Of a DNA stretch of 64,000 nt, positions 1 to 64,000 are shown one piece after another (position 1 is the first letter of the stretch; each line of letters starts with the position of its first letter). This DNA comes from Acidobacteriota bacterium. Lineage in GTDB: Bacteria > Acidobacteriota > Aminicenantia > Aminicenantales > Saccharicenantaceae. The stretch lies in assembly GCA_028749115.1 (NCBI GenBank), contig JAQURD010000002.1, positions 53,529-117,528 of the forward strand. Reading direction: 5' to 3'. The notes beneath the pieces were generated by a model. It made no database searches. It saw nothing but the letters and a program-made list of their open reading frames with translations, and was not told where the DNA came from. The position numbers and the translations under genes were made by a program.

Positions 1-1004
1 GATGCATATGTGACCTCACTAACATCTCCGGTAGGATTATCAGGATTGGTATATCCTTCAACCCAGATCCAGCCGACCGGTGTTACATACCAGGTCGTTG
101 CCGTGTAATTGTCCATAGTATACTGGGCAAAATTAGCTTTCAAAACAGTTTTGCCATTGCCCCTTAGATCATAAATCAATCCAAGCCGGGGTGAAAAAGT
201 GTGCCATTTGAAGTTATTAACCGTTTCTTCGATGTCCATATCCCAGGTCAATTCAGGATATCCGATATATCCCAAATTACCCACATTGGGCACATCAGGA
301 TCTATCGAACCTTTTTGAGCGGGAGTAAAGTTCCAGTTATAGTCAAAACGCAGGCCAAGACTGACAGTGAGCCTTTTAGTGACACTCCAGGAATCATTCA
401 AGAAAAAGCCGATATTCATGGCCCGGGTTCTTTGCGAAAACCCGGCTGCCCAGGCAGCATAATAGGGAACGGGATTGCCAGCATCAAGGTAATGATACAG
501 ATAAAGCTGCACCAACCCGCCACTGTCCATGGGTCCAAAAACATTTACTAACCTCCGGGTGTTGTTGAAGTTAGATTGGATACCAAACTTGAGTTCATGG
601 CCTCCGGCCAGATTATCCAGGAACAAGGTCCCATCTGCATTGAGCTGGTATCTGTTTCTCTGATAAAGATCTTCAAATCCGGTTCCATTATAATTGGTAT
701 TGTTGTCCCATAACCAGTAAAGAGAGTTGCGTCCTTGTTCAGTGGTAGGAACCCACTCCCATTTATAAAATAGCGCTCCAACCTTGATGGTACTGAGAAA
801 ATTTGGACTCCAGGTATGGATCCAGTGGAGGCTTGGAACAATGATGGTCCGAGGGTCGTCCTGGACAGAATCCATATTATAGTATTGGTCTCCCCATTGC
901 GGTGTTTGATCCTGCTTCTGATAGCTCATAGCTGCTACAAATTTATCAGAAGCACTCGGTTGAAAAGTCAGTTTAAGATTTGGAAAAATTTGTTGTTTCT
1001 GTTT
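1..1004 (-). pseudogene. TonB-dependent receptor, C-terminal part; 5'-truncated and cut by the window edge
   Basis: The minus strand carries one long open frame that runs off the left edge. Its translation has the alternating aromatic/polar pattern of an outer-membrane beta-barrel, with segments such as FSPRLGLIYDLRG and LKFGIQSNFNNTR that are typical of TonB-dependent receptors with a carboxypeptidase-like N-terminus. Recognisable sequence starts near position 1004. Upstream the frame stays open only to 1034, with AT-rich, non-protein-like codons, and no plug domain, TonB box or signal peptide is found in any frame to 1335. An internal ATG at 929 is the first possible methionine start. I infer a deletion that removed the promoter, signal peptide and plug, leaving a gene that cannot make a working receptor. 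The barrel identity is fairly sure. Whether it is dead could change if the rest lies elsewhere. Confidence 0.7.
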
Positions 1005-1335
1005 TAATCTATTGCATTGGATTTTTATCCATTTTTATGGATTGCATCGACAGATTTATTCATTAATTTTGTTTAACGTTCTTTTTAATCTGAAATTATA
1101 AATATGTCTTTGAGTATTAAGGCGGTTTTCATAATTTGAAAGGAAAAACGAAAAAGTTCGGGAATTTTCGTCCAGATTGTTGACCTGGCAAGTAAGTATC
1201 TTTTCATCTTGATATTCTTACTAATGTGATTGGGCTAGTCACCCTGCATCTGAGCTGATTGACATGCCTGGCTATCTAAGCTAACTTTTTAGCTGTTTAT
1301 AAACTGTCTTGATACTGATTAAAGAGAGAAAAGAG
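1005..1335. other. AT-rich gene-free stretch next to the truncated receptor
   Basis: No coding frame is convincing here. There is a short hairpin, ACGAAAA at 1148-1154 against TTTTCGT at 1165-1171. The motif at 1165-1178 (TTTTCGTCCAGATT) resembles the terminal repeats of the decayed insertion sequence at 18102-19490. It may be a solitary IS end left where the receptor gene was truncated. The promoter of the downstream sugar kinase must also lie here, but I cannot point to clear -35 and -10 boxes. Confidence 0.4.
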
Positions 1336-2439
1336 ATGAAGCAGCCAGAGATAAAAGTCTCTTCTCCCGGCAGAATCTGTTTCTTCGGCGAACATCAGGA
1401 CTATTTAGGGCTTGAGGTCATAGCCGCCGCTATTAACCTCAGGATTTTTATTGAGGGCCGCGCTAGAGCTGATCGCTTTTTCTACATTGATCTACCTGAC
1501 ATAAATGAAAAAGACCGCTTCCTGCCTGAAAAAGAATTGCCATATCTAAAACCCAGGGATTATTTAAGAAGCTCAGTTAATGTTTTGCTTCGCCTTGGCT
1601 ACTACTTTGACTGCGGCTGGGATGTCCGCTTGACAGGTCAAATTCCGATTAGCGCCGGTGTTTCCAGCTCATCGGCGATGGTGGTCGCCTGGATAAAATT
1701 TTTGCTGGAAGCCTCAAGATGTTCCAGCCTGGCATCTACTCCTGAAAAGGTAGCTGAACTCGCCCACCAGGCTGAAGTGCTTGAATTTAATGAGCCGGGC
1801 GGGCAGATGGATCATCTTACCTCCGCCAGAGGCGGCCTGGCCTGGATCAGATTTAGCCCGGAATTGAATTTGACTGATCTTCAGACTCCCCCGGGTAATT
1901 TTGTCCTGGGGGATTCTCAAGTGAAAAAAAATACAACCAGCATCCTGAGTTCGGTTCGGGAGAGAGTCATAAAAGGCCTGGAATTACTCAGACTGGATAA
2001 TCCACTTTTTGACTTAAAAAATGTAACCGAAAGCGAAATTAGATCCCTTCTGAAAAAACTCCCCCCGGAAATCAGACAACCTCTCCTGGGGGCAGTCATA
2101 AACAGAGAGCTAACCAGAGAAGGATTAAAAGTCCTGACAGCCAGCTCCTTTGATGAGAACTGCTTTGGCCGCCTGCTGCTGGAAGAACAGGAAGTTCTAA
2201 GAGACCTGCTGGGGGTATCTACTCCTAAAATTGAACTGATGCTTCAAGCTGCCCTCAAGCATGGGGCCTTGGGCGGAAAGATCAATGGTTCTGGCGGCGG
2301 AGGTTGCATGTTTGCTTATATCCCGGATAAACCAGAAAGAATGGCCAGAGCCATGGAAGAGGCTGGCGGAAAATCTTATCTGGTAACTGTTGACTCGGGC
2401 CTGAGTGTAGAAAATAATTTTTCTAAAGGCAAAAAATAG
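1336..2439 (+). CDS. GHMP-family sugar kinase, galactokinase-like
   Basis: This is a cytoplasmic ATP-dependent small-molecule kinase of the GHMP superfamily. Three signatures are visible. The galactokinase-like N-terminal motif GRICFFGEHQDYLG lies at about residues 12-25, where the usual GEHTDY has Q for T. The phosphate-binding loop PISAGVSSSSA follows, and the C-terminal glycine loop is GKINGSGGGGC. The length (367 aa) is normal for galactokinase. I chose ATG 1336, preceded by a purine-rich AGAGAGAAAAG, over an upstream TTG at 1309. The sugar is uncertain: the altered substrate-side motif leaves room for a relative such as a uronate or arabinose kinase. It sits alone between the truncated receptor and efp, so context does not reveal the substrate. 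Confidence 0.75.
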   Translation: MKQPEIKVSSPGRICFFGEHQDYLGLEVIAAAINLRIFIEGRARADRFFYIDLPDINEKDRFLPEKELPYLKPRDYLRSSVNVLLRLGYYFDCGWDVRLTGQIPISAGVSSSSAMVVAWIKFLLEASRCSSLASTPEKVAELAHQAEVLEFNEPGGQMDHLTSARGGLAWIRFSPELNLTDLQTPPGNFVLGDSQVKKNTTSILSSVRERVIKGLELLRLDNPLFDLKNVTESEIRSLLKKLPPEIRQPLLGAVINRELTREGLKVLTASSFDENCFGRLLLEEQEVLRDLLGVSTPKIELMLQAALKHGALGGKINGSGGGGCMFAYIPDKPERMARAMEEAGGKSYLVTVDSGLSVENNFSKGKK

Positions 2440-2545
2440 ACAAAAAACTTTTTTATTGTAAAATAAAAGGCTGATTCTAATTAATAAAAAAAGATGAAAG
2501 TTCGGGATTAAGGATGTTGGATGTTCTTGATTCTGAGGAGGACGG

Positions 2546-3112
2546 ATGCTTGATGCTACCAAAATAAGAAGAGGAATGATTATTAAACTCAATGACGGAC
2601 TATACCGGGTGATGGATTGCCAGTTGGTTACTCCGGGCCGCTGGAAGGCCATGATGCAAACTAAATTGAGAAACATCAAGGACGGCTCACAGTTAGAATA
2701 CCGGTTTCGCTCTGATGACCGGGTGGAGCAAGCTTATCTGGAAGAAGTTGAGATGGTCTTCTTATACAGGAGCGGAGATGAGTTCTATTTCATGAACCTC
2801 CAGACATATGAGCAGATCAAACTGGAGGCCGAGGCAGTAGGCGACAGTGCTAATTACTTGATGCCTGAGCTGGTCATAACTATTGAAACCTACGAAGGGC
2901 AACCAGTGGGTATAAAACTTCCCAATACGGTCAACCTGACAGTGGTTGAAACCGAGCCAATGCTAAAAGGAGCGACTCAAAGTGCCAGTTCCAAGCCAGC
3001 CAAACTTGAGACTGGCCTTATTATCCAGGTTCCCCAGTTTATAAAAGAAGGGGATGTGATCAAAATTGATACCAGAGAAGATAAATACCTGGAAAGAGTT
3101 AAGGCTAAGTGA
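2546..3112 (+). CDS. efp: Elongation factor P with Arg at the modification site
   Basis: Elongation factor P binds between the P and E sites of the ribosome and rescues stalling at consecutive prolines. The 188-aa length and three-domain order match the family: a KOW-like N-domain (residues 1-62), the central OB domain with FMNLQTYEQI, and the C-terminal OB domain with LPNTVNLTVVETEP. A strong GAGGAGG ribosome site precedes the ATG. The tip of the loop in domain I reads TPGRWKA, so the residue that is Lys34 in E. coli EF-P is Arg32 here. Pseudomonas EF-P also has Arg32, rhamnosylated by EarP. No epmA, epmB or earP gene is seen in this window. Confidence 0.95.
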   Translation: MLDATKIRRGMIIKLNDGLYRVMDCQLVTPGRWKAMMQTKLRNIKDGSQLEYRFRSDDRVEQAYLEEVEMVFLYRSGDEFYFMNLQTYEQIKLEAEAVGDSANYLMPELVITIETYEGQPVGIKLPNTVNLTVVETEPMLKGATQSASSKPAKLETGLIIQVPQFIKEGDVIKIDTREDKYLERVKAK

Positions 3113-3157
3113 CTCTTCCCAGAGAAGAAAGCTTATAAGCTGATTCTAGGCTTCAGT

Positions 3158-5347
3158 TCAAAAGTTATACTGATAAACCCCGATGTTGCCGAAACTGTCT
3201 TTTACCCTGACCACCAGCAGATTATCCGCACCCGTTTTTAAGCCTAAAGTGAATTTAAAACTCTCTCTGGTTGAATCGCACAGGCCGTCGGTCGGGAAGA
3301 CGATTTGCCAGTCGTCAGGTTTGACCAGATATTTAACTTCTTCAATATATGAATATTTATCTTCAGCGACAAATGAAACCTCAAGACCACGGCCGGCTTT
3401 AACTGCCAAAAAATCCTTAACTTCTGGTAAAGAATTATCAACAACAAGTGGAGACGAAATCTTTTCGGCCTTTTTCTCAGTACCAGAGGGATTGGCTGGC
3501 AAATCAGAAGCTTCAACCTTGATCAGATAAGTTCCATCGGGATAATTTCTGGTGTCAAAAGAGAAAACCTTACCGGTTAATCCGGCCTCCATCAGCCGCC
3601 AGTTTTGATCCTTTTCCGCCCGGATATAGACTTTGAAACTCAGTTCATCATCGTTACCATCACTGGCTTCCCAGGTGATAGTTCTAAAACCCTGGTGCTC
3701 TGATTTTTTAGGGATCAAGGGGAGACCGCTTTTTTCTTTTTTGACGGCACCTTCATAAGAAGCCTTTTCAAGTCCAAGTATTTCTTCCTCCTGTCCAGGC
3801 AGCTTGAGGTAAACCTCATTGGCCGGGAGAATCTCAACCTGATCAACCACTGGTGCTAAATTAAGCTGCTGGTAGAAGACGAGAATTTTCTGAACAGAAG
3901 GAAATCTTTGTCCCGCCTGACCTTTTAAACTTACCCTAAGCTGAAGATATCGCCCAGCCGGGCTCAGTATTTTTTCATCCGGACGGGCATAGGGCGGTGA
4001 CCAGTCACTCCAGGTATCATCAGGCTCGGCCGTGTTGCCACTTCTTGACTGGATCTGAACAGTCGCACCAGCCGGCAAATCAGCTCCCCAGCTTATTCTT
4101 CCCCAGTTGGCAGCTCCTCCCGCCTGAAGCACAGAACTGAGATAGCTACCAGAAAAACTGCCCTCAGGCAAAAGAATCCCCAGAAAAGCGGGATTATTAC
4201 CAAGAAGATAAAATTTATTGTTTAATTGGTAAAGGCCATAAATTTGCTCGGGGGTTTCCTGGCTTAAAAGCTCATAATCCCCTTTTTTATTTACAGCGTA
4301 GAGCCTGCCCTGGTTGCCGGTGGCAAAAATTATCCGCTCCCGGCTTTTATCAAAAATCAAACTGAAAGGCATTTCTTCGCTGGAGCTCCAGAGCCTACGG
4401 CTCAAGCCGTCGGTTAAGACCTGGAAAATTGCTCCAGACACCCGCTCGGACTTAGCCACCGGAGTCACGCTTGAATCTGAGCTTGATTCCATGGTCTCCG
4501 GCTTACCGGCCATAACCACTATCGAGACATCTGTCTCAGTTTTCATCTGAGAAGAAGCCGTGGCAGTCCTGACTGATGACCCGGGCTTTGACAGTTGACC
4601 TGAGGTTGTAAGATAGATATTCCCTTCCGGGTCAAGATCAATTGACCTGATTTCTTCGTAAGGAGATTCAAAAAGGACACTTTTTTTACCACCAGAAATC
4701 TTATAGAGAAGCCCACGGCCCCCGCTTCCAGCCAGGATATCTCCATTTGAAGTCAATCTTAAACACAGAACATGATTATCGATAGTCTTAAAGATTTGCC
4801 TGCCTTCACCCGCCGGGCTAATTTCATAAATGCCAGCCTTTACGCCCACAGCCGCCAGGAGATTTCCCTTATTGCTAAATTTCATATCCCAGATATATTT
4901 TTCCTGAGGGTTGAAAAACTCTTCCCCTTTTCCCTGAGCAGTAATTTTATATATTTTCCCATTAGGTGAAGTGCCGGCCATAAGATTCCCTTTTTGATCG
5001 ACAGCCAGACAGGTTACATCCGCTTCGGCCGCTTGATAAAAGAGTTCTGCCTGACGATTTTCACTCAATCGGTAAATTCGCCCGTTGTGCCCGGTTCCTA
5101 AATAGATAACCCCTCCGGGTCCAAAGGCAGCAGACAGATAAAACTCTTCAGGTGGCAATTCCATCTTCTCCACTTTCGGACCGATTGATAAGACACCTTC
5201 TGAGGATAAAGTCGCTCCAGAAAACTTACCTTTTAAAAAGTCTTCTTTCGACCTGATTTCCCACTTTCTGGGCGTTACCGCCTGAAGCTGGCTGACAATT
5301 AAAAGGACAGTTATTAAATTCAAGGTGAAGTTTATTGTTTTTCTCAT
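3158..5347 (-). CDS. Exported beta-propeller-like protein of unknown function
   Basis: The 729-aa product begins with a signal peptide (MRKT, then a hydrophobic run ending LQA). Residues of about 60-390 contain repeats of the type GTGHNGRIYRL, GTSPNGKIYKI and GSGGRGLLYKI. Each has a small strand motif with G-x-(I/L)-Y-x-(I/L), as in NHL/two-component-regulator-type propeller blades. The C-terminal half looks like beta-sandwich domains (TITWEASDGNDDELSF; RLMEAGLTGKVFSFDTRNYPDGTYLIKVEASD), of the kind that bind carbohydrate or protein. It lies 16 bp behind the S55 peptidase gene on the same strand and is probably co-transcribed, so it may be a periplasmic or surface partner of that enzyme. I do not recognise a named family and give no enzyme activity. 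Confidence 0.7.
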   Translation of the reverse strand: MRKTINFTLNLITVLLIVSQLQAVTPRKWEIRSKEDFLKGKFSGATLSSEGVLSIGPKVEKMELPPEEFYLSAAFGPGGVIYLGTGHNGRIYRLSENRQAELFYQAAEADVTCLAVDQKGNLMAGTSPNGKIYKITAQGKGEEFFNPQEKYIWDMKFSNKGNLLAAVGVKAGIYEISPAGEGRQIFKTIDNHVLCLRLTSNGDILAGSGGRGLLYKISGGKKSVLFESPYEEIRSIDLDPEGNIYLTTSGQLSKPGSSVRTATASSQMKTETDVSIVVMAGKPETMESSSDSSVTPVAKSERVSGAIFQVLTDGLSRRLWSSSEEMPFSLIFDKSRERIIFATGNQGRLYAVNKKGDYELLSQETPEQIYGLYQLNNKFYLLGNNPAFLGILLPEGSFSGSYLSSVLQAGGAANWGRISWGADLPAGATVQIQSRSGNTAEPDDTWSDWSPPYARPDEKILSPAGRYLQLRVSLKGQAGQRFPSVQKILVFYQQLNLAPVVDQVEILPANEVYLKLPGQEEEILGLEKASYEGAVKKEKSGLPLIPKKSEHQGFRTITWEASDGNDDELSFKVYIRAEKDQNWRLMEAGLTGKVFSFDTRNYPDGTYLIKVEASDLPANPSGTEKKAEKISSPLVVDNSLPEVKDFLAVKAGRGLEVSFVAEDKYSYIEEVKYLVKPDDWQIVFPTDGLCDSTRESFKFTLGLKTGADNLLVVRVKDSFGNIGVYQYNF

Positions 5348-5363
5348 CTAAGGTCTTCCCTCT

Positions 5364-7214
5364 TTATTTTTTTATTTTAATTGGGATGCTAATCGCACCC
5401 TTAAAAACATAAGGGACAGGTAACTGATATTCACTCAGAGTCGAGCGGCTGATTTCTGTCAAATTAGCTGTCGCCGCCCTGGGGGAAGTCAACATAGCCT
5501 TGTAGCCAGGAGGCAAATCCGGCCACTCTTCACCCTTAAGAAATATACCTAGCCCTGAAACGAGCAGCTTAAAATAAATTCTGTTATTTTTTCTCAAATT
5601 ACTAAGTATCCTGAGCAACTGGTCAAAGCTCCGTGGCCTGAAATCCTGAATCCGGTAAAGGTTTTTCTCCAATTGCTGCATGTAAGCCGCATCACCTACT
5701 ACTAACTCAAGCTCAGAGCCTGCCGGCAGCGGAGGCGCGACAAATTCAACTTCTTCTGTCTTGGTTTCATTCTTAAAAGTCCGGAAATAAATCCTGGCCG
5801 TAATTACCTCTCCTGGCTGGGCAGTATATTTATCCAGCAAGACTTTTTCCAGGCTGGCCTGTCTTAGTTCCTCCACCGCTCTGATTTTGAGATCAATCTG
5901 AGAAATTTTGACTGGTTGAAACTCATTGTTGTTCAAAAGATAAGAAACCGCTGCTACGATAGCCGACAGGCTGGTAGCCGGATTGTCGGCATTTCCGCTG
6001 AATAGATCCTCTAAATGAACTATCTGCCCGCGATCAAGAACGATAGTTGCTTCAAAATCAAGCGACAGGTTGCCATAGGATCTCTCTTCAGCATTGATTA
6101 TGGTGGCCAGACCGACATTGAGCAGGGCTGGAGTTAATATGGGATCATTTACTACTTTTATTTTGAACTGTTTCTTACTGGCCAGATTATCCTGGATTTC
6201 AACATTGACCGGAACATAACGCGGGAACTTTCCGATTTCTCCCAGAACCCCATTTGTCCGGTCCTGAGAAAAGCGTCCAATCAGCTCGCCAGTGGCGGCC
6301 AGTTTAAAAGAACTTTGCAGGCTCGGAACAATGGTCAGAATCTCCGCTCTCGTCAGGCCATAGTCAACCTTCCCGAGGTTATAAAAGGGATGGCCAAAAG
6401 CCACGATTTTTTCCCCATCAACATAGGTCACAGTTCCCACTGCTGTCAGGTCAAGATCTCCGCCCATCAACTGGATGCCAACCGCCTCACCTTCAGCCAG
6501 AGACGCAGAAGAAGGGACATTTAAATTTAAAGTCTGGGTGGAAGCCATTCTGGCCCCCAGCACTGGCTGGAAATTGTCCCGGCTGAAAACCGATTTGTAA
6601 TCATTAAAAGACCGGGCCGAAAAGCCAGAAAAGACCACCGGAATTTTAATTGGAATCAAAGCCTGGTCAGGCGAGATTGATGACGGCTGATTCTGGCTCC
6701 ACTCTAAGTAGTTTTTCCCGAGTTCCTGCATGGTGGGAAAAATCTTTAACCAGCTAAAGTCAGGATTCTTTCCGGAACGGGCCAAAACATATTTCCCGGG
6801 AATAGCTAACATGTCTTCAATCGGCGTTATACCAGCGATAGGCTCTCTAGAAAAAGAATAACTAAAGGAAACAGAGCCAATAATCTTGCCGTCAATATAA
6901 ACCGGACTGCCACTCATGCCGGCTATTACCCCGGTGTTCTCAAGGTTCTGGCCGGAAAGCCTGGCCAGAATCCAGTTCTGTTTTGGCTGAACGTTTTCAA
7001 GAATTCCAAGGATTTCTACGTTGAATTCCTGAATTTTATGGCCAGCAAAAACACTCTTGCCTATACCTTTCATTCCTGGTTTAACCTGGGAAAGCGGCAT
7101 GATCACCGGTCCAGCCTGAGCTGGCCCGGACAGCCAGAAACTCAATAAAATAGTAAAAATAAATAAGAAGGAAACAGGATATTTCCCTTTCCTCATCTGG
7201 TTTGAACTGAACAT
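5364..7214 (-). CDS. SpoIVB peptidase S55 domain protein, exported
   Basis: This is a predicted serine peptidase of family S55, whose best-known member is SpoIVB of Bacillus. After an N-terminal hydrophobic segment (residues about 13-34) comes the family's opening motif LSQVKPGMKGIGKSVFAG. The active-site block GMSGSPVYIDGK follows at residues 99-110. FGHPFYNLG near residue 275 is another hallmark. The protein is 616 aa, longer than SpoIVB, with a long extra C-terminal region. No sporulation gene is nearby, so the role is probably in envelope signalling or protein processing, as for S55 proteins of non-sporulating bacteria. Two starts are possible (7214 or an in-frame ATG at 7196); neither has a strong ribosome site. 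It is the first gene of a pair with the propeller protein. Confidence 0.82.
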   Translation of the reverse strand: MFSSNQMRKGKYPVSFLFIFTILLSFWLSGPAQAGPVIMPLSQVKPGMKGIGKSVFAGHKIQEFNVEILGILENVQPKQNWILARLSGQNLENTGVIAGMSGSPVYIDGKIIGSVSFSYSFSREPIAGITPIEDMLAIPGKYVLARSGKNPDFSWLKIFPTMQELGKNYLEWSQNQPSSISPDQALIPIKIPVVFSGFSARSFNDYKSVFSRDNFQPVLGARMASTQTLNLNVPSSASLAEGEAVGIQLMGGDLDLTAVGTVTYVDGEKIVAFGHPFYNLGKVDYGLTRAEILTIVPSLQSSFKLAATGELIGRFSQDRTNGVLGEIGKFPRYVPVNVEIQDNLASKKQFKIKVVNDPILTPALLNVGLATIINAEERSYGNLSLDFEATIVLDRGQIVHLEDLFSGNADNPATSLSAIVAAVSYLLNNNEFQPVKISQIDLKIRAVEELRQASLEKVLLDKYTAQPGEVITARIYFRTFKNETKTEEVEFVAPPLPAGSELELVVGDAAYMQQLEKNLYRIQDFRPRSFDQLLRILSNLRKNNRIYFKLLVSGLGIFLKGEEWPDLPPGYKAMLTSPRAATANLTEISRSTLSEYQLPVPYVFKGAISIPIKIKK

Positions 7215-7255
7215 CTCAATGGTACCTTTTTATTTTATTACAATGAAGACAGAGA

Positions 7256-8440
7256 TCAGTGGATCAGTCCCAGAGACCGGCCGGCCTTCTCGAAGGCAGC
7301 CAGAACCTGATAAAGTTCTTCATCTGTATGATTGGCTGAATAACTCGTTCTGACCAGAGCCTGTCCCTGAGGGACCGCTGGATAGATGACCGGAGTGGTA
7401 AAAATTCCTTCCTCTCTTATACTCTTCCACAGAGCGAAACACAGGTCATCGTCACCAATATGAATCGGAATGATAGGCGTCTGACTCGTGCCTGTATTAT
7501 AACCCATCTTCTGGAAACTCTCCCTCATAAAACTGGTAATCTGCCACAGCCTTTCCCTTCTTTCTGGTTCGGTTTCGATAATCTCGAGAGCAGCCAGGAC
7601 GGCGGCCACCGAAGCAGGCGTGGCGGCTGCGCTGAAGATCAAAGAACGGGCAAAATGCTTTATATAATTAATTACTTTTTTTTCACCGACGACAAACCCG
7701 CCAATAGAAACAAGAGATTTACTGAAGGTTCCCATGATGAGATCAACCTCTTTTTCTAAGCCAAAGTGTTCGGCTGTCCCCCGTCCATGCTCACCCAAGA
7801 CTCCAACGCCATGGGCTTCGTCAACCATGACTCTGGAACCATATTTTTTGGCCAGTTTGATTATGCCGGGGAGATCAGCAATATCACCTTCCATACTGAA
7901 GACGCCATCAACTACTATCATTTTACCTTTATCGGGCGAAATTTCTGACAGCACTCTTTCCAGGTCTTTCATATCATTATGTTTGAATTTTTTGACTTCA
8001 GCAAAAGACAGGCGGCAAGCATCAACAATGCTGGCATGGTCCATTCTGTCGGTGATCACATAATCATTTTTCCCGGCGACTGAGGAAATAATCCCCAGAT
8101 TGGTCTGATAACCGGTAGAAAAACTCAGGGCGGCCTCTTTGTTCATGAATCTGGCCAGCCGGTCTTCGAGCTGTTCATGCAGGTCAATTGTCCCCGTAAG
8201 AAATCTTGAACCGCAGGTAGCCACCCCATAGCGATCAATAGCCTCTTTAGCTGCCTTTTTTACTTTCGGGTGATCAATCAACCCCAGGTAATTGTTTGAC
8301 CCGATTAGGATCATTTCCCGGCCATGAACCTTAACCTTGTTTCCTATGGCTTCAGAAATGGGGGTAAAATAAGGATAGTTACCAGTTGCCATCACCTCTT
8401 CTGCCCGGCTAAACTCATGACATTTTTCAAAAATGTCCAT
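7256..8440 (-). CDS. Alpha-oxoamine synthase, serine palmitoyltransferase-like
   Basis: This is a PLP enzyme that condenses an amino acid with an acyl-thioester, from the family of Kbl, BioF, HemA and SPT. Visible residues are SNNYLGL (49-54), the cofactor-stacking histidine in DHAS (His135), DEAHGVG (Asp207, His210) and the Schiff-base lysine in GTFSKS (Lys241). The lysine context GTFSKSLVSIGGF is closer to what I know of bacterial serine palmitoyltransferases than to Kbl (GTLGKAL) or BioF. The 394-aa length is normal. GGAGG precedes the ATG. The divergent neighbour is an extended SDR, and bacterial ceramide pathways use an SDR of this type, which supports a sphingolipid role. No threonine dehydrogenase or biotin gene is nearby. 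Family call is firm; substrate is inference. Confidence 0.85.
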   Translation of the reverse strand: MDIFEKCHEFSRAEEVMATGNYPYFTPISEAIGNKVKVHGREMILIGSNNYLGLIDHPKVKKAAKEAIDRYGVATCGSRFLTGTIDLHEQLEDRLARFMNKEAALSFSTGYQTNLGIISSVAGKNDYVITDRMDHASIVDACRLSFAEVKKFKHNDMKDLERVLSEISPDKGKMIVVDGVFSMEGDIADLPGIIKLAKKYGSRVMVDEAHGVGVLGEHGRGTAEHFGLEKEVDLIMGTFSKSLVSIGGFVVGEKKVINYIKHFARSLIFSAAATPASVAAVLAALEIIETEPERRERLWQITSFMRESFQKMGYNTGTSQTPIIPIHIGDDDLCFALWKSIREEGIFTTPVIYPAVPQGQALVRTSYSANHTDEELYQVLAAFEKAGRSLGLIH

Positions 8441-8588
8441 TCTTTTCCTCCTCTATCTTTTCATTTATGCCTTGCATCATTATACCTTCTTTTTTCCCGC
8501 CTGTCTGGCAGCTTTACTTTTTACCTTTTTGAGCAATTTTTTTCAAGAAAAATTGACCACCAGGGACAATTTAGTCTAAAATCAACCT

Positions 8589-9557
8589 ATGATTGTCTTT
8601 ATCACCGGGCCTTCCGGCTTTATCGGCAGCCGTCTCATCGAGCATCTCCTGACGGGAGGCAATAATGAAATTTATGCTCTGGTCAGAAATCCAGCTAAGC
8701 TTAGCTGGTTAAATAACCCAGCGCTCCATCTGCTCAGCGGAGATCTCCAGTCGCTACCTGCCCTGCCGGACAATCTGGACATAGTTTTTCACCTGGCTGG
8801 CCTGACTAAAGCCACCAACCACGCAGATTATTATACTGTAAATCAGAAAGGAACAGCAAGCCTGGTTGATCACCTGATTGAAAATAGACTTAGCCCAAAG
8901 TTTATCTATTTAAGCAGTCTGGCGGCTGGCCGGCCTGCCAGGAACGGGCAGCCAGTTACAGAAGAAGAAGCGCCTGAACCGGCTTCTCCTTATGGAAAGA
9001 GCAAGCTTCTGGCTGAACAGGAAATTTTAAAATATAAAAACTTTTTGCCCGTTACCATCATCAGAGCAGCCGCTATTTTTGGGCCACGGGACAGGGATTT
9101 CCTGCAATTTTTTGAGCTAATAAATCATGGCTGGATGTTTACCTTTAATAAAAAGATAACTATGAGCCTGTGTTATGTAGATGATCTGGTTACTGCTCTG
9201 GAGACTTGTGCCGAAAAGAGCCGCGGCCAGGGAGAAATATACAATGTGACTGATCCTGTCCCCAGAACCTGGGAGGATATTGGGCGGGAAGCAGCCAGAA
9301 TCTTGAATAAGAAAGTAAGAAATATCAAGGTGCCTCTCTGGTTGGTCAGAGCAGCAGCTGGCCTGTCTGAGCTGAGCTCAAAGCTATCTGGCCATCCCAG
9401 TCCGTTAAATTTAAGCAAGTACCGTGATATGGAAAAGCTGTCCTGGGTAGCTGATCACTCCAAAATAAAAAAAGAACTTGGTTTTGAAACAGCCTGGCCT
9501 TTTAGCCGGGCTCTGGAAGTTACTATAGACTGGTATAAGACTAATGGCTGGTTGTAG
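8589..9557 (+). CDS. NAD(P)-dependent epimerase/dehydratase-family SDR, possible ceramide reductase
   Basis: This is an extended short-chain dehydrogenase of 322 aa. The N-terminal nucleotide loop is TGPSGFIG (6-13). The catalytic YxxxK is YGKSK (Tyr135, Lys139), with serines at 109-110 in YLSSLA. The region CYVDDLVTAL and the closing TIDWYKTNGWL fit the 3-beta-HSD / dihydroflavonol-reductase-like branch more than GalE. It is divergently transcribed from the alpha-oxoamine synthase. In Caulobacter an SDR of this kind (CerR) reduces the ketone made by serine palmitoyltransferase, so a lipid 3-keto reductase is my leading guess. A sugar-nucleotide epimerase/reductase is the alternative. No strong ribosome site is seen before the ATG. 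Confidence 0.78.
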   Translation: MIVFITGPSGFIGSRLIEHLLTGGNNEIYALVRNPAKLSWLNNPALHLLSGDLQSLPALPDNLDIVFHLAGLTKATNHADYYTVNQKGTASLVDHLIENRLSPKFIYLSSLAAGRPARNGQPVTEEEAPEPASPYGKSKLLAEQEILKYKNFLPVTIIRAAAIFGPRDRDFLQFFELINHGWMFTFNKKITMSLCYVDDLVTALETCAEKSRGQGEIYNVTDPVPRTWEDIGREAARILNKKVRNIKVPLWLVRAAAGLSELSSKLSGHPSPLNLSKYRDMEKLSWVADHSKIKKELGFETAWPFSRALEVTIDWYKTNGWL

Positions 9558-9644
9558 GCCGATTTATTCAAAAAAGTTTTCCCTGGCTTTCTCATCTATT
9601 GTTTATTTTAATAATCAATGCGTGTGATTAAGATGAAAGGATAA

Positions 9645-10652
9645 ATGCAGATGGGAAAAAGAACAGTCATCGCCGGCCTGGATTTTTATGTTCCTCCAAA
9701 AGTGGTGACTAACCTTGATCTGCAAAAAATGATGAATACTTCTGATGAATGGATCAGGGAGCGGACGGGCATTATAGAAAGACACTGGGCTGAACCTGGA
9801 GTCGGGACTTCTGACCTGGCCTGCCAGGCTGCCCTCAAAGCCATAGAAAAAGCCGGGCTGGATAAAAACGAAATTGACTTTATTATCGCCGCTACTCTCT
9901 CTCCAGATCACTATTTTCCTGGAATTGGCCTGATGGTTCAGGCTAAACTTGGGCTCAAAGATATTGGCGCTCTGGATATCCGGGATCAATGTTCTGGCTT
10001 TCTTTATGCCTTATCAGTTGCTGACCAGTATATTCGAACTGGAACTTATAAAAAGATATTACTCGTGGCAGCTGAACTTCAATCGGCTAACCTTGATTTT
10101 TCTGATGAAGGAAGAGATATGTCAGTGCTTTTTGGCGATGGCGGAGCCGCTCTAATACTTGAAGCTGATGATTCGGGTGATGGGCGCGGATTGCTGGGCT
10201 GTTATCTTTTTTCTGACGGCCGGTTTGTCAATGAACTCTGGATGGAAAAACCTTCTTCCAGGGATAATCCTACCTTCCAACCTGAATTTTTCCGCCAGGG
10301 GAAATTTTTTCCCAGGATGAATGGCCGGGCGGTCTTTAAAAATGCCTGTGAGAAAATGCCTCAGGCTGTTCTCTATGGGCTCAATCAACTCGGTCTAACG
10401 GTGGCTGATATTGACTATTTAATTCCCCATCAAGCCAATGATCGCATTTCTCAGATGGTCGGCCGCAGCCTTAAACTTTCCGAGGAAAAAGTCATTCGTA
10501 ATATTCAGCGTTATGGAAATACGACAGCTGCTTCTATACCTATTGCTCTGGCTGAAGCCGTCCAGAGCGGTTTGATCAAAAAGGGCCAGCTACTGGCCCT
10601 GACCGCTTTTGGGTCTGGCTTTACCTGGGGTTCAGCCTTTATCAGATGGTAA
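9645..10652 (+). CDS. 3-oxoacyl-ACP synthase III family protein (FabH-like)
   Basis: This is a thiolase-fold condensing enzyme. The Cys-His-Asn triad is complete: Cys116 in DQCSGF, His262 in IPHQAND and Asn292 in YGNTTAASIP. The 335-aa length fits. RERTGIIERHW near residue 40 is the standard FabH motif. AAAGGA lies just upstream of ATG 9645; an in-frame ATG at 9651 is equally possible. FabH starts fatty-acid synthesis from acetyl-CoA and malonyl-ACP, but stand-alone homologues away from fab genes often make specialised acyl chains or ketones. Here it follows the SDR and oxoamine synthase and no acpP, fabD or fabF is nearby, so a specialised lipid step is plausible but unproven. Confidence 0.87.
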   Translation: MQMGKRTVIAGLDFYVPPKVVTNLDLQKMMNTSDEWIRERTGIIERHWAEPGVGTSDLACQAALKAIEKAGLDKNEIDFIIAATLSPDHYFPGIGLMVQAKLGLKDIGALDIRDQCSGFLYALSVADQYIRTGTYKKILLVAAELQSANLDFSDEGRDMSVLFGDGGAALILEADDSGDGRGLLGCYLFSDGRFVNELWMEKPSSRDNPTFQPEFFRQGKFFPRMNGRAVFKNACEKMPQAVLYGLNQLGLTVADIDYLIPHQANDRISQMVGRSLKLSEEKVIRNIQRYGNTTAASIPIALAEAVQSGLIKKGQLLALTAFGSGFTWGSAFIRW

Positions 10653-10765
10653 AAAAAATAATTTAAAAAAAGAAAAATTCAATTTATAATTGATATCTAA
10701 AGCCTGGTTATGATAGGATTTCTCGTTGACCAGAAGCTTATTTTCAAAAATGAGGAGGGAAAATA

Positions 10766-12526
10766 ATGAAGAAAATAAGATTTGTCGCCTTGAGCACGAT
10801 TGTTCTTTTCCTGTTCTTAGGTCTGGGAACTGTATTTGCTCAGAGTGCTGAGGATAGTAAATTCCAGAAATTTCTTGAAAACTACCTTGATGAGTACTGG
10901 AAGTTCTACCCAACAGCCGCCACTCTGGCTGGCTACTATAAATATAATGATAGACTCGAAGAACCCAGTTCAGCCAATCTAGATAAAAGAGATGACATAC
11001 TAAAAAAATTCAATGGCGAGATGATCAAATTTGACCGTTCAAAGCTCTCAGTTGAAAATCAGCAGGCTTTAAATATTCTCTTTGATCAGCTTGATCTCGA
11101 ATTTATTGAGCTCGAAATGACCTTGCCCTGGGAAAATAACCCACTCGTTTACAATGGTGTCATCATCAACAGCATCCACAGCCTGTTGACCAGAGAATTT
11201 GCTCCCATTGATACGCGGATAAAGAGCGCCACAGAAAGAGCCAGGCTTATACCGGGCTTGATTAAGAGAGCTAAAGGCGAATTAAAAACACCAGCCCAGG
11301 TTTTTACCGAGGCAGCTATAAAACAAATTGGCTATATCATTGATTTTTACAAAAATGATGTATCTAAATTAGCAGCCGGTGCATCTGACGCTAGTAAGCA
11401 GCTCTTCCTGGCTGAAATTAACCGGATGATTCCTGCCCTTGAAGATTATCAGCGTTACTTGAAAAGCGAACTGCTGCCGAAATCTACCGGCAATTTCCGG
11501 CGGCCGGATGCTCACCGCCGCACAATTCAAAGGTTATCAGGTGCTGCTCTCAGCCAGGAAGAATTGATCAGCCGGGCACTCAATGAAGTTAAAGCCATCA
11601 GGATGGAAATGCTCCTGGTTTGCATGCCCCTTCACAAAATGATGTATCCAGAAGTTGATATAGCCAAATTGCCTGGTGAACAGGATGTTGTTATCAATAG
11701 GATAGTTAAGGACATTTTTGACAAGATAAAAACATATCATCCAGCTGCTGAAAACTTTGTTGCCAGTATTACCGCCTCAGCTGACCGCCTGAAAAAGTTT
11801 GGACAAGAAACAAAATTCTTCCCCGTACCGGCAGACAACTTGAACATAAAACCAATGCCTCTTTATTTCTCTAATCTTGGTATAACCCGGCTGGTTGGAC
11901 CGGGTGCTTATGACAACAATGGAAATTACTCGCTGGAGATTATGTCTATCCCGGCTGATTGGCCACCCGAGAAGATTCAGGACTTCCTGGAAGAGTACAA
12001 TAATTTTTATCTTGAAGTCATGACTGCCCAGACTGTCTTTCCTGGATCCTTTGTTCCCCGGGCCATGACTAGAAAATCTGGCAGCCTGATGACCAGGCTA
12101 TTCCCCAATATGGCCTTAACCCTTGGCTGGCCTCTATATCTTGAAGAGAATCTTATTACTTCCGGTTATGGTGATTATGACCTCAGACTCAGGCTGGCCC
12201 AGTTGAAGCTAATGCTCAAAAATGTGATGGATTTTATCTGTGATCTGAATATTAATCAGAGTGGAATGACCAAAGACCAGATGATGAAATATCTGACCAT
12301 GACCGGTTTCCAGAGTGAAGCTGAAGCAGAAAGAAAATGGGATTATTTAGTTCTTAATCCAGGCATGGGAGCTCTCCCTTATATCGGTCTTCAGGAAATC
12401 CGTGATCTGGAAAAGGAAATACGGATGACTAAGGGCCAAGCTTTCAACCAAGCCGAGTTTCTAACGAAATTGATTTCCAATTCAGCCTTGCCCCCTTCTT
12501 TGCTCAGGAATCTGCTAAACCGGTAA
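10766..12526 (+). CDS. DUF885 family protein with lost metal-binding motifs
   Basis: This is a secreted alpha-helical protein of 586 aa. A signal peptide ends near residue 26 (GTVFAQ), and AGGAGG precedes the ATG. The overall fold markers of DUF885 are present: an N-terminal YWKFYPTAATLAGYYKYNDRL block, an ELL..P. segment and the C-terminal helices. In active DUF885 members the core reads HExxPGH followed by EGWALY. Here the aligned stretches are QTVFPGS (422-428) and LGWPLY (453-458), so the histidines and glutamates that should hold zinc are gone while the PG and GW scaffold remains. I infer a non-catalytic member, perhaps a binding or regulatory protein. A terminator follows. It is probably a single-gene unit. 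Confidence 0.8.
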   Translation: MKKIRFVALSTIVLFLFLGLGTVFAQSAEDSKFQKFLENYLDEYWKFYPTAATLAGYYKYNDRLEEPSSANLDKRDDILKKFNGEMIKFDRSKLSVENQQALNILFDQLDLEFIELEMTLPWENNPLVYNGVIINSIHSLLTREFAPIDTRIKSATERARLIPGLIKRAKGELKTPAQVFTEAAIKQIGYIIDFYKNDVSKLAAGASDASKQLFLAEINRMIPALEDYQRYLKSELLPKSTGNFRRPDAHRRTIQRLSGAALSQEELISRALNEVKAIRMEMLLVCMPLHKMMYPEVDIAKLPGEQDVVINRIVKDIFDKIKTYHPAAENFVASITASADRLKKFGQETKFFPVPADNLNIKPMPLYFSNLGITRLVGPGAYDNNGNYSLEIMSIPADWPPEKIQDFLEEYNNFYLEVMTAQTVFPGSFVPRAMTRKSGSLMTRLFPNMALTLGWPLYLEENLITSGYGDYDLRLRLAQLKLMLKNVMDFICDLNINQSGMTKDQMMKYLTMTGFQSEAEAERKWDYLVLNPGMGALPYIGLQEIRDLEKEIRMTKGQAFNQAEFLTKLISNSALPPSLLRNLLNR

Positions 12527-12542
12527 AGAAAAACATTTTAAA

Positions 12543-12577
12543 GGGGGAGAAAAGGGTTTTTCTCTCCCTTTTTTTTG
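12543..12577 (+). terminator. Rho-independent terminator after the DUF885 gene
   Basis: About 17 bases after the stop there is a G-rich arm (GGGGGAGAAAA) followed by a complementary TTTTCTCTCCC arm with one small bulge, then a run of eight T. This is a classic intrinsic terminator and ends the DUF885 transcript before tatD. Confidence 0.75.
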
Positions 12578-12652
12578 TTTAATCTAACCCGGGCCAGACA
12601 CCATGGTGATGAAAAGGGATAATGGCCTGAAGAGAAAAAGGAGGCCAGTCAG

Positions 12653-13474
12653 ATGCCTGAACAGGAAGCTTTGATTTTGGTTGATTCTCATGCCCATCTG
12701 GATATGCGCGACTTTAATTCTGACCGGCATGAAGTTATCCAGAGAGCCAGTAAAAATGGAGTTAAATACATTCTCTGTCCGCTTGATATTTCTTCCCGGG
12801 AAAGCCTTAACCAGGGCCTTAAGCTTAAAGAAGAAAGAAATAACATCTATCTGGCAGCCGGCCTTCATCCCCATGATGCCCGAAAGTTATCACCTGAAAT
12901 TTTTATTCAAATTAAAAAAATGGCCGGCAGTGGTCAAATCCTGGCTATCGGAGAAATCGGCCTTGATTTTCACTACAATTTTTCTCCACCTGATAAGCAA
13001 ATTGAAGCTTTTAGCCAGCAGTTAGCCTTAGCTTCAGAATTAAAACTTCCAGTTATTATTCACAGCCGGGAAGCAGCCGGCAAAATAATAGAAATCATCA
13101 AAGCCCTATTCTACTCCGGGGGAGGCATTCTCCATTGTTTCAGTGAAAGCTGGCCACTGGCCAGGACGATGATTGATCTCGGATTTCTGATCTCTTTCTC
13201 CGGTATTCTGACGTATGCCCAGGCTACAGATGTCCAGGAAGCTGCCCGCCGCCTGCCTCTAGATCGCCTGCTGGTTGAAACCGATTCGCCTTATCTCACC
13301 CCCTACCCAGAAAAAAAGAATAATAAAAGAAATGAGCCGGCCTTCGTCGTGACCACGGCCAGAAAGCTGGCTAGCTTGAAGGATATCCCGCCCGATAGAG
13401 TCGCTGAAGCCACAACTCGAAACTTCTTTCGTTTCTTCCGGTTGAAAAATAGTCCAGCGGGTGTTAAGATTTAA
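12653..13474 (+). CDS. tatD: TatD family metal-dependent hydrolase (DNase)
   Basis: This is a TIM-barrel amidohydrolase-superfamily enzyme, 273 aa. Metal ligands are visible in order: DSHAHLD (11-17), GEIGLDFHY near 104, the IIHSRE histidine, the LHCFS histidine and ETDSPYLTP near the end. TatD proteins are 3'-5' exonucleases or deoxyribonucleases on DNA and may act on tRNA. AGGAGG lies eight bases before the ATG. The gene starts a probable operon with the polyprenyl synthase (26-bp gap) and the CYTH gene (27-bp gap). Confidence 0.93.
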   Translation: MPEQEALILVDSHAHLDMRDFNSDRHEVIQRASKNGVKYILCPLDISSRESLNQGLKLKEERNNIYLAAGLHPHDARKLSPEIFIQIKKMAGSGQILAIGEIGLDFHYNFSPPDKQIEAFSQQLALASELKLPVIIHSREAAGKIIEIIKALFYSGGGILHCFSESWPLARTMIDLGFLISFSGILTYAQATDVQEAARRLPLDRLLVETDSPYLTPYPEKKNNKRNEPAFVVTTARKLASLKDIPPDRVAEATTRNFFRFFRLKNSPAGVKI

Positions 13475-13500
13475 CCAATTTTTGTGACTGAAGAAAAAGA

Positions 13501-14532
13501 ATGCGCAGTATTTCTCTTCTTTTAAATCGCGCGTCTGAACATGAGCCCTCCCTGAATAAAATTTTTGCTCCTGTCCAGAGTGAACTAGATCAGGTAGAAA
13601 ATCAGTTGCTGAACCGATCTGGTGCTTCCAGCCGGTTCTTGAAGCAGATGGCTAAACGGGCGATTTCCAGGCAGGGCAAATTAATTCGCCCTGGACTCTT
13701 TCTGCTGATCACCTCTCACTACGGCTATCAAGGAAAAGACAAAATTAAGGCGGCGGCCGTCATCGAAGCTATTCACTCAGCCAGTCTGATTCATGACGAT
13801 ATTATAGATGGCTCCGCTCTGCGACGAGGAGAAGCTACTGCCTTTAAAGTTTTTGGCCCGGAGTTCAGCCTGCTATTCGGTGATTATATTTTCATAAAAT
13901 CTATAGTCAGCGCCCTCGATTTCAAAAATAAAGAGCTGATCAAAATTCTAGCTAAAGCCAGCGGAGAAATGATTGAAGGTGAAATTGAGGAATTGACTCA
14001 AAGTTTCAATTTAAGAATAAGTGAAAAAACTTACTTTAAAATTATCGGCAAAAAAACAGCCAGTCTCTTTCGAGCTATTTGCGAACTGGCGGCGGAATTA
14101 GCCGGGGTTCCTGAGGATATACGACCGGAGCTAACAGCCTACGGTTTTAATCTCGGCCTGGTTTTCCAGATAGTAGATGATCTCCTTGACCTTAAAAGCG
14201 AATCCCAGGAAACAGGCAAGATGCGCTTTTCGGACTGGCGGGAAGGGCGCATTACTTTGCCTGTTATTCGCGCCTTAAAGGCCTGGCCAGCCGAACAAAA
14301 AAAGAAAGCAGCGTGCTGGCTAAAAAAAAGTCAGGACAAGAAACCACAATCTGTTATTGGCTTTTATGATTTCTTATCCGGACTGGAAAACTCCGGTGCT
14401 ATTGACTCCAGTTTGAGAACAGCCGGAGAACTGGCAGACAGAGCGAAAAATTGCCTGATGAAACTTGAGAAGAGTCCTTATCAGAAATCGTTAGTAGAGC
14501 TGACGGATTTTGTGCTCAAACGAAAAAAATAG
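13501..14532 (+). CDS. ispB: Trans-polyprenyl diphosphate synthase (octaprenyl/heptaprenyl type)
   Basis: This enzyme extends farnesyl or geranylgeranyl diphosphate with isopentenyl diphosphate to make the side chain of menaquinone or ubiquinone. The first aspartate-rich motif is DDIID (99-103) followed by RRG. The second is DDLLD (226-230). The spacing and 343-aa length fit long-chain all-trans synthases. One departure stands out: after the second motif the usual GKP(xx)D reads TGKMRFSDWREGRITLP, with an altered loop but the conserved G(K/R)(I/x)TLP tail kept. It is the second gene of the tatD operon. The chain length made cannot be read from the sequence. Confidence 0.9.
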   Translation: MRSISLLLNRASEHEPSLNKIFAPVQSELDQVENQLLNRSGASSRFLKQMAKRAISRQGKLIRPGLFLLITSHYGYQGKDKIKAAAVIEAIHSASLIHDDIIDGSALRRGEATAFKVFGPEFSLLFGDYIFIKSIVSALDFKNKELIKILAKASGEMIEGEIEELTQSFNLRISEKTYFKIIGKKTASLFRAICELAAELAGVPEDIRPELTAYGFNLGLVFQIVDDLLDLKSESQETGKMRFSDWREGRITLPVIRALKAWPAEQKKKAACWLKKSQDKKPQSVIGFYDFLSGLENSGAIDSSLRTAGELADRAKNCLMKLEKSPYQKSLVELTDFVLKRKK

Positions 14533-14559
14533 ACAAAACATAAAGAACAAGAGGCTCGC

Positions 14560-15096
14560 ATGATTGAAATTGAAGTCAAAATCAGGGTGCCAGATCTTAA
14601 GACTGCCAGGCAGAAGCTGCTTGAGCTGGGCGGTCAGGTAGTTCGTGATTTTTATCGTGAGTGGAACGCTTTTTATGATTTTCAGGATGGCCGGCTGACC
14701 AGTCGGCAGGAAGCTCTACGCTTGAGGCAGGCCGGCAAAAAGGCATTCATCACCTATAAAGGGCGGCCGCAGAAGTCCAGATCCTTTAAAATAAGAGAAG
14801 AACTTGAGTCAGAGATAAAAAATATCAAAGATTTTAAAAAAATTCTAAAAAAGTTAGGCCTCAGGCCAGTTTTTGAATACCGGAAAAAAAGAATGCTTCT
14901 CCGTTTTGAACGGGTTAAGGTCACCCTTGACGAATCTGAAGCTGGCTGCTTTTTAGAGCTTGAAGGGAAAAGAAGTGACATCGTCAGGCTGGCTCAAAAA
15001 TTAGGTTATAGCCGGCAGGATTTTATCAAATTGGATTATGTGCAAATGATTATGGCCGGGCGCCAGAAAAATCACTCGTCATTTTCGTTAGAATGA
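14560..15096 (+). CDS. CYTH domain protein (class IV adenylate cyclase / ThTPase family)
   Basis: The 178-aa product begins MIEIEVKIRV, the ExExK signature of CYTH tunnels. It continues with LRLRQ, FITYKGR, KIREELE and FLELEGK, alternating charged residues that line a triphosphate-binding barrel. Members of this family hydrolyse inorganic triphosphate or thiamine triphosphate, or (CyaB type) make cAMP. Nothing here separates these. The gene ends inside the convergent rpoZ gene: the two stop-proximal ends overlap by 25 bp (15072-15096). It is the third gene of the tatD operon. Confidence 0.85.
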   Translation: MIEIEVKIRVPDLKTARQKLLELGGQVVRDFYREWNAFYDFQDGRLTSRQEALRLRQAGKKAFITYKGRPQKSRSFKIREELESEIKNIKDFKKILKKLGLRPVFEYRKKRMLLRFERVKVTLDESEAGCFLELEGKRSDIVRLAQKLGYSRQDFIKLDYVQMIMAGRQKNHSSFSLE

Positions 15097-15461
15097 TCTT
15101 CATCCTCAATTTCTTCTTCTATTTCAAACTCACTATCAAGCTCTTCCAGATCTTCTTCACCAATTTCCGCTTCTTCGGGCTCAGCTAAATCATGCCCTTC
15201 GGCCGGAGCTTCAGTTTCTGTTTCGGCCGCTTCGAGCGGCAGGGCTTCGGTCAAAATAACTTCTTCCTCGGTTGCCCCCTCTGCTTTAGAGGGAAGAATT
15301 TCATACTGGACAGCACCAGTTCTAACTTCTTCCTCGGCGAGGCGGATCGGGTTTTTATATTTAGATTTTATCTTCGGGTGTTCCCCCTTGAGCAGTTGTT
15401 TAGCTCTCTGGGCAGCCACAATAATAAACCGGAATTTGCTATCAAAGCTATTTTGTTCCAA
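15072..15461 (-). CDS. rpoZ: RNA polymerase omega subunit with long acidic tail
   Basis: Omega helps fold and hold the beta-prime subunit of RNA polymerase. The first about 60 residues carry the family pattern: SKFRFIIVAAQRAKQLL, then NPIRLAEEEVRTGAVQYEIL. The start is a TTG at 15461, with GGAG upstream. The remaining about 70 residues are dominated by Glu and Asp and end in a run of acidic residues, roughly doubling the usual omega length. The tail is low-complexity and probably disordered. Its 3' end overlaps the convergent CYTH gene by 25 bp. Confidence 0.88.
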   Translation of the reverse strand: MEQNSFDSKFRFIIVAAQRAKQLLKGEHPKIKSKYKNPIRLAEEEVRTGAVQYEILPSKAEGATEEEVILTEALPLEAAETETEAPAEGHDLAEPEEAEIGEEDLEELDSEFEIEEEIEDEDHSNENDE

Positions 15462-15748
15462 AGATGGCTTCTCCTTCTTCTGTCATCTATCCAGACAGTT
15501 AATTAAAATAGCAGATTTTCCTTTGAACATCAAGAGAATGTATCAGTTCCCATCATAGCAGGTCTTCAAATCTGATGAAAACCTGATGGAAATATGATTG
15601 TTTCGGCTATTATGATTTTTGCCTTTTACCATTGAATTTTTAATTGACAGCCTGATAGACCTGTGTTAGAGAGAGAAAGATTAGAATTTGATAAAAATTG
15701 GCAGCCTGAAAGGACTGACCCATCTAATAGAGGAGAGGAGCAGCCAAA

Positions 15749-17125
15749 ATGGATGTTTTCCTTAATAATCTGGCTCACTGGCTGGATAACACGGCCACTA
15801 ACATCTGGACGATTATGGTTCCGATTTTATTCGGGGTTGGTTTGATTTTAAGCATTAGACTCGGCTTCATTCAATTCACCAAACTGGGAACGGCTTTCAA
15901 AGTAATGTTCAGCCGCCGTTCAAGAAAAGGCGGCGGGGAAGGAGACGTCTCTCCATTTGCGGCTGTTTCCACTGCCCTGGCGGCGACCGTCGGTAATGGA
16001 AATATTGCCGGCGTAGCTACTGCTCTCTACTGGGGAGGACCTGGAGCCATTTTCTGGATGTGGATCTGCGGTTTTCTGGGAATGGCGACTAAATTCTCTG
16101 AAGCCTTCCTGGGAGTCCTTTACCGGGAAAAATATCCGGATGGAACAATCGCCGGTGGCCCGATGTATTACATCAAAAACGGCCTGAATAAGACTAAGTT
16201 TGCTGTCTTTCTGGCTGGCTTTTTCGCCGTTTGCGGAGGCTTTGCTGCCCTTTTTGGCACCGGAAACATGATGCAGAGCAATCAGATGTCTTTAGCTATT
16301 AAAACTCAGTTCGGCATTTCGCCGATCGTAACGGGAGCAATAGTCACTTTTTTTGTTGGCCTGGTGGTCATCGGTGGAATTAAAAGGATTAGCGCCGTAG
16401 CCGAGCGATTGGTTCCCACCATGATTGTTATCTACCTGGCGGCAGGAATCATTGTTCTTATAGACAATTTCGGCGCCTTACCTAATGCCTTCAAGTTAAT
16501 TTTCCAATTAGCCTTCACCCCAGCGGCCGCAACCGGCGGGTTTGTCGGTGCCACTATCAAACAGGCTGTTCAGTTTGGTGCCAGGCGCGGCATTTTATCT
16601 AACGAAGCCGGCCTGGGAAGTGCTCCTATTGCCCATGCTGCAGCCCAGACGCCCAGTCCGCTTCACCAGGGAGTGATCGGCATCATGGAAGTATTTATTG
16701 ATACCATTCTCGTCTGCACTTTGACTGGAATAATCAATATTTCCTCTGGCGTCTGGACCAGCGGAGTATCCGGCTCAGCCATGACAGTCTCGGCCTTTTC
16801 CAAAACCCTGCCCCACATCGGTGGAATCATCGTCGCTCTTTGTTCTTTTCTTTTTGGTTATACGACCATTGTCGGCTGGTGCTACTATGGCGAGCAGTGC
16901 CTCAAGTATCTATTCGGCATCAAAGTAGCCATGCCCTATCGGATCATTTTCATCGCCTTAACCTTTATCGGAGCAGTTGTCTCCATCGAAATAGTCTTCT
17001 TTATGGGCGATATTGCCAATGCCTTTATGGCTTTTCCCAACCTGATTGGCCTTCTCTTGCTGTCAGGGGTTCTGGCCCGGAAAGTTAAAGAAATGAAGAA
17101 GCGTTATCCCAATCTCTTAGAATAG
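15749..17125 (+). CDS. Alanine/glycine:cation symporter (AGCS family)
   Basis: This is an inner-membrane sodium- or proton-coupled importer of alanine or glycine, 458 aa with about ten to eleven hydrophobic segments. The family signature is clear: FAAVSTALAATVGNGNIAGVA near residues 71-91, GMATKFSEAFLGVLYRE, and the later LSNEAGLGSAPIAHAAA. The ribosome site GAGGAG lies about 10 bases before the ATG. The 287-bp upstream spacer has TTGACA at 15644 but a poor -10 box, and I saw no glycine riboswitch. It stands alone and fits the amino-acid-using theme of the window. Confidence 0.92.
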   Translation: MDVFLNNLAHWLDNTATNIWTIMVPILFGVGLILSIRLGFIQFTKLGTAFKVMFSRRSRKGGGEGDVSPFAAVSTALAATVGNGNIAGVATALYWGGPGAIFWMWICGFLGMATKFSEAFLGVLYREKYPDGTIAGGPMYYIKNGLNKTKFAVFLAGFFAVCGGFAALFGTGNMMQSNQMSLAIKTQFGISPIVTGAIVTFFVGLVVIGGIKRISAVAERLVPTMIVIYLAAGIIVLIDNFGALPNAFKLIFQLAFTPAAATGGFVGATIKQAVQFGARRGILSNEAGLGSAPIAHAAAQTPSPLHQGVIGIMEVFIDTILVCTLTGIINISSGVWTSGVSGSAMTVSAFSKTLPHIGGIIVALCSFLFGYTTIVGWCYYGEQCLKYLFGIKVAMPYRIIFIALTFIGAVVSIEIVFFMGDIANAFMAFPNLIGLLLLSGVLARKVKEMKKRYPNLLE

Positions 17126-17577
17126 TTGTAGATGGCATTCTTCCCCGTGCGGAAGCCGGCGGGCAGCCTGGGGATCTAAATCTAAAGCAGAAAAACGGGC
17201 TATATGACCTCCGACTAAAGGAAGCAGGAGTAGTCGACAATTAGATTCCGTGCCCTCCTCTTGTTCCTGGCTCCGGACAGCTGGCTCACTTTTTCCCTAT
17301 TAATAAAATGACATTAGAATAGAGTCCATTTAAATATCTCATCCTGACCGGAAGCTTAAAATCAAAAGAGGCCTGGAAGAATGATCTGGTGTTAGAAGTG
17401 AACTCATAGTCTTTTTTATATTAAGAACTTGGGCCTTCCCTTCTATAAGTATTTTAGAGACGAATTTTGAGTATCTTTTTTGCTAATATAGCCATTTGAT
17501 ATCGCCCTTTCCCTTCATCAGTTTTCCGGGAATAGAAAGACCCTTTTTCAAAGCCATGAGGGATGCTTAAAAAGCTA
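17126..17577. other. Gene-free stretch between the AGCS symporter and the GspG-like gene
   Basis: All frames are broken by stops and none looks protein-like. I see no tRNA, clear hairpin with T-run, or repeat. It separates two convergent genes and may hold weak terminators only. Confidence 0.4.
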
Positions 17578-17952
17578 TCAGTATTCTTTAATAATATCGT
17601 CCCCGGTTTCAAACCGGCCATCCGAGCCGGCCGAGCGCAGGCGGAAACTGCTGTCAGAAACTTTTTCGTATCTTATTTCGTGTCCCCAACCGTCGGTCAG
17701 ACTCAAACCGGCTGACCTGGCGCCTGGCCATTCTTTTAGCGATTCAGGCGCTTCCCGGCCGCTTTCTGCCATCCATTCGATAATCGCCCTTGATAGTGAT
17801 TCCAGATTAACGGTCGTTAGCTCCGCTCTGGTCTGATTGAAACGGGAAATTTCTTCTTCGACTGGTGCCTTTTTTCCTGTTCTCAAAAAATAGGCAAAAT
17901 AAATAATGACTATGACCAGCAGCAGGATAGCCAGAGCGCCTTTTCCCTTCAC
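17578..17952 (-). CDS. Membrane-anchored GspG-like (pseudopilin C-terminal type) protein
   Basis: The product is 124 aa with one N-terminal membrane helix (GALAILLLVIVIIYFAYFL). After it comes a C-terminal block (LTDGWGHEIRYE ... SFRLRSAGSDGRFETGDDI) that matches the calcium-site end of type II secretion GspG pseudopilins. It lacks the prepilin cleavage motif G-FTLIE, so it is not a normal pseudopilin and may just borrow that domain. I place the start at the GTG at 17952, with GAGGTG a few bases upstream. A longer reading frame continues to 18030, but those extra residues are a translation of the tRNA-Lys gene and are not real. It lies directly downstream of that tRNA and may share its transcript. 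Confidence 0.7.
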   Translation of the reverse strand: MKGKGALAILLLVIVIIYFAYFLRTGKKAPVEEEISRFNQTRAELTTVNLESLSRAIIEWMAESGREAPESLKEWPGARSAGLSLTDGWGHEIRYEKVSDSSFRLRSAGSDGRFETGDDIIKEY

Positions 17953-17972
17953 TTCCACCTCGAGACAAAAAT

Positions 17973-18045
17973 TGACCCGTGAAGGACTCGAACCTTCAAC
18001 CCGCGGATTAAGAGTCCGCTGCTCTACCAATTGAGCTAACGGGCC
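17973..18045 (-). tRNA. tRNA-Lys (anticodon CTT)
   Basis: The minus strand folds as a standard 73-nt tRNA. The acceptor arms GGCCCGT / ACGGGTC pair with one G-U, the D-arm is GCTC...GAGC, and the anticodon stem is GCGGA / TCCGC around loop CTCTTAA. The T-arm contains TTCGAGT, and the discriminator base is A. CCA is not encoded. The anticodon CTT reads AAG lysine codons. A good promoter sits just upstream. The 5' 42 nt are repeated at 29416-29457, so this tRNA is the landing site of the island. Confidence 0.95.
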
Positions 18046-18101
18046 AAAAATTATTTTTAAGTTTAGATTAGAGCCATTTAATTGTCAACAGAACGAATGG
18101 C
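18004..18101. repeat. Left copy of the 98-bp direct repeat bounding the island (att-like)
   Basis: This block matches 29416-29513 at 97 of 98 positions (the difference is A at 18067, T at 29479). It holds tRNA-Lys nucleotides 1-42 and the tRNA promoter region. The left copy is joined to the tRNA 3' half, so this tRNA is whole. The right copy is joined to the 3' flank of gltS. Identity stops at the edge of the neighbouring IS, so the original duplicated block may have been longer. Confidence 0.85.
18060..18088 (-). promoter_or_regulatory. Sigma-70-type promoter of tRNA-Lys
   Basis: On the minus strand TTGACA (18083-18088) is followed after exactly 17 bases by TAAACT (18060-18065), about 14 bases before the first tRNA base. 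The same promoter is copied at 29472-29500 in the right-hand repeat. Confidence 0.75.
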
Positions 18102-19490
18102 GTCACTTAAAATCTACACGAAACTGATTCGTTGCTTCACGAGAAAATCTGCACGAAAATCTTTTGCCTTCTGGCTCGCCTTGAAGCTAGATTTGGTGGT
18201 GAGAATAGCCAGGAGGCGAAGCGATGGGTTTAGAGATGAAAGTTAAGAGAGCGATATTAAAGGAGTTAGCCTGTAAGTATCAGAGGAGCTCTAAGAAGGG
18301 CAAGGGCCAGGTGCTGGAGGAGTTTTTAGAGCTTACTAGCTATAACCGCTGTTATGGTAGCTGGTTATTGCGGAACTGTGGTCGGAAGGTAGTGATGAGG
18401 GGGCTAAACGGGGAGGAGGTGATAGTAACTGGGGAGTTAAGGAAGATAAAGCGGAGGCGGAAGAGGGTTTATGATGAAGAGTTCAGGAAGGTGCTGGGCT
18501 GGCCTGTGGCAGGTTCTGGATTACAGTTGTGGTAAGAGGCTGGCCGGGAGTTTAGGCTGGCTGGTACCGAAGCTGGAGGAACAGAGGGAGTTAAGGGTTA
18601 AGAAGCCAGTCAGGGAGAAGCTCCTGAGAGTCTCAGCCTCGACCGCGGATCGGTTATTGCGGCCGGAGCGGAAGAAGATGGAGATAAAGAGTAGAGCCAA
18701 GACCAAGCCTGGAACCCTCTTAAAGCATCAGGTACCAATCAGGACCTATGCGGAGTGGGATGAGAGGAGACCTGGCTTCCTGGAGACAGACCTGGTTGGT
18801 CATGATGGGGGCAGAGCCGAAGGAGAGTTCCTCTGGAGCCTTAATGTCACTGATGTAGCCTCCACCTGGAGTGAAACCGTGGCGGTCAGGAACAGAGCTC
18901 AAGTCTGGACTTTCGAGGCCATCCAGAAGAGATTGCCCTTCAAGCTCCTGGGAATATCAGATAACGATGGGGCCTTTATTAATGCTCACCTCATCAAATA
19001 CTGCCATGATAATCAGCTGACCTTTACTCGTAGTCGACCCGCTAAGAAAAATGACGGCTGTTACATCGAGCAGAAGAACTACTCAGTGGTCAGACGTCTG
19101 GTTGGCTATGCCCGCTATGATCCCAGGGGGAACAGGCTCTCTTAAATGAGCTTTATTCTATCTCCAGACTATATTATAACTTCTTCCAGGTAACCATGAA
19201 GCTCAAAAGTAAAGAGAGAATAGGCAGAGCCGGGTCAGCAAGAGATATGATAGTCCTCAGGCCCCTTATCAGAGGTTATTAGAATCACCATCCATAGAGG
19301 AAGGACAAAAAGAAAAACTCCGGGCAATATATAAAGAACTTAATGTGGTTAAGCTCAAAAAGCAGATGGAAAAGCTCCAGAGCAAACTCTTTCAGCTTCA
19401 AAAATATAAGAAAAAGTGCACAACTTTTCGTCTAGATTCTTACGTGAGGCAATGATTATGATTTCATATGGATTCTCTCATGAGGCAATA
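18102..19490 (+). mobile_element. Decayed insertion sequence with doubled terminal repeats
   Basis: Each end carries two imperfect copies of a roughly 28-bp motif about 35 bp apart. At the left the inner copy is 18132-18159 (begins TTGCTTCACGAGAAAATCT) and a weaker outer copy surrounds 18111. At the right, inverted, the inner copy ends at 19453 (its complement begins TTGCCTCACGTAAGAATCT) and the outer copy ends near 19490. Such paired end-sites are how many DDE transposases bind. Between them lies the broken transposase gene. Exact borders cannot be proven because no clear target duplication is visible. The left border touches the island's direct repeat. Confidence 0.65.
18224..19454 (+). pseudogene. 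DDE transposase (integrase core), several frameshifts
   Basis: The open frame from 18224 encodes an N-terminal helix-turn-helix region (FLELTSYNRCYGSWLLRNCG) and runs to RVYDEEFRKVL. Near 18500 the coding frame shifts by one base and continues as WQVLDYSCGKRLAG. The catalytic core follows: FLETDLVGHDGG, NVTDVASTWSE, GISDNDGAFINAHL and a KNDGCYIEQKN block, giving Asp, Asp and Glu of a retroviral-integrase-like DDE triad. At about 19133 the frame shifts again, and a third shift near 19270 leads to a charged coiled tail ending at 19454. With at least three frameshifts it is dead unless read by programmed slippage. It resembles ISNCY-type transposases, but I cannot name the family for certain. 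Confidence 0.75.
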
Positions 19491-19552
19491 AGGATTGGTT
19501 GGATTTGACAAGATCTAAAAATAAACGCATGATAGAAGAAAAAGAGGGTGCC

Positions 19553-20008
19553 ATGAAGGTATTTTTAAGTTTTAGTATAAAAGATTTTAATCTGGCAAAA
19601 AATCTTAAAGAAGCTTTGAAGGCAATTTGCGATGTCTATATAGCATCCGAGGATATTCGACCTGGGACACCTTTATGGAAGAAGATTGAGGCAAATATAA
19701 GATCAAGCAATTTCATAATAGTCCTTATGACAAAAAACGCAGAGGGCTCAGCAATGGTCCAACAAGAAATAGCAACAGCAAAAGCAAATCACATAACTGT
19801 CATTCCCGTAGTAGAACGAGGAGTTCAATTAAAGGGAATTCTGGAAGGCATTGAATATATTGAGTTTGATAAGCAGAACATTGCCGTTGCGCTAAAAGGC
19901 TTAGCTCATTATTTGAGAAAAGAAAAGAAAGAAAAAGACCTCAGTGATTTATTGACTATTAGCCTTCTTATAGGTGGACTCTTTATGTTGATCGGCAAGT
20001 CTAAATAA
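19553..20008 (+). CDS. TIR domain protein with C-terminal membrane helix
   Basis: The 151-aa product opens with VFLSFSIKDFNLAKNLKEAL, the first strand and helix of a TIR fold. It keeps DIRPG (34-38), the FIIVLMT strand and a glutamate in the alphaC position (Glu72 in VQQEIATA), where catalytic TIR NADases carry their active Glu. After the domain come a basic linker and a hydrophobic helix (about 131-147), so it may be tail-anchored. I chose ATG 19553, with GAGGG upstream, over an earlier TTG in the frame. In bacteria TIR proteins act in anti-phage defence by cutting NAD+ or making signalling nucleotides. The next gene encodes another membrane protein and may be its partner. It lies right after the IS, in AT-rich DNA. 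Confidence 0.8.
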   Translation: MKVFLSFSIKDFNLAKNLKEALKAICDVYIASEDIRPGTPLWKKIEANIRSSNFIIVLMTKNAEGSAMVQQEIATAKANHITVIPVVERGVQLKGILEGIEYIEFDKQNIAVALKGLAHYLRKEKKEKDLSDLLTISLLIGGLFMLIGKSK

Positions 20009-20092
20009 TGAAACTATATAGATGCTTACTGTAGCTTGTGGCATTATAGGAAAAGCAAATAAGGATAGAAAAAATTCTTAGTAATTAATAAA

Positions 20093-20620
20093 ATGAACAA
20101 TATAGCTATTTGGATAAGTATTTTTTCTCTCATAATTGCAGGAATATCGCTGAGTTGGAATATTTATAAAGAACTTAGGAAACCGAAATTAAAATTAAGT
20201 TTGTCATTAGCTCCGCAATATTTGAAAATTTATGCTACAAATGCAGGCCCTGGGGACATTACCATAAGTAATCTCGCCATTCTAAAAGCTCGGTGGTTCC
20301 TGCTCAAAAAGTTATTTAAGAAAGATACCTACGAATATATGCAGTTAGCTTCTACGCGCCTTCTATCTCAATCCTTCAAAGAATATAGGTCATTAGGCAC
20401 CCAATCTCCAATGCCAGTTCTCCCTAAACCGCTCGGTATTGGAGAAATGGACGTCCTCGAGATAGACCTTGACAAAACTGATTGTCTAAAACGAAAAGAC
20501 TTTATAAGAGTCGGCATAGTCGATTCCTATGGTAGAATTCATTGGGCATCAAGAAAAAATTACAAAAGGATAAAAAAGGAATTTGAAAAAGGTTTAAAAA
20601 ATCATAAGGAAGAAGATTAA
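20093..20620 (+). CDS. Membrane-anchored hypothetical protein next to the TIR gene
   Basis: The 175-aa product has one N-terminal membrane helix (IAIWISIFSLIIAGISLSW), followed by a basic stretch and a beta-rich domain (LKIYATNAGPGDITISNLAI, then FIRVGIVDSYGRIHW) resembling a small immunoglobulin-like or sensor domain. It ends in a lysine- and glutamate-rich helix. I do not recognise a named family; proteins of this shape are common among island cargo. Direction, 84-bp spacing and composition suggest it travels with the TIR gene. Function is unknown. Confidence 0.55.
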   Translation: MNNIAIWISIFSLIIAGISLSWNIYKELRKPKLKLSLSLAPQYLKIYATNAGPGDITISNLAILKARWFLLKKLFKKDTYEYMQLASTRLLSQSFKEYRSLGTQSPMPVLPKPLGIGEMDVLEIDLDKTDCLKRKDFIRVGIVDSYGRIHWASRKNYKRIKKEFEKGLKNHKEED

Positions 20621-20788
20621 TGCCCCTGTCGTCATAAAAGTCCAGCAAAAAATAAACAGACAGATCATTGTTATTTTTGATTCATACATTGGTCTAGGCC
20701 TGATAATCTCTTTGAACCACGATCTTAAACTTGAATGCTGTCTTGATACCGTGCTAGAAGGCCGTATGCTTTTAGGATCTGAAAATTC

Positions 20789-20814
20789 TATACTGACCCC
20801 CCGAAGAGGTGGAC
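20789..20814 (+). mobile_element. Solitary IS3-type terminal repeat
   Basis: The 26 bases starting TATACTGACCCCCC match the IS3-family end at 27771-27796 at 24 of 26 positions, in the same orientation. No transposase follows here, so this is a leftover end. Confidence 0.6.
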
Positions 20815-21070
20815 GCTTGTGGGGCGATAGTTGAATGTAGAACAAGGATGAGTTAATTTATTCAAAAATATAATCAAGAGAGGCTGCATCAGTCTTTATG
20901 GGCATATGATATGGCCTTCGAGACTTATCCTCAGATTCAAATAGTTGTGGTATGTTAAAGGAATCATACCTTAAAGAAAAATTAAATTTCGTCTGTGTTA
21001 GGTCAGACACATTGGTGACACTTGATGTAAGATAGGTGTTGCCATGTATATACAACCTACGACCACTTAA

Positions 21071-21180
21071 GGTTCACTTATTCCTGGGTTTGAGTATATC
21101 CGGTCTTTAGTTCGGCAGGGCACCATCTCAGCGGCTGTGGCCAGGAGGCTTCGCTGGATGGATCATTATCAACGGCAATT
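21071..21180 (+). pseudogene. Fragment of an IS integrase-type transposase N-terminus
   Basis: One frame reads PGFEYIRSLVRQGTISAAV and then ARRLRWMDHYQRQ. This is the typical first helices of IS481/IS3-like integrase-core transposases, where RRLRWMDYYQ is common. It begins after a stop at 21070 and passes straight into unrelated sequence at about 21175. Only this scrap remains. Confidence 0.5.
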
Positions 21181-21437
21181 ATATGGGCGATATACCCTTG
21201 AAACTCCGACTAGAATCAAAAAAAGATTATGCTATCGAGTTCCGGAAGGAAGGGTATCCAAACAAGACCGTTAATGTTCAGAACAAGGTTGACGCACTGT
21301 GGATTGTTCTTGATGTTGTAGCTGGACTTGTCCCAGTAATTGTCGACGCTGCGACGGGTTCTTGGTATGAGTTCGACCAAAATACCGTCAAGGTTATTTC
21401 GGAAAAAACAGGGATCTCACCTGTTCCAGAGTCTTAA
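21159..21437 (+). pseudogene. C-terminal fragment of a PEGA-domain lipoprotein
   Basis: The frame encodes GNYMGDIPLKLRLESKKDY, EFRKEGYPNKTVNV and then VAGLVPVIVDAATGSWYEFD. This is the end of a PEGA-type surface repeat protein whose typical form is GxTPLxLxLxxxxxYxIxFxKEGY followed by a membrane-like GLVPVIVDAATG block. No signal peptide or lipobox precedes it: the sequence upstream is the transposase scrap. An ATG at 21183 could start an 84-aa product, but I read it as a remnant brought or broken by an insertion. Confidence 0.55.
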
Positions 21438-21669
21438 GCACAATTTTAATCAACCTACAGACGAAAATATGCATGTTTTTTATTTCAGTAAGCGTTACGT
21501 TAGCCAGTATAAAAATTTGTCATGATCCAGACTGAGCCAGATTTTATTACATAGTAACTACCTAGCAGCTGTCAACAAAGCAATCCTATACAAGGCTTTT
21601 TCTGTCCAAACTATGGGGAGCACCTCAATTCCTGCCTTTCTCTTATTTATCAAAAGCCTAACCTTAAAA

Positions 21670-21864
21670 ATGAATATGAGGTTAAGTGAGAAAGCAATTA
21701 AAGACTTAAAAGAAATCTATTTTAAAGAATATGGAAAAACGATTTCTGATGAGGAAGCCCAGGACTTAGGTGAAAGGCTGATTTCGCTATTTAAAATTAT
21801 CTATCGGCCTATCCCGGGAAAAGACACGCCCTCTCAGGATAGCCATTTTTCCGGCAAGCCTTAG
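21670..21864 (+). CDS. Small conserved-looking helical protein upstream of the recombinase
   Basis: The product from ATG 21670 is 64 aa: MNMRLSEKAIKDLKEIYFKE, then an acidic helix with EEAQDLGERLISLFKIIY. I recall short proteins of this type directly in front of large serine recombinases in uncultured bacteria, but I have no family name. The reading frame continues upstream to 21613; that part does not look coding. It may be a recombinase accessory or directionality factor (inference). It ends 121 bases before the recombinase. Confidence 0.5.
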   Translation: MNMRLSEKAIKDLKEIYFKEYGKTISDEEAQDLGERLISLFKIIYRPIPGKDTPSQDSHFSGKP

Positions 21865-21985
21865 CAGCTTTGACATATTTTTTATTCAGATTAAGATCCT
21901 AGGTAAATCCGTTAAATATTGAGGCTGGGTAAGCTTACTTCTCAAAGACTCCTGAGAGAAAGAAGATGGCTGAGCCTCTCATTCT

Positions 21986-23739
21986 ATGTCTCGTTATTTC
22001 ATTTACTGCCGGAAGTCTTCAGAATCAGAAGACAGGCAAGTATTATCACTCGAATCTCAGCTGAGTGAGCTTCGCCAACTGGCCACAAGATTAAATCTTC
22101 AGGTTATTGATATCTATAGCGAATCTCAATCAGCTAAATCTCCTGGCCGTCCCTATTTTAATGAAATGCTCAAAAGAATTAGCCAAAAGGAAGCTGATGG
22201 CATTATCTGCTGGAAACTTGACCGTCTGGCCCGCAATCCCATCGATGGCGGTCAAATCATCTGGCTTCTTCAGAAGGGAATTATTCAGCATCTTCAGACC
22301 TTCGATAGAAGCTACTACCCTGAGGATAATGTCTTGCTAATGAGTGTGGAGTTTGGCATGGCTAATCAGTATATTCTCGATTTAAGTAAAAATGTCAGAA
22401 GAGGCTTAAAATTTAAGGCTGAAAAAGGATGGCTGTCGGCGCTCGCACCTCTTGGCTATCTTAATGAGAGAAGTCAGGGGAAAGGGAATGCACGGATAAT
22501 TAAAGACCCCGAAAGATTTAATCTGGTCAAAAAGATGTGGCAACTCATGCTGACTGGGCAGTACACCCCACCCAAGATAGCTGACATTGCTAATAAAGAG
22601 TGGGGGCTTAAAAGCTATCATGAAGAACCAATTAGAAGAAGCAGTATCTATCAAATCTTTTCTAACCCCTTTTATTGCGGCTGGTTTGAATACCCTAAAG
22701 GCAGCGGCAATTGGTATAAAGGAAAACATCAACCAATGATAACCAAAGAAGAATATGAGAAGGTTCAAATCCTTTTAGGCCGAAAGGCAAAGCAACGGCT
22801 TAAAAAACATCAATTTGCTTTTACTGGACTTATTGAGTGTGGTGAATGTGGAGCTATGGTCACCGCTGAAGAAAAAAACCAAATTATCTGCTCTAAATGC
22901 AGGCATAAGTTCTCCTCTAATGGTAAGCTTTCTTGCCCTTATTGTGGCACCCTTATTTCAAAAATGAAGAAACCAAAGTTTCTTCACTATGTCTACTATC
23001 ATTGTACTAAAAGAGTTAATCCTGAATGCAGCCAAAAATCTATCTCTGAGAAGGAACTCGAAACCCAGATTGATTCTTATCTCAAAAATATTCAAATCTC
23101 TGAAGGATTTAAAGACTGGGCTATTAACTATCTAAAAGAAGAGAATGAAAAAGAAGCGCAAATGAGGGAGTCAATCTTTGCCTCACAAAGAAAAGCTTAT
23201 GACGCCTGTCTTAAGAAGCTCAATAATCTTTTCGAGTTGAAAATCTCACCTAAAAATGCCGATGGGAGTCTTCTCTCTGACGAGGAGTATAAGAAGCACA
23301 AAACTGAGCTCTTAAAGGGAAAAGCCGGCTTGAAGAGTTATTGAATGATCGCGGGGATAGAGCTGAGGACTGGCTCGAGACGGGCGAAAAGATTTTCAAT
23401 TTTGCCTGTTATGCCCCCTATTGGTTTGAAAATGGCACGCCTAAGGAAAAATTCCAAATTTTAAGGGCTCTCGGTTCGAACCTAACCTTAAAAGACAAAA
23501 AGTTAGTAATAGAGCTACATTTTCCCTTCGAAGCGATTGGAGATATGTCAGCCAGGGTACCTGAAGTAAAAGGTGAGTTCGAACCTAAAAAGCGTGGCTT
23601 AAATAAAGAAGATTTTGAAGAAATCTACACCCACAGTCCAACAGTGTCCGCCACAATGGATAAAATTCGAACCCGGATAAAAAATAACTGGGGAAATCTA
23701 AGGTCGCTTACATCTATACTCGAAGCATGTATTGTTTGA
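21986..23739 (+). pseudogene. Large serine recombinase (resolvase/integrase), split by one frameshift
   Basis: The first 452 codons (to 23344) give a complete catalytic domain: YCRKSSE with the active Ser11, [11 protein letters not shown] and [11 protein letters not shown] recombinase domain ([11 protein letters not shown]) and a zinc ribbon ([10 protein letters not shown] ... CSKCRHKF ... CPYCGT) follow. The reading frame then stops at 23342-23344, but the coiled C-terminal part continues in the next frame from 23341 to 23739 ([21 protein letters not shown] ... FQILRALGSNL). Adding one G at about 23333 (TTGAAG to TTGGAAG) would join them as [10 protein letters not shown]. So either a one-base deletion inactivated the gene or the assembly has an error. 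It is the only recombinase in the island and the likely mover if once intact. Confidence 0.85.
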
Positions 23740-24049
23740 TATTTTATATCTTGACGCTGTACCTTAGATCAAGAATATATTTAGATAAGCAGATGGTTTT
23801 ATTCTTTGAAGTTAATTAGCTTTGCTATTTTGAATAATGTTATGGCCTAACATAAAGTCGACATGTTCCAGCAAAAGTAATTGGCCGCCTGTAAATTGAT
23901 CAATACTAAATTCATGTAAGAGTGGCCATAATCAATTAACGGTAAATCCCGCTCTTTGTGCATGTTTTCTTAACAGAAGAGAGATTTTGTCTTGACTACA
24001 TTTATTTTTTTTGCTATAAGAAAATTGTAACATAAGGCAAGCTCAAAAC
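23740..24049. other. Spacer between recombinase and methyltransferase, with promoter
   Basis: No gene is seen. The left part is AT-rich with no clear repeats. The right end holds the promoter listed separately. A weak AAGG lies about 11 bases before the methyltransferase ATG. Confidence 0.5.
23992..24020 (+). promoter_or_regulatory. Sigma-70-type promoter of the methyltransferase-dGTPase operon
   Basis: TTGACT (23992-23997) and TATAAG (24015-24020) are separated by exactly 17 bases and sit 30 bases before the first ATG of the pair. This near-consensus promoter suggests that the two genes are expressed on their own, apart from the recombinase. Confidence 0.65.
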
Positions 24050-25465
24050 ATGGAAATGTCAGGCGAACAACATAACATTAAATTTACAATTAAGAACCAC
24101 GTATTACCCCTATTTAATAATAGGGAATTTTTATCAAGCATTCAAAAACAGATTGTTGGTTTGCTTAAAACCGACGATCTAACTTTATCGGATTTGTTGT
24201 CTCGACTTCATAATTGTGACCCTCTCGTTACTAAAAAAGGTATTGAAGATTTAATTTCAAACGAAATAGTAAATTATAATCCTCGCAAAAAACAATACTC
24301 AATTAAGAAGTCTTTGGATGTTGGTTTATCAAAATCATCAGATGACCCCCTAGATGGCTATAGAAATAAAGATTTTTTAACAAAATTACCATTTGCAAAT
24401 GACCAAAAAACCTCTGATATCATTCAGGCGATAAAGAAAAACCTGCCCGAGGCCTCACCCGTGTATTTTCAATGGTGGTTTGAAGATTCATCACTGCCCT
24501 TATTATCAAGCGCAATTTTATCAAGGATATCCAATTCAGAACGCATTGCTTTAATTGGTGCCCCTACCTTAGGGGCTTATGTGTCTCATTTTATTAAAAA
24601 TCGGATTGTAATATTCGATGTTGACGAAACACTCCTCAATAATCTAAAAAGTGAGGCGAAAAATAATTCTGATCTTATTAGATATGACGTAGTAAGTAAT
24701 CTTAATAAAGATTTTCAAAACAATTTTAATATTGTATATTTGGATCCTCCTTGGTATGTAGATTATATTCTTACTTTTCTTAAAAGAGCGTCTGAGCTAT
24801 GTAAGCGAGGAGGGCTTGTTTTCATATCTTTGCCACCTGTTAATACACGGCCAACTATTTATCAAGAAAGAAAAAGAATTTACAAATTTATCAAGGACTA
24901 CAAATTTAAAATAATCTCTTATTGGCCATCAGCTATAAAATATGAAGTACCAAAATTTGAAGCCAGGGCTTATGAACAATCAGGTGTTAAGCTAAAACAG
25001 CCTTGGCGGGAAGGAGACCTTCTCTTATTAAGAAAAACAGGGGATGTAATCAATGCCGATTTTCTAGAATTACAGGTAGAGCAAAATAGTTGGAGCGAAT
25101 TCATTATTAACGAATGCCGCCTATTCCTTAAAGAAACTACATGCTCAACTGAAAATAGTTCTATTTCTCTTATTTCCAAGCCCAGTGGTTATGATAGTTT
25201 TTACCTAAAAACGACTAGCTTAAGAGAATCTGCAAGAAAAATGGCGGATATAATATCATCTCGAAATCATGCCGCTCTGGTCAAAAACAAAAAAATAGCT
25301 AAAGAAATGTTAGACGCCCTTTCAAAAAAAAGGGAGCTAACAAAAATTGAGCAAGAAATATTTATAAGATATAAATCTTCCAAAAGAGAAATTGCTGAGG
25401 CAATAGCTACCTTAACATCCTTTACTCAAAGCGAAGAGCCTGATGAGAAAGCAAAACATTTATAA
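24050..25465 (+). CDS. Predicted SAM-dependent methyltransferase with DPPW motif and N-terminal winged helix
   Basis: The 471-aa product has a winged-helix-like region at about residues 30-90 (LLKTDDLTLSDLLSRLHN, NEIVNYNPRKKQYSI). A class I Rossmann core follows: motif I ALIGAPTLGAYVSH (167-180), the acidic end of strand 2 at IFDVDE (188-193), and motif IV VYLDPPWYVDYI (229-240). DPPW is typical of amino-group methyltransferases such as N6-adenine enzymes. The layout (winged helix, then DVDE, then DPP) also recalls the branched-polyamine synthase BpsA/DUF43 fold. The C-terminus is helical. It overlaps the following dGTPase gene by 23 bp, so the two are tightly coupled. Composition is clearly more AT-rich than the chromosome around the island. 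Target (DNA, RNA, nucleotide or small molecule) is unknown. Confidence 0.7.
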   Translation: MEMSGEQHNIKFTIKNHVLPLFNNREFLSSIQKQIVGLLKTDDLTLSDLLSRLHNCDPLVTKKGIEDLISNEIVNYNPRKKQYSIKKSLDVGLSKSSDDPLDGYRNKDFLTKLPFANDQKTSDIIQAIKKNLPEASPVYFQWWFEDSSLPLLSSAILSRISNSERIALIGAPTLGAYVSHFIKNRIVIFDVDETLLNNLKSEAKNNSDLIRYDVVSNLNKDFQNNFNIVYLDPPWYVDYILTFLKRASELCKRGGLVFISLPPVNTRPTIYQERKRIYKFIKDYKFKIISYWPSAIKYEVPKFEARAYEQSGVKLKQPWREGDLLLLRKTGDVINADFLELQVEQNSWSEFIINECRLFLKETTCSTENSSISLISKPSGYDSFYLKTTSLRESARKMADIISSRNHAALVKNKKIAKEMLDALSKKRELTKIEQEIFIRYKSSKREIAEAIATLTSFTQSEEPDEKAKHL

Positions 25466-26768
25466 TAAGAAAGAATTAGAAGACTATGAGGAAAAATATT
25501 TAGCTTCTTACGCTTTGAAGTCTAAACAGGCAGAGAGAAATCGGCACGAACCCTCCCCATTAGAATATAGAACTCAATTTCATAGAGACAGGGATAGAAT
25601 AATCTGGAGTAGATCTTTTAAAAGGCTGCAGCATAAAACACAGATCTTTCCATGTTATAGCGCCGACCATTTTAGAAGGCGACTAACCCATAGCTTAGAG
25701 GTTAGCCAGATAGCTACTACCATTGCGAGAAGCTTAGAATTAAATGAAGTCGCTACTGAAGCTATGGCTCTTGCACATGATATTGGACACGCGCCTTTTG
25801 GACATAGCGGAGAAAAAGCATTAAATGAAAAATTAACTGAATTAAAGGAGAAAAATAACCTTCTAGAAAACAAAAATGTAATAATCTATAACTTCGATCA
25901 TGCTTTGCAGGGTGTTGAAATTGTGGAAAGGATTGAAAAAGAATACGAGCCAAAGTATTCAGGACTAAATCTTACTGTTCCTGTAATCGAAGGTATTTTA
26001 AAACATAGGAGAAGGAACCTTAAAGAACCAAGTCCAATAAAAGAAAAATTGACATATAAGGAAATCGTTAATAAAGATAAATATACTAAGTACGGCCTAG
26101 ATTATGGCTCATTAGAAGCACAATGCGTATTTTTTGCCGACAAGCTGGCTTATTTTTTTGCTGACTTTGAAGATGCCCTTAGATCTCATATATTGAATTA
26201 TTCTGAGATTAATAAGGGAAGCTTTAAGCAATTTATAGAAATGATTAACGGGATAGCAGATGCTCATCAGTATCCAAAAGTCGAGAAAAATATAGATAAT
26301 ATAGACCTATTTTTAGAATTTAGGAGGAAGGCAATTAGTGCACTAATATTAAATGTAATTGAAGCTTCCTATAATCTTATTTCCAGTTATAAATTATCTT
26401 CTCCCATCGAAGCAAAGAAACTTAAAAAGAGGATGATAAAGCTGGACGCAAAATATGAAAAAATTAAAGACGTTACCTATGATGACTATATAAAACAAAG
26501 AGTATTTAATCATGAACTATATAGAGCAACAGAATTTAAAGCTGAAACGATTATAAAAGACCTTTTTGATGCATATTATCAAGATAGAAAGCTAATTCCG
26601 GCCGATTATAACGATCATATTATAAATGCTTACCGAGGCTTAAATCTAAATGAAAAGGAGATAAATATTTTATCAGTTAAGAACTACATTGCCGGAATGA
26701 CAGACTCATTTATAATATCTAGGCACAAAGATCTTTTTATGTCGAGTGAAAATATCTTAATTATTTAG
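25443..26768 (+). CDS. dGTPase-like HD-domain deoxynucleoside triphosphohydrolase
   Basis: HD-fold enzymes of the Dgt/SAMHD1 family cut dNTPs to deoxynucleoside and triphosphate. The 441-aa product keeps the family's N-terminal block (DRDRIIWSRSFKRLQHKTQIF) and the metal ligands: His83 in RLTHSLEV, the His112-Asp113 pair in LAHDIGHAPFGHSGE, and a later Asp in FFADKLAYF. The C-terminal helical half is less conserved. Chromosomal dgt genes are housekeeping, but homologues in islands act against phages by draining dNTPs. Here it sits in an island and overlaps the upstream methyltransferase gene by 23 bp, which argues for a joint function. It is AT-rich like its partner. Enzyme family is confident; defence role is inference. 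Confidence 0.85.
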   Translation: MRKQNIYNKKELEDYEEKYLASYALKSKQAERNRHEPSPLEYRTQFHRDRDRIIWSRSFKRLQHKTQIFPCYSADHFRRRLTHSLEVSQIATTIARSLELNEVATEAMALAHDIGHAPFGHSGEKALNEKLTELKEKNNLLENKNVIIYNFDHALQGVEIVERIEKEYEPKYSGLNLTVPVIEGILKHRRRNLKEPSPIKEKLTYKEIVNKDKYTKYGLDYGSLEAQCVFFADKLAYFFADFEDALRSHILNYSEINKGSFKQFIEMINGIADAHQYPKVEKNIDNIDLFLEFRRKAISALILNVIEASYNLISSYKLSSPIEAKKLKKRMIKLDAKYEKIKDVTYDDYIKQRVFNHELYRATEFKAETIIKDLFDAYYQDRKLIPADYNDHIINAYRGLNLNEKEINILSVKNYIAGMTDSFIISRHKDLFMSSENILII

Positions 26769-26965
26769 CACAAAACAATAGTGGCAAGTAACGGGAGTAA
26801 ATTCAATTGAAAAGTATAGGCTTTTAAGATGGGAAGGCTGGTGTACAAAATAGCTCGCGGTTTGTTCTGAAGGAGCGAACCATCGTAAAATCTCTCTCAA
26901 AAGAAGCCATTTATAAACTGTCAGACAGAAGAATATTAACCCCTAATGAGGGTATGTTTAATAAA

Positions 26966-26990
26966 AAGGAAGCAGATTTTCTGCTTCCTT
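26966..26990 (-). terminator. Rho-independent terminator of the nuclease gene
   Basis: A perfect 11-bp inverted repeat (AAGGAAGCAGA / TCTGCTTCCTT) with a 3-base loop is followed, on the minus strand, by TTTTTATT. It lies about 20 bases after the stop of the minus-strand nuclease gene. There is no T-run on the plus strand. Confidence 0.8.
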
Positions 26991-27010
26991 GGTTTGTTGA
27001 GGAGGTGCTA

Positions 27011-27769
27011 TTATTGGCCTTGCCAGGCTTGACATTGGGCTGCATATTCGCAGTCTTTGCACCAGAAACCTGGCCGAGGAAAGAAGATTTTAAGATTAAT
27101 TCCCTTAAGAACCTGCTCAGCAATTGAGTAGAGCCGCTCATATCTTGCCTTATCACGTTTGGTTTCAAATGTTAGGATCTTCGGCTTTTTTGATTTAACA
27201 AAATCGATGAGCTTTAAGGCCTTCGGGGTTTTCTGATAGAGCCTTTCATAGGCATAGCTGTAGATTGTTAGCTGAAGAGATTCGTCTGCATCTTTAGAAT
27301 CTACCATCTGACCTGAAGTCTTAAATTCAACAATTACATCACCTACCTCAATTAGGTCAATGACACCTTCGAGATCAATCAGAGGGACTTGACCGTTTCC
27401 GGGTCTAATAAGCGGCACTGAAAATGGAACTTCTGAGCATTTAGCTTTCTTTGGAGGAAGGTTATAGTAAAGACTCAGCATTTCCTTAGCCAGGACTCCA
27501 AGCTTCATCTCATCTTCACCGTTCTTAAACCTGATCTCATTTTCGATTCTTTGACTGTACCAGTCTGCTTCAAAAATCTTAAAGAGCTTTTCGAGCGGCA
27601 CTCCACTATCAGTCATGGTCTCCCTGTGGAACCAGGAAAGGGCTGAGTGAAGGGCACTGCCAAAGGCTAAGCCTGAGGGCTTGAAGGGCTTGGGGAGAAA
27701 ATCAACATACTGGAACTTGTATTTTAGGCCACATTGAAGGTAAAGATTGATTTGAGAGCTAGAAAGGTA
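27011..27769 (-). pseudogene. RecB/Cas4-like PD-(D/E)XK nuclease, start codon removed by an IS3 end
   Basis: The reading frame encodes SSQINLYLQCGLKYKFQYVD, then LPKPFKPSGLAFGSALHSAL with the conserved His. The nuclease core includes IDLEGVIDLIE and VIVEFKTSG (the D...E-x-K site), and the C-terminal cysteines WCKDCEYAAQC join the N-terminal Cys to hold an Fe-S cluster, as in Cas4 and AddB-type nucleases. Homology runs right up to 27769, and the next codon is a TAG formed exactly at the junction with the IS3 end at 27771. The native start is therefore lost. An ATG at 27616 could restart translation but would drop the first cysteine and the motif-I His. A strong terminator follows the stop. Confidence 0.75.
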
Positions 27770-27770
27770 C

Positions 27771-28010
27771 TATACTGACCCCCTGAGGAGGTGGACACCT
27801 CTGAGAGATAGAGATTATACTGAGTAAGGAGGTGTCAGGATGAAGCTAAGGCAATGGAGTTCAGAGGAGAAGATGGCCATTGTGCTGGAAGCGCTAAAGG
27901 GGCAGAAGTCGGTGGCTGAGATTTGCCGGGAACATCAGATCAGTCAAACCCTCTTCTACCGCTGGCGCGCCCGGTACTATGCCGAATCCAAAGGCTGGCA
28001 AGTCAAATGA
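27771..28010 (+). mobile_element. IS3-family element, left part only
   Basis: A terminal repeat starting TATACTGACCCCCTGAGG (27771-27796) is followed by a short orfA. No orfB or right end follows, so the element is cut after the first gene. A second, solitary copy of the same end lies at 20789. Confidence 0.7.
27840..28010 (+). CDS. IS3-family transposase OrfA fragment
   Basis: The 56-aa product from ATG 27840 reads KLRQWSSEEKMAIVLEALKG, then SVAEICREHQISQTLFYRW. This is the helix-turn-helix and start of the leucine zipper of IS3 OrfA proteins, whose usual length is about 90-110 aa. GGAGGTG lies about seven bases upstream. It stops early at TGA 28008 and no OrfB follows, so it cannot transpose alone. 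Confidence 0.75.
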   Translation: MKLRQWSSEEKMAIVLEALKGQKSVAEICREHQISQTLFYRWRARYYAESKGWQVK

Positions 28011-28134
28011 CTGGCTTGATTAGCGTGGGGCCGAAGTCTCTCCCGAATTTGTGGGACGCAGAAAATAAGAGGCCTCGATGATATAAGAGACGAGCGCAAT
28101 AGGTTTATAAATTTTAGCTGAAAGAGGAATCAAA

Positions 28135-29058
28135 ATGCCTACAAATCCAATCAAAGAATTTATTCCCAGAGAAATTGAATCGCCTCAATTAAAGGCGGTT
28201 CTAAGTCAATTTTCAGCTTTTATAGATGAAACGATTAACTTTGGTTCTCATGTCTTTAAATGGGGAATTGAAAATATCAAAGGAGGGGATGAAAATATCC
28301 CTGTATTTCTTACTTATAGGCATATATTTGAGTTATTAGATTCAATATCTGTATTGATTAAAGAATCCTGTGTGGAACCTTGCAAATCAATTTTAAGAGC
28401 TCTCTTCGAATCATTTCTCACATTTGAGTATATCCTAGAAAAGGATACCGAACAGAGAGGAAGAGATTATTTAATATGGTGCAGACATCGTGAGTTAAAA
28501 TATTATAGACGCCATGACCCAACTGACATTTTATATAAAGAATATAATTCAAAAATAAAGAAAGATAAATTGTTAAAAAATATGAAAAGGCTCATAATTC
28601 CTGACATAAAAGCTCAGATTGATTCTTTGAATATAATATTTAGCCTGCCATCTTATGCTGACTCTGAAAAGGAATATCAAAGAATGAGAAATCCGAAATG
28701 GTGGTTCAATATGCATAAAGGGCCTAATGACATTCAAACGCTAGCAACATATTTAGGATACGCTGCGTTTTATGATATTCTCTATCGTTTCTGGTCAGAT
28801 TTTTTGCATGGTACAGACATAATGAGAGGAAAATTTTCTATTGATAAGCCTGGTGAAGTTGCGTTTACACAACTGAGGCTTCCCACCGAAGCTCAATTTG
28901 TGACATTGATGTCAGTTAGTTTTGCATTATCAGTTATCAGAAATTTAATCAATCATTATGTTAAATCAAGAAAGCAAGAAATGAGAATTTGGTATTTGAA
29001 AGAAATTAGAGATAAATATTTGGAACTCGCCAAAATGAATCGAATTGAAGTCCGATAA
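28135..29058 (+). CDS. DUF5677-like protein of unknown function
   Basis: The 307-aa product is mostly helical. The middle carries SCVEPCKSILRALFESFLTFEYIL, with charged HRELKYYRRHD after it. Later comes FWSDFLHGTDIMRG, whose (S/D)xxxHG pattern matches what I know of DUF5677 proteins. No signal peptide or clear membrane segment is seen. GAGGAA lies seven bases before the ATG, so expression is likely. It is the last gene of the island and is AT-rich like the other cargo. Proteins of this family occur in many islands, sometimes near defence genes, but no activity is established here. Confidence 0.65.
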   Translation: MPTNPIKEFIPREIESPQLKAVLSQFSAFIDETINFGSHVFKWGIENIKGGDENIPVFLTYRHIFELLDSISVLIKESCVEPCKSILRALFESFLTFEYILEKDTEQRGRDYLIWCRHRELKYYRRHDPTDILYKEYNSKIKKDKLLKNMKRLIIPDIKAQIDSLNIIFSLPSYADSEKEYQRMRNPKWWFNMHKGPNDIQTLATYLGYAAFYDILYRFWSDFLHGTDIMRGKFSIDKPGEVAFTQLRLPTEAQFVTLMSVSFALSVIRNLINHYVKSRKQEMRIWYLKEIRDKYLELAKMNRIEVR

Positions 29059-29415
29059 AATCAATATGAATAATGTTTCGAAAGAAAAATAATTGTTCCG
29101 TGAGTTTATGGGGTCTACAGGAAAGGCTATGGATCGAGGAAAGTAGTAACTAATGAATCCGCAGCCTATATTATTTAATCCATTATCGCTATCGGAGGAT
29201 AGCAGACATAGAAAATTAGCATGCTTTTTGGGAGCTGCTCCGCCTATCTCTTAAGGATATGTGAAAAAGAAGCAAATGTGGTGTCCAAATAGTGTCTACA
29301 AGACTCCTAAATCAGCCTAAAATTGCCCTTTAGAATCTAAAACAGAAACAATGGCAATTTCTATATAAATCAATAATTTAGTTTGTTTTCAACAAGTTAG
29401 TTCGATTGTCCAAAA
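29059..29415. other. Gene-free right shoulder of the island
   Basis: There is no coding frame of note. The stretch is AT-rich, and it is where recombinase arm sites might lie if the right repeat is an attachment site. I could not identify defined repeats. Confidence 0.4.
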
Positions 29416-29457
29416 CGGATTAAGAGTCCGCTGCTCTACCAATTGAGCTAACGGGCC
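29416..29457 (-). pseudogene. tRNA-Lys fragment (5' half, nt 1-42)
   Basis: The minus strand matches tRNA-Lys(CTT) from its first base through the anticodon loop and into the 3' side of the anticodon stem (ends TCCG). It then passes into unrelated AT-rich DNA. T-arm and acceptor 3' strand are missing, so no mature tRNA can form. Confidence 0.85.
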
Positions 29458-29513
29458 AAAAATTATTTTTAAGTTTAGTTTAGAGCCATTTAATTGTCAA
29501 CAGAACGAATGGC
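29416..29513. repeat. Right copy of the 98-bp direct repeat bounding the island
   Basis: It is identical to 18004-18101 except for one base. It ends one base before the TGA stop triplet region of gltS (29515-29517). It includes a full copy of the tRNA-Lys promoter (minus-strand TTGACA at 29495-29500, TAAACT at 29472-29477), which would fire leftward into the island. Confidence 0.85.
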
Positions 29514-29514
29514 C

Positions 29515-30747
29515 TCAACCAAAAATGTTCAGGAAAACAGTGATCAAAAGAGCATTAGTAAAATCAATAAAGAAGGCACCAACCATCGGCACGACCAGAA
29601 AAGCCCGGGGCGCTCGTCCAAATTTGTCCACCAGGACTTTCATATTGGCCATGGCGTTGGCCGTCGTCCCCATCATGAAGCCGCAAAAGCCGCTGCTCAT
29701 GACAGCCGATTCATAATCCCGCCCCATCAGTCTGAACACCGGCCCGAGACAAAGCAAGGCAATTAAGATGACCTGACCCACCAGAACAATGATCAGAGGC
29801 AGAACCAGACCGGCCAGTTCCCAGAGTTTGAGCGTCATCAGGGCTATAACCAGGAAAAGCGACAGCGAAACGTGGCCCAGGTCATCCATCGTCTTCTGGG
29901 AAAGCCCGATGAGGCCGGTCAGATCGTCCAGATTACGGATGATGGCTGCCACAAACATGGCCCCGATGTAAGCAGGAAGCGTAAAATGAAGGGCCGCAAA
30001 GCCCTGGCTCAGCCAGGACCCGATCCACATGACCACCAGGAGCACAACCGTATTTTTAAGGAGAATGTAGGCTTCCCTGTCTTCTCCAGATGGTGTAATC
30101 TCCTTAGGCTCAAGAACATTGGCTTCGACAATCTCATCGGCCGTGGCGACCTGGATAGCACGGGGCTTGGCGGCAGGCTTACGTAATTTGTATCGTTCAA
30201 TCAAAAAAGTGCCAAGTGGCCCACCGATTAACCCGCCACTGATAATTCCAAACATGGCCGCAGCTACAGCAATAGTAGCCGCCCCCGTCACTCCGGTCTT
30301 TTCAAAAAGCGGGGCAAAGGCCAGGCCGGTGGCCGGACCACCGGTCAGGGTCACTGAACCTGCCAGAACTCCGAACAGAGGCTTTAAACCCAGCAGCACA
30401 GCCAGGCCCACACCCAGAACATTCTGGAAAATAGCGGCCACCGTGGCAATGATAAAAAAAAGCAAAACCTGAGGGCCTCCCACTTTGAGAAGCCGCAGAC
30501 TGGCTCCGAAACCAATGGTGGTAAAAAAAGCAATCATCAGAGGATCTCGAAGGGTCGTATCAAAAGTAAACAGGCTAAGTCCATAATTGCGGGCGATAAG
30601 AGCGGCGAAAGCCACCAATAAGCCTCCAACCACAGGTGCAGGAATGTTATACCGCGACAGAGGCTTGATCCAGCGGCAAAGTCCATAGCCGAGAAAGAGG
30701 ATGATACCGGCAAAGGCCACTGTATTGATGAGGTTTAGGTTCAACAT
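29515..30747 (-). CDS. gltS: Sodium/glutamate symporter
   Basis: This is an inner-membrane sodium-coupled glutamate importer, 410 aa and rich in membrane helices. The two inverted-repeat pore motifs are visible: GSVTLTGGPATGLAFAP near residues 130-147 and GFCGFMMGTTANAMANM near residue 360, the GGxG/GxxT-A type loops of the ESS family. It starts 3 bp after the stop of the APC permease gene, so the two form an operon. Its 3' end abuts the island's right direct repeat. The codon choice looks more GC-rich than that of many neighbours, but I did not compute it. Confidence 0.9.
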   Translation of the reverse strand: MLNLNLINTVAFAGIILFLGYGLCRWIKPLSRYNIPAPVVGGLLVAFAALIARNYGLSLFTFDTTLRDPLMIAFFTTIGFGASLRLLKVGGPQVLLFFIIATVAAIFQNVLGVGLAVLLGLKPLFGVLAGSVTLTGGPATGLAFAPLFEKTGVTGAATIAVAAAMFGIISGGLIGGPLGTFLIERYKLRKPAAKPRAIQVATADEIVEANVLEPKEITPSGEDREAYILLKNTVVLLVVMWIGSWLSQGFAALHFTLPAYIGAMFVAAIIRNLDDLTGLIGLSQKTMDDLGHVSLSLFLVIALMTLKLWELAGLVLPLIIVLVGQVILIALLCLGPVFRLMGRDYESAVMSSGFCGFMMGTTANAMANMKVLVDKFGRAPRAFLVVPMVGAFFIDFTNALLITVFLNIFG

Positions 30748-30750
30748 GGT

Positions 30751-32139
30751 TTATCCTTTGTTATAGACTGAGTCAGCCGAGGTCCTTGATCGTCGTTTCC
30801 AGATAAGGTAGGCGGGGATACCGAGCACTATCAACGCTAAGCTGGCAAACGAGATCCAGAAGGTACGGATAAGCGAATTAACCGTCAGAAAAATGGAAGA
30901 CAGGATAAAGAGGATTGGGGTGACGGGATACCCCCACGTCTTGTAGGGCCGTGCATGATCAGGGAGTTTCCGACGAAGTATCATCACTCCTAAAACCGTC
31001 AGGCCCATGAAGATCCAGAAGCCGAAAATGACATAAGAATAGAGTTGTTCAAAGGTGCCACTGAGGCTGAGCAGGGAGGCCCAAACTGCCAGGATGATGA
31101 TCGAGACATGAGGTGTCCGGTAGTTAGGATGAACCCTGGCTACGGCCTTAAAGAAGATTCCGTCTTTAGCCATGGCGTAAAAAACCCTGGGTGCAGTCAG
31201 GAGATGACCATTTATGGTTCCGGTCATCGACAGCAGGATGATGAGGGTGATGAGGGAGGCCCCGATTGGCCCGACAGCCGCTTCCATTACATCGCCGGCT
31301 ATCCGGGTCGATTTAGCCATCCTGGCAGCCGGGAAAACATAGAGATAGGCAAGATTGGCCACGAGGTAAAGAAAGATAACCGATAAAGTGCCGATGAAGA
31401 GTCCCAGTGGCAGGTTTTTTTGCGGGTTCTTAATCTCCCCGGCGCAATAGGTACTTGTTTCCCACCCTTTATAGGCCCAGAGAGCTGAAACCAGGGCCAC
31501 CCCAAAGGCGCCCAGTAGCCCGCCACTCACCGGGGCCGCATTCTCAGTGGAAAAGAAGTTACTTGTCGACCCTTTAGCAAACAGGAAAATAACAACGCAC
31601 ATGCCAATCAAGGCGACAAATTTTATGCTCGTCAGAAAGTTGGTCACCAGGGCACCCTTTTTGACACCCAGGTAATTTACAGCCGCCAGAATCGCAATGA
31701 GGGAAATAGCCACTACTTTGGTCTGAAGGCCATTTATTTTTACGAAATACGGCAGATATTTGGAGGAGAATCCAACCGCCAGGGTGGCGATCGTACCGGC
31801 TTCAACGATCAGGAACAGAGTCCAGCCAAAGAGGAAAGCAATAAGTGACCCATAGGCTTCACGGAGATAGATATAAATCCCGCCGGCCTGGGAATACATG
31901 GCTGACAACTCGGCTATAGCCAGTGCCCCAAAAAAGCTCAGGATACCCCCTATAATCCAGACAGCCAGCATCAGTTTCGGTGTTCCAACAGTAGCCGCAA
32001 TGTTAGAAGGATTGATAAAAATTCCAGAACCAATCATAGCCCCGATGACAATACCAACAATACTGAACAGGCCCAGAGCCCGTTGCAGCTCAGGAGTCTT
32101 CGGAGCGGCAGGAGGAACTGAAGCATCATTATTTTGCAT
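30751..32139 (-). CDS. APC-family amino acid permease
   Basis: This inner-membrane transporter has 462 aa and about twelve helices. The first helix carries the APC signature GIVIGAMIGSGIFINP (residues 29-44). IAELSAMYSQAGGIYIYLRE and the following helix-3 region resemble the LAT/PotE-type exchangers. The substrate is probably a neutral or acidic amino acid, but sequence alone does not decide. It is the first gene of a two-gene operon with gltS, and the pair probably supplies or exchanges amino acids. It is divergent from the S9 peptidase, so peptide breakdown and amino-acid uptake sit side by side. Confidence 0.87.
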   Translation of the reverse strand: MQNNDASVPPAAPKTPELQRALGLFSIVGIVIGAMIGSGIFINPSNIAATVGTPKLMLAVWIIGGILSFFGALAIAELSAMYSQAGGIYIYLREAYGSLIAFLFGWTLFLIVEAGTIATLAVGFSSKYLPYFVKINGLQTKVVAISLIAILAAVNYLGVKKGALVTNFLTSIKFVALIGMCVVIFLFAKGSTSNFFSTENAAPVSGGLLGAFGVALVSALWAYKGWETSTYCAGEIKNPQKNLPLGLFIGTLSVIFLYLVANLAYLYVFPAARMAKSTRIAGDVMEAAVGPIGASLITLIILLSMTGTINGHLLTAPRVFYAMAKDGIFFKAVARVHPNYRTPHVSIIILAVWASLLSLSGTFEQLYSYVIFGFWIFMGLTVLGVMILRRKLPDHARPYKTWGYPVTPILFILSSIFLTVNSLIRTFWISFASLALIVLGIPAYLIWKRRSRTSADSVYNKG

Positions 32140-32217
32140 TCGCTTATTATAAATTTATCGTCAATGAATTTAAATTAATTTAAAGAAATTTTAAGTAGAT
32201 TAGAACGAATAAATTAA

Positions 32218-32248
32218 TTGCTGAATTTTTTGCTTTAATCAGTATAAT
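32218..32248 (+). promoter_or_regulatory. Possible promoter of the S9 peptidase
   Basis: A perfect TATAAT (32243-32248) lies 38 bases before the ATG. The best -35 candidate is TTGCTG (32218-32223), with a longish 19-base spacer. It lies in the AT-rich gap between divergent genes. GGAGGAAAG just before ATG 32287 is a strong ribosome site. Confidence 0.4.
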
Positions 32249-32286
32249 CATCATCTTAAGGTAATAATCTTTAATCTGGAGGAAAG

Positions 32287-34404
32287 ATGCTCAAAACAAT
32301 TAAACAAAGTCAGAAGAATCTTAGATCCGGGATAATTCTGGCTGGCTTGCTGTTTTTCTTACAGCTGGCTTTCCTGCCTTCACTACTCCTTTCTCAAGAC
32401 AGGCTTAAAACTTACCCCAATTATGATCGCTACGAAAAGTTGATGAAAGAAATGCGCGAGGTAGCCAAGCTCGGCTCTGTCCGGGTTACCTGGAAAGATG
32501 GGGGTCAAGCTCTGGAATTTGTCCGGGATGGTCAGCAATGGCGTTATGACCTCAAAACCAGAAAACTGGTTAAAACCGGCGAGGCCAAGGAACAGCCGCC
32601 GATGGGTTTTGGCCGGCGGGCAGGAATGCCTGAACGCGGCCGTCAATTTGCCAGTGCCGAATCACCTGATAAAAAATATAAAGCTGTCTATCACGATCGC
32701 AATCTTTACCTGGTTGATCAGACCACAAAGGAAGAAATAGCTATAACAACGGATGGCTCAGATCAGACGAGAGTTAAGTACGGTACGGCTTCCTGGGTTT
32801 ATGGCGAAGAACTGGATCAGACAACTGCCATGTGGTGGTCACCTGACAGTCAACAAATTGCCTTTTACCGGTTTGACGAAAAGGAAGTGCCCGATTACTA
32901 CCTGCAGCTAGACCAGACCAAGCTTTACAGCAAGATGGACATTGAGCCTTACCCTAAATCCGGCCAGCCCAATCCAGTGGTTGACCTGTTGGTTTATGAC
33001 CTGAGGAACAAAAAGGTAACGAACCTTGATGTCCGTCAGGGACAACCCTTTTCCAATGAAGTCGTCGGTCACTATATCTACGGGATCAACTGGACGAAAG
33101 ATGGCCGAGAGCTTCTTTTCTTCCGGGCAAACCGCCGGCAGAACATAACTGAACTGGCGGCAGCTAATCCGGCCACCGGAGAAACCCGTCTGGTTGTCCG
33201 TGAAGAATGGCCAACTGGCTGGGCAGAGAATTCTCCTTCCATTACCTGGCTCAAAGACGGCCGGCGTTTTATCCTGGTTTCAGAAAGAACTGGCTTCAAA
33301 AATCTTTATCTTTATGATTTGAGCGGAAAACTGCTGGTCACCCTGACCAGCAATCCATTTGAAGTGGTCAACGTTTTAGCCGTGGATGAGAAATCGAGCC
33401 TGGTTTATTATACAGCCAGAAGCGGCGATAATCCGATGAAGATCCAGCTTCACCGCGTGCCGCTTACCGGCAAAAATGACCAGCGGCTAACCGATCCGGC
33501 CTTTAACCATACCATAGATATTTCTCCTGACTGCAAATACTATGTTGACATTGCCCAGACTCATGATACTCCACCGGTGACCAGGCTTTACACGATTGGA
33601 GGTAAATTAGTTGCTGAACTGGCTAAATCTGATCTCAGCCGGTTTGAAGCTCTCGGGTTAAAGAAAACTGAATTATTTACCTTCAAAGCTGCGGATGGGC
33701 AGACAGATTTGTATGGCTTACTTCAATTCCCTTCTAATTTTGATCCCGGTCAGAAATATCCATTGCTGGTCAGTGTCTATGCCGGGCCAGCTACAAATGG
33801 TGCCAGAGAGACATTTGTACCTCCGGCTCCAATTACCGAATTTGGTTTCCTGGTAGCCAGCCTTGATACTCGGGGCGCCGGTGGGCGGGGGAAAAAATTC
33901 CTAGATACTATTTACCAGAAGCTCGGAACATTAGAAATTGATGACCAGGCAGCCGGGGTCAAAGCCCTGAGTGAAAGGCCTTATGTCGATGGCAGCAGAG
34001 TTGGCATTTTTGGAACTTCCTATGGAGGCTATGCTTCCATTATGGCGATTTTGCGCCATCCTGATATCTTTGCTGCTGCCAGTGCTTCTTCTCCAGTTAC
34101 CGGTTGGGAAAATTATGATAATATTTACACCGAGCGGCACATGTGGCTACCAGAGGAAAATAAGGAAGGTTATAAAAATGGCAATGCCCTGACCTACATA
34201 AATAATCTTAAAGGCCGGTTGATGATTTATTATGGCACAGCTGATAATAATGTTCATCCGAATAATACCATGCAGTTAATTCAATCTCTGCAGAAAGCCG
34301 GGAAAAGTTTCGAAGTTCAGGTCGGGCCAGACCTGGGTCATACGAGTATCCGTCAGGACCGGATGATGGAATTTTTTATTGAAAATCTAATTCTTAATAG
34401 ATAA
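32287..34404 (+). CDS. Exported S9 family peptidase, dipeptidyl peptidase IV-like
   Basis: The 705-aa product has a signal peptide (hydrophobic to about residue 36). A DPP-IV N-terminal propeller follows (WVYGEELDQTTAMWWSPDSQ, IAFYRFDE), then an alpha/beta-hydrolase domain. The serine sits in GTSYGGY, the acid in YYGTADNNVHP and the histidine in GHTSIRQ, giving the full triad in family order. It should cut dipeptides, often X-Pro, from peptide N-termini outside the cytoplasm. It stands alone downstream of the divergent amino-acid permease operon. Along with the prolyl oligopeptidase at 50971 it points to protein feeding. Confidence 0.92.
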   Translation: MLKTIKQSQKNLRSGIILAGLLFFLQLAFLPSLLLSQDRLKTYPNYDRYEKLMKEMREVAKLGSVRVTWKDGGQALEFVRDGQQWRYDLKTRKLVKTGEAKEQPPMGFGRRAGMPERGRQFASAESPDKKYKAVYHDRNLYLVDQTTKEEIAITTDGSDQTRVKYGTASWVYGEELDQTTAMWWSPDSQQIAFYRFDEKEVPDYYLQLDQTKLYSKMDIEPYPKSGQPNPVVDLLVYDLRNKKVTNLDVRQGQPFSNEVVGHYIYGINWTKDGRELLFFRANRRQNITELAAANPATGETRLVVREEWPTGWAENSPSITWLKDGRRFILVSERTGFKNLYLYDLSGKLLVTLTSNPFEVVNVLAVDEKSSLVYYTARSGDNPMKIQLHRVPLTGKNDQRLTDPAFNHTIDISPDCKYYVDIAQTHDTPPVTRLYTIGGKLVAELAKSDLSRFEALGLKKTELFTFKAADGQTDLYGLLQFPSNFDPGQKYPLLVSVYAGPATNGARETFVPPAPITEFGFLVASLDTRGAGGRGKKFLDTIYQKLGTLEIDDQAAGVKALSERPYVDGSRVGIFGTSYGGYASIMAILRHPDIFAAASASSPVTGWENYDNIYTERHMWLPEENKEGYKNGNALTYINNLKGRLMIYYGTADNNVHPNNTMQLIQSLQKAGKSFEVQVGPDLGHTSIRQDRMMEFFIENLILNR

Positions 34405-34890
34405 AAGATAGATAAAAGCGGGCCAAAGTAATTACATCGGATATCGGATAATAGTTTAATCTGGGAAGCCAGTGCCAGAGTATCCGTGAAGCTCCGGTAG
34501 CAGAAGTAAAACCAAAGTCCTGGAGGGAGCTATTAGTTCCTTTCTAACACTTACTTTGTCTTCCGTCTCTCCTTCCCAGCTTTTAGCCCGTGGTCGGGAA
34601 GAGATATCCCTCTGGACTGCCTTCAAAAGAGTCGATCTTACCGGCGGGGGATCGGCAGGAATGGTTCCTGACGATCCAGGGCTGGCTAAAACCAGGATTC
34701 TGGCCTTACCCCATATGAAAATCACCCCTTAAATCACCCCCGGTGACCATTGCCTCCTGGGGCTCAGGTTCATAATCTGCTAATAGGAGGCAAAGTCTAT
34801 CCAGACAAAAGTGTAAAACATATTAATCTTCTTGCATTTTGATTAATAATTAGGGTAAAATTAAAAAAATGATGGACCAGGGATAAATGA
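34405..34890. other. Gene-free stretch before the pilin operon
   Basis: One plus-strand frame is open from about 34485 to a TAA at 34731 (it includes SLWTAFKRVDLTGGG and DDPGLAKTRILALP) but has no good start or ribosome site. The opposite strand is also open over part of it. It might be a gene relic. CCTCC at 34753 and AGGAGG at 34786 could pair across about 30 bases. I recognise no RNA family. The pilin promoter is probably near 34850. Confidence 0.3.
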
Positions 34891-35403
34891 ATGAAGGTTA
34901 AAGGGTTTACTTTTATCGAGATTATTGTTGTTCTGGGAATAATGGGGATAATCCTGGCCGCTTCCTATCCAAGTATTCTCAATATGCTGGAGGTAAGAGC
35001 TCTGGACAGTTCAGCCAGGGAACTATTGACCGCACTGGAAGCAGCTCGTTATACAGCCGTCAATGATAAGGTCAACTGCCGGGTTCGCTTTTTCCAGCAA
35101 AATAGCCAGTGGCGATACCTGGTTGAGGTCGAGCAAGCCAGCATCACCGGAGGAGCTTATACCTGGCAGCCCGCCCGCAAGTCTATAACTCAGACTTTGC
35201 CGCCGAAGTTCAATCCTCAAATACAGGTTCAAACTATCGTCTTTTCCCCCTTAGGACTGGTGAGTAATTATAATTTTACCACTCCTCAAAATTTTCAGAT
35301 TATTCTGCAAAGCGACAAGCTGCAGAGATTAGGACAGGATAATCAAAGAATCATTACAATTTATGCTGGCGGCTCTATTGGCTACAAAAAGGCCAGGGCT
35401 TAG
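34891..35403 (+). CDS. GspH/FimT-type pseudopilin
   Basis: This is a prepilin-like protein of 170 aa. The leader is very short (MKVKG) and the cleavage site is KG-FTFIEIIVV with the conserved Glu5. The hydrophobic N-helix then leads to a GspH-like domain (SSARELLTALEAARYTAVND; FSPLGLVSN; IITIYAGGSIGYKK). Pseudopilins prime the type IV pilus or type II secretion fibre. It starts a five- or six-gene operon with further pilins and PilY1, the standard minor-pilin order fimT-pilV-pilW-pilX-pilY1. Confidence 0.88.
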   Translation: MKVKGFTFIEIIVVLGIMGIILAASYPSILNMLEVRALDSSARELLTALEAARYTAVNDKVNCRVRFFQQNSQWRYLVEVEQASITGGAYTWQPARKSITQTLPPKFNPQIQVQTIVFSPLGLVSNYNFTTPQNFQIILQSDKLQRLGQDNQRIITIYAGGSIGYKKARA

Positions 35404-35416
35404 AGGAGCAATCATC

Positions 35417-35938
35417 ATGAGGCAAATGTGTCTAACCTGGTTATCAGACAAAAAGAGCTGGCCGGAGAAAAAGCCTATATTCATTAACCGCCGGAATAGT
35501 AAAAATCTTAAAGGCTTCACTTTGATCGAAGTCATCGTCAGCCTGGCTCTGGTTACCGTGGTTTTTGTCAGCTTAGCCCAGCTTTTTACCATCAGCATTA
35601 TGCAGAATGTCAGGTCGAACGAAATCAGTAATGCTATATTTTTAGCCCAGCAGCAGATTGATTTTCTGAGAACATTAACCTCAGATGAGCTAAATAATTT
35701 TCCAGGTGAGATTACTGGAGCCAGTGATGATGAAAAAATAGATATTAACAGCGACGGGACAATAGATTTCAGAAGGCTTACCAGGGTTCAACCATTGGCT
35801 ACCATGGCTAATGCCGGTTTCGATGTTCTCATTATGGTTTTTCCTCCAGCTTATCAGGATACAACCGCCGAGAGTTTGGTAGCTAATCCAGAAAATTATA
35901 AGGTCCGGGCCTACATTCATACGATTATTACACGTTAA
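35417..35938 (+). CDS. pilV: PilV-like minor pilin
   Basis: From ATG 35417 (GAGGAG upstream) the product is 173 aa. It has an unusually long leader of about 30 residues, then the prepilin site KG-FTLIEVIVSLALVTV. The rest (IFLAQQQIDFLRTL, then a short beta domain) fits the PilV family. Its leader is longer than the usual 6-25 residues, so it may be handled differently by the prepilin peptidase. It starts 13 bp after the fimT-like gene. Confidence 0.8.
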   Translation: MRQMCLTWLSDKKSWPEKKPIFINRRNSKNLKGFTLIEVIVSLALVTVVFVSLAQLFTISIMQNVRSNEISNAIFLAQQQIDFLRTLTSDELNNFPGEITGASDDEKIDINSDGTIDFRRLTRVQPLATMANAGFDVLIMVFPPAYQDTTAESLVANPENYKVRAYIHTIITR

Positions 35939-35973
35939 GAAGGCTAAACTGATGCCTGAATAACAGGTGAAAA

Positions 35974-37152
35974 ATGAAAAACGGAAAACAAAAAGAAAAA
36001 ATAAGCACAAAAGATAACAATGAGCGCTGGAGTTTAAGAACTTCAGTCTCAAACCGGTCTGATCACCAGACTTCAGCGGGTTTTTCTCTGGTTGAACTTA
36101 TAGTCTCTTCAGCTATCATGCTGGTAGTTATCATTGGCGCTTTAGCCCTTTATTCCAGAAGTAACCAGATTTCTGTCGATCAGGAGCAATATGCCGAGCT
36201 TCAGCATGATGTCCGCTCAGCCATGTATTTGATCACCAGAGATGTGCGGATGGCCGGAGCAGGCCTACCAGTCGAATTTGCTTATTATGCCTTTCAGGGT
36301 TTCAATAATGAGGATCAGGAAGCAGAGGTCACGCCTGACCGCCTGATTGTTTTTGGCAATATGGACAACTCATTAAGCCTTAAGATCCACCAATATCAGG
36401 GCAGTTCGGCTACCGTGTCTGTCTATGATGGAAGTTTTGAGCAGTATCCTTACAGTGAAGAATATTATCAAAATAGAGTTGTTTTAATCTTGCCCAACCC
36501 GGCCTCTGACTGCCGGCAAGGTGTAGTCAGGCAAATAACTCATATTACCTGGAGTACCGGAGGCACCAATGAAGCATTTAATATGTCGCCAGGTCTGGCT
36601 CCGGGCATAAATCCTCCAGGTGGTCTAACAGCCGATACTGACTGTGACCCGAATGACTACGATAATGGGTTGATTATATCTCCCAACAATAAAGAAATCT
36701 GGCTGGATGTTACTGGCAGCTACGGGCTTACTCATTTTCCAGGTCTGACGGCAGGCGAGAAAGGCTATGTGGGCGAACCAGGTATTCTCTATGAAACAAT
36801 TGATGGCTTGCATCTCCCTCTGGCTCAGAATATAGAGAATCTACAATTTGAATATAATGGAGATCTTGACGACGATGGCCACTTAGACGGTTTTAAGCCC
36901 TGGGATGATACCTGGACTGCAGACCAGATTGCCCTTATTCGCCAGATAAGGATTATCATTGTTGGCCGGACACCCAATAGATTCACCTCCGTTTCAGGCA
37001 AAGTGCCAGCCAATGTTCACAATTACCGCCGGCCAGCAGTTTCTGATTCAACGGGTAGCACAACCGACGATTATCACCGCCGGTTTGTCCTGGAAACAAC
37101 GGCTAACGTCAGAAATTTAAGCTTAAATATCTACAATCTGGGAGAGAGATGA
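35974..37152 (+). CDS. pilW: PilW-like minor pilin
   Basis: The 392-aa product has a long leader (about 36 residues), the site AG-FSLVELIVSSAIML, then QHDVRSAMYLITRDVRMAGAG, a PilW hallmark. The long beta-rich C-terminal part includes an acidic DGDLDDDGHLDG-like stretch that may bind calcium. Its last codons overlap the next gene by four bases (ATGA), so translation is coupled. In pilus systems PilW joins PilV, PilX and PilY1 in the tip complex. Confidence 0.85.
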   Translation: MKNGKQKEKISTKDNNERWSLRTSVSNRSDHQTSAGFSLVELIVSSAIMLVVIIGALALYSRSNQISVDQEQYAELQHDVRSAMYLITRDVRMAGAGLPVEFAYYAFQGFNNEDQEAEVTPDRLIVFGNMDNSLSLKIHQYQGSSATVSVYDGSFEQYPYSEEYYQNRVVLILPNPASDCRQGVVRQITHITWSTGGTNEAFNMSPGLAPGINPPGGLTADTDCDPNDYDNGLIISPNNKEIWLDVTGSYGLTHFPGLTAGEKGYVGEPGILYETIDGLHLPLAQNIENLQFEYNGDLDDDGHLDGFKPWDDTWTADQIALIRQIRIIIVGRTPNRFTSVSGKVPANVHNYRRPAVSDSTGSTTDDYHRRFVLETTANVRNLSLNIYNLGER

Positions 37153-37838
37153 GCCAGCAGCAACAAAACAAAAGAGCCAGGAACAAAAAATCCTGGAAGG
37201 ATTTAGCCCCGGCTGACAGGCAGATTTACAGCCAGGTTTACCACAGGCCTTCAGGTTCAGGCATGATCGTAGTTATTCTGGTGCTGGCCTTTATGCTGAC
37301 CGTTGGCCTGGCTGTTCTCACTGTAACCAGCTCAGGCCCTAAAGTCTCAGCCAGTATGCGCTATCAGGAAGAAGCATTTAATGCCGCTGAAGCTGGTTTT
37401 GATGCTGCCAGGATATTTATAAGCAATGAAGGATGGACAGATTTTGGAGATCATTATCTTAAAGGCCTCACTGAACACGGCATAGATGTTCCCCTTATCG
37501 GTGGGGATCTAAACACACCCAATCCAGGTTACTTCCGCCGTCTGACTGATGAGCAAATCCTGACCCTCATAGATGCTAACCACGACGGTGTCCCGGATAG
37601 TGTTCCCCAGGATCAATTAATCTTCTTTGAGGAGCCTTTTGTCTATAACCAGAGTGGAAACCTGAACCAACGCTATCGATATACAGTTTTTATCATCGAC
37701 GATGAGGCTGGTTTCGAGGCTGCTTCTAACCCGGCTGATACTCTTATGGTCTGCATAGGTGTGGTCAGATCAGGCCCCAATGTGACCGACAGAATCCTGG
37801 GTACCTGCCGCCTGGAAATAGAGATAGAAATGCCATGA
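37149..37838 (+). CDS. pilX: PilX-like minor pilin assembly protein
   Basis: The 229-aa product has an N-terminal extension, then GSGMIVVILVLAFMLTVGLAV and RYQEEAFNAAEAGFDAARI. This is the PilX N-domain pattern (hydrophobic helix followed by A-x-x-AAEAG). Like other PilX proteins it lacks a classic FTLIE site. It contains DANHDGVPDS, a possible calcium loop. Its start overlaps the pilW stop. Confidence 0.8.
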   Translation: MSQQQQNKRARNKKSWKDLAPADRQIYSQVYHRPSGSGMIVVILVLAFMLTVGLAVLTVTSSGPKVSASMRYQEEAFNAAEAGFDAARIFISNEGWTDFGDHYLKGLTEHGIDVPLIGGDLNTPNPGYFRRLTDEQILTLIDANHDGVPDSVPQDQLIFFEEPFVYNQSGNLNQRYRYTVFIIDDEAGFEAASNPADTLMVCIGVVRSGPNVTDRILGTCRLEIEIEMP

Positions 37839-37860
37839 GGATGAACAAATCAATCAGGAC

Positions 37861-38229
37861 ATGATGATTATGTCAGTTTGTCTGGGAAATGAACGGGAAA
37901 ATAAAATGATAAAAGAGCCAGCAGAAAATTTAACCAGTACTTTGAATGGTGCTGGCCATCAAGCTACTGATTACTCGCCTCTACCCATCCAGGCCAGAAA
38001 GACAGCACCCCAGGACAACTGGTCGTTAGCGGGCTATAGATGTCGTCAGGCTCTGGAATCAAAACTTTGCTACTCTAGGCTTCCTGGCTATCGGCAGAGC
38101 CCAGGCCATGGAGAACAAGACCGGTTGCTTCCCGGCCTGAATCAACTAGTTATTAAGCAACGACCCGGGTATGATTCAGAGTTAGGGCCGGTCTCAATTT
38201 CGGTCATAATTAAGACAGGGGGAAGATGA
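37861..38229 (+). CDS. Hypothetical protein between pilX and pilY1
   Basis: This is an open frame of up to 122 aa that fills the 387-bp gap and ends by overlapping the pilY1 start by four bases (ATGA), the same coupling as pilW-pilX. Several starts are possible (37861, 37873, 37909), none with a strong ribosome site. The protein is polar with no signal peptide, membrane helix or known motif. It could be a small operon-specific gene or merely an open leader region. I keep it at low confidence. Confidence 0.35.
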   Translation: MMIMSVCLGNERENKMIKEPAENLTSTLNGAGHQATDYSPLPIQARKTAPQDNWSLAGYRCRQALESKLCYSRLPGYRQSPGHGEQDRLLPGLNQLVIKQRPGYDSELGPVSISVIIKTGGR

Positions 38230-41200
38230 TGAAAAAAAATATCTTGTTTGTACTCGCGGGCGGAATCATTGCCATCGTCGCCGGCGTTATCATTATTGAT
38301 AGAGCCAGGGCTCAAGCTGGCGGCTGCGATACCCAGAGCGCCCAGGTCATCGGCTATACTAACGGGAATAACCCGGTAACTGTTGAACCCGGTAATATGC
38401 AGGGAGTGGATATAGACCAGGAGAGCGGAGACTTCGCTCTACGTCTGCGGGAAAAGGGGGCAAATTTTGTGTCAGGTTCTGGTTATAATGTTACAAGTAA
38501 CTACCGGATGACAGGTGCCGCCGCTGATTTCAACGGTGACGGCTATGTTGACCTGGTGGAAGGTGGCCGCGGATGCGACAATACCGCACCCAGCACTGAT
38601 AGCAATATCTCTATCTTTATCTCAAGAGGTAAAGATCCAAATAATCCGCAACGCTTCAAGTTTGATAGTCCTTATTATCTTCTCTATGCTGGATCAACTT
38701 TAAATAAAACTTATGAAATTATAGCTTGTGGAGCCGGCGATTATGATAAAGATGGCGATGCCGACATCGCTGTCCTGTCCTGGCAGGGGCGTCTGTTTAT
38801 CTTTAAAAACCTCTATATTGAAAATGGCCTTGAACCAGGCGGCACACCAGTCTTCAATACTAGCAGTCCTGTTTATTTAGGAGACCTGATCAATGACGGC
38901 TACGGTGAGTTTGGCAGCTCAGAGAGCCACTTTCGGTGGGAAAGCAACATTGAATCGGTTGATATTGACGGCGACGGAGATCTTGACCTGGTCGTGGGTG
39001 TCCCGACCCGTTGGGCCTCCAGCCGCTGGGGAGAGGTAGTGATCTTCATTAACAACGGTGCCGGTGTCTTCTCCCGGCAATCGACCAGTATCAACCCTTA
39101 TCCTAACAACTCAAATTATATCTATGGGGTCTGCGGTGTGGCCGCCGCTGATTTTGATAGCGACGGCGATATTGATTTCTATGTCGGGTCAGCTAATTCC
39201 CGGGATATATATTTCTACCGCAACGAGGGGGGCGTTAGTTTCAAACAAATTTCCTCTAAAACAATAACTATCGATAAATATAAGGGAACCACCACCATGC
39301 TCAGGGCAGGTGACCTGGATGGATATAACGGTCCGGACATTGTTCTGGCTACAGATGGCCATAATATCAATACACCTGGGGGCTATGTCTTCTGGTTTTC
39401 AAATAATGGCGCAGGTGTGATGACTCAAAACAAAGTACCTACTAATGGCGCTCAGGTATCATCTTCGGGTGATCTCGACTCTGGTGCCGTCGGTGATTTT
39501 GATAAGGATGGTGATGTTGACTTCTTCGTGGCTGATGGTAATGACTCTCAGAACTGTTACTTTTTCATGAATGAAACCTTCCCCCTCTATGTGGACCAGG
39601 GAAGCGTTTATTCTATCAACCTTCTCCCCTGTTCCTTCATTACTTCTGATAATGCCATTGTGTCTGTCACGATGAGTGTTATGCACAACGTCCCATCTGG
39701 AACTACTATTACCTATTACCTTTCCAATTCCAACGATGATAATGGCAATCCTCTCTGGGAGGGTCCGGTCACACCAGGAGTAGAGTTCTGGTTTAAGGCC
39801 CCGGGCTGGTTCCTGCGCTGGAAAGCTGCTCTGACCTCATCTGACGAAAAAAAGACACCTCGCATCAGTTATATCAGCCTCAATTATAAATATATAGGCA
39901 AACGGGAATACTCCAGAACATCACATGCCTTCGCCTATGCTGAAGTAAACAGCAGTCATCAGGGACCGGAAGAGGTTTTATTTTCTGCTTCTTTTGAATT
40001 TCCCTCCTGGCGTGGACATTTACGCTCCTGGGATCTCACTGATATGACACTTCAGTCCACTAAAGGCTCGACCATTCAGGAAATCAAGGAGGCCGGAGCT
40101 TCAAATGTCGTTGATGCCGGCGAAGTTCTAACGGCCAGATCCTGGAGCAGCCGTCAGGTCTATACAGCTGAGGCCGATGTGAATGGCATTATGAATCAGC
40201 GGCTGAATTTTAACACTTCCAGTGTCAGCAGTCTCGAGCCTTATCTCGGGCTGGGTATTGATAGCCCGGAATCTGTCCCGCTCATAGAGTTTGTCCTTGG
40301 CAGGAATCATGTCTGGAAATTAGGAGATATTAACCATTCCTCTCCTCAGGTGCTTGAACCACCGAAAGGCAACCCTGCCCTGATGGGAGCTGGCTATGAC
40401 GGCTTCAAGGCTGAGAAGGCTGAGCGTGCTCGCCGGCTTCTGGTTGGGGCTAATGATGGCATGTTCCACTGCTTTGATCCAGAAACTCTAACCGAGCAAT
40501 GGGCTTTCATCCCTAACAACCTTCTTTATAAACTTAAAAAGATGCGGGTCAGGGATGCTCAGTGCGGTGAATACCTTGTTCACCATTCCTTCGTTGACGG
40601 CACAGCCACTATCGCTGATGTTTACTTTAATTCTTCCTGGCACACCATAGCTGTTTGCGGGCAGGGACCTGGTTGGGGCAAGGATTACGGCTGGTATTAC
40701 TTCTGCCTTGATGTGACAGATCCAGATGATCCTTTGCCCCTCTGGGAATTTAATGATCCTGATTCAACCGGTGAAACCTGGTCTGTTCCGGCAGTTGGCA
40801 AGCTGCCATCAGATGGTCGCTGGGTAGCCTTTTTCGGTTCTGGTTATGATACAGACGGTGACCCGGATGTAGTCCTGGGCAACCATTTTTACTGCCTGGA
40901 TATTGCTAATGGTCAGGTCCTATTTAACAAATTGATTAAGGACTCCCCAGAGCCAACAAGTCCTTATGGCATTCAGAATACTATTCCCGGCAGCCCGGCT
41001 CTGGCAGATACGAATAATGACGGTGCTGTGGATGCTGTTTATTTTGGCGATCTGCTGGGCCGGATATGGAAAATCGTGACGACTGCTGCGCCAAACACCT
41101 GGAATCCGGCTGCTATTTATAAAGACCCCTATAAACATCCGATTATCACCAGGCCGGCGGTGGAGATCAACCGGTCTGATAACTCAGTTTACCTCTACTT

Positions 41201-41768
41201 CGGAACTGGCGGAGACGAGAGTGCCCCGGCTGATGCCTATTATTCTTTCATCGCCCTGAACGACAAAGGCAGCTCTCCAGCTGTTACCTGGTTTATTGGG
41301 ACTGCTGCCTTAGCTCAGGCACTTGGTATTGATGCCAGCCTCGGCAAGGAAACTTTTTCCCTCGGCGAGAAGGTCTGGGCCGACCCTATTATTTCGGATG
41401 GAGTCATCTATATTGCTACTATCAACGGCTCCATTGAGAATATCAATCCCTGCCTGACACTGGGAGGGGCAGGCCATCTTTATGCTCGTTATACCACCGG
41501 AGTCAGGGCTGGCACTTCAGCCCTGACCAATGCCAGCGGTCAGACGATAGCCTCCTTAGCCACTCTGCAGAAGGCCCGTTCGGCAGTCACCATTGGAGCT
41601 ACCAGACAGGTTGGAAATGAGACTAAACGCCAGGTCTTTATTCAGAGCTATACACAGCCAGGCCTGGGTGGACCTGAACCACCAAGTGAAGTTCTGTCTC
41701 AGCCAGTTCCTATCGGGAACAAACTCCGTGTCAAATCCTGGCGCGAGGTTTATCAGGTCATGCGGTAA
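38226..41768 (+). CDS. pilY1: PilY1-like pilus tip protein with N-terminal FG-GAP/VCBS-type repeats
   Basis: The 1180-aa product has a signal sequence (to about residue 31). At least five segments of the form DFNGDGYVDL, DYDKDGDADI, DIDGDGDLDL, DFDSDGDIDF and DFDKDGDVDF lie between about residues 97 and 435, the calcium loops of an integrin-like propeller. From about residue 738 it is PilY1/PilC-type: LVGANDGMFHCFDPETL, VGKLPSDGRWVAFFGSGY, and the calcium loop DTNNDGAVDAVYFGDL followed by GRIWK. PilY1 sits at the pilus tip and controls adhesion and retraction. Known PilY1 proteins often carry a VWA domain at the N-terminus; here a second propeller takes its place. AGGGGGAAG precedes the start. 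Confidence 0.88.
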   Translation: MMKKNILFVLAGGIIAIVAGVIIIDRARAQAGGCDTQSAQVIGYTNGNNPVTVEPGNMQGVDIDQESGDFALRLREKGANFVSGSGYNVTSNYRMTGAAADFNGDGYVDLVEGGRGCDNTAPSTDSNISIFISRGKDPNNPQRFKFDSPYYLLYAGSTLNKTYEIIACGAGDYDKDGDADIAVLSWQGRLFIFKNLYIENGLEPGGTPVFNTSSPVYLGDLINDGYGEFGSSESHFRWESNIESVDIDGDGDLDLVVGVPTRWASSRWGEVVIFINNGAGVFSRQSTSINPYPNNSNYIYGVCGVAAADFDSDGDIDFYVGSANSRDIYFYRNEGGVSFKQISSKTITIDKYKGTTTMLRAGDLDGYNGPDIVLATDGHNINTPGGYVFWFSNNGAGVMTQNKVPTNGAQVSSSGDLDSGAVGDFDKDGDVDFFVADGNDSQNCYFFMNETFPLYVDQGSVYSINLLPCSFITSDNAIVSVTMSVMHNVPSGTTITYYLSNSNDDNGNPLWEGPVTPGVEFWFKAPGWFLRWKAALTSSDEKKTPRISYISLNYKYIGKREYSRTSHAFAYAEVNSSHQGPEEVLFSASFEFPSWRGHLRSWDLTDMTLQSTKGSTIQEIKEAGASNVVDAGEVLTARSWSSRQVYTAEADVNGIMNQRLNFNTSSVSSLEPYLGLGIDSPESVPLIEFVLGRNHVWKLGDINHSSPQVLEPPKGNPALMGAGYDGFKAEKAERARRLLVGANDGMFHCFDPETLTEQWAFIPNNLLYKLKKMRVRDAQCGEYLVHHSFVDGTATIADVYFNSSWHTIAVCGQGPGWGKDYGWYYFCLDVTDPDDPLPLWEFNDPDSTGETWSVPAVGKLPSDGRWVAFFGSGYDTDGDPDVVLGNHFYCLDIANGQVLFNKLIKDSPEPTSPYGIQNTIPGSPALADTNNDGAVDAVYFGDLLGRIWKIVTTAAPNTWNPAAIYKDPYKHPIITRPAVEINRSDNSVYLYFGTGGDESAPADAYYSFIALNDKGSSPAVTWFIGTAALAQALGIDASLGKETFSLGEKVWADPIISDGVIYIATINGSIENINPCLTLGGAGHLYARYTTGVRAGTSALTNASGQTIASLATLQKARSAVTIGATRQVGNETKRQVFIQSYTQPGLGGPEPPSEVLSQPVPIGNKLRVKSWREVYQVMR

Positions 41769-42297
41769 GAAACGTAGCTATCGTTTTTTATCGCCTTGTC
41801 TGGCAGTCCTTGATGGAAGGTGACAGCTTCATCCCCGGGCTTGTGACATGAACATTATAGTTCAAAGGTAGATAACCGGTTATCATGGCTTCCGATAGCC
41901 CGGCTTGAGCCAGAAAAAGAAAAGCCCGGTTTCATGGCGCTATTGAACTAACTCACTCTCTCAGTCTGCAGAAACAGAGTTAGAGCCATCTGTAAAAGCT
42001 ATCAACTCTTTTTGCCTGTTATGTTAAAGAATGAGGGACATAATTTTTTCTAAATCAAAAATTATGTGCATGTTTAGACGTTAACTTAAGATGAGCATTG
42101 AATCCTGTTTTTGACAATAGTCCCTATGTCAGCAGAGCTTTCATTTTCATAGATTTTTTTAGGAGGAGCTACTAGGCTGACAGGCTATTCTCTTCTGGCC
42201 AAAACAGAAACAACCTGATAAAATAATTTACCTGACTCAGGATTAAGCCTGAAAAGGCAAAAGAGAAAATATAATAAAATAAGGACAAATATTACTG
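41769..42297. other. Gene-free stretch after pilY1
   Basis: Directly after the stop AAACG and CGTTTTTT can form a short 5-bp hairpin with a T-run (41775-41794), a weak terminator candidate. The rest has no convincing coding frame, tRNA or repeat. Confidence 0.35.
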
Positions 42298-44082
42298 ATG
42301 AAAATAAAATATCTTGATGGTCGCAGGCTATATTTTGCTTTTCTGGCTGGTGGTCAGGCCATTATCAAGGATTTTGCCTATCTTAACAAAATAAATGTCT
42401 ATCCGGTACCTGATGGCGACACGGGAACCAATTTAGCTTCAACCATGAAAGCCATTGCTGAGCAGTCCAGGCCCGGCCGTTCGGTCAAAGAATCACTGAG
42501 TTCCATAGCTGAGGCCGCTCTGACTGGAGCCAGGGGAAATTCTGGCCTGATCTTTGCTCAATACATTTATGGACTCAGCCAGGAACTCGGCAATGACATA
42601 AGAATTTCTGCTGCCCGCTTTGGCGAGTCTGTCAGGAATGCTGTTCGCTATGCTTATAGCTCTACTGCCCGGCCCCAGGAGGGCACCATTCTGACGCTCA
42701 TCAGGGAATGGGCTGAGGAGATTTACCAGGGCCGTCACCGTTTTTCCGATTTTCACGAACTGATTCACCACTCTCTGGAAAAAGCCAGGCAGGTTCTCCA
42801 GGAAACACCTAAAAAGCTGCCTGCTCTGAAAAAAGCCGGAGTGGTTGATGCCGGAGCCAAAGGCTTTGTGGATTTTATAGAAGGGGTGGCAAATTTCATA
42901 CGTCAGGGCAGCCTGAAAGATGTTTTAAGTGAGGAAATACCGGCAGTTGAATTTCAGGAGACTCCTCATAAAGTTAAAGAAGACATCCCCTTCCGCTATT
43001 GCACCGAAGCCCTGATCGCCGGGGATAATCTGGATTTCGAAAAAATTAAAGGCCTGGTCGAAAAAGCAGGCGAGTCAGCTATTACGGGTGGTTCTGAAAC
43101 CAGGGTGAGGTTTCATGTCCATACTAACGAGCCGGAGAAGCTGTTTGAGGCTCTTAAAGATCTGGGGACGATTGTTCAACCGAAAGTAGAAGACATGAAG
43201 CTTCAGTCACAGATAAGCTTCCAGCCAAAAAGCAAGATAGCTCTGGTGGTAGACTCTTCCTGTGATCTGCCAGCCTCTCTCCTTGAAGAGAATCAGGTGG
43301 TGGTTATTCCGCTTCTTTTGAATATTAAAAATCATGTTTTCCTTGATAAGCTGACCATTTCGCCTGAAAACTTTTACAAATTGCTGGCCGAAGAGGAAAT
43401 AATGCCAGGCAGTGCCCAGCCAGCTCCTAAGACCATAGAAAACTGGTTTTCCTTTCTGAGCAGTCATTATGAGGCCATTCTGGTACTGACCATTTCGAGC
43501 GCCCTATCCGGCTTTTATAATCTGGTCAAGGCGGTGGCTGAAAAATTCCCCCAGAAAAAAATAATAATAGTTGACAGCCGTCACATTTCAGGCTCTTCGG
43601 GACTTATTGTCCAGCGACTGCTCGAAAACTGGCCCCAACATACTCAACAGGATGTAGATGAACTGGCCCGCCGGGCAGAAGAGCTGACTGCCAAAACTGA
43701 AATCCTGGTTGATATCAAAACCCTCAAATATCTGGTCAAGGGTGGACGGGTCAGCCCGATGAAGGGTTTACTGGCCAAACTGCTCAACATTAAACCAATC
43801 ATTATTATTAATAAGCTCGGCCAGGCTGTTCCCTGTAGTCAATCCTTCAGCCGGCGGCAGAACTTCAAAAAGATTCTTAAGATGGTCAGAAAAAAGCAGG
43901 CCGCCCATCCTGTTCATTCTTTTGCGATTGTTCACGCCGGTAATCGCCCGAGAGCTGAAGCTTATGCCCGGGAAATTGAACGGATTACGGGCCGCCAGGT
44001 AAGCTTTATCGAAGAAGCCTCACCAGTCGTTGGCGTCCACAATGGTCTGGGAGCAGTTGGCGTTTGCCTGTCCTATGAATGA
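42298..44082 (+). CDS. Fused fatty-acid kinase: FakA-type DhaL kinase + DegV (FakB) domain
   Basis: The N-terminal part (1-205) is a DhaL/Dak2 ATP-binding domain: NVYPVPDGDTGTNLA (33-47) with the magnesium-binding aspartates, then GARGNSGLIFAQY and VVDAGAKGFVDF. A middle region resembles the FakA C-terminal domain (TGGSETRVRFHVHTNEP). From about residue 311 it is a DegV fatty-acid binder: IALVVDSSCDLP, TSQP-like GSAQPAPK, LTISSALSGFYN and VDSRHISGSSG. In Firmicutes FakA and FakB are separate proteins that phosphorylate exogenous fatty acids for phospholipid synthesis. Here substrate carrier and kinase are one chain of 594 aa. It stands alone. Confidence 0.9.
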   Translation: MKIKYLDGRRLYFAFLAGGQAIIKDFAYLNKINVYPVPDGDTGTNLASTMKAIAEQSRPGRSVKESLSSIAEAALTGARGNSGLIFAQYIYGLSQELGNDIRISAARFGESVRNAVRYAYSSTARPQEGTILTLIREWAEEIYQGRHRFSDFHELIHHSLEKARQVLQETPKKLPALKKAGVVDAGAKGFVDFIEGVANFIRQGSLKDVLSEEIPAVEFQETPHKVKEDIPFRYCTEALIAGDNLDFEKIKGLVEKAGESAITGGSETRVRFHVHTNEPEKLFEALKDLGTIVQPKVEDMKLQSQISFQPKSKIALVVDSSCDLPASLLEENQVVVIPLLLNIKNHVFLDKLTISPENFYKLLAEEEIMPGSAQPAPKTIENWFSFLSSHYEAILVLTISSALSGFYNLVKAVAEKFPQKKIIIVDSRHISGSSGLIVQRLLENWPQHTQQDVDELARRAEELTAKTEILVDIKTLKYLVKGGRVSPMKGLLAKLLNIKPIIIINKLGQAVPCSQSFSRRQNFKKILKMVRKKQAAHPVHSFAIVHAGNRPRAEAYAREIERITGRQVSFIEEASPVVGVHNGLGAVGVCLSYE

Positions 44083-44219
44083 AGCGGCTCGCTTTTCCAT
44101 CACTATCTGAATCCGGAATATATAAATCAAAATTTAGAATACCCGGTATAAACCCATTACCCTCGTCCCGGAATTAATGTATACTAAATTAATAGGCTTT
44201 TTCAGTCAGGAATGGCCAG

Positions 44220-45236
44220 ATGACTAAATTCTATCAAAAAGCTATAATTCTTGGGTTGAGCCTCTGGCTGGCCTGGGCCGGCTGGAAGGGCTTGAACACT
44301 CTGGCCTGCCGGGGAGAACCAGCAGCTATCAGCCAGGTAAAAGGAGATAAACCTGTGAAAAAAATCAAAAAAAACAAAGAAGAATGGGAAAAGGAGCTTA
44401 CTCCGGAGCAATATAAGGTGATGTTTAAGTGCTGCACGGAACCTCCTTTTAGCGGTAAATACAACAATTTCTGGGAAGAAGGGGTTTATTTTTGCGCCGC
44501 CTGCAGTACTCCTCTTTTTAAATCAGATGACAAATATGATCACGGCAGCGGCTGGCCAAGTTTCAAAGAGGCTCTATCTGAAGCTAATCTGGAGTATAAA
44601 GATGATTTTTCTTCTGGCCATTTCCGGATTGAAGTGACCTGTGCTACTTGCGGCGCTCACCTTGGGCATCTGTTTGACGACGGGCCAGCCCCGGTCTATA
44701 AGCATTATTGTATAAATTCAGCTGCTCTTATCTTTAAGCCCAGGGAAGAAGCCTCCAGGGAACTTCCAGAGGTAGCCACTTTTGCTGCTGGTTGTTTCTG
44801 GGGAGTAGAGGCGAGATTCAGTCAGATAGAAGGTGTAATTTCAACTGCCGTTGGCTACAGCGGCGGGCAAACGGCCAACCCCACCTATGAGCAGGTTCGC
44901 TCCGGGAAAACAGGACATACTGAGTCTGTTCAGGTAGTCTTCGATCCGCAGGTGGTCAGCTACGAGCAGCTTGTCCGCCAGTTTTTTGCTCTCCATGATC
45001 CAACTCAGCTTAATCGTCAGGGACCTGATACTGGCACCAATTACCGTTCGGTCATTTTCTATCATCATGACCAGCAACGGCAAATAGCAGAAAAAATCAA
45101 GGAAGAGCTTCAAGCCAGCGGGCGTTATCAGAGCAAAATTGTGACTGAAATTGTACCCTTCAGCCACTTTTATCGGGCCGAAGAATATCACCAGCAATAT
45201 CTCAAAAAAAACAAAAAAGCTGTCTGCCCTATTTAA
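44220..45236 (+). CDS. msrAB: Bifunctional peptide methionine sulfoxide reductase, MsrB-MsrA fusion
   Basis: This enzyme repairs oxidised methionine in both stereoforms. The MsrB half has FCAAC (91-95) and CATC (141-144) zinc cysteines, DHGSGWPSF, and the catalytic Cys164 in HYCINSA. The MsrA half starts near residue 185, with the catalytic Cys192 in AAGCFWGVEARF and GYSGGQTANPTYEQV after it. The order B-then-A is one of two known fusion orders. A hydrophobic N-terminus (10-30, ending LNTLACRG) suggests a membrane anchor or lipoprotein on the periplasmic side. Its last 8 bp overlap the end of the convergent OB-fold gene. Confidence 0.93.
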   Translation: MTKFYQKAIILGLSLWLAWAGWKGLNTLACRGEPAAISQVKGDKPVKKIKKNKEEWEKELTPEQYKVMFKCCTEPPFSGKYNNFWEEGVYFCAACSTPLFKSDDKYDHGSGWPSFKEALSEANLEYKDDFSSGHFRIEVTCATCGAHLGHLFDDGPAPVYKHYCINSAALIFKPREEASRELPEVATFAAGCFWGVEARFSQIEGVISTAVGYSGGQTANPTYEQVRSGKTGHTESVQVVFDPQVVSYEQLVRQFFALHDPTQLNRQGPDTGTNYRSVIFYHHDQQRQIAEKIKEELQASGRYQSKIVTEIVPFSHFYRAEEYHQQYLKKNKKAVCPI

Positions 45237-46011
45237 TAATTTCTATCTGTTCTGGTGAATCGACGATTATCTCGGGCTTGCCCTGATATTCTTTGATGCG
45301 GCCGTAAACCCGGATGTCTTTATTTAAATAGAGCTTTTCTGGCGATTCAGGAAAACGGGAAAAGGAGCTGGCAAAAATAACCACCGTAAAATATCTTTTC
45401 CAGTTGCGGTGAAAATTAAGAAAACAGACTTTACCAGTATTATTGGCCGCGACTACTTTCCCTCTCACCCGGACCGTCTGGCCATAATAGTCTGCTGCCT
45501 CTTCCCAGGAAATCTCTTTTTCAGGCTTGTCACTGGACTGTAGCCGGGCGGCTGCTTTTTCTTCTGCCTCTGCCTTACCACCAGCAGCCGCTATTCTTTG
45601 ACCATCTATGGCCACAGTCTGCGCCTGCTCCTCACCCGCCTCCTCAACTATCTTTATCTGGTCTGGTGAACTGAGGATAATTTCAGGCCGTCCCTTATAA
45701 AGCATTATCCTGCCCCTGACTCTGACTTTTTTATTTAAATAATATTTTTCTGGCTGCGGTGGAAAGCGATTAAAATCAGAAGCGAAAATCACCAGGCTAA
45801 GATAATGCTGGTAATCTGGATCAAAATTAAGGAAGCAAGCACGGCCTGAATTGTAGCTGCTGACTATTACCCCCGCTACAGTTACCGTTTGGCCAACATA
45901 ATCACCGGCCTTTTCAAAAGGGATGATCTTTTCCTGGGCAAAAGCCTGGAGGGCAGTGAGCCCGGTGAAAAGCAGGGCAGCCGTTAAAATAACGGCTTTT
46001 ATTTGCTTCAC
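45229..46011 (-). CDS. Exported protein with two tandem OB-fold domains
   Basis: This is a 260-aa product with a signal peptide ending near QAFAQ. Two clearly duplicated domains follow. The first has YVGQTVTVAGVIVSSYNSG and YLNKKVRVRGRIMLYKGRPE. The second has YYGQTVRVRGKVVAANNTG and YLNKDIRVYGRIKEYQGKPE. The pattern (a V-V-G strand, FLNF, VIFAS, then G-R-I ... G-x-PEI) is that of small nucleic-acid-binding OB folds. The linker is rich in Glu and Ala. The GTG start overlaps the stop of the upstream secreted nuclease (GTGA), so the two are translationally coupled and may act together on extracellular DNA or RNA. Confidence 0.75.
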   Translation of the reverse strand: MKQIKAVILTAALLFTGLTALQAFAQEKIIPFEKAGDYVGQTVTVAGVIVSSYNSGRACFLNFDPDYQHYLSLVIFASDFNRFPPQPEKYYLNKKVRVRGRIMLYKGRPEIILSSPDQIKIVEEAGEEQAQTVAIDGQRIAAAGGKAEAEEKAAARLQSSDKPEKEISWEEAADYYGQTVRVRGKVVAANNTGKVCFLNFHRNWKRYFTVVIFASSFSRFPESPEKLYLNKDIRVYGRIKEYQGKPEIIVDSPEQIEIIK

Positions 46012-46805
46012 TCCTTGATCTCCTGCCAGCCGTGATTTAAAAGAGTTTGCCTTAGTTCCCTATCGGAAAACTCATTTGTCCACTGTCTGAGATTAACTAT
46101 CTCCTTTAAAAGCTCTTCCTCATTTAGCCTGAGTTTGACATATTGTTTAAATCTTATAGCCCACCAGTTATTGGCCAGCTCGAATATTTCGTAAGGGACT
46201 CTTTCCTGGCTCAGAATCCACTGGAATTCATCCAGTCCATAATTAGCCCACAGTCCGAGGCCACTGGCCCGGGCTTGAGCTTCAAGCTGGCGGTATTTAA
46301 CTAAATATCTAAAGGGAAACCGGGTGTAAGCAAATCCATAGCCCTGACGGATGATTTCCTCATTGAGACAGCGCCCGTCTGGAAGGTAAACATAAGCCAG
46401 CGTCCGCCCATATTTATCTTTCTTTTCCCGGTCATATTCAAGCCTGACTGACGAATCGCCAGCCAGTCTCTTAAGAAAGTCTGAAGCTTCCCTGGCATAA
46501 AATTGAGCAGGTTTTAGCGGATGATAAAGCTCAGGCGTATCAACCCCGATTAACCTGACTTCACCAATGGATTCAATCTCGATGGTATCTCCATCGACAA
46601 CCCGCAAAAGCAGGTAAAAACAGGGCTGCTTGTCCGGAGCAGGCGATTTATCTGGAGAAAGAGAAAGGAAGGCTTCATCTGCCCTGGCCGCTCCTGCCAT
46701 TAAAGGCAAAAACAAAATTAAAAAAATAATAATTTTTAAAGCTTCAAAATGACCTGAAAATAGATTACTTCGGTTGGACTGATGCCGCCATCCTGCTTCT
46801 CTCAT
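46008..46805 (-). CDS. Exported thermonuclease (SNase) family protein
   Basis: This is a staphylococcal-nuclease-like phosphodiesterase. After a signal/anchor segment (LKIIIFLILFLPLMAGAARA) come RVVDGDTIEIES, EVRLIGVDTPE and YDREKKDKYGRTLAYV, which hold the catalytic Arg, Asp and Glu positions and the calcium ligands. GLGLWANYG ends the OB core. About 70 further residues form a helical tail. I take ATG 46805 over a GTG at 46808. It lies just downstream of tRNA-Arg on the same strand and overlaps the tandem-OB gene. Probable role: degrade extracellular or periplasmic nucleic acid. Confidence 0.85.
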   Translation of the reverse strand: MREAGWRHQSNRSNLFSGHFEALKIIIFLILFLPLMAGAARADEAFLSLSPDKSPAPDKQPCFYLLLRVVDGDTIEIESIGEVRLIGVDTPELYHPLKPAQFYAREASDFLKRLAGDSSVRLEYDREKKDKYGRTLAYVYLPDGRCLNEEIIRQGYGFAYTRFPFRYLVKYRQLEAQARASGLGLWANYGLDEFQWILSQERVPYEIFELANNWWAIRFKQYVKLRLNEEELLKEIVNLRQWTNEFSDRELRQTLLNHGWQEIKE

Positions 46806-46834
46806 CACATCTCTTCCCCTGTCTAGACAAAAAA

Positions 46835-46908
46835 TACGCCTGGCGCGATTCGAACGCGCGACCTACGGATCCGGAGTCCGTCGCTCTATCCAGCTGAGCT
46901 ACAGGCGC
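46835..46908 (-). tRNA. tRNA-Arg (anticodon CCG)
   Basis: The minus strand folds as a 74-nt tRNA: acceptor GCGCCTG / CAGGCGT (first pair G-U), D-arm GCTC...GAGC, anticodon stem ACGGA / TCCGT around loop CTCCGGA, and T-arm with TTCGAAT. The anticodon CCG reads CGG arginine codons. The discriminator base is A and CCA is not encoded. A run of T follows the 3' end. Confidence 0.95.
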
Positions 46909-47324
46909 ACCATATTATTTATAGCTGATTTTAGAATTGATAGCAACCAGAATGGATTATAAAGAAGTCCGGCCAGTTCCACAGGGAAATAGGTTTTAGA
47001 TAAAGTCCAGCCACCTCAAAAGAAAGTCTATTAGATTTTATTAAATCTTTATTAAATCAAGTTTTATCAAATCAAGCTAATCATCATTTCTGTATATCAT
47101 AACCTATTATCAAGGTCGGAAAACAAAATCCTTGTCTTAAAAAGTTTGAGCTGTGCAGAATTAATATTCTGGACTAATCAGTGAAGCCAGGATAGGCTCT
47201 GCCCTGTTTTTCTTCACATCTTTAGCCGGGGGCTAACAGAGTTCTTATTTCCTTATTGACTTCTTAGCCATGTTCAGCCTTAGCCAGGCTGTTGGATTTT
47301 AGATCCAGAATTGGCTCTTTAGCT
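46909..47324. other. Gene-free stretch upstream of tRNA-Arg
   Basis: This is AT-rich. A short imperfect direct repeat (TTTATTAAATC, TTTATTAAATC, TTTATCAAATC) lies at 47037-47075. It must hold the tRNA-Arg promoter, but boxes are not clear. There is no coding frame. Confidence 0.4.
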
Positions 47325-49361
47325 CTATCCGGTTATATCCAGGCTGGCAGCCACCAGTTCGGCCACATCCATGACTTTTATATTTTCAGCTTTTTTATCT
47401 CTTAAGCCATCCTGAAGCATAGTCAGGCAGAAGGGACAGGCAGTGGCCACCAGGCTGCTGCCGTTTTTAATTATTTCATCAGCTCTTAAGTGATTGACCC
47501 GCTGGCCAGGCTTTTCTTCTAACCACATTCGTCCCCCACCCGCCCCACAACAAAAACTATGTTCCCGGCAGTTTTTTAATTCCTTTAATTCTCCTGACAG
47601 GATTTCTTTCAACACCTGGCGAGGCTGGTCAAACAATCCGCTATGCCTTCCATAATAGCAGGCATCATGATAACTGTAAGCCAGGCTTGTGCCAGTCTGG
47701 TTTTCGGTTTTCTTCAAAGGCAGCTTTTTCTCTGCTAAGAGGCCAGCCAGAAACTCCACGTGCGAGACAACCCGGATAGATTTCAAAAACTCTTTTTCTT
47801 CCTGATTAAAAACTCCCGGCAAATCAAGGAGAGCCGGATATTCATTTTTTAAAGTGTTGTAGCCGTGCGGACAGAAAGTAATGATATTTTTAATCCGGTA
47901 TCTAGCCAGGGTTTTTAGATTCTCAGTGGCTAAAGTCTGAAACAGATACTCATTGCCCAGTCTCCTGGCTGAATCGCCGCAGCATTTTTCCTCATTACCC
48001 AGAATGGCAAAATCAACCGAGGCAGCCTGAAGAATCCTGGCCATCGCCCGGGCAATTTTCTTTCCCTGCTCATCATAAGTACCAAAACAGCCTGCCCACA
48101 GAAGATAAGAGGCAGATGGCAGCTCAGCGGCCCGTTTCAGATTTAAATCTTTTGCCCAGTCAGCCCGGTGGCCGGCCGGCCACCCCCACGGATTAGATTG
48201 TGTTTCTAGATGATGGAAAAAATCACGGAGTTCAACTGGAATTTTCCCCTGCGCCAGAACCAGGTTCTGCCTGAGATCAATTAATTTAGCCGGATGTTCA
48301 ATCTCAAAAGGACAGACGTGAAGGCATGAACCGCAGGTGGTGCAGGCCCAGATTTCTTCTTCATTAAAGACCTCTGGCACCAGGGGCTTGAGCTCCTCTT
48401 TCTTTTTCCTTCTGATCGCCTGGAAAGAACCTAGCAGATGATTTTCCAGATGATAAATAATCATTTTAGGTGAGAGAGCTTTACCGCTGGAAAAAGCCGG
48501 ACAGGCATCCTGACAGCGGCCGCACTCGACACAGGCAAAGGCATCAAGAGCATCTTTCCAGTTAAAATCCGTGGCTTTCTCGGCTCCAAAATTCTCTGAG
48601 GTTTCAAGGTCAAGAGGCTTAATCGTCCCGGAAGGCTCGTGCTTTTTAAAAAGGAGATTAACCGGGCCGGCAAACATGTGGAAATATTTAGAATTGGGCA
48701 CATAGGCAATAAAAGAAAAGACAGCCAGAGTATGAAGCCAGTAAGAGATTTTTAGATTAAGTCCTAAAGCCGCCGGAGAAAGTCCGGCCAGACCGAGTCT
48801 GGAGGCCAGCCACTGGCTGAGCCAGGCCCAGCGGGCTTCCCCATGACTGGCCAGGAGCGTTGCTTCATAATAAAGGTAGGTAACCGTCACCAGAAAAATA
48901 AAACTATAAATTAAAGCCGAATCAAGAGATGAAGTATTATAAGCTTTTGGTCTAAGCACAAACCGCTTGAAGGCAAAAAAGCAGATGCCTATAAGGACAG
49001 TGATGGCAAAGGCATCAACTGTAGCTGAAAAAACCAGACCAAAAGTCGATGAACCAAAGAGATAGAAGCCATTAACATAGCCTTCGAGCACATGGTTGAC
49101 AGTCATGGTGTCAAAAGCCAGCGCCCCGTAGAAAATCAGCACATGAGCCAGCCCGGTCCATATTCTTTCATTGCGCAGGGTGCAAAGCTGAAGAAATACC
49201 CGGAAGACAGTATAAAAAAACCTTTTGATTATGGAATCAAACCGGTTCTCAGCCTGACAGGAAACAATAATCCAGACACGCTTGATGACCGGAATAAAGA
49301 AAACCACGGCCGTAGCCAGAACCAGAAATAACAGGATAATTTTCTCCGTCAGCGACAGCAC
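47325..49361 (-). CDS. Membrane Fe-S oxidoreductase, EtfD/HdrD-like (cytochrome-b-like N-domain + CCG domains)
   Basis: The 678-aa product starts with about five to six membrane helices resembling the NarI/DsrM haem-b subunit. Two [4Fe-4S] motifs follow: CVECGRCQDACPAF near residue 277 and CTTCGSCLHVCPFE near 340. Two cysteine-rich CCG domains come next: EEKCCGDSARRLG near 462, and HDACYYGR with FCCGAGGGRMW near 600. This fused layout is that of the membrane quinone reductases partnered with electron-transfer flavoprotein (EtfD/EMO) and of HdrDE-like proteins. It would pass electrons between a soluble donor and menaquinone. No etfAB or acyl-CoA dehydrogenase is next to it, so the donor is unknown. 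Confidence 0.87.
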   Translation of the reverse strand: MLSLTEKIILLFLVLATAVVFFIPVIKRVWIIVSCQAENRFDSIIKRFFYTVFRVFLQLCTLRNERIWTGLAHVLIFYGALAFDTMTVNHVLEGYVNGFYLFGSSTFGLVFSATVDAFAITVLIGICFFAFKRFVLRPKAYNTSSLDSALIYSFIFLVTVTYLYYEATLLASHGEARWAWLSQWLASRLGLAGLSPAALGLNLKISYWLHTLAVFSFIAYVPNSKYFHMFAGPVNLLFKKHEPSGTIKPLDLETSENFGAEKATDFNWKDALDAFACVECGRCQDACPAFSSGKALSPKMIIYHLENHLLGSFQAIRRKKKEELKPLVPEVFNEEEIWACTTCGSCLHVCPFEIEHPAKLIDLRQNLVLAQGKIPVELRDFFHHLETQSNPWGWPAGHRADWAKDLNLKRAAELPSASYLLWAGCFGTYDEQGKKIARAMARILQAASVDFAILGNEEKCCGDSARRLGNEYLFQTLATENLKTLARYRIKNIITFCPHGYNTLKNEYPALLDLPGVFNQEEKEFLKSIRVVSHVEFLAGLLAEKKLPLKKTENQTGTSLAYSYHDACYYGRHSGLFDQPRQVLKEILSGELKELKNCREHSFCCGAGGGRMWLEEKPGQRVNHLRADEIIKNGSSLVATACPFCLTMLQDGLRDKKAENIKVMDVAELVAASLDITG

Positions 49362-49526
49362 TGATATCCTCCTTAATTCTAAACACGACTTTTCAACAAT
49401 TTTAAACTTTTTCTGTCAAATTTCTAATGATTTTTTTACTTGATGAATTTGGCGGAGGCGATTTCAATCAGACCGGTATTCTTATCAGCCAAAATTAAGT
49501 TTGAGGTACCTGCCCAATAAATAAAT

Positions 49527-49594
49527 ATTTTATTGCATCACACTTATTTAGAAACAGCTACAAAGGAGAAATTCTAAGAAGCATGCAATAAAAT
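49527..49594. repeat. 12-bp inverted repeat
   Basis: ATTTTATTGCAT (49527-49538) and ATGCAATAAAAT (49583-49594) are perfect inverse complements 44 bases apart. It could be the ends of a tiny element or a protein-binding pair. No function is assigned. Confidence 0.5.
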
Positions 49595-50199
49595 GATAGG
49601 CAGATTAAAGTTGTAATGCAGGTGAAGTAGAAAAAGAAGTTTAAAAATAAGCAGCATTCTAAACCAGGCTTATTCCAAGGAAGATAGCAACCAATGACTT
49701 GGGAGAATCAAACCAAAAGAGAACTGACAAAGAAAGCAGTAGAAAGGAAATAAAAGTTTTCTACCTTATTGCCCAATAATTGCATCAATTGCCTATTGAT
49801 TGCTTATTTATCATGACATCAGATAGTTATTAGATAATCAGGACTATTTATAGGCTGTTAAGATTGTATTCTGAAAGACTATTCCAGATGAATTAACTAA
49901 CTTGGCTAATGGATGACCGATAATTGCCCAAATTTGATAATATTATGATTTAAAAGCAGTTAATCCAAATCGCCGGGAAGAGCAGGACACCAGAACGCCG
50001 GAAGAATTGCTGTCAATTATAGAAGCACACTCAGACGAGATAAAAAATATAGTTAGTCTCTTAAGGAAAAATGGGATGTAAAAATGGGCCAGTTTTGGTT
50101 GAAACCAACTCTCTAATCTGTATGTCAAGCCACCCACAGGCTAAAGGCTATAACCTCCATGTATTGTGACACTTCCTTGTACTGTGGAAAGCGCACTCC

Positions 50200-50241
50200 C
50201 ACACCCAGAGGCTACGGGCACACACCTAAAGGCTACAGGCA
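50200..50241. repeat. 21-bp imperfect tandem repeat
   Basis: Two adjacent 21-bp units (50200-50220 and 50221-50241, each beginning CACACC and holding GGCTAC) agree at 18 of 21 positions. All differences are transitions. A weaker related copy (CCCACAGGCTAAAGGCTA) lies at 50133. Confidence 0.55.
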
Positions 50242-50388
50242 TTTTTCATTCATTTCTGGACTAAATGATAGGAATTTCTGCTGCTTGAGAAAATCCGGGG
50301 ACACGATCCGCTTTAAATCAGATTTAAGAAAGCCACCTCATTTCCCTGACTTTCATCTCATCTTCCCGCTTTTCTTCCTTCCAGACAA

Positions 50389-50847
50389 TCAGAAAAAGTA
50401 ACGCACACCGACAAAACCGAGCAGTCGTAGTTTCGTATCTGGAATCAAATCCATAACCGGGCTGATTTCAAAAAAGACTTCCAGCGGACTATTTTCGAAC
50501 ATATAACTCAGGCCTAGTGGAATTTTCGCCCCAAATCTAGCATCATCCTGGAGATTTAACCTGGCTCCAATTCCATAATAGACGGCCAGCTTGCCTGCCT
50601 CTACCTTAATAAAACTGTGTAAAAGATAATCGGCATGAAGATGAAAGGCATTTTCACCAGAAAATGACCAGGAACCAGCAATATCAAAGGCTGTGCGGCT
50701 ACCGGTCCAGTATTTGGCGATGACACCGGTGGGCTCCCCCAGAATAATGCCCAGTCCCAGTCTTTTCTGTTGAACCTGGGCTTGAAGCAGGCCAGCTGAT
50801 AGAAAAACCAGCATTAAGATTACCAAACATAGTGCTCTTTTTTTCAT
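50389..50847 (-). CDS. Small outer-membrane beta-barrel-like protein
   Basis: The 152-aa product has a signal peptide (MKKRALCLVILMLVFLSAG ... QAQ). It then shows alternating beta strands: LGLGIILGEPTGVIAKYW, FHLHADYLL, LAVYYGIGARLN, and a last strand ending VGVRYFF with a terminal Phe, the classic signal for outer-membrane insertion. The pattern GxxxGxPTGxxxKYW is common in a family of small uncharacterised barrels. It sits alone next to the oligopeptidase gene. Function is unknown. Confidence 0.75.
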   Translation of the reverse strand: MKKRALCLVILMLVFLSAGLLQAQVQQKRLGLGIILGEPTGVIAKYWTGSRTAFDIAGSWSFSGENAFHLHADYLLHSFIKVEAGKLAVYYGIGARLNLQDDARFGAKIPLGLSYMFENSPLEVFFEISPVMDLIPDTKLRLLGFVGVRYFF

Positions 50848-50970
50848 CTTTATTTCTCCTCTAACTGCTTTTTTGATTCTAATTCATTAAAAGACTCACG
50901 GCAAGCTGCCGGCTTGAGATTGAAAAAATCTCATGGCCACTGTTTTTTGTTTCTGCTTTTTTCTTTTCTG

Positions 50971-53112
50971 TTATTTATAAATTGGCTTGACCCCCATGAC
51001 ATAGAACATAAAAGAGTATTTGTCAGTCAGTTCATCCAGCGCTTTAGTAATATTGCTTGAACCGTGTCCGGAGCGGGTCTCAATCCTGATTAAAACTGGA
51101 TTATCACAGGCCTGTTTTTCCTGCAGAGTAGCCGCAAACTTAAATGAATGAGCCGGCACGACCCGGTCATCGTGATCAGCCGTGGTAATCATCGTCGCCG
51201 GATAACACACTCCTTCTTTGATATTATGAAGCGGAGAATACTTGAGCAGATACTGAAACTGTTCAGGATTATCGCTTGAGCCATACTCCACCATCCAGCC
51301 CCAGCCCACTGTAAACTTATGGAACCTCAGCATATCCATTACCCCGACTGCCGGGAAAGCCACTCCAAACAACTCAGGCCTCTGAGTCATAACCGCTCCG
51401 ACCAGCAAGCCGCCGTTAGAGGCACCGGAGATAGCCAGGTATTTAGGCGAAGTATATTTTTCCTTAATTAAATATTCCGCTGCCGCCAGAAAATCGTCAA
51501 AGACATTTTGTTTGTTCTGGAGCATCCCAGCCCGGTGCCAGTTCTCGCCATACTCTCCTCCGCCCCGTATGTTCGGTTGAGCAAAAATTCCGCCGTTTTC
51601 CAGGACCGGAACAATCGAAGGATTAAAGATCGGAAGCATACTGATATTGAAGCCGCCATAAGCTGTCAAAAAAGTTGGATTCTTGCCGTTTAAGACCAGG
51701 CCATGACGGTAAACGAGAAACATGGGAATCCTGGTCCCGTCCTGGCTGGTATAAAAAACCTGTTTGACCTCGTAATCTTCAGGATTAAACCTGGCTTCTT
51801 GTCTATTAAAGATCTCTGATTTTCCTGAAGCCAGATCATACTTATAGATGGCTGGTGGATAATTAAAAGAAGTAAACGTATAGAAAATAAACTTATCATC
51901 GCGCCAGCCGCCAAAACCAACCGCTGTCCCGATGGCCGGTAATTCAATCTCACGGATAAGCTCGCCTTCCGGCTTGAACTGGTAAACTTTTGTCTGAGCG
52001 TCCTGAAGGTAGGTGCCAAAAAGATACCCGCCAGCCGTAGCGGCAGCTGTTAAAACTTGAGACTTTTCCGGAACAATAACCTGCCAGTTTTCCTTAGCCG
52101 CCTGGCCAGGATCAATCAGGACAAGGCGGTAATTAGGAGCATCTATATTTGTCCTGACCAGAAACTTATCGCCAAGATTATCAATGACTTCGCTATTATA
52201 GTCAAAGCCCGGGATTAATAATTTAAAAGTTGAATTTTTCTGGCCAAGATCCTTCCACCAAATCTCAGTCCCCGAAGTTCCAGCTGAAATCACCAGAAGG
52301 CCATATTTCTGATCTTCGGTCACTCCCAGAGTCAAATATCTTAAGGGATGTTCTTTATCTTCATAAATCAAGGCATCTTTTTCCTGAGGATCGCCCAGTT
52401 TATGGTAAAAAATCTTCTGATTTTCATTGCGGGCCTTAAGCTCTTCTCCCGCCGCCGGCTGTTCATATCCGCTATAGAAAAAGCCATCTTTATACCAGGA
52501 AGCTGCAGAAAACTTCAGCCAGCGAATCTGATCAGGCAGCTCTTTTTTGCTGGCTATTTCCATTACCCTTAGCTCTGACCAATCAGAGCCAGCCTCTGAA
52601 CGGGCAATAGCCATGTAACGGAAATCTGGAGAAACGCCAGCCAGACTGATGCTAATTGTCCCGTCTGGAGACAACTGGTTTGGATCAATAAAAACTTCAG
52701 GCTGGCCCTCTAGGCCCTTTTGAACATAAATCACCGGCTGATTTTGAAGCCCGTCATTTTTGTAAAAGAAGAAATATTCACCGGCTCTAAAGGGCTGACC
52801 GAGCCGCGGATAATTATAGAGGTCTCTTAATCTTTGCCCAATTTTTTGGCGGTAAGGAATTTTATCCAGATAAGTAAAGGTTATCTTGTTTTCTTCCTCA
52901 ACCCACTTTTTTGTCTCCTCTGAGTTATCATCTTCGAGCCAGCGGTAAGGATCTGGCACCTTCGTCCCGAAATAGTCATCGACGACATCAACCTTTTTGG
53001 TTTGAGGGTAAATAATTTTTTCCTGAGCCGGCCGGTAGCAGGCCGCCAGCACCAGGATCACAACCATGGATACTAAAACCAGGCTAAAAGCAAACATTTT
53101 TTTGTCCTTCAT
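50971..53112 (-). CDS. Prolyl oligopeptidase (S9A), predicted lipoprotein
   Basis: This serine peptidase cuts short peptides after proline. From ATG 53112, with GGAGG six bases upstream, the product is 713 aa. It begins with a lipoprotein signal (VVILVLAAC at residues 17-25), so it is anchored in the envelope. The frame is open upstream to 53232, but that start has no ribosome site. The propeller domain opens with DDYFGTKVPDPYRWLED, a POP hallmark. The catalytic Ser is in SGASNGG, the Asp in DHDDRVVP and the His in SGHGSS. It complements the DPP-IV-like enzyme at 32287. Confidence 0.93.
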   Translation of the reverse strand: MKDKKMFAFSLVLVSMVVILVLAACYRPAQEKIIYPQTKKVDVVDDYFGTKVPDPYRWLEDDNSEETKKWVEEENKITFTYLDKIPYRQKIGQRLRDLYNYPRLGQPFRAGEYFFFYKNDGLQNQPVIYVQKGLEGQPEVFIDPNQLSPDGTISISLAGVSPDFRYMAIARSEAGSDWSELRVMEIASKKELPDQIRWLKFSAASWYKDGFFYSGYEQPAAGEELKARNENQKIFYHKLGDPQEKDALIYEDKEHPLRYLTLGVTEDQKYGLLVISAGTSGTEIWWKDLGQKNSTFKLLIPGFDYNSEVIDNLGDKFLVRTNIDAPNYRLVLIDPGQAAKENWQVIVPEKSQVLTAAATAGGYLFGTYLQDAQTKVYQFKPEGELIREIELPAIGTAVGFGGWRDDKFIFYTFTSFNYPPAIYKYDLASGKSEIFNRQEARFNPEDYEVKQVFYTSQDGTRIPMFLVYRHGLVLNGKNPTFLTAYGGFNISMLPIFNPSIVPVLENGGIFAQPNIRGGGEYGENWHRAGMLQNKQNVFDDFLAAAEYLIKEKYTSPKYLAISGASNGGLLVGAVMTQRPELFGVAFPAVGVMDMLRFHKFTVGWGWMVEYGSSDNPEQFQYLLKYSPLHNIKEGVCYPATMITTADHDDRVVPAHSFKFAATLQEKQACDNPVLIRIETRSGHGSSNITKALDELTDKYSFMFYVMGVKPIYK

Positions 53113-53378
53113 AACAGGCCTCCACGAAATTAAACCAGTAATTATTATTAACACAACCAAAAGCATTATTCCAGAAAAAACTTTCCCTTTTTTCAATTGA
53201 ATTTTATTTTCCAGGTTTTTTCTGTTAAGCAAAATTATAGACAGCCAGCTCTGGGTGTGATGTTATACTGGTCTGACAGGCCTGAACCCAACAGTAAGCA
53301 GGTCTGGCTAGCGGCTGGCTTTAAAGACAGCCCTTTTTCTGTTAACATTAAAAGTGTTTTGCCTTTAAGGAGATACTC

Positions 53379-54335
53379 ATGACCAGGCGTCTTGGAGTAA
53401 TGACCAGAGATTGCGCCGGGATTAATGCAGCTTTAAGAGCTGTAGTCAGAACAGCTACCGGCCGGCAGGCTGAGGTTTATGGCATAATCAGAGGTTATGA
53501 CGGGCTGATTGATGGTGAATTACGCCCCCTCGATCGCCGGACAGTCTCCGGGATTATCAACCTGGGTGGAACTATTTTAAAATCTGCCCGGTCAGAAAGA
53601 TTTCTAACCGAGGAAGGCCAGTTACAAGCCGTCAGGATGATTGAAAACCATAAGCTTGATGGCCTGATCGTTATCGGTGGAAACGGATCGTTAACCGGAG
53701 CTCACCTTCTGGCCACTAAATATGGATTTCAGGTAATCGGGATTCCAGCTACGATTGACAATGATCTCGGCCAGGTTGATCAATGCCTTGGCGCTGATAC
53801 CGCCGTGAATGTCGCCCTCGATGCCCTCGATAAGATTCGCGATACAGCCACCAGCCTGGAAAGGATTTTTGTCGTTGAAGTTATGGGCCGGGAGTGCGGC
53901 TATTTAGCCATGAAAGTGGCTTTAGCTGGCGGTTGCGAAGATGTCATCCTGCCCGAACAGGACTTTGATCTGAATGAAATCTGCCAGGAAATTCAGGCCG
54001 GAAATGCCCAGGGTAAAGTGAGCTGGATCGTCATTGTAGCTGAGGGCAAGGCCAGGGCTCAGGATGTAGCCACAGCTATTACCCTCCTGACCGGCCTGGA
54101 AACCAGAATTGCTGTGCTGGGTCATATCCAGCGCGGCGGCCGGCCAACTGCTATTGACCGTATTCTGGGAGCCAAGCTGGGCTGGGCAGCCGTTGAAGCT
54201 CTCCTGGCCGGAGAAAACGATAAATGCATCACCCTGAAGAATGAAGAAATCATCCCCATCCCTTTAGAAATGGTTATCAAACCCAAAAAATTAGTTTTTG
54301 AGCCTGAATACCGCCTGTTGAAGCTTCTCTCCTGA
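53379..54335 (+). CDS. pfkA: 6-phosphofructokinase family protein with altered ATP-binding loop
   Basis: The 318-aa length and fold match bacterial PfkA. The sugar-phosphate side is intact: TIDND (125-129) with the catalytic Asp127, MGRECGYLA, and the later HIQRGGRP. The nucleotide side is odd. The usual first loop T-S-G-G-D-x-x-G reads MTRDCAG (8-14), as if SGG had been replaced by a single Arg. The GGDGS magnesium loop is GGNGS (100-104). AAGGAG precedes the ATG. The gene may use another phosphoryl donor, bind weakly, or phosphorylate another sugar. It is divergent from the prolyl oligopeptidase. Confidence 0.87.
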   Translation: MTRRLGVMTRDCAGINAALRAVVRTATGRQAEVYGIIRGYDGLIDGELRPLDRRTVSGIINLGGTILKSARSERFLTEEGQLQAVRMIENHKLDGLIVIGGNGSLTGAHLLATKYGFQVIGIPATIDNDLGQVDQCLGADTAVNVALDALDKIRDTATSLERIFVVEVMGRECGYLAMKVALAGGCEDVILPEQDFDLNEICQEIQAGNAQGKVSWIVIVAEGKARAQDVATAITLLTGLETRIAVLGHIQRGGRPTAIDRILGAKLGWAAVEALLAGENDKCITLKNEEIIPIPLEMVIKPKKLVFEPEYRLLKLLS

Positions 54336-54387
54336 AGTCAACAGTTTTAATAATCTTTAACCCTCAGGCTATAACCTTTATTTTTAT

Positions 54388-56076
54388 CTATTTTTTAGAA
54401 GAACCGGGCGGCAAGCAGGGCATTTTAATTTTATTCCGGCGCGCACAGGTAATAGCTTCCTCATAGCCAGCATCAGCATGGCGAACAACGCCGATACCCG
54501 GGTCAACAGTTAGGACACGTTCCAGGCGCCTGGCCATAGCTGCTGATCCATCAGCCACAATCACCATGCCAGCATGGATGGATAAGCCGATGCCCACTCC
54601 GCCGCCATGATGAACCGAGACCCAGGAGGCACCATTAACCGCATTGAGCAGAGCATTCAGAATCGGCCAGTCAGCAATTGCATCTGAACCGTCTTTCATT
54701 TTTTCCGTTTCCCGATTGGGTGAGGCAACTGAACCGGTATCCAGGTGATCACGGCCAATAACTATCGGAGCACTTATTTTCCCTTTCTTGACCATCGTGT
54801 TAATAACATCCCCGAAAAGAGCTCTCTCCCCATAGCCGAGCCAGCATAGACGGGCCGGCAGCCCTTGAAACTTGACCTGCTGTTGAGCCTTTTTGATCCA
54901 CCTGGCTAAGGATTCATCTTCAGGAAACATTTTCAGCACGGCCTCATCGGTGGCATAAATATCTTCTGGCTTACCAGACAGAGCCACCCAGCGGAAAGGC
55001 CCTTTGCCCAGACAGAAAAGGGGTCTGATATATTCCTGAACAAAGCCAGGAATGTCAAAAGCATTCTCGACACCGGCTTTTTTTGCCTGGCCACGGAGGT
55101 TATTACCATAGTCAAAAGTTTTAGCCCCTCTTTTTTGCAGTTCCAGCATGGCTTCTACCTGAGCAGCCATTGATTCATAAGAGCAGCGAATATAATCCTG
55201 AGGATTCTTCTTTCTGAGCTCCAGGGCCTCCTCATAAGGCAAACCGCGGGGCACATAGCCATTCAATTCATCGTGAGCTGAAGTTTGATCAGTCAGAACA
55301 TCGGGGGTGATACCTCTTCTAACCAGCTCGGGTAAGACATCAGCAGCATTGCCCAGCAGGGCAATGGACAGCGGCTGACCTTTCTTACAGGCTTCATCAG
55401 CCATTTTGAGAGCTTCATCTAAATTATCAGTCATGGTATCCACATATCTGGTATCCAGGCGGCGCTTGATTCTGTTCGGATCAACTTCGGCAATAATGGC
55501 TACTCCCCCATTCATGGTAACTGCTAATGGCTGTGCTCCGCCCATACCTCCCAGACCGGCAGTGACCACCAGCTTGCCTTTTAGCGTTCCACCAAAATGC
55601 TTCCTGGCAGCACCAGCCAGGGTCTCATAAGTCCCCTGAAGAATGCCCTGTGTCCCAATATAGATCCAGCTACCAGCGGTCATCTGACCGTACATAGTCA
55701 GCCCCAGGGCTTCCAGACGCCGGAATTCATCCCAGGTAGCCCATTTAGGCACCAGCATGGCATTGGAAATCAAGACCCGCGGAGCTTCACTATGAGTTTT
55801 AAAGATGCCAACTGGCTTACCTGATTGGACCAGCAGGGTTTCATCATTCTCGAGTTTTTTCAGGCTATTGACAATAGCTTTATAACAATCCCAGTTGCGG
55901 GCAGCTTTCCCTGTGCCCCCGTAAACGATTAGCTCTTGAGGTTTTTCAGCCACCTCGGGATCAAGATTATTCATGAGCATCCGCATGGCTGCTTCTTGAG
56001 ACCAGCTTTTGGTGTGAAGGTGGTTGCCGCGCGGCGCCCGGACGGGTTTATAAGTTGTCACTATCGTTTCGCTCAT
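54388..56076 (-). CDS. hutU: Urocanate hydratase
   Basis: This is the second enzyme of histidine breakdown: it turns urocanate into imidazolone propionate using a tightly bound NAD+. The 562-aa product matches throughout: [46 protein letters not shown], and [21 protein letters not shown] near the active site. GGAGGTAAAAA precedes ATG 56076. Its first 29 bases overlap the end of gltX. No hutH, hutI or hutG is in the window. Its presence supports amino-acid fermentation to glutamate. Confidence 0.97.
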
Positions 56077-57529
56077 TTTTTACCTCCGTAACTTTTTCTA
56101 TTACTTTTCTGGCCTCAGCTAAATTATCAAACCTGGCCAGAGTTTTTTCCTTCCCCATCATTTCGAGAACCTCAAAAATCCCAGGGCCAACAGAGCGCCC
56201 AAGTAAAAGAACCCTTAAGGCGTGAATAAAAACAGCAGCTTTGACACCTTCCTTCTCTGCCCTGCTTCGCAGGACTTTTTCCAATTCATCTGCTTTAAAA
56301 GCCTCTACCTTTTTAAGATCCTCTTTTAATCTGGGAAGAAGATGTTCGAGGCTGGTGTCCATCAGATATTTTTGGACAGCTTCCGGATCATAGCTGACCC
56401 GATCAGAAAAAAATGGAGCCAGCATATCGGCCAGTTCAGCCAGCGTCCGGCTCCTCGGCCGAACCATTTCAATAAGCCTGGCCAACCAGTCCTTTCTCTC
56501 TCCGAGCCAGGCATCCAGCTCCAGCCCTTTTTTCTCCAGCCAGGGACGCAGCTCTGTCATCAGCTCTGAAACCGGCATTTCGTTGATCAACCGGCTATTA
56601 AGCCATTGAAGTTTATTGAGGTCAAAGACCGGACTTCCCTTGCTTATATGGCCGAGCGAAAATTCAGCTATCATTTCTTCCCGGCTGTAAATTCTCTCTT
56701 CCCGTCCTGGAGACCAGCTCAACTGAGCCACAAAATTAAAGAAAGCCAGTGGCAGGTAACCCTGGTCGCGGAAACTTAAGACAGAAGTATGGCCATGCCT
56801 TTTGCTCAATTTCTTCCGGTCAGGCCCGAGAATCAGCGGCAAATGAGCAAATTTCGGGAGTTCCGCCTGAAAGGCTTTATAAAGCAGAATTTGCTTGGGT
56901 GTATTGGTGATATGATCGTCTCCCCTGATGACATGGGTAATCCGGGACTCAATATCATCAACCACCACCGACAGGTGATAGGTAGGAAAGCCATCGCTCC
57001 GCAGGAGAACAAAATCTTCAAGATTCTTGTTCTCAACTGAGATCCGCCCGTGAATCAGATCGTCAAACTCAGTCTTACCTCCGGGCATTAAGAAACGAAT
57101 GGCCGCTGGTGCTCCTTTTTCCACCAGTTTATTTCTCCGGCTCTCCGGCAAGCGAAGGCAATGACGATCATATTTCCAGTGCTGGCCACTGGCTTTAGTT
57201 TCCTCCCGCCGTCTGTCTATTTCTTCAGGCAAGCAAAAACAGTAATAGGCCTGGCCAAGCTCAACCAGCCGCCGAGCTGCCTGGCGGTAGTTCTCAAACC
57301 GTTGTGATTGATAAATTGGGCCTTCATCCCAGTCAAGTCCAACCCACTTGAGAGCCTCGAGGATGGTCCGGGTTAACTCTTCTGAGGACCGGCTGACATC
57401 TGTGTCCTCAATTCGCAGGACAAATGTCCCGCCCGTCTGACGGGCAAATAGCCAGTTAAATAAAGCTGTGCGGAGCGCGCCGACATGAAGTTGACCCGTT
57501 GGGCTGGGTGCAAATCTAACTCTAACCAT
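56048..57529 (-). CDS. gltX: Glutamyl-tRNA synthetase
   Basis: This enzyme charges tRNA-Glu. The class I signatures are present: HIGH-type [15 protein letters not shown] (9-23) and KMSKS-type KKLSKRHG (239-246). The 493-aa length is normal. The cysteine-containing zinc knuckle region ([14 protein letters not shown] ... DRHCLRL) is kept. The stop lies inside the first codons of hutU (29-bp overlap), so the two are co-transcribed and probably translationally linked. Linking glutamate-tRNA charging to a glutamate-yielding pathway may be chance. Confidence 0.97.
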
Positions 57530-57760
57530 TAATTGTCTTTTTCCGGCTGAAAAATAAGAGCAATTAAAAATATATCACACTAATCTTACATATTCAAAAA
57601 ACGCCGGCTTAATCAGGTCCGCCTGATCAGTTAATGATTTTTGCCTCTAAAAATTTATTGACTCTAAAAAATAATTTCATTAGATTATATAAGATTATAT
57701 AAAGGTCAAGGTTATAAAGGTTTAGCAGGAGGACCCAGGGAGAAGTAAAGTCCCGCCAAC

Positions 57761-59782
57761 ATGCTGCAGACTGGTATTCTCATCCTGGTTCGGGAGACAG
57801 AACAGGCCTTCAAGATAGCCAGAGTCTGCGAGCGTGAATTTCAGCCGGTTGTAGCCAGTACGCCCGAAGAAGTACCAGATCTAATTAATCAGAATGATTT
57901 CTGGGCAATGGTGGTGGACAGCAGCTATGCTGCTTATGACCGCTGGAAAGATCTGATTAAAAGCGATATATCAGTCATCATTATTGGCCGGGATGAAGCT
58001 GAGTTTTACCATCTTCTCCTTGGCTGGCCAAAAGAATATTATGTGAACTTTGCCTTTGAAAAAAGCGGCCAGACCTTAGAACCCATTCTAGGTTTGCTCT
58101 TAGAGAGGGCCGTTTATATTAGCCGCATCAAGAAAGAATGGGCTGAATTACAGAAATCACTTTCCGTATCAGCCAGCCAGACCAGAGAGGTTATTCAGGA
58201 AATCACGGAAATTAAGCGGCTGATCAATCAAAACTATTTGCAGGAAGTGGAAAAGCGTATTTCTAACGAAACACGTTATGTGAGGTTTCTGAAGGAAAGG
58301 CAAAAAACAGAAGGCATCATCAGAAAAATTTACTCAGCCAATGATGTTGGCAGCCTTCTGGTAGCTGTTCCCGAGATAAAAGAGCTATTAGCAGCCAGGG
58401 GCCTGACCATTTATCTTATTGAAGAAAACGAATCCCTGGGAAAATTCCTGAAACCAATAATCTGGGATGACACTTTTATCAGTCATCCTGAATCTTTCAA
58501 ATATGTGGCCAGAATAGAGTCGTCTGATTTTAGCTCGGCCGTGGCCAGGGATGGGCTGGAAATTAACCTGTCTGATCCAGCTTCTGACGAGAGGTTCTCA
58601 ATTCGCTATCAGCATAATCTTAAAGAACCCCTGAAGAGCATCCTGGCTGTCCCCATTATTTATGAAAATCAAATTATCGGTGTCGTCGAAGTCTATAACA
58701 AGTTCTGCTCGGGCAAGTTCCTGGCAGAAGGCTTTAGCCAGGAGGATCAAGAAGTTTTGCGGGGATTGTCAGAGCATATCGGCATTGCTATGACCAAGCT
58801 CAATTTGATTCAATATGATGCTCTGACTGGCTTACTTCGGGCTGATCCATTTTTCGAACGAATCCTGCAAAAAATTAATTCTATGAGCAAAAGGAAAAAA
58901 GAAGAAGGCTCTTTTGCCATGGTCATGGGCGACGTTGATTGGTTTAAGCATTATAATGACCGCAATGGTCACGAGGCGGGCAACAAGCTTCTGCAGGAGC
59001 TGGCTCTCATCATGCGCCAATCTATCCGGGAGGAGGATTTAATCTGCCGTTATGGCGGCGAGGAGTTTCTTTTCTTTCTGGCTGGCGTTTCGGGACTGGA
59101 TGAAGCCTGTCAGTTGACTGAAAGAATACGAAAAAATATTGAAGAGCATTATTTCGCTTTTGAAGAGCATCAACCAAGAAACAATCTGACCATGTCTTTT
59201 GGCGTAACTGTCTATCCACGCGGGCAGTTAATTTCGAGCGATAGCCTGATCAAAGATGATTTAAAGCATCTTGTCCATGAGTCTGATCTCGCTCTGGCTG
59301 CCGCCAAAGGGAAAGAAACCTGGAGACTGCCTGCAGCTAAAGGCCAGCCGCGGCCTGTCATGAAAAACACCGTGGTGGCCTATTCTCATGAGTGGGAGCA
59401 AGAAGGTGAACAGCCTGGAGTGGCTGTTACTTACCAGGAAGCATTTTACCGGGAAAAAAGACATTTTCAGAGATACTTCACTTCGACCTTTTTGATGTAT
59501 AAGGAAAACGGTCATCTCCGGGTTAATAAAACTATTAATCTAAGCCTGGGCGGAGCAAAAATATTATCAGATAAGCCTTTACCGGCGGCCAGGTCTTTAG
59601 ATATTGTTCTAATCCTGGGCAAAACAGCCAGATCTTTGAAAACTGAAGTTATTTATTCAGAAAAAGCAGCAACTGATTCTCCAGCCTTTTATGCCGGTCT
59701 CAGATTTAAAGATTTAAGCCCTGAAGACCTGCGCCTGCTGGAAGACTATTTCCAGGAAACCCAAAAACGAGGTTATAATTAG
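57761..59782 (+). CDS. GAF-GGDEF-PilZ protein (diguanylate cyclase)
   Basis: The 673-aa product makes c-di-GMP. The order is a REC-like N-domain without an obvious phospho-acceptor site (1-125), a coiled segment (130-190), a GAF-like sensor (about 195-350, with IPII-like AVPIIYENQIIGVVEVYNK), GGDEF (about 355-510) and C-terminal PilZ (about 560-665). The cyclase active site is RYGGEEF (429-435) with DVDWFKHYND before it, so it should be active. The PilZ domain has the arginines of RHFQR and NLSLGG, fitting c-di-GMP binding and perhaps feedback. It faces the convergent coiled-coil gene and lies near an HD-GYP gene that would break the signal down. Confidence 0.88.
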   Translation: MLQTGILILVRETEQAFKIARVCEREFQPVVASTPEEVPDLINQNDFWAMVVDSSYAAYDRWKDLIKSDISVIIIGRDEAEFYHLLLGWPKEYYVNFAFEKSGQTLEPILGLLLERAVYISRIKKEWAELQKSLSVSASQTREVIQEITEIKRLINQNYLQEVEKRISNETRYVRFLKERQKTEGIIRKIYSANDVGSLLVAVPEIKELLAARGLTIYLIEENESLGKFLKPIIWDDTFISHPESFKYVARIESSDFSSAVARDGLEINLSDPASDERFSIRYQHNLKEPLKSILAVPIIYENQIIGVVEVYNKFCSGKFLAEGFSQEDQEVLRGLSEHIGIAMTKLNLIQYDALTGLLRADPFFERILQKINSMSKRKKEEGSFAMVMGDVDWFKHYNDRNGHEAGNKLLQELALIMRQSIREEDLICRYGGEEFLFFLAGVSGLDEACQLTERIRKNIEEHYFAFEEHQPRNNLTMSFGVTVYPRGQLISSDSLIKDDLKHLVHESDLALAAAKGKETWRLPAAKGQPRPVMKNTVVAYSHEWEQEGEQPGVAVTYQEAFYREKRHFQRYFTSTFLMYKENGHLRVNKTINLSLGGAKILSDKPLPAARSLDIVLILGKTARSLKTEVIYSEKAATDSPAFYAGLRFKDLSPEDLRLLEDYFQETQKRGYN

Positions 59783-59790
59783 ACAGGCCG

Positions 59791-59810
59791 GGCCTGCGCT
59801 CAGGCCAGCT
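59791..59810 (+). terminator. Possible terminator between convergent genes
   Basis: GGCCTG (59791-59796) and CAGGCC (59801-59806) form a 6-bp GC-rich stem with a 4-base loop, followed by AGCTTTTA. It is short but well placed 10 bases after the stop of the GGDEF gene. Confidence 0.4.
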
Positions 59811-59811
59811 T

Positions 59812-61089
59812 TTAAAATCCCAGTTCTTTTCTCAAGGCTAAATAATAAACAGAAGGGGGATTAGCTTTCTCATTAAAACTGGAAATTATGGCCATAATTC
59901 TCTGCTCAAAATGATTCAAATCCTCAGGTGCTCCCCAGTTTTGGCTTTGCAATAAATCAACCAGTTCTACCGCTACTATCTGATTTAAGATATCCTGAGA
60001 CACCAGCGGAAAGGTAAAGCCCTTTTTCTCTAGAAGATAGATTATTTTTTGCAAATATTTTTTCAACCCTTCCTGCTCAGCTATTAATTCTCTTTTAAAA
60101 AAGAATTGCTCTTTAACCGAACTAACCAGGTTTAGTTTATAGTAAATCTTTTTGGCCTCATCAACTGTCTTTTTTATTCTGTTAAATATTTCCCGGACTT
60201 CAAAAACATAATGGTCATCTTTCTGGTAATAACCAATCCTGCCTGAACCATTGGCCGATTCCTGACGATAGCAGGAAATCAGATCCTGACGGTCAGCATT
60301 ATCTTTTTGAACATCGCGGCTATCAACACTTTCTTCTTCTAACGTCCTGACACTGGCTAATTTCTCAGCCAGGCCTTTTTTTATTCCTTCGGCCAGTTTT
60401 TCTTCCAGGCTGGGTTCTTTTAGAAATACTGGTTCTGGCTGGATAAAGGCTTGAGCTTCAGCTTCTGTTTGCTCCTGGCTTTCGGCTTCAGGCGGCCCGC
60501 CTTCTAGCTGAGTAGCAGAAGGAATATGTTCATTTTTGATTTCAGCTTCCATGGCCAGGAGCTCTTTCACTTTCTGAAGTTTTTCCAACTCGGAACTTAA
60601 ATCAATCTTAACTGTTTCTTCTTCCGAAGTTTCTTCCAGGAGCTTGGCTTTTAACCCGAATTTTTCTTCTAACTCACCTCTTAAAAAAGTGGATTTTTCC
60701 ATCGACTGGCTGCGAATTTCTTCCAGACGATTCTGTAACTCATTAATAGATTTTATATCTTCAGAAGTTTCCCGGGCCAGTTCCTCGATCCTCTGCTGGC
60801 GCTGAACAATATTGTCTAAATATTCTCTAATCCTTTGCACTATCTGGTTTTTTTCTTCTTCAAATTGTTCCATGACCCGGCCATAGTCATCAAGAGCCTG
60901 CCACTCTTTCCTGATTTCTTCTTCTATCTGAGCCAGTTGTTGCCTGGCTATCTTCCGCTCTTCCTGGATTCTCTCTTCTAATTTCTGCTCGATTTCCTCA
61001 TGCTGCCGGTGTAAATAGTTCTCCAGTTGACTTTCGATTTCCTGGATGATTGAAATCGGCTTTCTTTGTGTTTCACTATCTATGTCCAC
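59812..61089 (-). CDS. Long coiled-coil protein of unknown function
   Basis: The 425-aa product is almost all heptad-like helix from residue 15 to 190 (QKLEERIQEERKIARQQLAQ and similar). A flexible acidic middle (about 195-290) and a more structured helical C-terminus (FEVREIFNRIKKTVDEAKKI; FFFKRELIAEQEGLKKYLQ) follow. The GTG start has AAGGAG seven bases upstream. No membrane segment is seen. It is flanked by c-di-GMP synthesis and breakdown genes, so a scaffold or effector in surface behaviour is possible, but nothing proves it. Confidence 0.6.
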   Translation of the reverse strand: MDIDSETQRKPISIIQEIESQLENYLHRQHEEIEQKLEERIQEERKIARQQLAQIEEEIRKEWQALDDYGRVMEQFEEEKNQIVQRIREYLDNIVQRQQRIEELARETSEDIKSINELQNRLEEIRSQSMEKSTFLRGELEEKFGLKAKLLEETSEEETVKIDLSSELEKLQKVKELLAMEAEIKNEHIPSATQLEGGPPEAESQEQTEAEAQAFIQPEPVFLKEPSLEEKLAEGIKKGLAEKLASVRTLEEESVDSRDVQKDNADRQDLISCYRQESANGSGRIGYYQKDDHYVFEVREIFNRIKKTVDEAKKIYYKLNLVSSVKEQFFFKRELIAEQEGLKKYLQKIIYLLEKKGFTFPLVSQDILNQIVAVELVDLLQSQNWGAPEDLNHFEQRIMAIISSFNEKANPPSVYYLALRKELGF

Positions 61090-61343
61090 CGATCACTCCT
61101 TCAATCTTTTTTTAATTTTAAAATCAGGCTGAGCCTGTGTCAAGAGAAATTTCAGCAGAGCCGAACCAGATTCTGACTGCTTCCTGCAGAGAAAGGCCCT
61201 GGTTTACTGGAGGTGAAACTGGCTTACTTCTTTCACCGCCGGTAAGCTGAAAAAAGACTGGCTTTCTGGCCGCTTTGGAAAAATTTCCTGTTGCTCTTTT
61301 ACTCTAAATATTGTATACAGGTTGAATAAACACAGGTGCTAAT

Positions 61344-62474
61344 TTGAATAATAGCCATCATAATAATCAAAATAATCAGCTAAAAATACTGGTTATTGAC
61401 TTTCAGGAGAAATATTGCCGACACCTGGTCAACATGCTGGCCGGGCTAAAGCTGGAAGTGCAGACAGCTTCCAGCCTGCCCACTGCTGGCCAGACCGACA
61501 AATGGCCGCAAAACGCTATCTTGATTGTTTCTCAACGGGTACTCAGTGAGGACAAATATGCAGATCTTCATGCCTTGAAAAAGGCTTTTCCCCATTTCAT
61601 TATCATTATGCTCACCTCGTCACTCCTGGCAAGTCAATATGTCAGTTGTCTCCAGGCAGGACTGATAGATCACATTTGTTCACAAAATAATCTGCCCTCG
61701 ATTTTTTCTGCTGTCAGGGCAGAAGTTTCTCGCTTCCAGTTAAAACAGGAAAACGAATATTATTTAAAAAACCTGACCAGACTAAAACTCGAGCATTCCC
61801 GGCATATTAGAGAAATGCTTGAGCTGGAGGAAATTTACGATACAACTGTAGAAAATTTAATGACCGCCCTGGATTTAAGAGATGTTGAAACTTTCGGGCA
61901 TTCACAAACTGTCTCCAAATATTCCCAGGTACTGGCCAGCTTGCTGGGCATCAAACAGCAGACAACACTGGATAACATCCGGAAGGGCTCCCTGCTCCAC
62001 GATATTGGTAAGATTGCCATTCCAGATTCAATCCTGAAAAAACCTGGCCAGTTAACTCCTGATGAATGGGAAAAGATTAAAATGCACCCTTCTCTTGGCT
62101 TCGGTCTGATCAAAGAAATGAAAATGCTGCCTGAAGTTGGTCATATTATTTTATACCATCATGAAAAATATGACGGCTCCGGTTATCCCCAGAGGCTAAA
62201 AAAGGAAGAAATACCACTTGAATCAAGAATTTTTGCTCTGGCGGATGCCCTGGATGCTATCACTTCTCACCGTCCATACCGGGTTGAAAAAGATTTCCGG
62301 GCGGCCAGAGAAGAAATTATAAAAAATGCGGGCTCTCATTTCGATCCCAGAGTAGTTGAAGTTTTCTGTTCTCTGGAAATAGAGAAATGGGAAAAAATCC
62401 GCTATGAGACCACCAGATTGTTACTCTCTCTGGAAGAATACCAACCACTGCTCAAAAACAACAAGTCAACTTAA
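61344..62474 (+). CDS. HD-GYP phosphodiesterase with degenerate receiver domain
   Basis: The 376-aa product should hydrolyse c-di-GMP. The C-terminal domain has the full signature: HSQTVSKYSQ, LLHDIGKIAIPD (His219-Asp220), HP, YHHEKYDGSGYP (GYP at 280-282) and ADALDAITSHRPYR. The N-terminal 125 residues have the receiver fold (LKILVIDFQ ... IIIMLTSS), but the strand that should end in the phosphorylated Asp reads AILIVSQR, so classic phosphorelay control is unlikely. The only upstream start in the frame is TTG 61344. It has an Asn/His-rich first ten residues. Confidence 0.88.
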   Translation: MNNSHHNNQNNQLKILVIDFQEKYCRHLVNMLAGLKLEVQTASSLPTAGQTDKWPQNAILIVSQRVLSEDKYADLHALKKAFPHFIIIMLTSSLLASQYVSCLQAGLIDHICSQNNLPSIFSAVRAEVSRFQLKQENEYYLKNLTRLKLEHSRHIREMLELEEIYDTTVENLMTALDLRDVETFGHSQTVSKYSQVLASLLGIKQQTTLDNIRKGSLLHDIGKIAIPDSILKKPGQLTPDEWEKIKMHPSLGFGLIKEMKMLPEVGHIILYHHEKYDGSGYPQRLKKEEIPLESRIFALADALDAITSHRPYRVEKDFRAAREEIIKNAGSHFDPRVVEVFCSLEIEKWEKIRYETTRLLLSLEEYQPLLKNNKST

Positions 62475-62499
62475 AACTGGCGATCTTATCTGCTCAATT

Positions 62500-63351
62500 T
62501 TAATCAGAGGCTTTCCTGGCAAAAACAACCCGCGGCCGGCCTGAGTAATCAAGCAGTATCTCCGGCTGATGCCAGTCAACCCCAAACAGATGCCTGACCT
62601 GTTCAGCTTGACCGGCACCGATTTCTATGACCAGAAAGCCACCAGGCTTTAAGAAATGGCCCGCCTGCCTGACCAGTTTTTTGATAAATCCCAGGCCATC
62701 ACTTCCAGCCACCAAAGCTTTTCGCGGCTCAAAATCTTTAACCGGCCGGTCAAGCTTCTGCCAGTCATTTTCAGCTACATAAGGCGGGTTGCTGACTATA
62801 AGATCAAAAGCCAGATTACTCTGTCTAAAGGCTTTAAACATATCACTTAAGACAAAGCTAACATTGGTAACCCTGTTCAACCGGGCATTTTCACAGGCAA
62901 GCTTTAAGGCTCTTCCAGAAAGATCAGTAGCTATGATCCTCGCTGAGGGAAGTTCTTTTCCCAGGGAAACAGCTAGATTACCTGAGCCGGTTCCCATATC
63001 AAGGATCACCGGCTCGGGAGGCAATGGAAGCGAGAGAGCCTTTTCCACCACCAGCTCAGTCTCCGGCCTGGGAATCAAAACTGAGCGGTTAACTCTGAAT
63101 GGTAAACCCCAGAATTCCCTCCAGCCAAGAAGATAAGCAATTGGCCAACCGTTCTTCCTTTGCCTGACCAGTCTGACCAGCCTGTTTTCGAGCTGCCTGG
63201 ATACTGGCTCAGACAGTCGGTTGAAAAATCCAGCCTCATTCATTCTGCCGGCTGACTGGATCAGAAGACGGGCCTCGAGGAAAGGGCAGGCGACAGAGGA
63301 CAACCTGGCGGCTGTCTCCCGGAATAGCTGTTCTAAATCTTTAGAGCTCAA
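62500..63351 (-). CDS. prmC: Release factor glutamine methyltransferase
   Basis: PrmC methylates the glutamine of the GGQ motif in release factors. The 283-aa product has the helical N-domain and a Rossmann core with motif [15 protein letters not shown] and the NPPY motif ([10 protein letters not shown]) that positions the glutamine amide. The TTG start lies 11 bp inside the end of prfA, a common and functional gene order. Confidence 0.95.
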
Positions 63352-64000
63352 CTGGCTGATCTAAAGTTTCTTGAGATTTATCTTCTTCAAGAGCCCTGGT
63401 TTGAAAATAGATGACGAGCTTCTCCATGATTTCATCCAGATCCCCATCAAGGATGCCTTCCAGGTTGTAAAAATTTTCATTTAGCCGGTGATCTGTGATT
63501 CTCGACTGAGGAAAATTATATGTTCTGATTTTTTCGCTTCGCTCGCCGCTCCCCACCTGACGCCTTCTATCCTGGGAGATCCGGCTGTGCTGCTCCTGTT
63601 GAGCTATGTCCATTAACCTGGCCCTTAATATTTTCAAGGCTTTTTCTTTATTGCGATGCTGTGATTTTTCGTCCTGGCAGGAAACGACCAGTCCAGATGG
63701 CTTATGAGTAACCCTGATGGCGGTGTAATTACGGTTGACATTTTGCCCGCCTGGCCCTGAGGCTCCAAAGGCTTCTATCTTCAAATCCCTGGGATCGATC
63801 TTAAGATCAATATCCTCAGCCTCCGGCAAAACAGCGACCGTGGCAGTAGAAGTATGAATCCGGCCTGAGGCTTCGGTTTTAGGAACTCTCTGAACGCGAT
63901 GGACTCCGCTTTCATATTTAAGCCAGGAATAGACTCTCTTACCCTGAATATTGACTATAGCTTCTTTGACTCCACCAATGGGAGAATAACTAATATCCAT
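63341..64000 (-). CDS. prfA: Peptide chain release factor 1 (C-terminal two-thirds; cut by window edge)
   Basis: RF1 ends translation at UAA and UAG. The visible 219 residues include the decoding-domain end ([22 protein letters not shown]1-type rather than RF2-type) and the catalytic GPGGQNVN loop with the glutamine methylated by PrmC. A basic tail ([16 protein letters not shown]) follows. The N-terminus lies beyond base 64000; the Met at the window edge is internal. The gene is translationally coupled to prmC by an 11-bp overlap. Confidence 0.93.

Follow-up and report, generated by a model that had tools for sequence, protein, structure and literature searches.

An 11.4-kb insertion at a tRNA-Lys gene of an Acidobacteriota bacterium, bordered by direct repeats of the tRNA 5′ half and its promoter

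The stretch of Acidobacteriota DNA analyzed here (64,000 nucleotides, hereafter referred to as the window) contains an 11.4-kb interval that is a real insertion at a tRNA-Lys gene. The insertion is bounded by direct repeats holding the 5′ half of the tRNA and its promoter, and two congeneric species have the same site without it. The tRNA gene at the left border is intact, and the island between the repeats shows decay. We infer, with a probability of about 0.55, that a mobile element entered the gene by site-specific recombination in the anticodon arm, bringing a 5′ half and promoter of its own. The features at the borders are as follows.

15749–17125, plus strand: sodium:alanine symporter, native left flank
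17972–18046, minus strand: intact tRNA-Lys(CTT) (ARAGORN), composed of the native 3′ half and the 5′ half from the left repeat copy
18004–18101, minus strand: left repeat copy, with tRNA-Lys nt 1–42, promoter, CAGAA and 8 bp in common with an IS end
18060–18065 and 18083–18088: −10 (TAAACT) and −35 (TTGACA) of the left-copy promoter
18089–18093: CAGAA of the left copy
29416–29513, minus strand: right repeat copy, the displaced tRNA-Lys 5′ half and promoter, running on into native gltS
29515–30747, minus strand: gltS, native right flank

Alignment and ARAGORN bore out the initial annotation of the repeats: 18004–18101 and 29416–29513 are identical at 97 of 98 positions, and both contain nt 1–42 of tRNA-Lys(CTT) (nt 1 at 18045, nt 42 at 18004) together with the promoter. 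The sole mismatch is an A at 18067 versus a T at 29479, and the bases that flank the repeat differ on both sides (G at 18003 and A at 29415; G at 18102 and C at 29514). The second copy is far past chance in its own genome (E = 3.6e-45). Beyond the −35 element, each copy holds 13 more bp (18089–18101 in the left one), and the order at the left junction is the tRNA, CAGAACGAATGGC and the IS. The tRNA-side border is nt 42, one base inside the outer edge of the anticodon stem; we estimate that about 3 positions in 75 would lie this near that edge by chance. With the Rfam tRNA model, the 5′ half of the right copy scored 32.3 bits by itself and 27.1 bits with the island flank added, which rules out that this copy is a decayed full tRNA. 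The locus thus has the arrangement that defines a tDNA island, an intact tDNA with a 5′ fragment upstream in the same orientation. A tRNA-Lys(TTT) is also present elsewhere in the genome.

An island-free site had been predicted to exist in relatives, and it was found. We located gltS in 29 of 60 relatives and ran ARAGORN on 22 loci, which comprised 20 gltS loci, one gltS piece at a contig edge and one recombinase locus (L039). In two congeneric species among these, G018 and G017, the left flank is syntenic and tRNA-Lys lies directly beside gltS, so that the symporter, a single tRNA-Lys and gltS follow one another with nothing between. In alignments with both species, the native 3′ half adjoins the left copy and the native gltS adjoins the right copy, which means that the 11.4 kb were inserted. 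At the repeat mismatch, both relatives match the left copy; the right copy is therefore the changed one, as would be expected once a copy is no longer used. The 13 bp at the far end of the repeat, present in both copies, are missing from G018 and G017, indicating that the element's copy either came from the species of the window or was converted by the other copy. Among 19 genomes of the genus, 18 of which gave a match, the own genome is alone in having the 5′ half and promoter twice; the remaining further matches in the genus are 74–86% identical, and the five looked up in the own genome lie within other tRNA genes. We did not find a second genome with the island, and the DUF5677 gene of its right end is present in one of 94 genomes of the order, its own. 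The features within the island are as follows.

18094–19493, plus strand: IS with an rve-type transposase in broken frames (18224–18535 and 18471–19145), its left end 5 bp from the tRNA-Lys −35
19499–20008, plus strand: TIR-domain protein, defence-like cargo
21986–23344, plus strand: large serine recombinase, N-terminal part (Resolvase, Recombinase, zinc ribbon)
23341–23739, plus strand: the same recombinase, C-terminal part, in another frame
24050–25465, plus strand: N6-adenine methyltransferase-like protein, overlapping the next gene
25443–26768, plus strand: dGTP triphosphohydrolase-like protein (HD domain)
27011–27616, minus strand: PD-(D/E)XK nuclease, Cas4-like
27770–28010, plus strand: IS remnant with an HTH_Tnp_1 transposase piece, its end repeated at 20788–20821
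28135–29058, plus strand: DUF5677 protein

The interval had been described as mobile-element debris and AT-rich cargo. It is AT-rich, with nine of ten 1-kb segments in 19–29 kb at 32–41% G+C versus 43–52% on either side, and it contains IS pieces and a frameshifted recombinase; it also contains intact-looking genes, namely those for the TIR, methyltransferase, dGTPase-like and DUF5677 proteins. A search of viral contigs confirmed no relative of the methyltransferase. The island has no tyrosine integrase, and the two PF00589 matches of the genome both lie on contig C13, with none on C32.

According to the reading that we prefer, site-specific recombination, crossing over in the anticodon arm, would have placed an element of about 11 kb in the tRNA-Lys gene; the attachment site of this element would have included its own version of the tRNA 5′ half with the promoter. 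These imported parts would then have made the native 3′ half on the left into a gene that still works, and the original 5′ half and promoter would have been stranded at the right end beside gltS. During later decay, the IS would have inserted immediately upstream of the left copy's −35, its usual kind of target site, the DNA to the right of the IS would have been rearranged with loss of the target duplication, and the recombinase gene would have become frameshifted. We prefer this reading because no other needs so few events to account for the intact gene, the border and the empty site. It is favoured by the empty sites of G018 and G017, by the border at nt 42, by a gene and promoter kept whole as in tDNA islands, and by three observations given below: stranded 5′ halves at two other loci, breaks at the anticodon loop in a sister genus, and the membership of the island's integrase-like gene in a tRNA-linked family. 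Against it stand the lack of a tyrosine integrase, the frameshift in the recombinase and its distance from the left end, the three nearest relatives of this protein, which have no tRNA beside them, the opposite geometry of that family, the tyrosine integrases that accompany the breaks in G025, the 13 bp common to both copies but missing from G018 and G017, a promoter-side border that is an IS end rather than the border of an attachment site, and the failure to find a second genome with the island.

The initial annotation had called the 5′-half geometry unusual, most islands duplicating the 3′ half. The excerpted text of the Islander report agrees, listing 3760 of 3919 islands with a 3′ tDNA fragment and 159 with a 5′ fragment (PMC4383910). 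The geometry is real and of a minority type, but it is not without precedent. In the available portion of a Sinorhizobium meliloti survey, 9 of 88 islands are of the 5′-end type, the repeats of all 88 islands ranging from 12 to 98 bp (PMC11476347), and archaeal pTN3-like integrases are described in part of another report as using the 5′ half (PMC8371274). As far as these extracts describe them, the Islander 5′-fragment islands resemble that of the window in having an intact tRNA, an upstream 5′ fragment in the same orientation and a border near the anticodon (PMC4383910); the window island differs in that it has no tyrosine integrase, its promoter is duplicated and its far border is an IS end. 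The S. meliloti 5′-end islands likewise have direct repeats matching the tRNA 5′ end and a whole tRNA but, unlike the window island, carry tyrosine integrases (PMC11476347, same portion). The pTN3-like integrases share with it an attachment site in the tRNA 5′ half and a rebuilt tRNA that relies on an element-borne promoter, whereas they are archaeal tyrosine recombinases and the promoter is that of the integrase gene (PMC8371274, same part). Since the window island lacks the tyrosine integrase that Islander's own filter asks for, we file it only under the broader kind of an island at a split tRNA gene. The 5′ geometry is thus of a rare but already known kind, of which this island, though somewhat decayed, is a good example, and with its two empty sites it is a clean case. 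In this geometry, a tRNA gene of the host becomes dependent on the promoter that the incoming DNA supplies.

The only integrase-like gene of the island, 3.9 kb from its left end, is that of the frameshifted large serine recombinase. Placed one after the other, the two pieces (452 and 132 aa) match a 589-aa protein of G052 whose frame is unbroken, the first of them with 73–74% identity. It is the one Recombinase-domain protein of its genome, and G018 and G017 have none. We rejected plasmids as a place of this recombinase, the 195 matching plasmid records all being below 60% identity. In the G052 element, a longer ORF near the recombinase resembles, by eye, the PD-(D/E)XK nuclease of the island.

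We scanned genome contigs for relatives of the recombinase and took the best 80 of 165 loci, 72 of which have at least 600 bp downstream. In 42 of these best 80 of 165, a tRNA gene lies inside or beside the recombinase end; the tRNAs, of eleven kinds, are on the opposite strand, 200–500 bp beyond the end of the match, where the recombinase ends, and many of the stop codons in this family are inside the tRNA. Among the other long ORFs of these loci, which served as a control, 11 of 873 were so placed. Recombinase matches in the order with 24–30% identity have a tRNA on that side in seven of eight cases, and the eighth leaves its contig. The family typically abuts the tRNA 3′ end, which is opposite to the geometry of the island. 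No tRNA-like match was found beside the island recombinase at 23601–24100 of the window, and ARAGORN found no tRNA beside its three nearest relatives (74, 70 and 66% identity), L092 (that of G052), L093 and L096. Neither ARAGORN nor Rfam detected a tRNA or tRNA fragment in 60 kb of G052, which was therefore discarded as a means of locating the element's ends.

For each tRNA beside the 42 recombinases, we searched for additional copies of either half that do not belong to other tRNAs. With scores of at least 16, there were four direct matches in three loci versus one in the inverted control; they were 5′ halves at L106, L115 and L132 and a 3′ half at L106. By our own reading, the tRNA-Asn of L115 and the tRNA-His of L132 (2 of 42) have a stranded 5′ half upstream with its border in the anticodon loop, while L106 has a shorter 5′ piece and the 3′-half copy. 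In the sister genus g4, displaced tRNA-Arg 3′ halves of 92–100% identity are present in four genomes (G021, G023, G024 and G025), with their break points at the anticodon loop or a few bases past it; shorter and more diverged fragments, such as one of 86% in G025, are also present. The window border at nt 42 is the mirror image of these breaks. At the C12 locus of G025, the tRNA 5′ side is conserved in five of seven sister genomes and there is no clean empty site; G024 was tried as one and rejected, as the match never crosses the 3′ side of the tRNA (0 of 7 sister genomes). Both G025 islands examined also hold a tyrosine integrase, so that the anticodon-loop breaks cannot be credited to a serine recombinase. 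A T-loop crossover for the family was suggested by the TTCGAACC-like stretch at the ends of its genes and by one G025 fragment with its break in the T loop; it was dropped in view of these integrases and of the C12 fragment, which breaks at the anticodon loop.

It is conceivable, and we hold it as a doubtful proposal, that a serine recombinase of the tRNA-linked family inserted the island through the anticodon arm in the mirror orientation, supplying the 5′ half and promoter. If so, serine integrases, like tyrosine integrases, would be specific for tRNA genes and able to restore either half of them. If the tRNA link is catalytic, the standing rule on tRNA targeting would fall and new natural target sites would open. 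Neither the titles and opening lines of abstracts in the literature searched nor passages of PMC10083194 and PMC12884075 contained anything contrary to that rule. The tRNA-linked serine recombinases look stronger than the island finding and deserve a study of their own.

A duplication by another route, which the initial annotation had offered as its second explanation, keeps some probability, since the search for an active integrase was negative and the left copy adjoins an IS end. One such route is homologous integration of the Campbell type, in which a circular DNA with a fragment from upstream of the host tRNA-Lys would have been recombined by RecA, leaving bracketing direct repeats and making an integrase unnecessary. 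This would accord with the absence of an active integrase, with a shared block that extends 56 bp beyond the tRNA into species-specific DNA, and with repeats that are 99% identical while island genes are broken. It would, however, make a coincidence of the border one base inside the anticodon-stem edge, and 98 bp is short for RecA-dependent recombination. We regard it as unlikely.

The IS end on the promoter side of the left copy had been missed by the initial annotation. The promoter-side end of the left repeat copy coincides with the IS end (18094), 8 of the 98 bp of the repeat overlapping it, and the repeat length was therefore perhaps set later; the repeat may once have been longer, with a gene at that end lost. 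The rve match of the IS transposase is weak (22.1 bits, under the 32.6 cut-off), and the IS has matches in 17 of 19 genomes of the genus. From 38 loci we kept 25 left ends whose alignment started at most 3 bases from the end, with at least 40 aligned bases and at least 45 bases of flank, after removal of near-duplicates. Reading the flank outward, a −35 hexamer starts exactly 5 bp from the IS end, with a mean of 4.92 of 6 matches versus 0.76–1.96 at 23 other offsets; it is TTGACA in 13 of the 25 and matches at four or more bases in 22. A −10 peak (3.68 of 6) follows after a 17-bp spacer. The sequence of the left end is close to CGAATTGCCTCAC in most copies, and the window copy from 18094 reads CGAATGGCGTCAC. 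The regular end is CGAATTGCC. By eye, an exact 5-bp target duplication can be read in L064, L085 and L090; none is seen in the window copy, which has the usual distance to the −35 but is flanked by cagaa on the left versus gattg on the right. These unequal flanks indicate that one side was rearranged after insertion.

The same flanks bear on another route, repair or template switching, in which a break or stalled fork at the promoter would have been patched with foreign DNA starting with the IS end; the polymerase would have left the chromosome at a short match and re-entered inside the tRNA, copying the 98 bp twice. The native CGAATGGCCTCA and the usual IS end CGAATTGCCTCA agree at 11 of 12 bases, and the left joint reads as a hybrid of the two, which, like the missing 5-bp duplication, would fit such an event. 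The IS nevertheless sits at its usual offset of 5 from the −35, where ordinary transposition places it, and a later deletion on its right accounts for the absent duplication; we consider this route improbable. An assembly artefact, whether an extrachromosomal circle with one 98-bp copy joined to an empty chromosome or a mixture of two strains, is very unlikely: the genome is a draft of 41 contigs and a 98-bp repeat can mislead a short-read assembler, but on both outer sides the DNA is native and in synteny with G018 and G017, and a circle would still carry the tRNA 5′ half, as site-specific recombination supposes of the free form.

The IS family with its end 5 bp from −35 boxes also looks stronger than the island finding and deserves its own study, and the IS at the border provides a second test case for an element that locates promoters with base-pair precision. 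As characterized in a report on the IS1202 family, the ISAjo2 group resembles the window IS in having one end fixed 5 bp from a target motif, a DDE transposase (putative in the window IS) and a length of about 1.4–1.5 kb (PMC10132070). That group makes a 5-bp target duplication, which for the window IS may be matched by the duplications read by eye in three other copies; the target of the group is the XerC site of dif or pdif, whereas that of the window IS is a −35 box.

Members of the IS family represented in the island occupy a fixed position relative to promoter elements, and genes of the large serine recombinase family found there frequently end at tRNA genes. The features concerned are as follows (L numbers denote genome loci).
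18094–19493, window copy of the IS; other loci L054–L091, assigned by matches within the genus
21986–23739, frameshifted large serine recombinase gene of the island; family members L092–L171 and L041–L047

Matches to the IS were present in 17 of the 19 genomes of the genus. Among 25 left ends, a -35 box was located exactly 5 bp from the IS end, with a mean of 4.92 of 6 matches at offset 5; every other offset scored 1.96 or less, and a -10 peak appeared in the flanks 17 bp beyond the -35 box. In PMC10132070, the ISAjo2 group is described as having its end 5 bp from the XerC site of dif, with a 5-bp duplication. The present IS family resembles that group in the 5-bp spacing between end and target motif but differs in the target itself, the XerC site of dif in the ISAjo2 group and the -35 box here.

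As for the recombinases, an antisense tRNA gene lay at or adjoining the end of the recombinase gene in 42 of 80 loci (the best 80 of 165), as compared with 11 of 873 control ORFs. Of 8 distant members from the same taxonomic order, 7 have a tRNA at the gene end.

Four loci (L163, L166, L167 and L168) carry inverted repeats of 51–65 bp, one at the recombinase-tRNA junction and its partner ~1–4 kb upstream of the match start, as if these were small transposons with an end at the tRNA 3′ end. Beside other recombinase genes, tRNA-Asn-like halves are ~180 bp to >600 bp apart (L105, L150, L151 and L157), with inserts that look like group I introns, or the 3′ part stands alone (L109).

A hot spot for integration in a sister genus is tRNA-Arg(CCG) (L203–L207, L231–L234). 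Its 3′ half has been displaced several times, each fragment breaking at the anticodon loop or close to it, and tyrosine integrases accompany these fragments; in one genome, G025, a serine recombinase sits at this tRNA gene.

Within the island, methyltransferase-like and dGTPase-like genes (24050–26768) overlap by 23 bp near the TIR gene and possibly constitute a defence cassette. A search of viral contigs confirmed no relative of the methyltransferase. The displaced tRNA-Lys promoter (29416–29513) retains both its -35 and -10 elements and is directed into the island, opposing the DUF5677 gene; its putative product could be a truncated tRNA or an antisense RNA.

Follow-up and report, generated by a model that had tools for sequence, protein, structure and literature searches.

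A methyltransferase-fold gene overlapping an HD-domain dNTPase gene in a mobile island: a candidate two-part anti-phage module

Introduction

The depletion of dNTPs is a broad antiviral strategy, one that is common to animal SAMHD1. In bacteria, dGTPases block phages, and the SpdGTPase type defends alone (PMC12265719). In the Clover system, nucleotide signals switch the dGTPase, and its partner enzyme makes one of them (PMC12265719).

The gene pair described here is located in a 64,000-nucleotide stretch of an Acidobacteriota contig (JAQURD010000002.1, positions 53,529 to 117,528; assembly GCA_028749115.1), termed “the window” throughout. Like Clover, it is a two-gene operon featuring an HD-domain dNTPase as the putative effector and a dedicated accessory enzyme, and the HD and HE residues are conserved. 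However, the accessory protein of Clover, CloB, is a Pol-beta nucleotidyltransferase, whereas the window partner has a Rossmann methyltransferase fold; no nucleotidyltransferase was present among the island proteins scanned. SpdGTPase and the single-gene dGTPase type of PADLOC belong to the same effector family as the window dNTPase. The latter differs from them in the methyltransferase gene that overlaps its own and in lineage-specific substitutions at near-invariant positions. The closest solved fold to the window methyltransferase is that of BpsA (a branched-chain polyamine synthase), but motif I reads GAPT in the window and GSGT in a second pair (L014, below), as opposed to GDDD in BpsA, which we take to be the catalytic motif of that enzyme; the window gene also stands in a mobile two-gene context. 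The sole PADLOC match of the methyltransferase was the mad2 profile of MADS, which covers about 108 residues around the DPPW motif, i.e. the Rossmann core only. No other MADS genes were recognized among the flanking proteins scanned.

A preliminary reading of the DNA (the “sequence-only reading”) knew of no named system that has exactly this pairing, and none was found in PADLOC 2.0, the NCBIfam names, or the open-access papers searched. The effector class and the logic of a dNTPase with an accessory enzyme are known; the class of the accessory enzyme is new. Clover is the one bacterial dNTPase with a dedicated controller that was found, and a methyltransferase controller, if true, would be a second solution. 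The pair is probably a genuine two-part anti-virus module whose combination has not been described before. In the main reading, to which a rough probability of 0.45 was assigned, it would be a horizontally moving anti-phage module with the dNTPase as effector and the methyltransferase as control subunit, these roles being assigned by analogy with Clover.

The gene pair

Two open reading frames with a 23-bp overlap had been claimed, and both were found on the forward strand. The methyltransferase-fold gene (24050..25465; 471 aa) and the HD-domain dNTPase gene (25443..26768; 441 aa; dGTPase family TIGR01353) both start with ATG, and the overlap (25443..25465) is read in different frames. Translational coupling is likely, given this arrangement. 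The DPPW and HD motifs noted earlier were located at residues 232-236 (DPPWY) of the first protein and residues 112-113 of the second. Judged by their sequences, both proteins are intact.

The claim of a near-consensus promoter stood only in part. The sequence TTGACT-17 nt-TATAAG (23992..24020, forward strand) is present, with the ATG about 30 bp on, and has a resemblance to the consensus only. Promoter-like sites in the AT-rich region around the pair numbered 12, compared to 12.9 ± 3.6 in shuffled sequences; because such sites are no commoner there than in the shuffles, the promoter is weak evidence. The site itself was missed by this consensus scan, which demands T as the last base of the -10 box.

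The island

The sequence-only reading placed the pair in AT-rich island DNA, and a defined mobile element was found. It is 11.4 kb in size (18004-29524) and has a GC content of 38% (33% in the two genes of the pair), versus 46% in the surroundings. The element is bounded by a 109-bp direct repeat that resembles an attachment site. The left copy (18004..18112, forward strand) overlaps the 5' half of a tRNA-Lys (CTT) gene (17972..18046, reverse strand), the integration site; the right copy (29416..29524, forward strand) is 95% identical. Two genomes of the same genus (G018 and G017) have an empty site with a single copy of the repeat and an intact tRNA gene. There, the flanking genes lie together; 2.0 kb separates the transporter genes on either side in G018, and 13.6 kb in the window. 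Because of the terminal repeats and these empty sites, the gene pair was taken to be cargo of the integrated element. A serine recombinase gene of the island (21986..23739, forward strand) has a broken frame (21986-23344 and 23341-23739 lie in different frames); the break near 23.3 kb is either real or an assembly error. In none of 98 relatives was the methyltransferase found; of 395 other Acidobacteriota genomes, 1 had it. Core-genome positions, which had been named as evidence to the contrary, were thus not the pattern encountered; the pair is accessory and mobile.

Several other features of the island were recorded. A small TIR protein resembling ThsB (1e-9) is encoded at 19499-20008, and a 175-aa protein that begins with a hydrophobic stretch comes after it; no partner of a known kind for the TIR protein was recognized nearby. 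A Cas4-like PD-(D/E)XK nuclease (27011-27616) and a DUF5677 protein (28135-29058) are also encoded, and a 34-bp imperfect direct repeat occurs within the island (20788-20821 and 27770-27803).

The dNTPase and a second pair

The HD-domain dGTPase-like identity of the second protein was borne out by profile searches, in which it scored 237.5 bits against TIGR01353 (curated cut-off 152.35) and 253.5 bits (1e-75) against the PADLOC dGTPase profile. From its family, the enzyme would be expected to hydrolyze dNTPs. By sequence, it is nearer to the dNTPase of T. thermophilus (2dqb) and to SpdGTPase (9p8w) than to CloA (9p8s-v). The AlphaFold model, made from two sequences, had a pLDDT of 35 and was unusable.

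A second, independent pair (L014) was obtained when one genome for each species was scanned with a three-sequence alignment, which yielded 7 loci. L014 belongs to the Phycisphaerae, in another phylum. Its methyltransferase gene (8004–9341) is followed by a dNTPase gene (9338–10732), and the two overlap by 4 bp. The identities between the window and L014 are 32% for the methyltransferases and 44% for the dNTPases. The L014 pair is surrounded by ordinary chromosomal genes, with no obvious defense island, and 80 other Phycisphaerae genomes contained no dNTPase that came close to the paired enzyme along its entire length. Pattern scans of viral contigs with the methyltransferase and dNTPase alignments gave no relatives. 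A Nostoc dGTPase beside another family locus (L004) was considered as a third pair and rejected; it is convergent and falls in a different clade. The dGTPase-type pairs found therefore number two.

The metal ligands (H83, H112, D113, and D233) and the catalytic dyad H121/E124 are kept in both paired dNTPases. In contrast, four positions that are near-invariant in 36 other dGTPases (H55, R92, N154, and R159) are altered in both; the window enzyme has W55, T92, A154, and E159. These shared substitutions would fit a remodeled pocket or a remodeled regulatory site or surface. Insertions specific to the paired dNTPases amount to a few residues at most in the alignment.

The dNTPase tree included the best dGTPases of 296 other Acidobacteriota genomes, among others. 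In it, the two paired dNTPases form a clade (100/100) on a long stem; they score 342 bits against each other, whereas the closest other dGTPase compared reaches at most 213. The paired methyltransferases are likewise mutual nearest relatives (88/89). By the L014 pair and these trees, the two genes are co-inherited across phyla and their adjacency is no matter of chance, and the occurrence of the same pair in a bacterium of another phylum is the reason that it is probably a real two-part module. The overlapping pair in that phylum and the matching phylogenies also speak against the two genes being independent neighbors on a mobile island, with the dNTPase acting alone. Such unlinked cargo was judged very unlikely, even though SpdGTPase-type enzymes defend alone (PMC12265719), such that a controller is not required, and methyltransferase loci lacking a dNTPase exist as well.

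The host has a second dGTPase, which sits elsewhere in the tree, among Lachnospiraceae dGTPases. It is of the relatives' kind, and its presence, together with the very patchy distribution, weighs against a housekeeping role in the nucleotide pool. A related proposal, also in place of phage defense, is a stabilizer of the island akin to a toxin-antitoxin module. A toxic activity such as dNTP depletion would need an antidote, and the seven-gene relatives (below) begin with DUF6932 and HTH/ImmA genes, as in toxin-antitoxin modules. Taken together, housekeeping and stabilization were considered unlikely.

The methyltransferase

The N-terminal part of the protein (residues ~25-75) is helical and winged-helix-like, and a Rossmann core spans residues ~140-340. 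The AlphaFold model (mean pLDDT 64.5) is confident in the Rossmann core only, with moderate values at the N-terminus. In a Foldseek search of the PDB, BpsA and its Pyrococcus relative 2qm3 were the best matches (E 5e-13, ranks 1-9). The earlier guess of a winged helix plus a Rossmann domain with a BpsA/DUF43-like fold was therefore right. Profile searches returned PF10237 (N6-adenineMlase) at 44.7 bits (gathering cut-off 23.2; 1.6e-11) and BpsA_C at 29.0 bits (8e-7), just over its cut-off of 27; the L014 protein scored 30.8 against PF10237 and 25.4, under the cut-off, against BpsA_C.

Motif I was assigned to G170-A-P172, motif II to D190/D192, and motif IV to D232-P-P-W-Y; further family motifs are Y298-x2-P-x-F-E304, W319..D323-L, and S390-x-R392. 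The loss of metal or SAM residues had been put forward as a sign against a functional pair, and both sets are kept in the alignment. DPPW is an amino-methyltransferase motif. This motif and the PF10237 family suggest that the protein would methylate an amino group.

A rival reading is self-marking of the restriction-modification kind. The methyltransferase would mark host DNA at sites found by the winged helix, and unmarked phage DNA, perhaps as the single strands of replication, would switch on the dNTPase, which would serve as a “restriction” arm of a non-nucleolytic kind. The amino-methyltransferase motif, the naming of PF10237 as an N6-adenine methyltransferase family, the single PADLOC match to mad2, and the presence of a relative beside Pbe and a type II methyltransferase are all in its favor. 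To our knowledge, however, the PF10237 and BpsA relatives do not methylate DNA in a sequence-specific way; moreover, no target-recognition domain was seen in the protein, and motif I is GAPT instead of the usual FxGxG. Self-marking in this form was regarded as doubtful.

Alternatively, the enzyme could modify a nucleotide (by transfer of a methyl, aminopropyl, or other group) that serves as substrate, activator, or inhibitor of the hydrolase. The model for such a loop is p3diT, which acts on CloA of Clover, and it would accord with BpsA as the best fold match in the PDB, with the altered conserved positions of the paired dNTPases, and with the partner types in the family (HD dNTPase, calcineurin phosphoesterase, P-loop kinase), all of which act on nucleotides or phosphates. 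W55 would correspond to F41 of CloA, a p3diT contact, by ungapped numbering from H69=H83. We know of no methyltransferase that makes such a signal, and little confidence was placed in this scheme. The confidences given here are not mutually exclusive; self-marking and the nucleotide loop are in part special cases of the main reading.

The wider family

The relatives of the methyltransferase have in common P137, W142, G170, DPPW, R267, Y298-P301-F303-E304, L324, and S390-x-R392. The family is rare and scattered, with members in Acidobacteriota, Planctomycetota, Lachnospiraceae, Cyanobacteria, Alphaproteobacteria, and Halobacteria. A weak match (G1120) that resembles RsmD by sequence was dropped, and another (G1396) was also left out.

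Over 19 loci, the partner was a seven-gene operon in eight, a PUA-like phosphoesterase in five, and a dGTPase in two; three had none, and one was cut by a contig end. The eight operons (type A: L003, L004 at 2142-8103, L005, L006, L009, L015, L016, and L040) have the order DUF6932 – HTH/ImmA – DUF4186 – radical SAM – methyltransferase – ASCH – P-loop kinase (VakA-like) and reside on cyanobacterial, rhizobial, and roseobacter plasmids and in alphaproteobacterial genomes. This operon is a separate candidate system; it has no name in the libraries searched, and no open-access literature treating it as a system was found. In type B (L007 at 5911-8366, L008, L010 at 786-3712, L017, and L020), the methyltransferase gene overlaps or abuts a following gene for a PUA-like (PF24405) calcineurin phosphoesterase. 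Type C comprises the dNTPase pairs of the window and L014. The three stand-alone genes (type D: L033-L035), from Halobacteria, have 55-67% mutual identity and no conserved adjoining partner. In the methyltransferase tree, types A and C form one clade each, and type B is split in two. The sequence-only reading had treated the methyltransferase and dGTPase as a unit. The L014 pair and the joint clade of the dNTPases uphold this for type C, but only 2 of the 19 family loci have a dGTPase.

An unannotated methyltransferase family is combined with three different modules that act on nucleotides or phosphates in mobile DNA. A tentative extension, held as possible, is a modular defense superfamily in which this rare BpsA-fold DPPW family would act as the writer, making a modified base or nucleotide, with exchangeable effectors or readers: the HD dNTPase, the PUA-like calcineurin phosphoesterase, or the radical-SAM/ASCH/kinase pathway. 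The window would represent its dNTP-depleting branch.

Proposed mechanism

The PUA-like/ASCH superfamily binds modified bases (PMC7641849). The presence of such domains in the partners of relatives suggests that the methyltransferase product may be a modified base or nucleotide that is read by the partner; together with the pairing itself, it points to control of the dNTPase by the methyltransferase. The substrate need not concern dNTPs, because most relatives have other partners or none. In the main reading, the methyltransferase would methylate a nucleic-acid base or a nucleotide, and the dNTPase would be on or off depending on whether that mark is there. The likeliest direction, proposed with moderate confidence, is that methylation keeps the dNTPase inactive as long as the cell is healthy. 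Once released, the HD dNTPase would hydrolyze dNTPs and starve phage DNA synthesis.

Defense neighbors

The island, the neighbors of the family members, and the dNTPase precedent would together argue for a defense function. Co-occurrence with known defense genes, a point raised by the sequence-only reading, was encountered at several loci. Gabija lies directly upstream of an Agrobacterium type B locus (GajA, 3e-203; GajB, 8e-181), an Acidobacteriota relative (G322) adjoins Pbe and a type II methyltransferase, and type IIG/DISARM-like methyltransferases are near two type A operons. These neighbors are suggestive only.

Two further associations involve the PUA-like phosphoesterase. On Klebsiella and E. 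coli plasmids (L088, 4995-7477 of the Klebsiella plasmid NZ_AP021931.1, and L090), its gene overlaps that of a HAD-family hydrolase, and the two stand between a restriction gene and Hachiman; they are a candidate two-gene defense module of enterobacterial plasmids. On rhizobial plasmids (L007, 9205-11488; L089, 666-2965), genes for an adenylosuccinate-synthetase-like protein and a small protein recur near the phosphoesterase.
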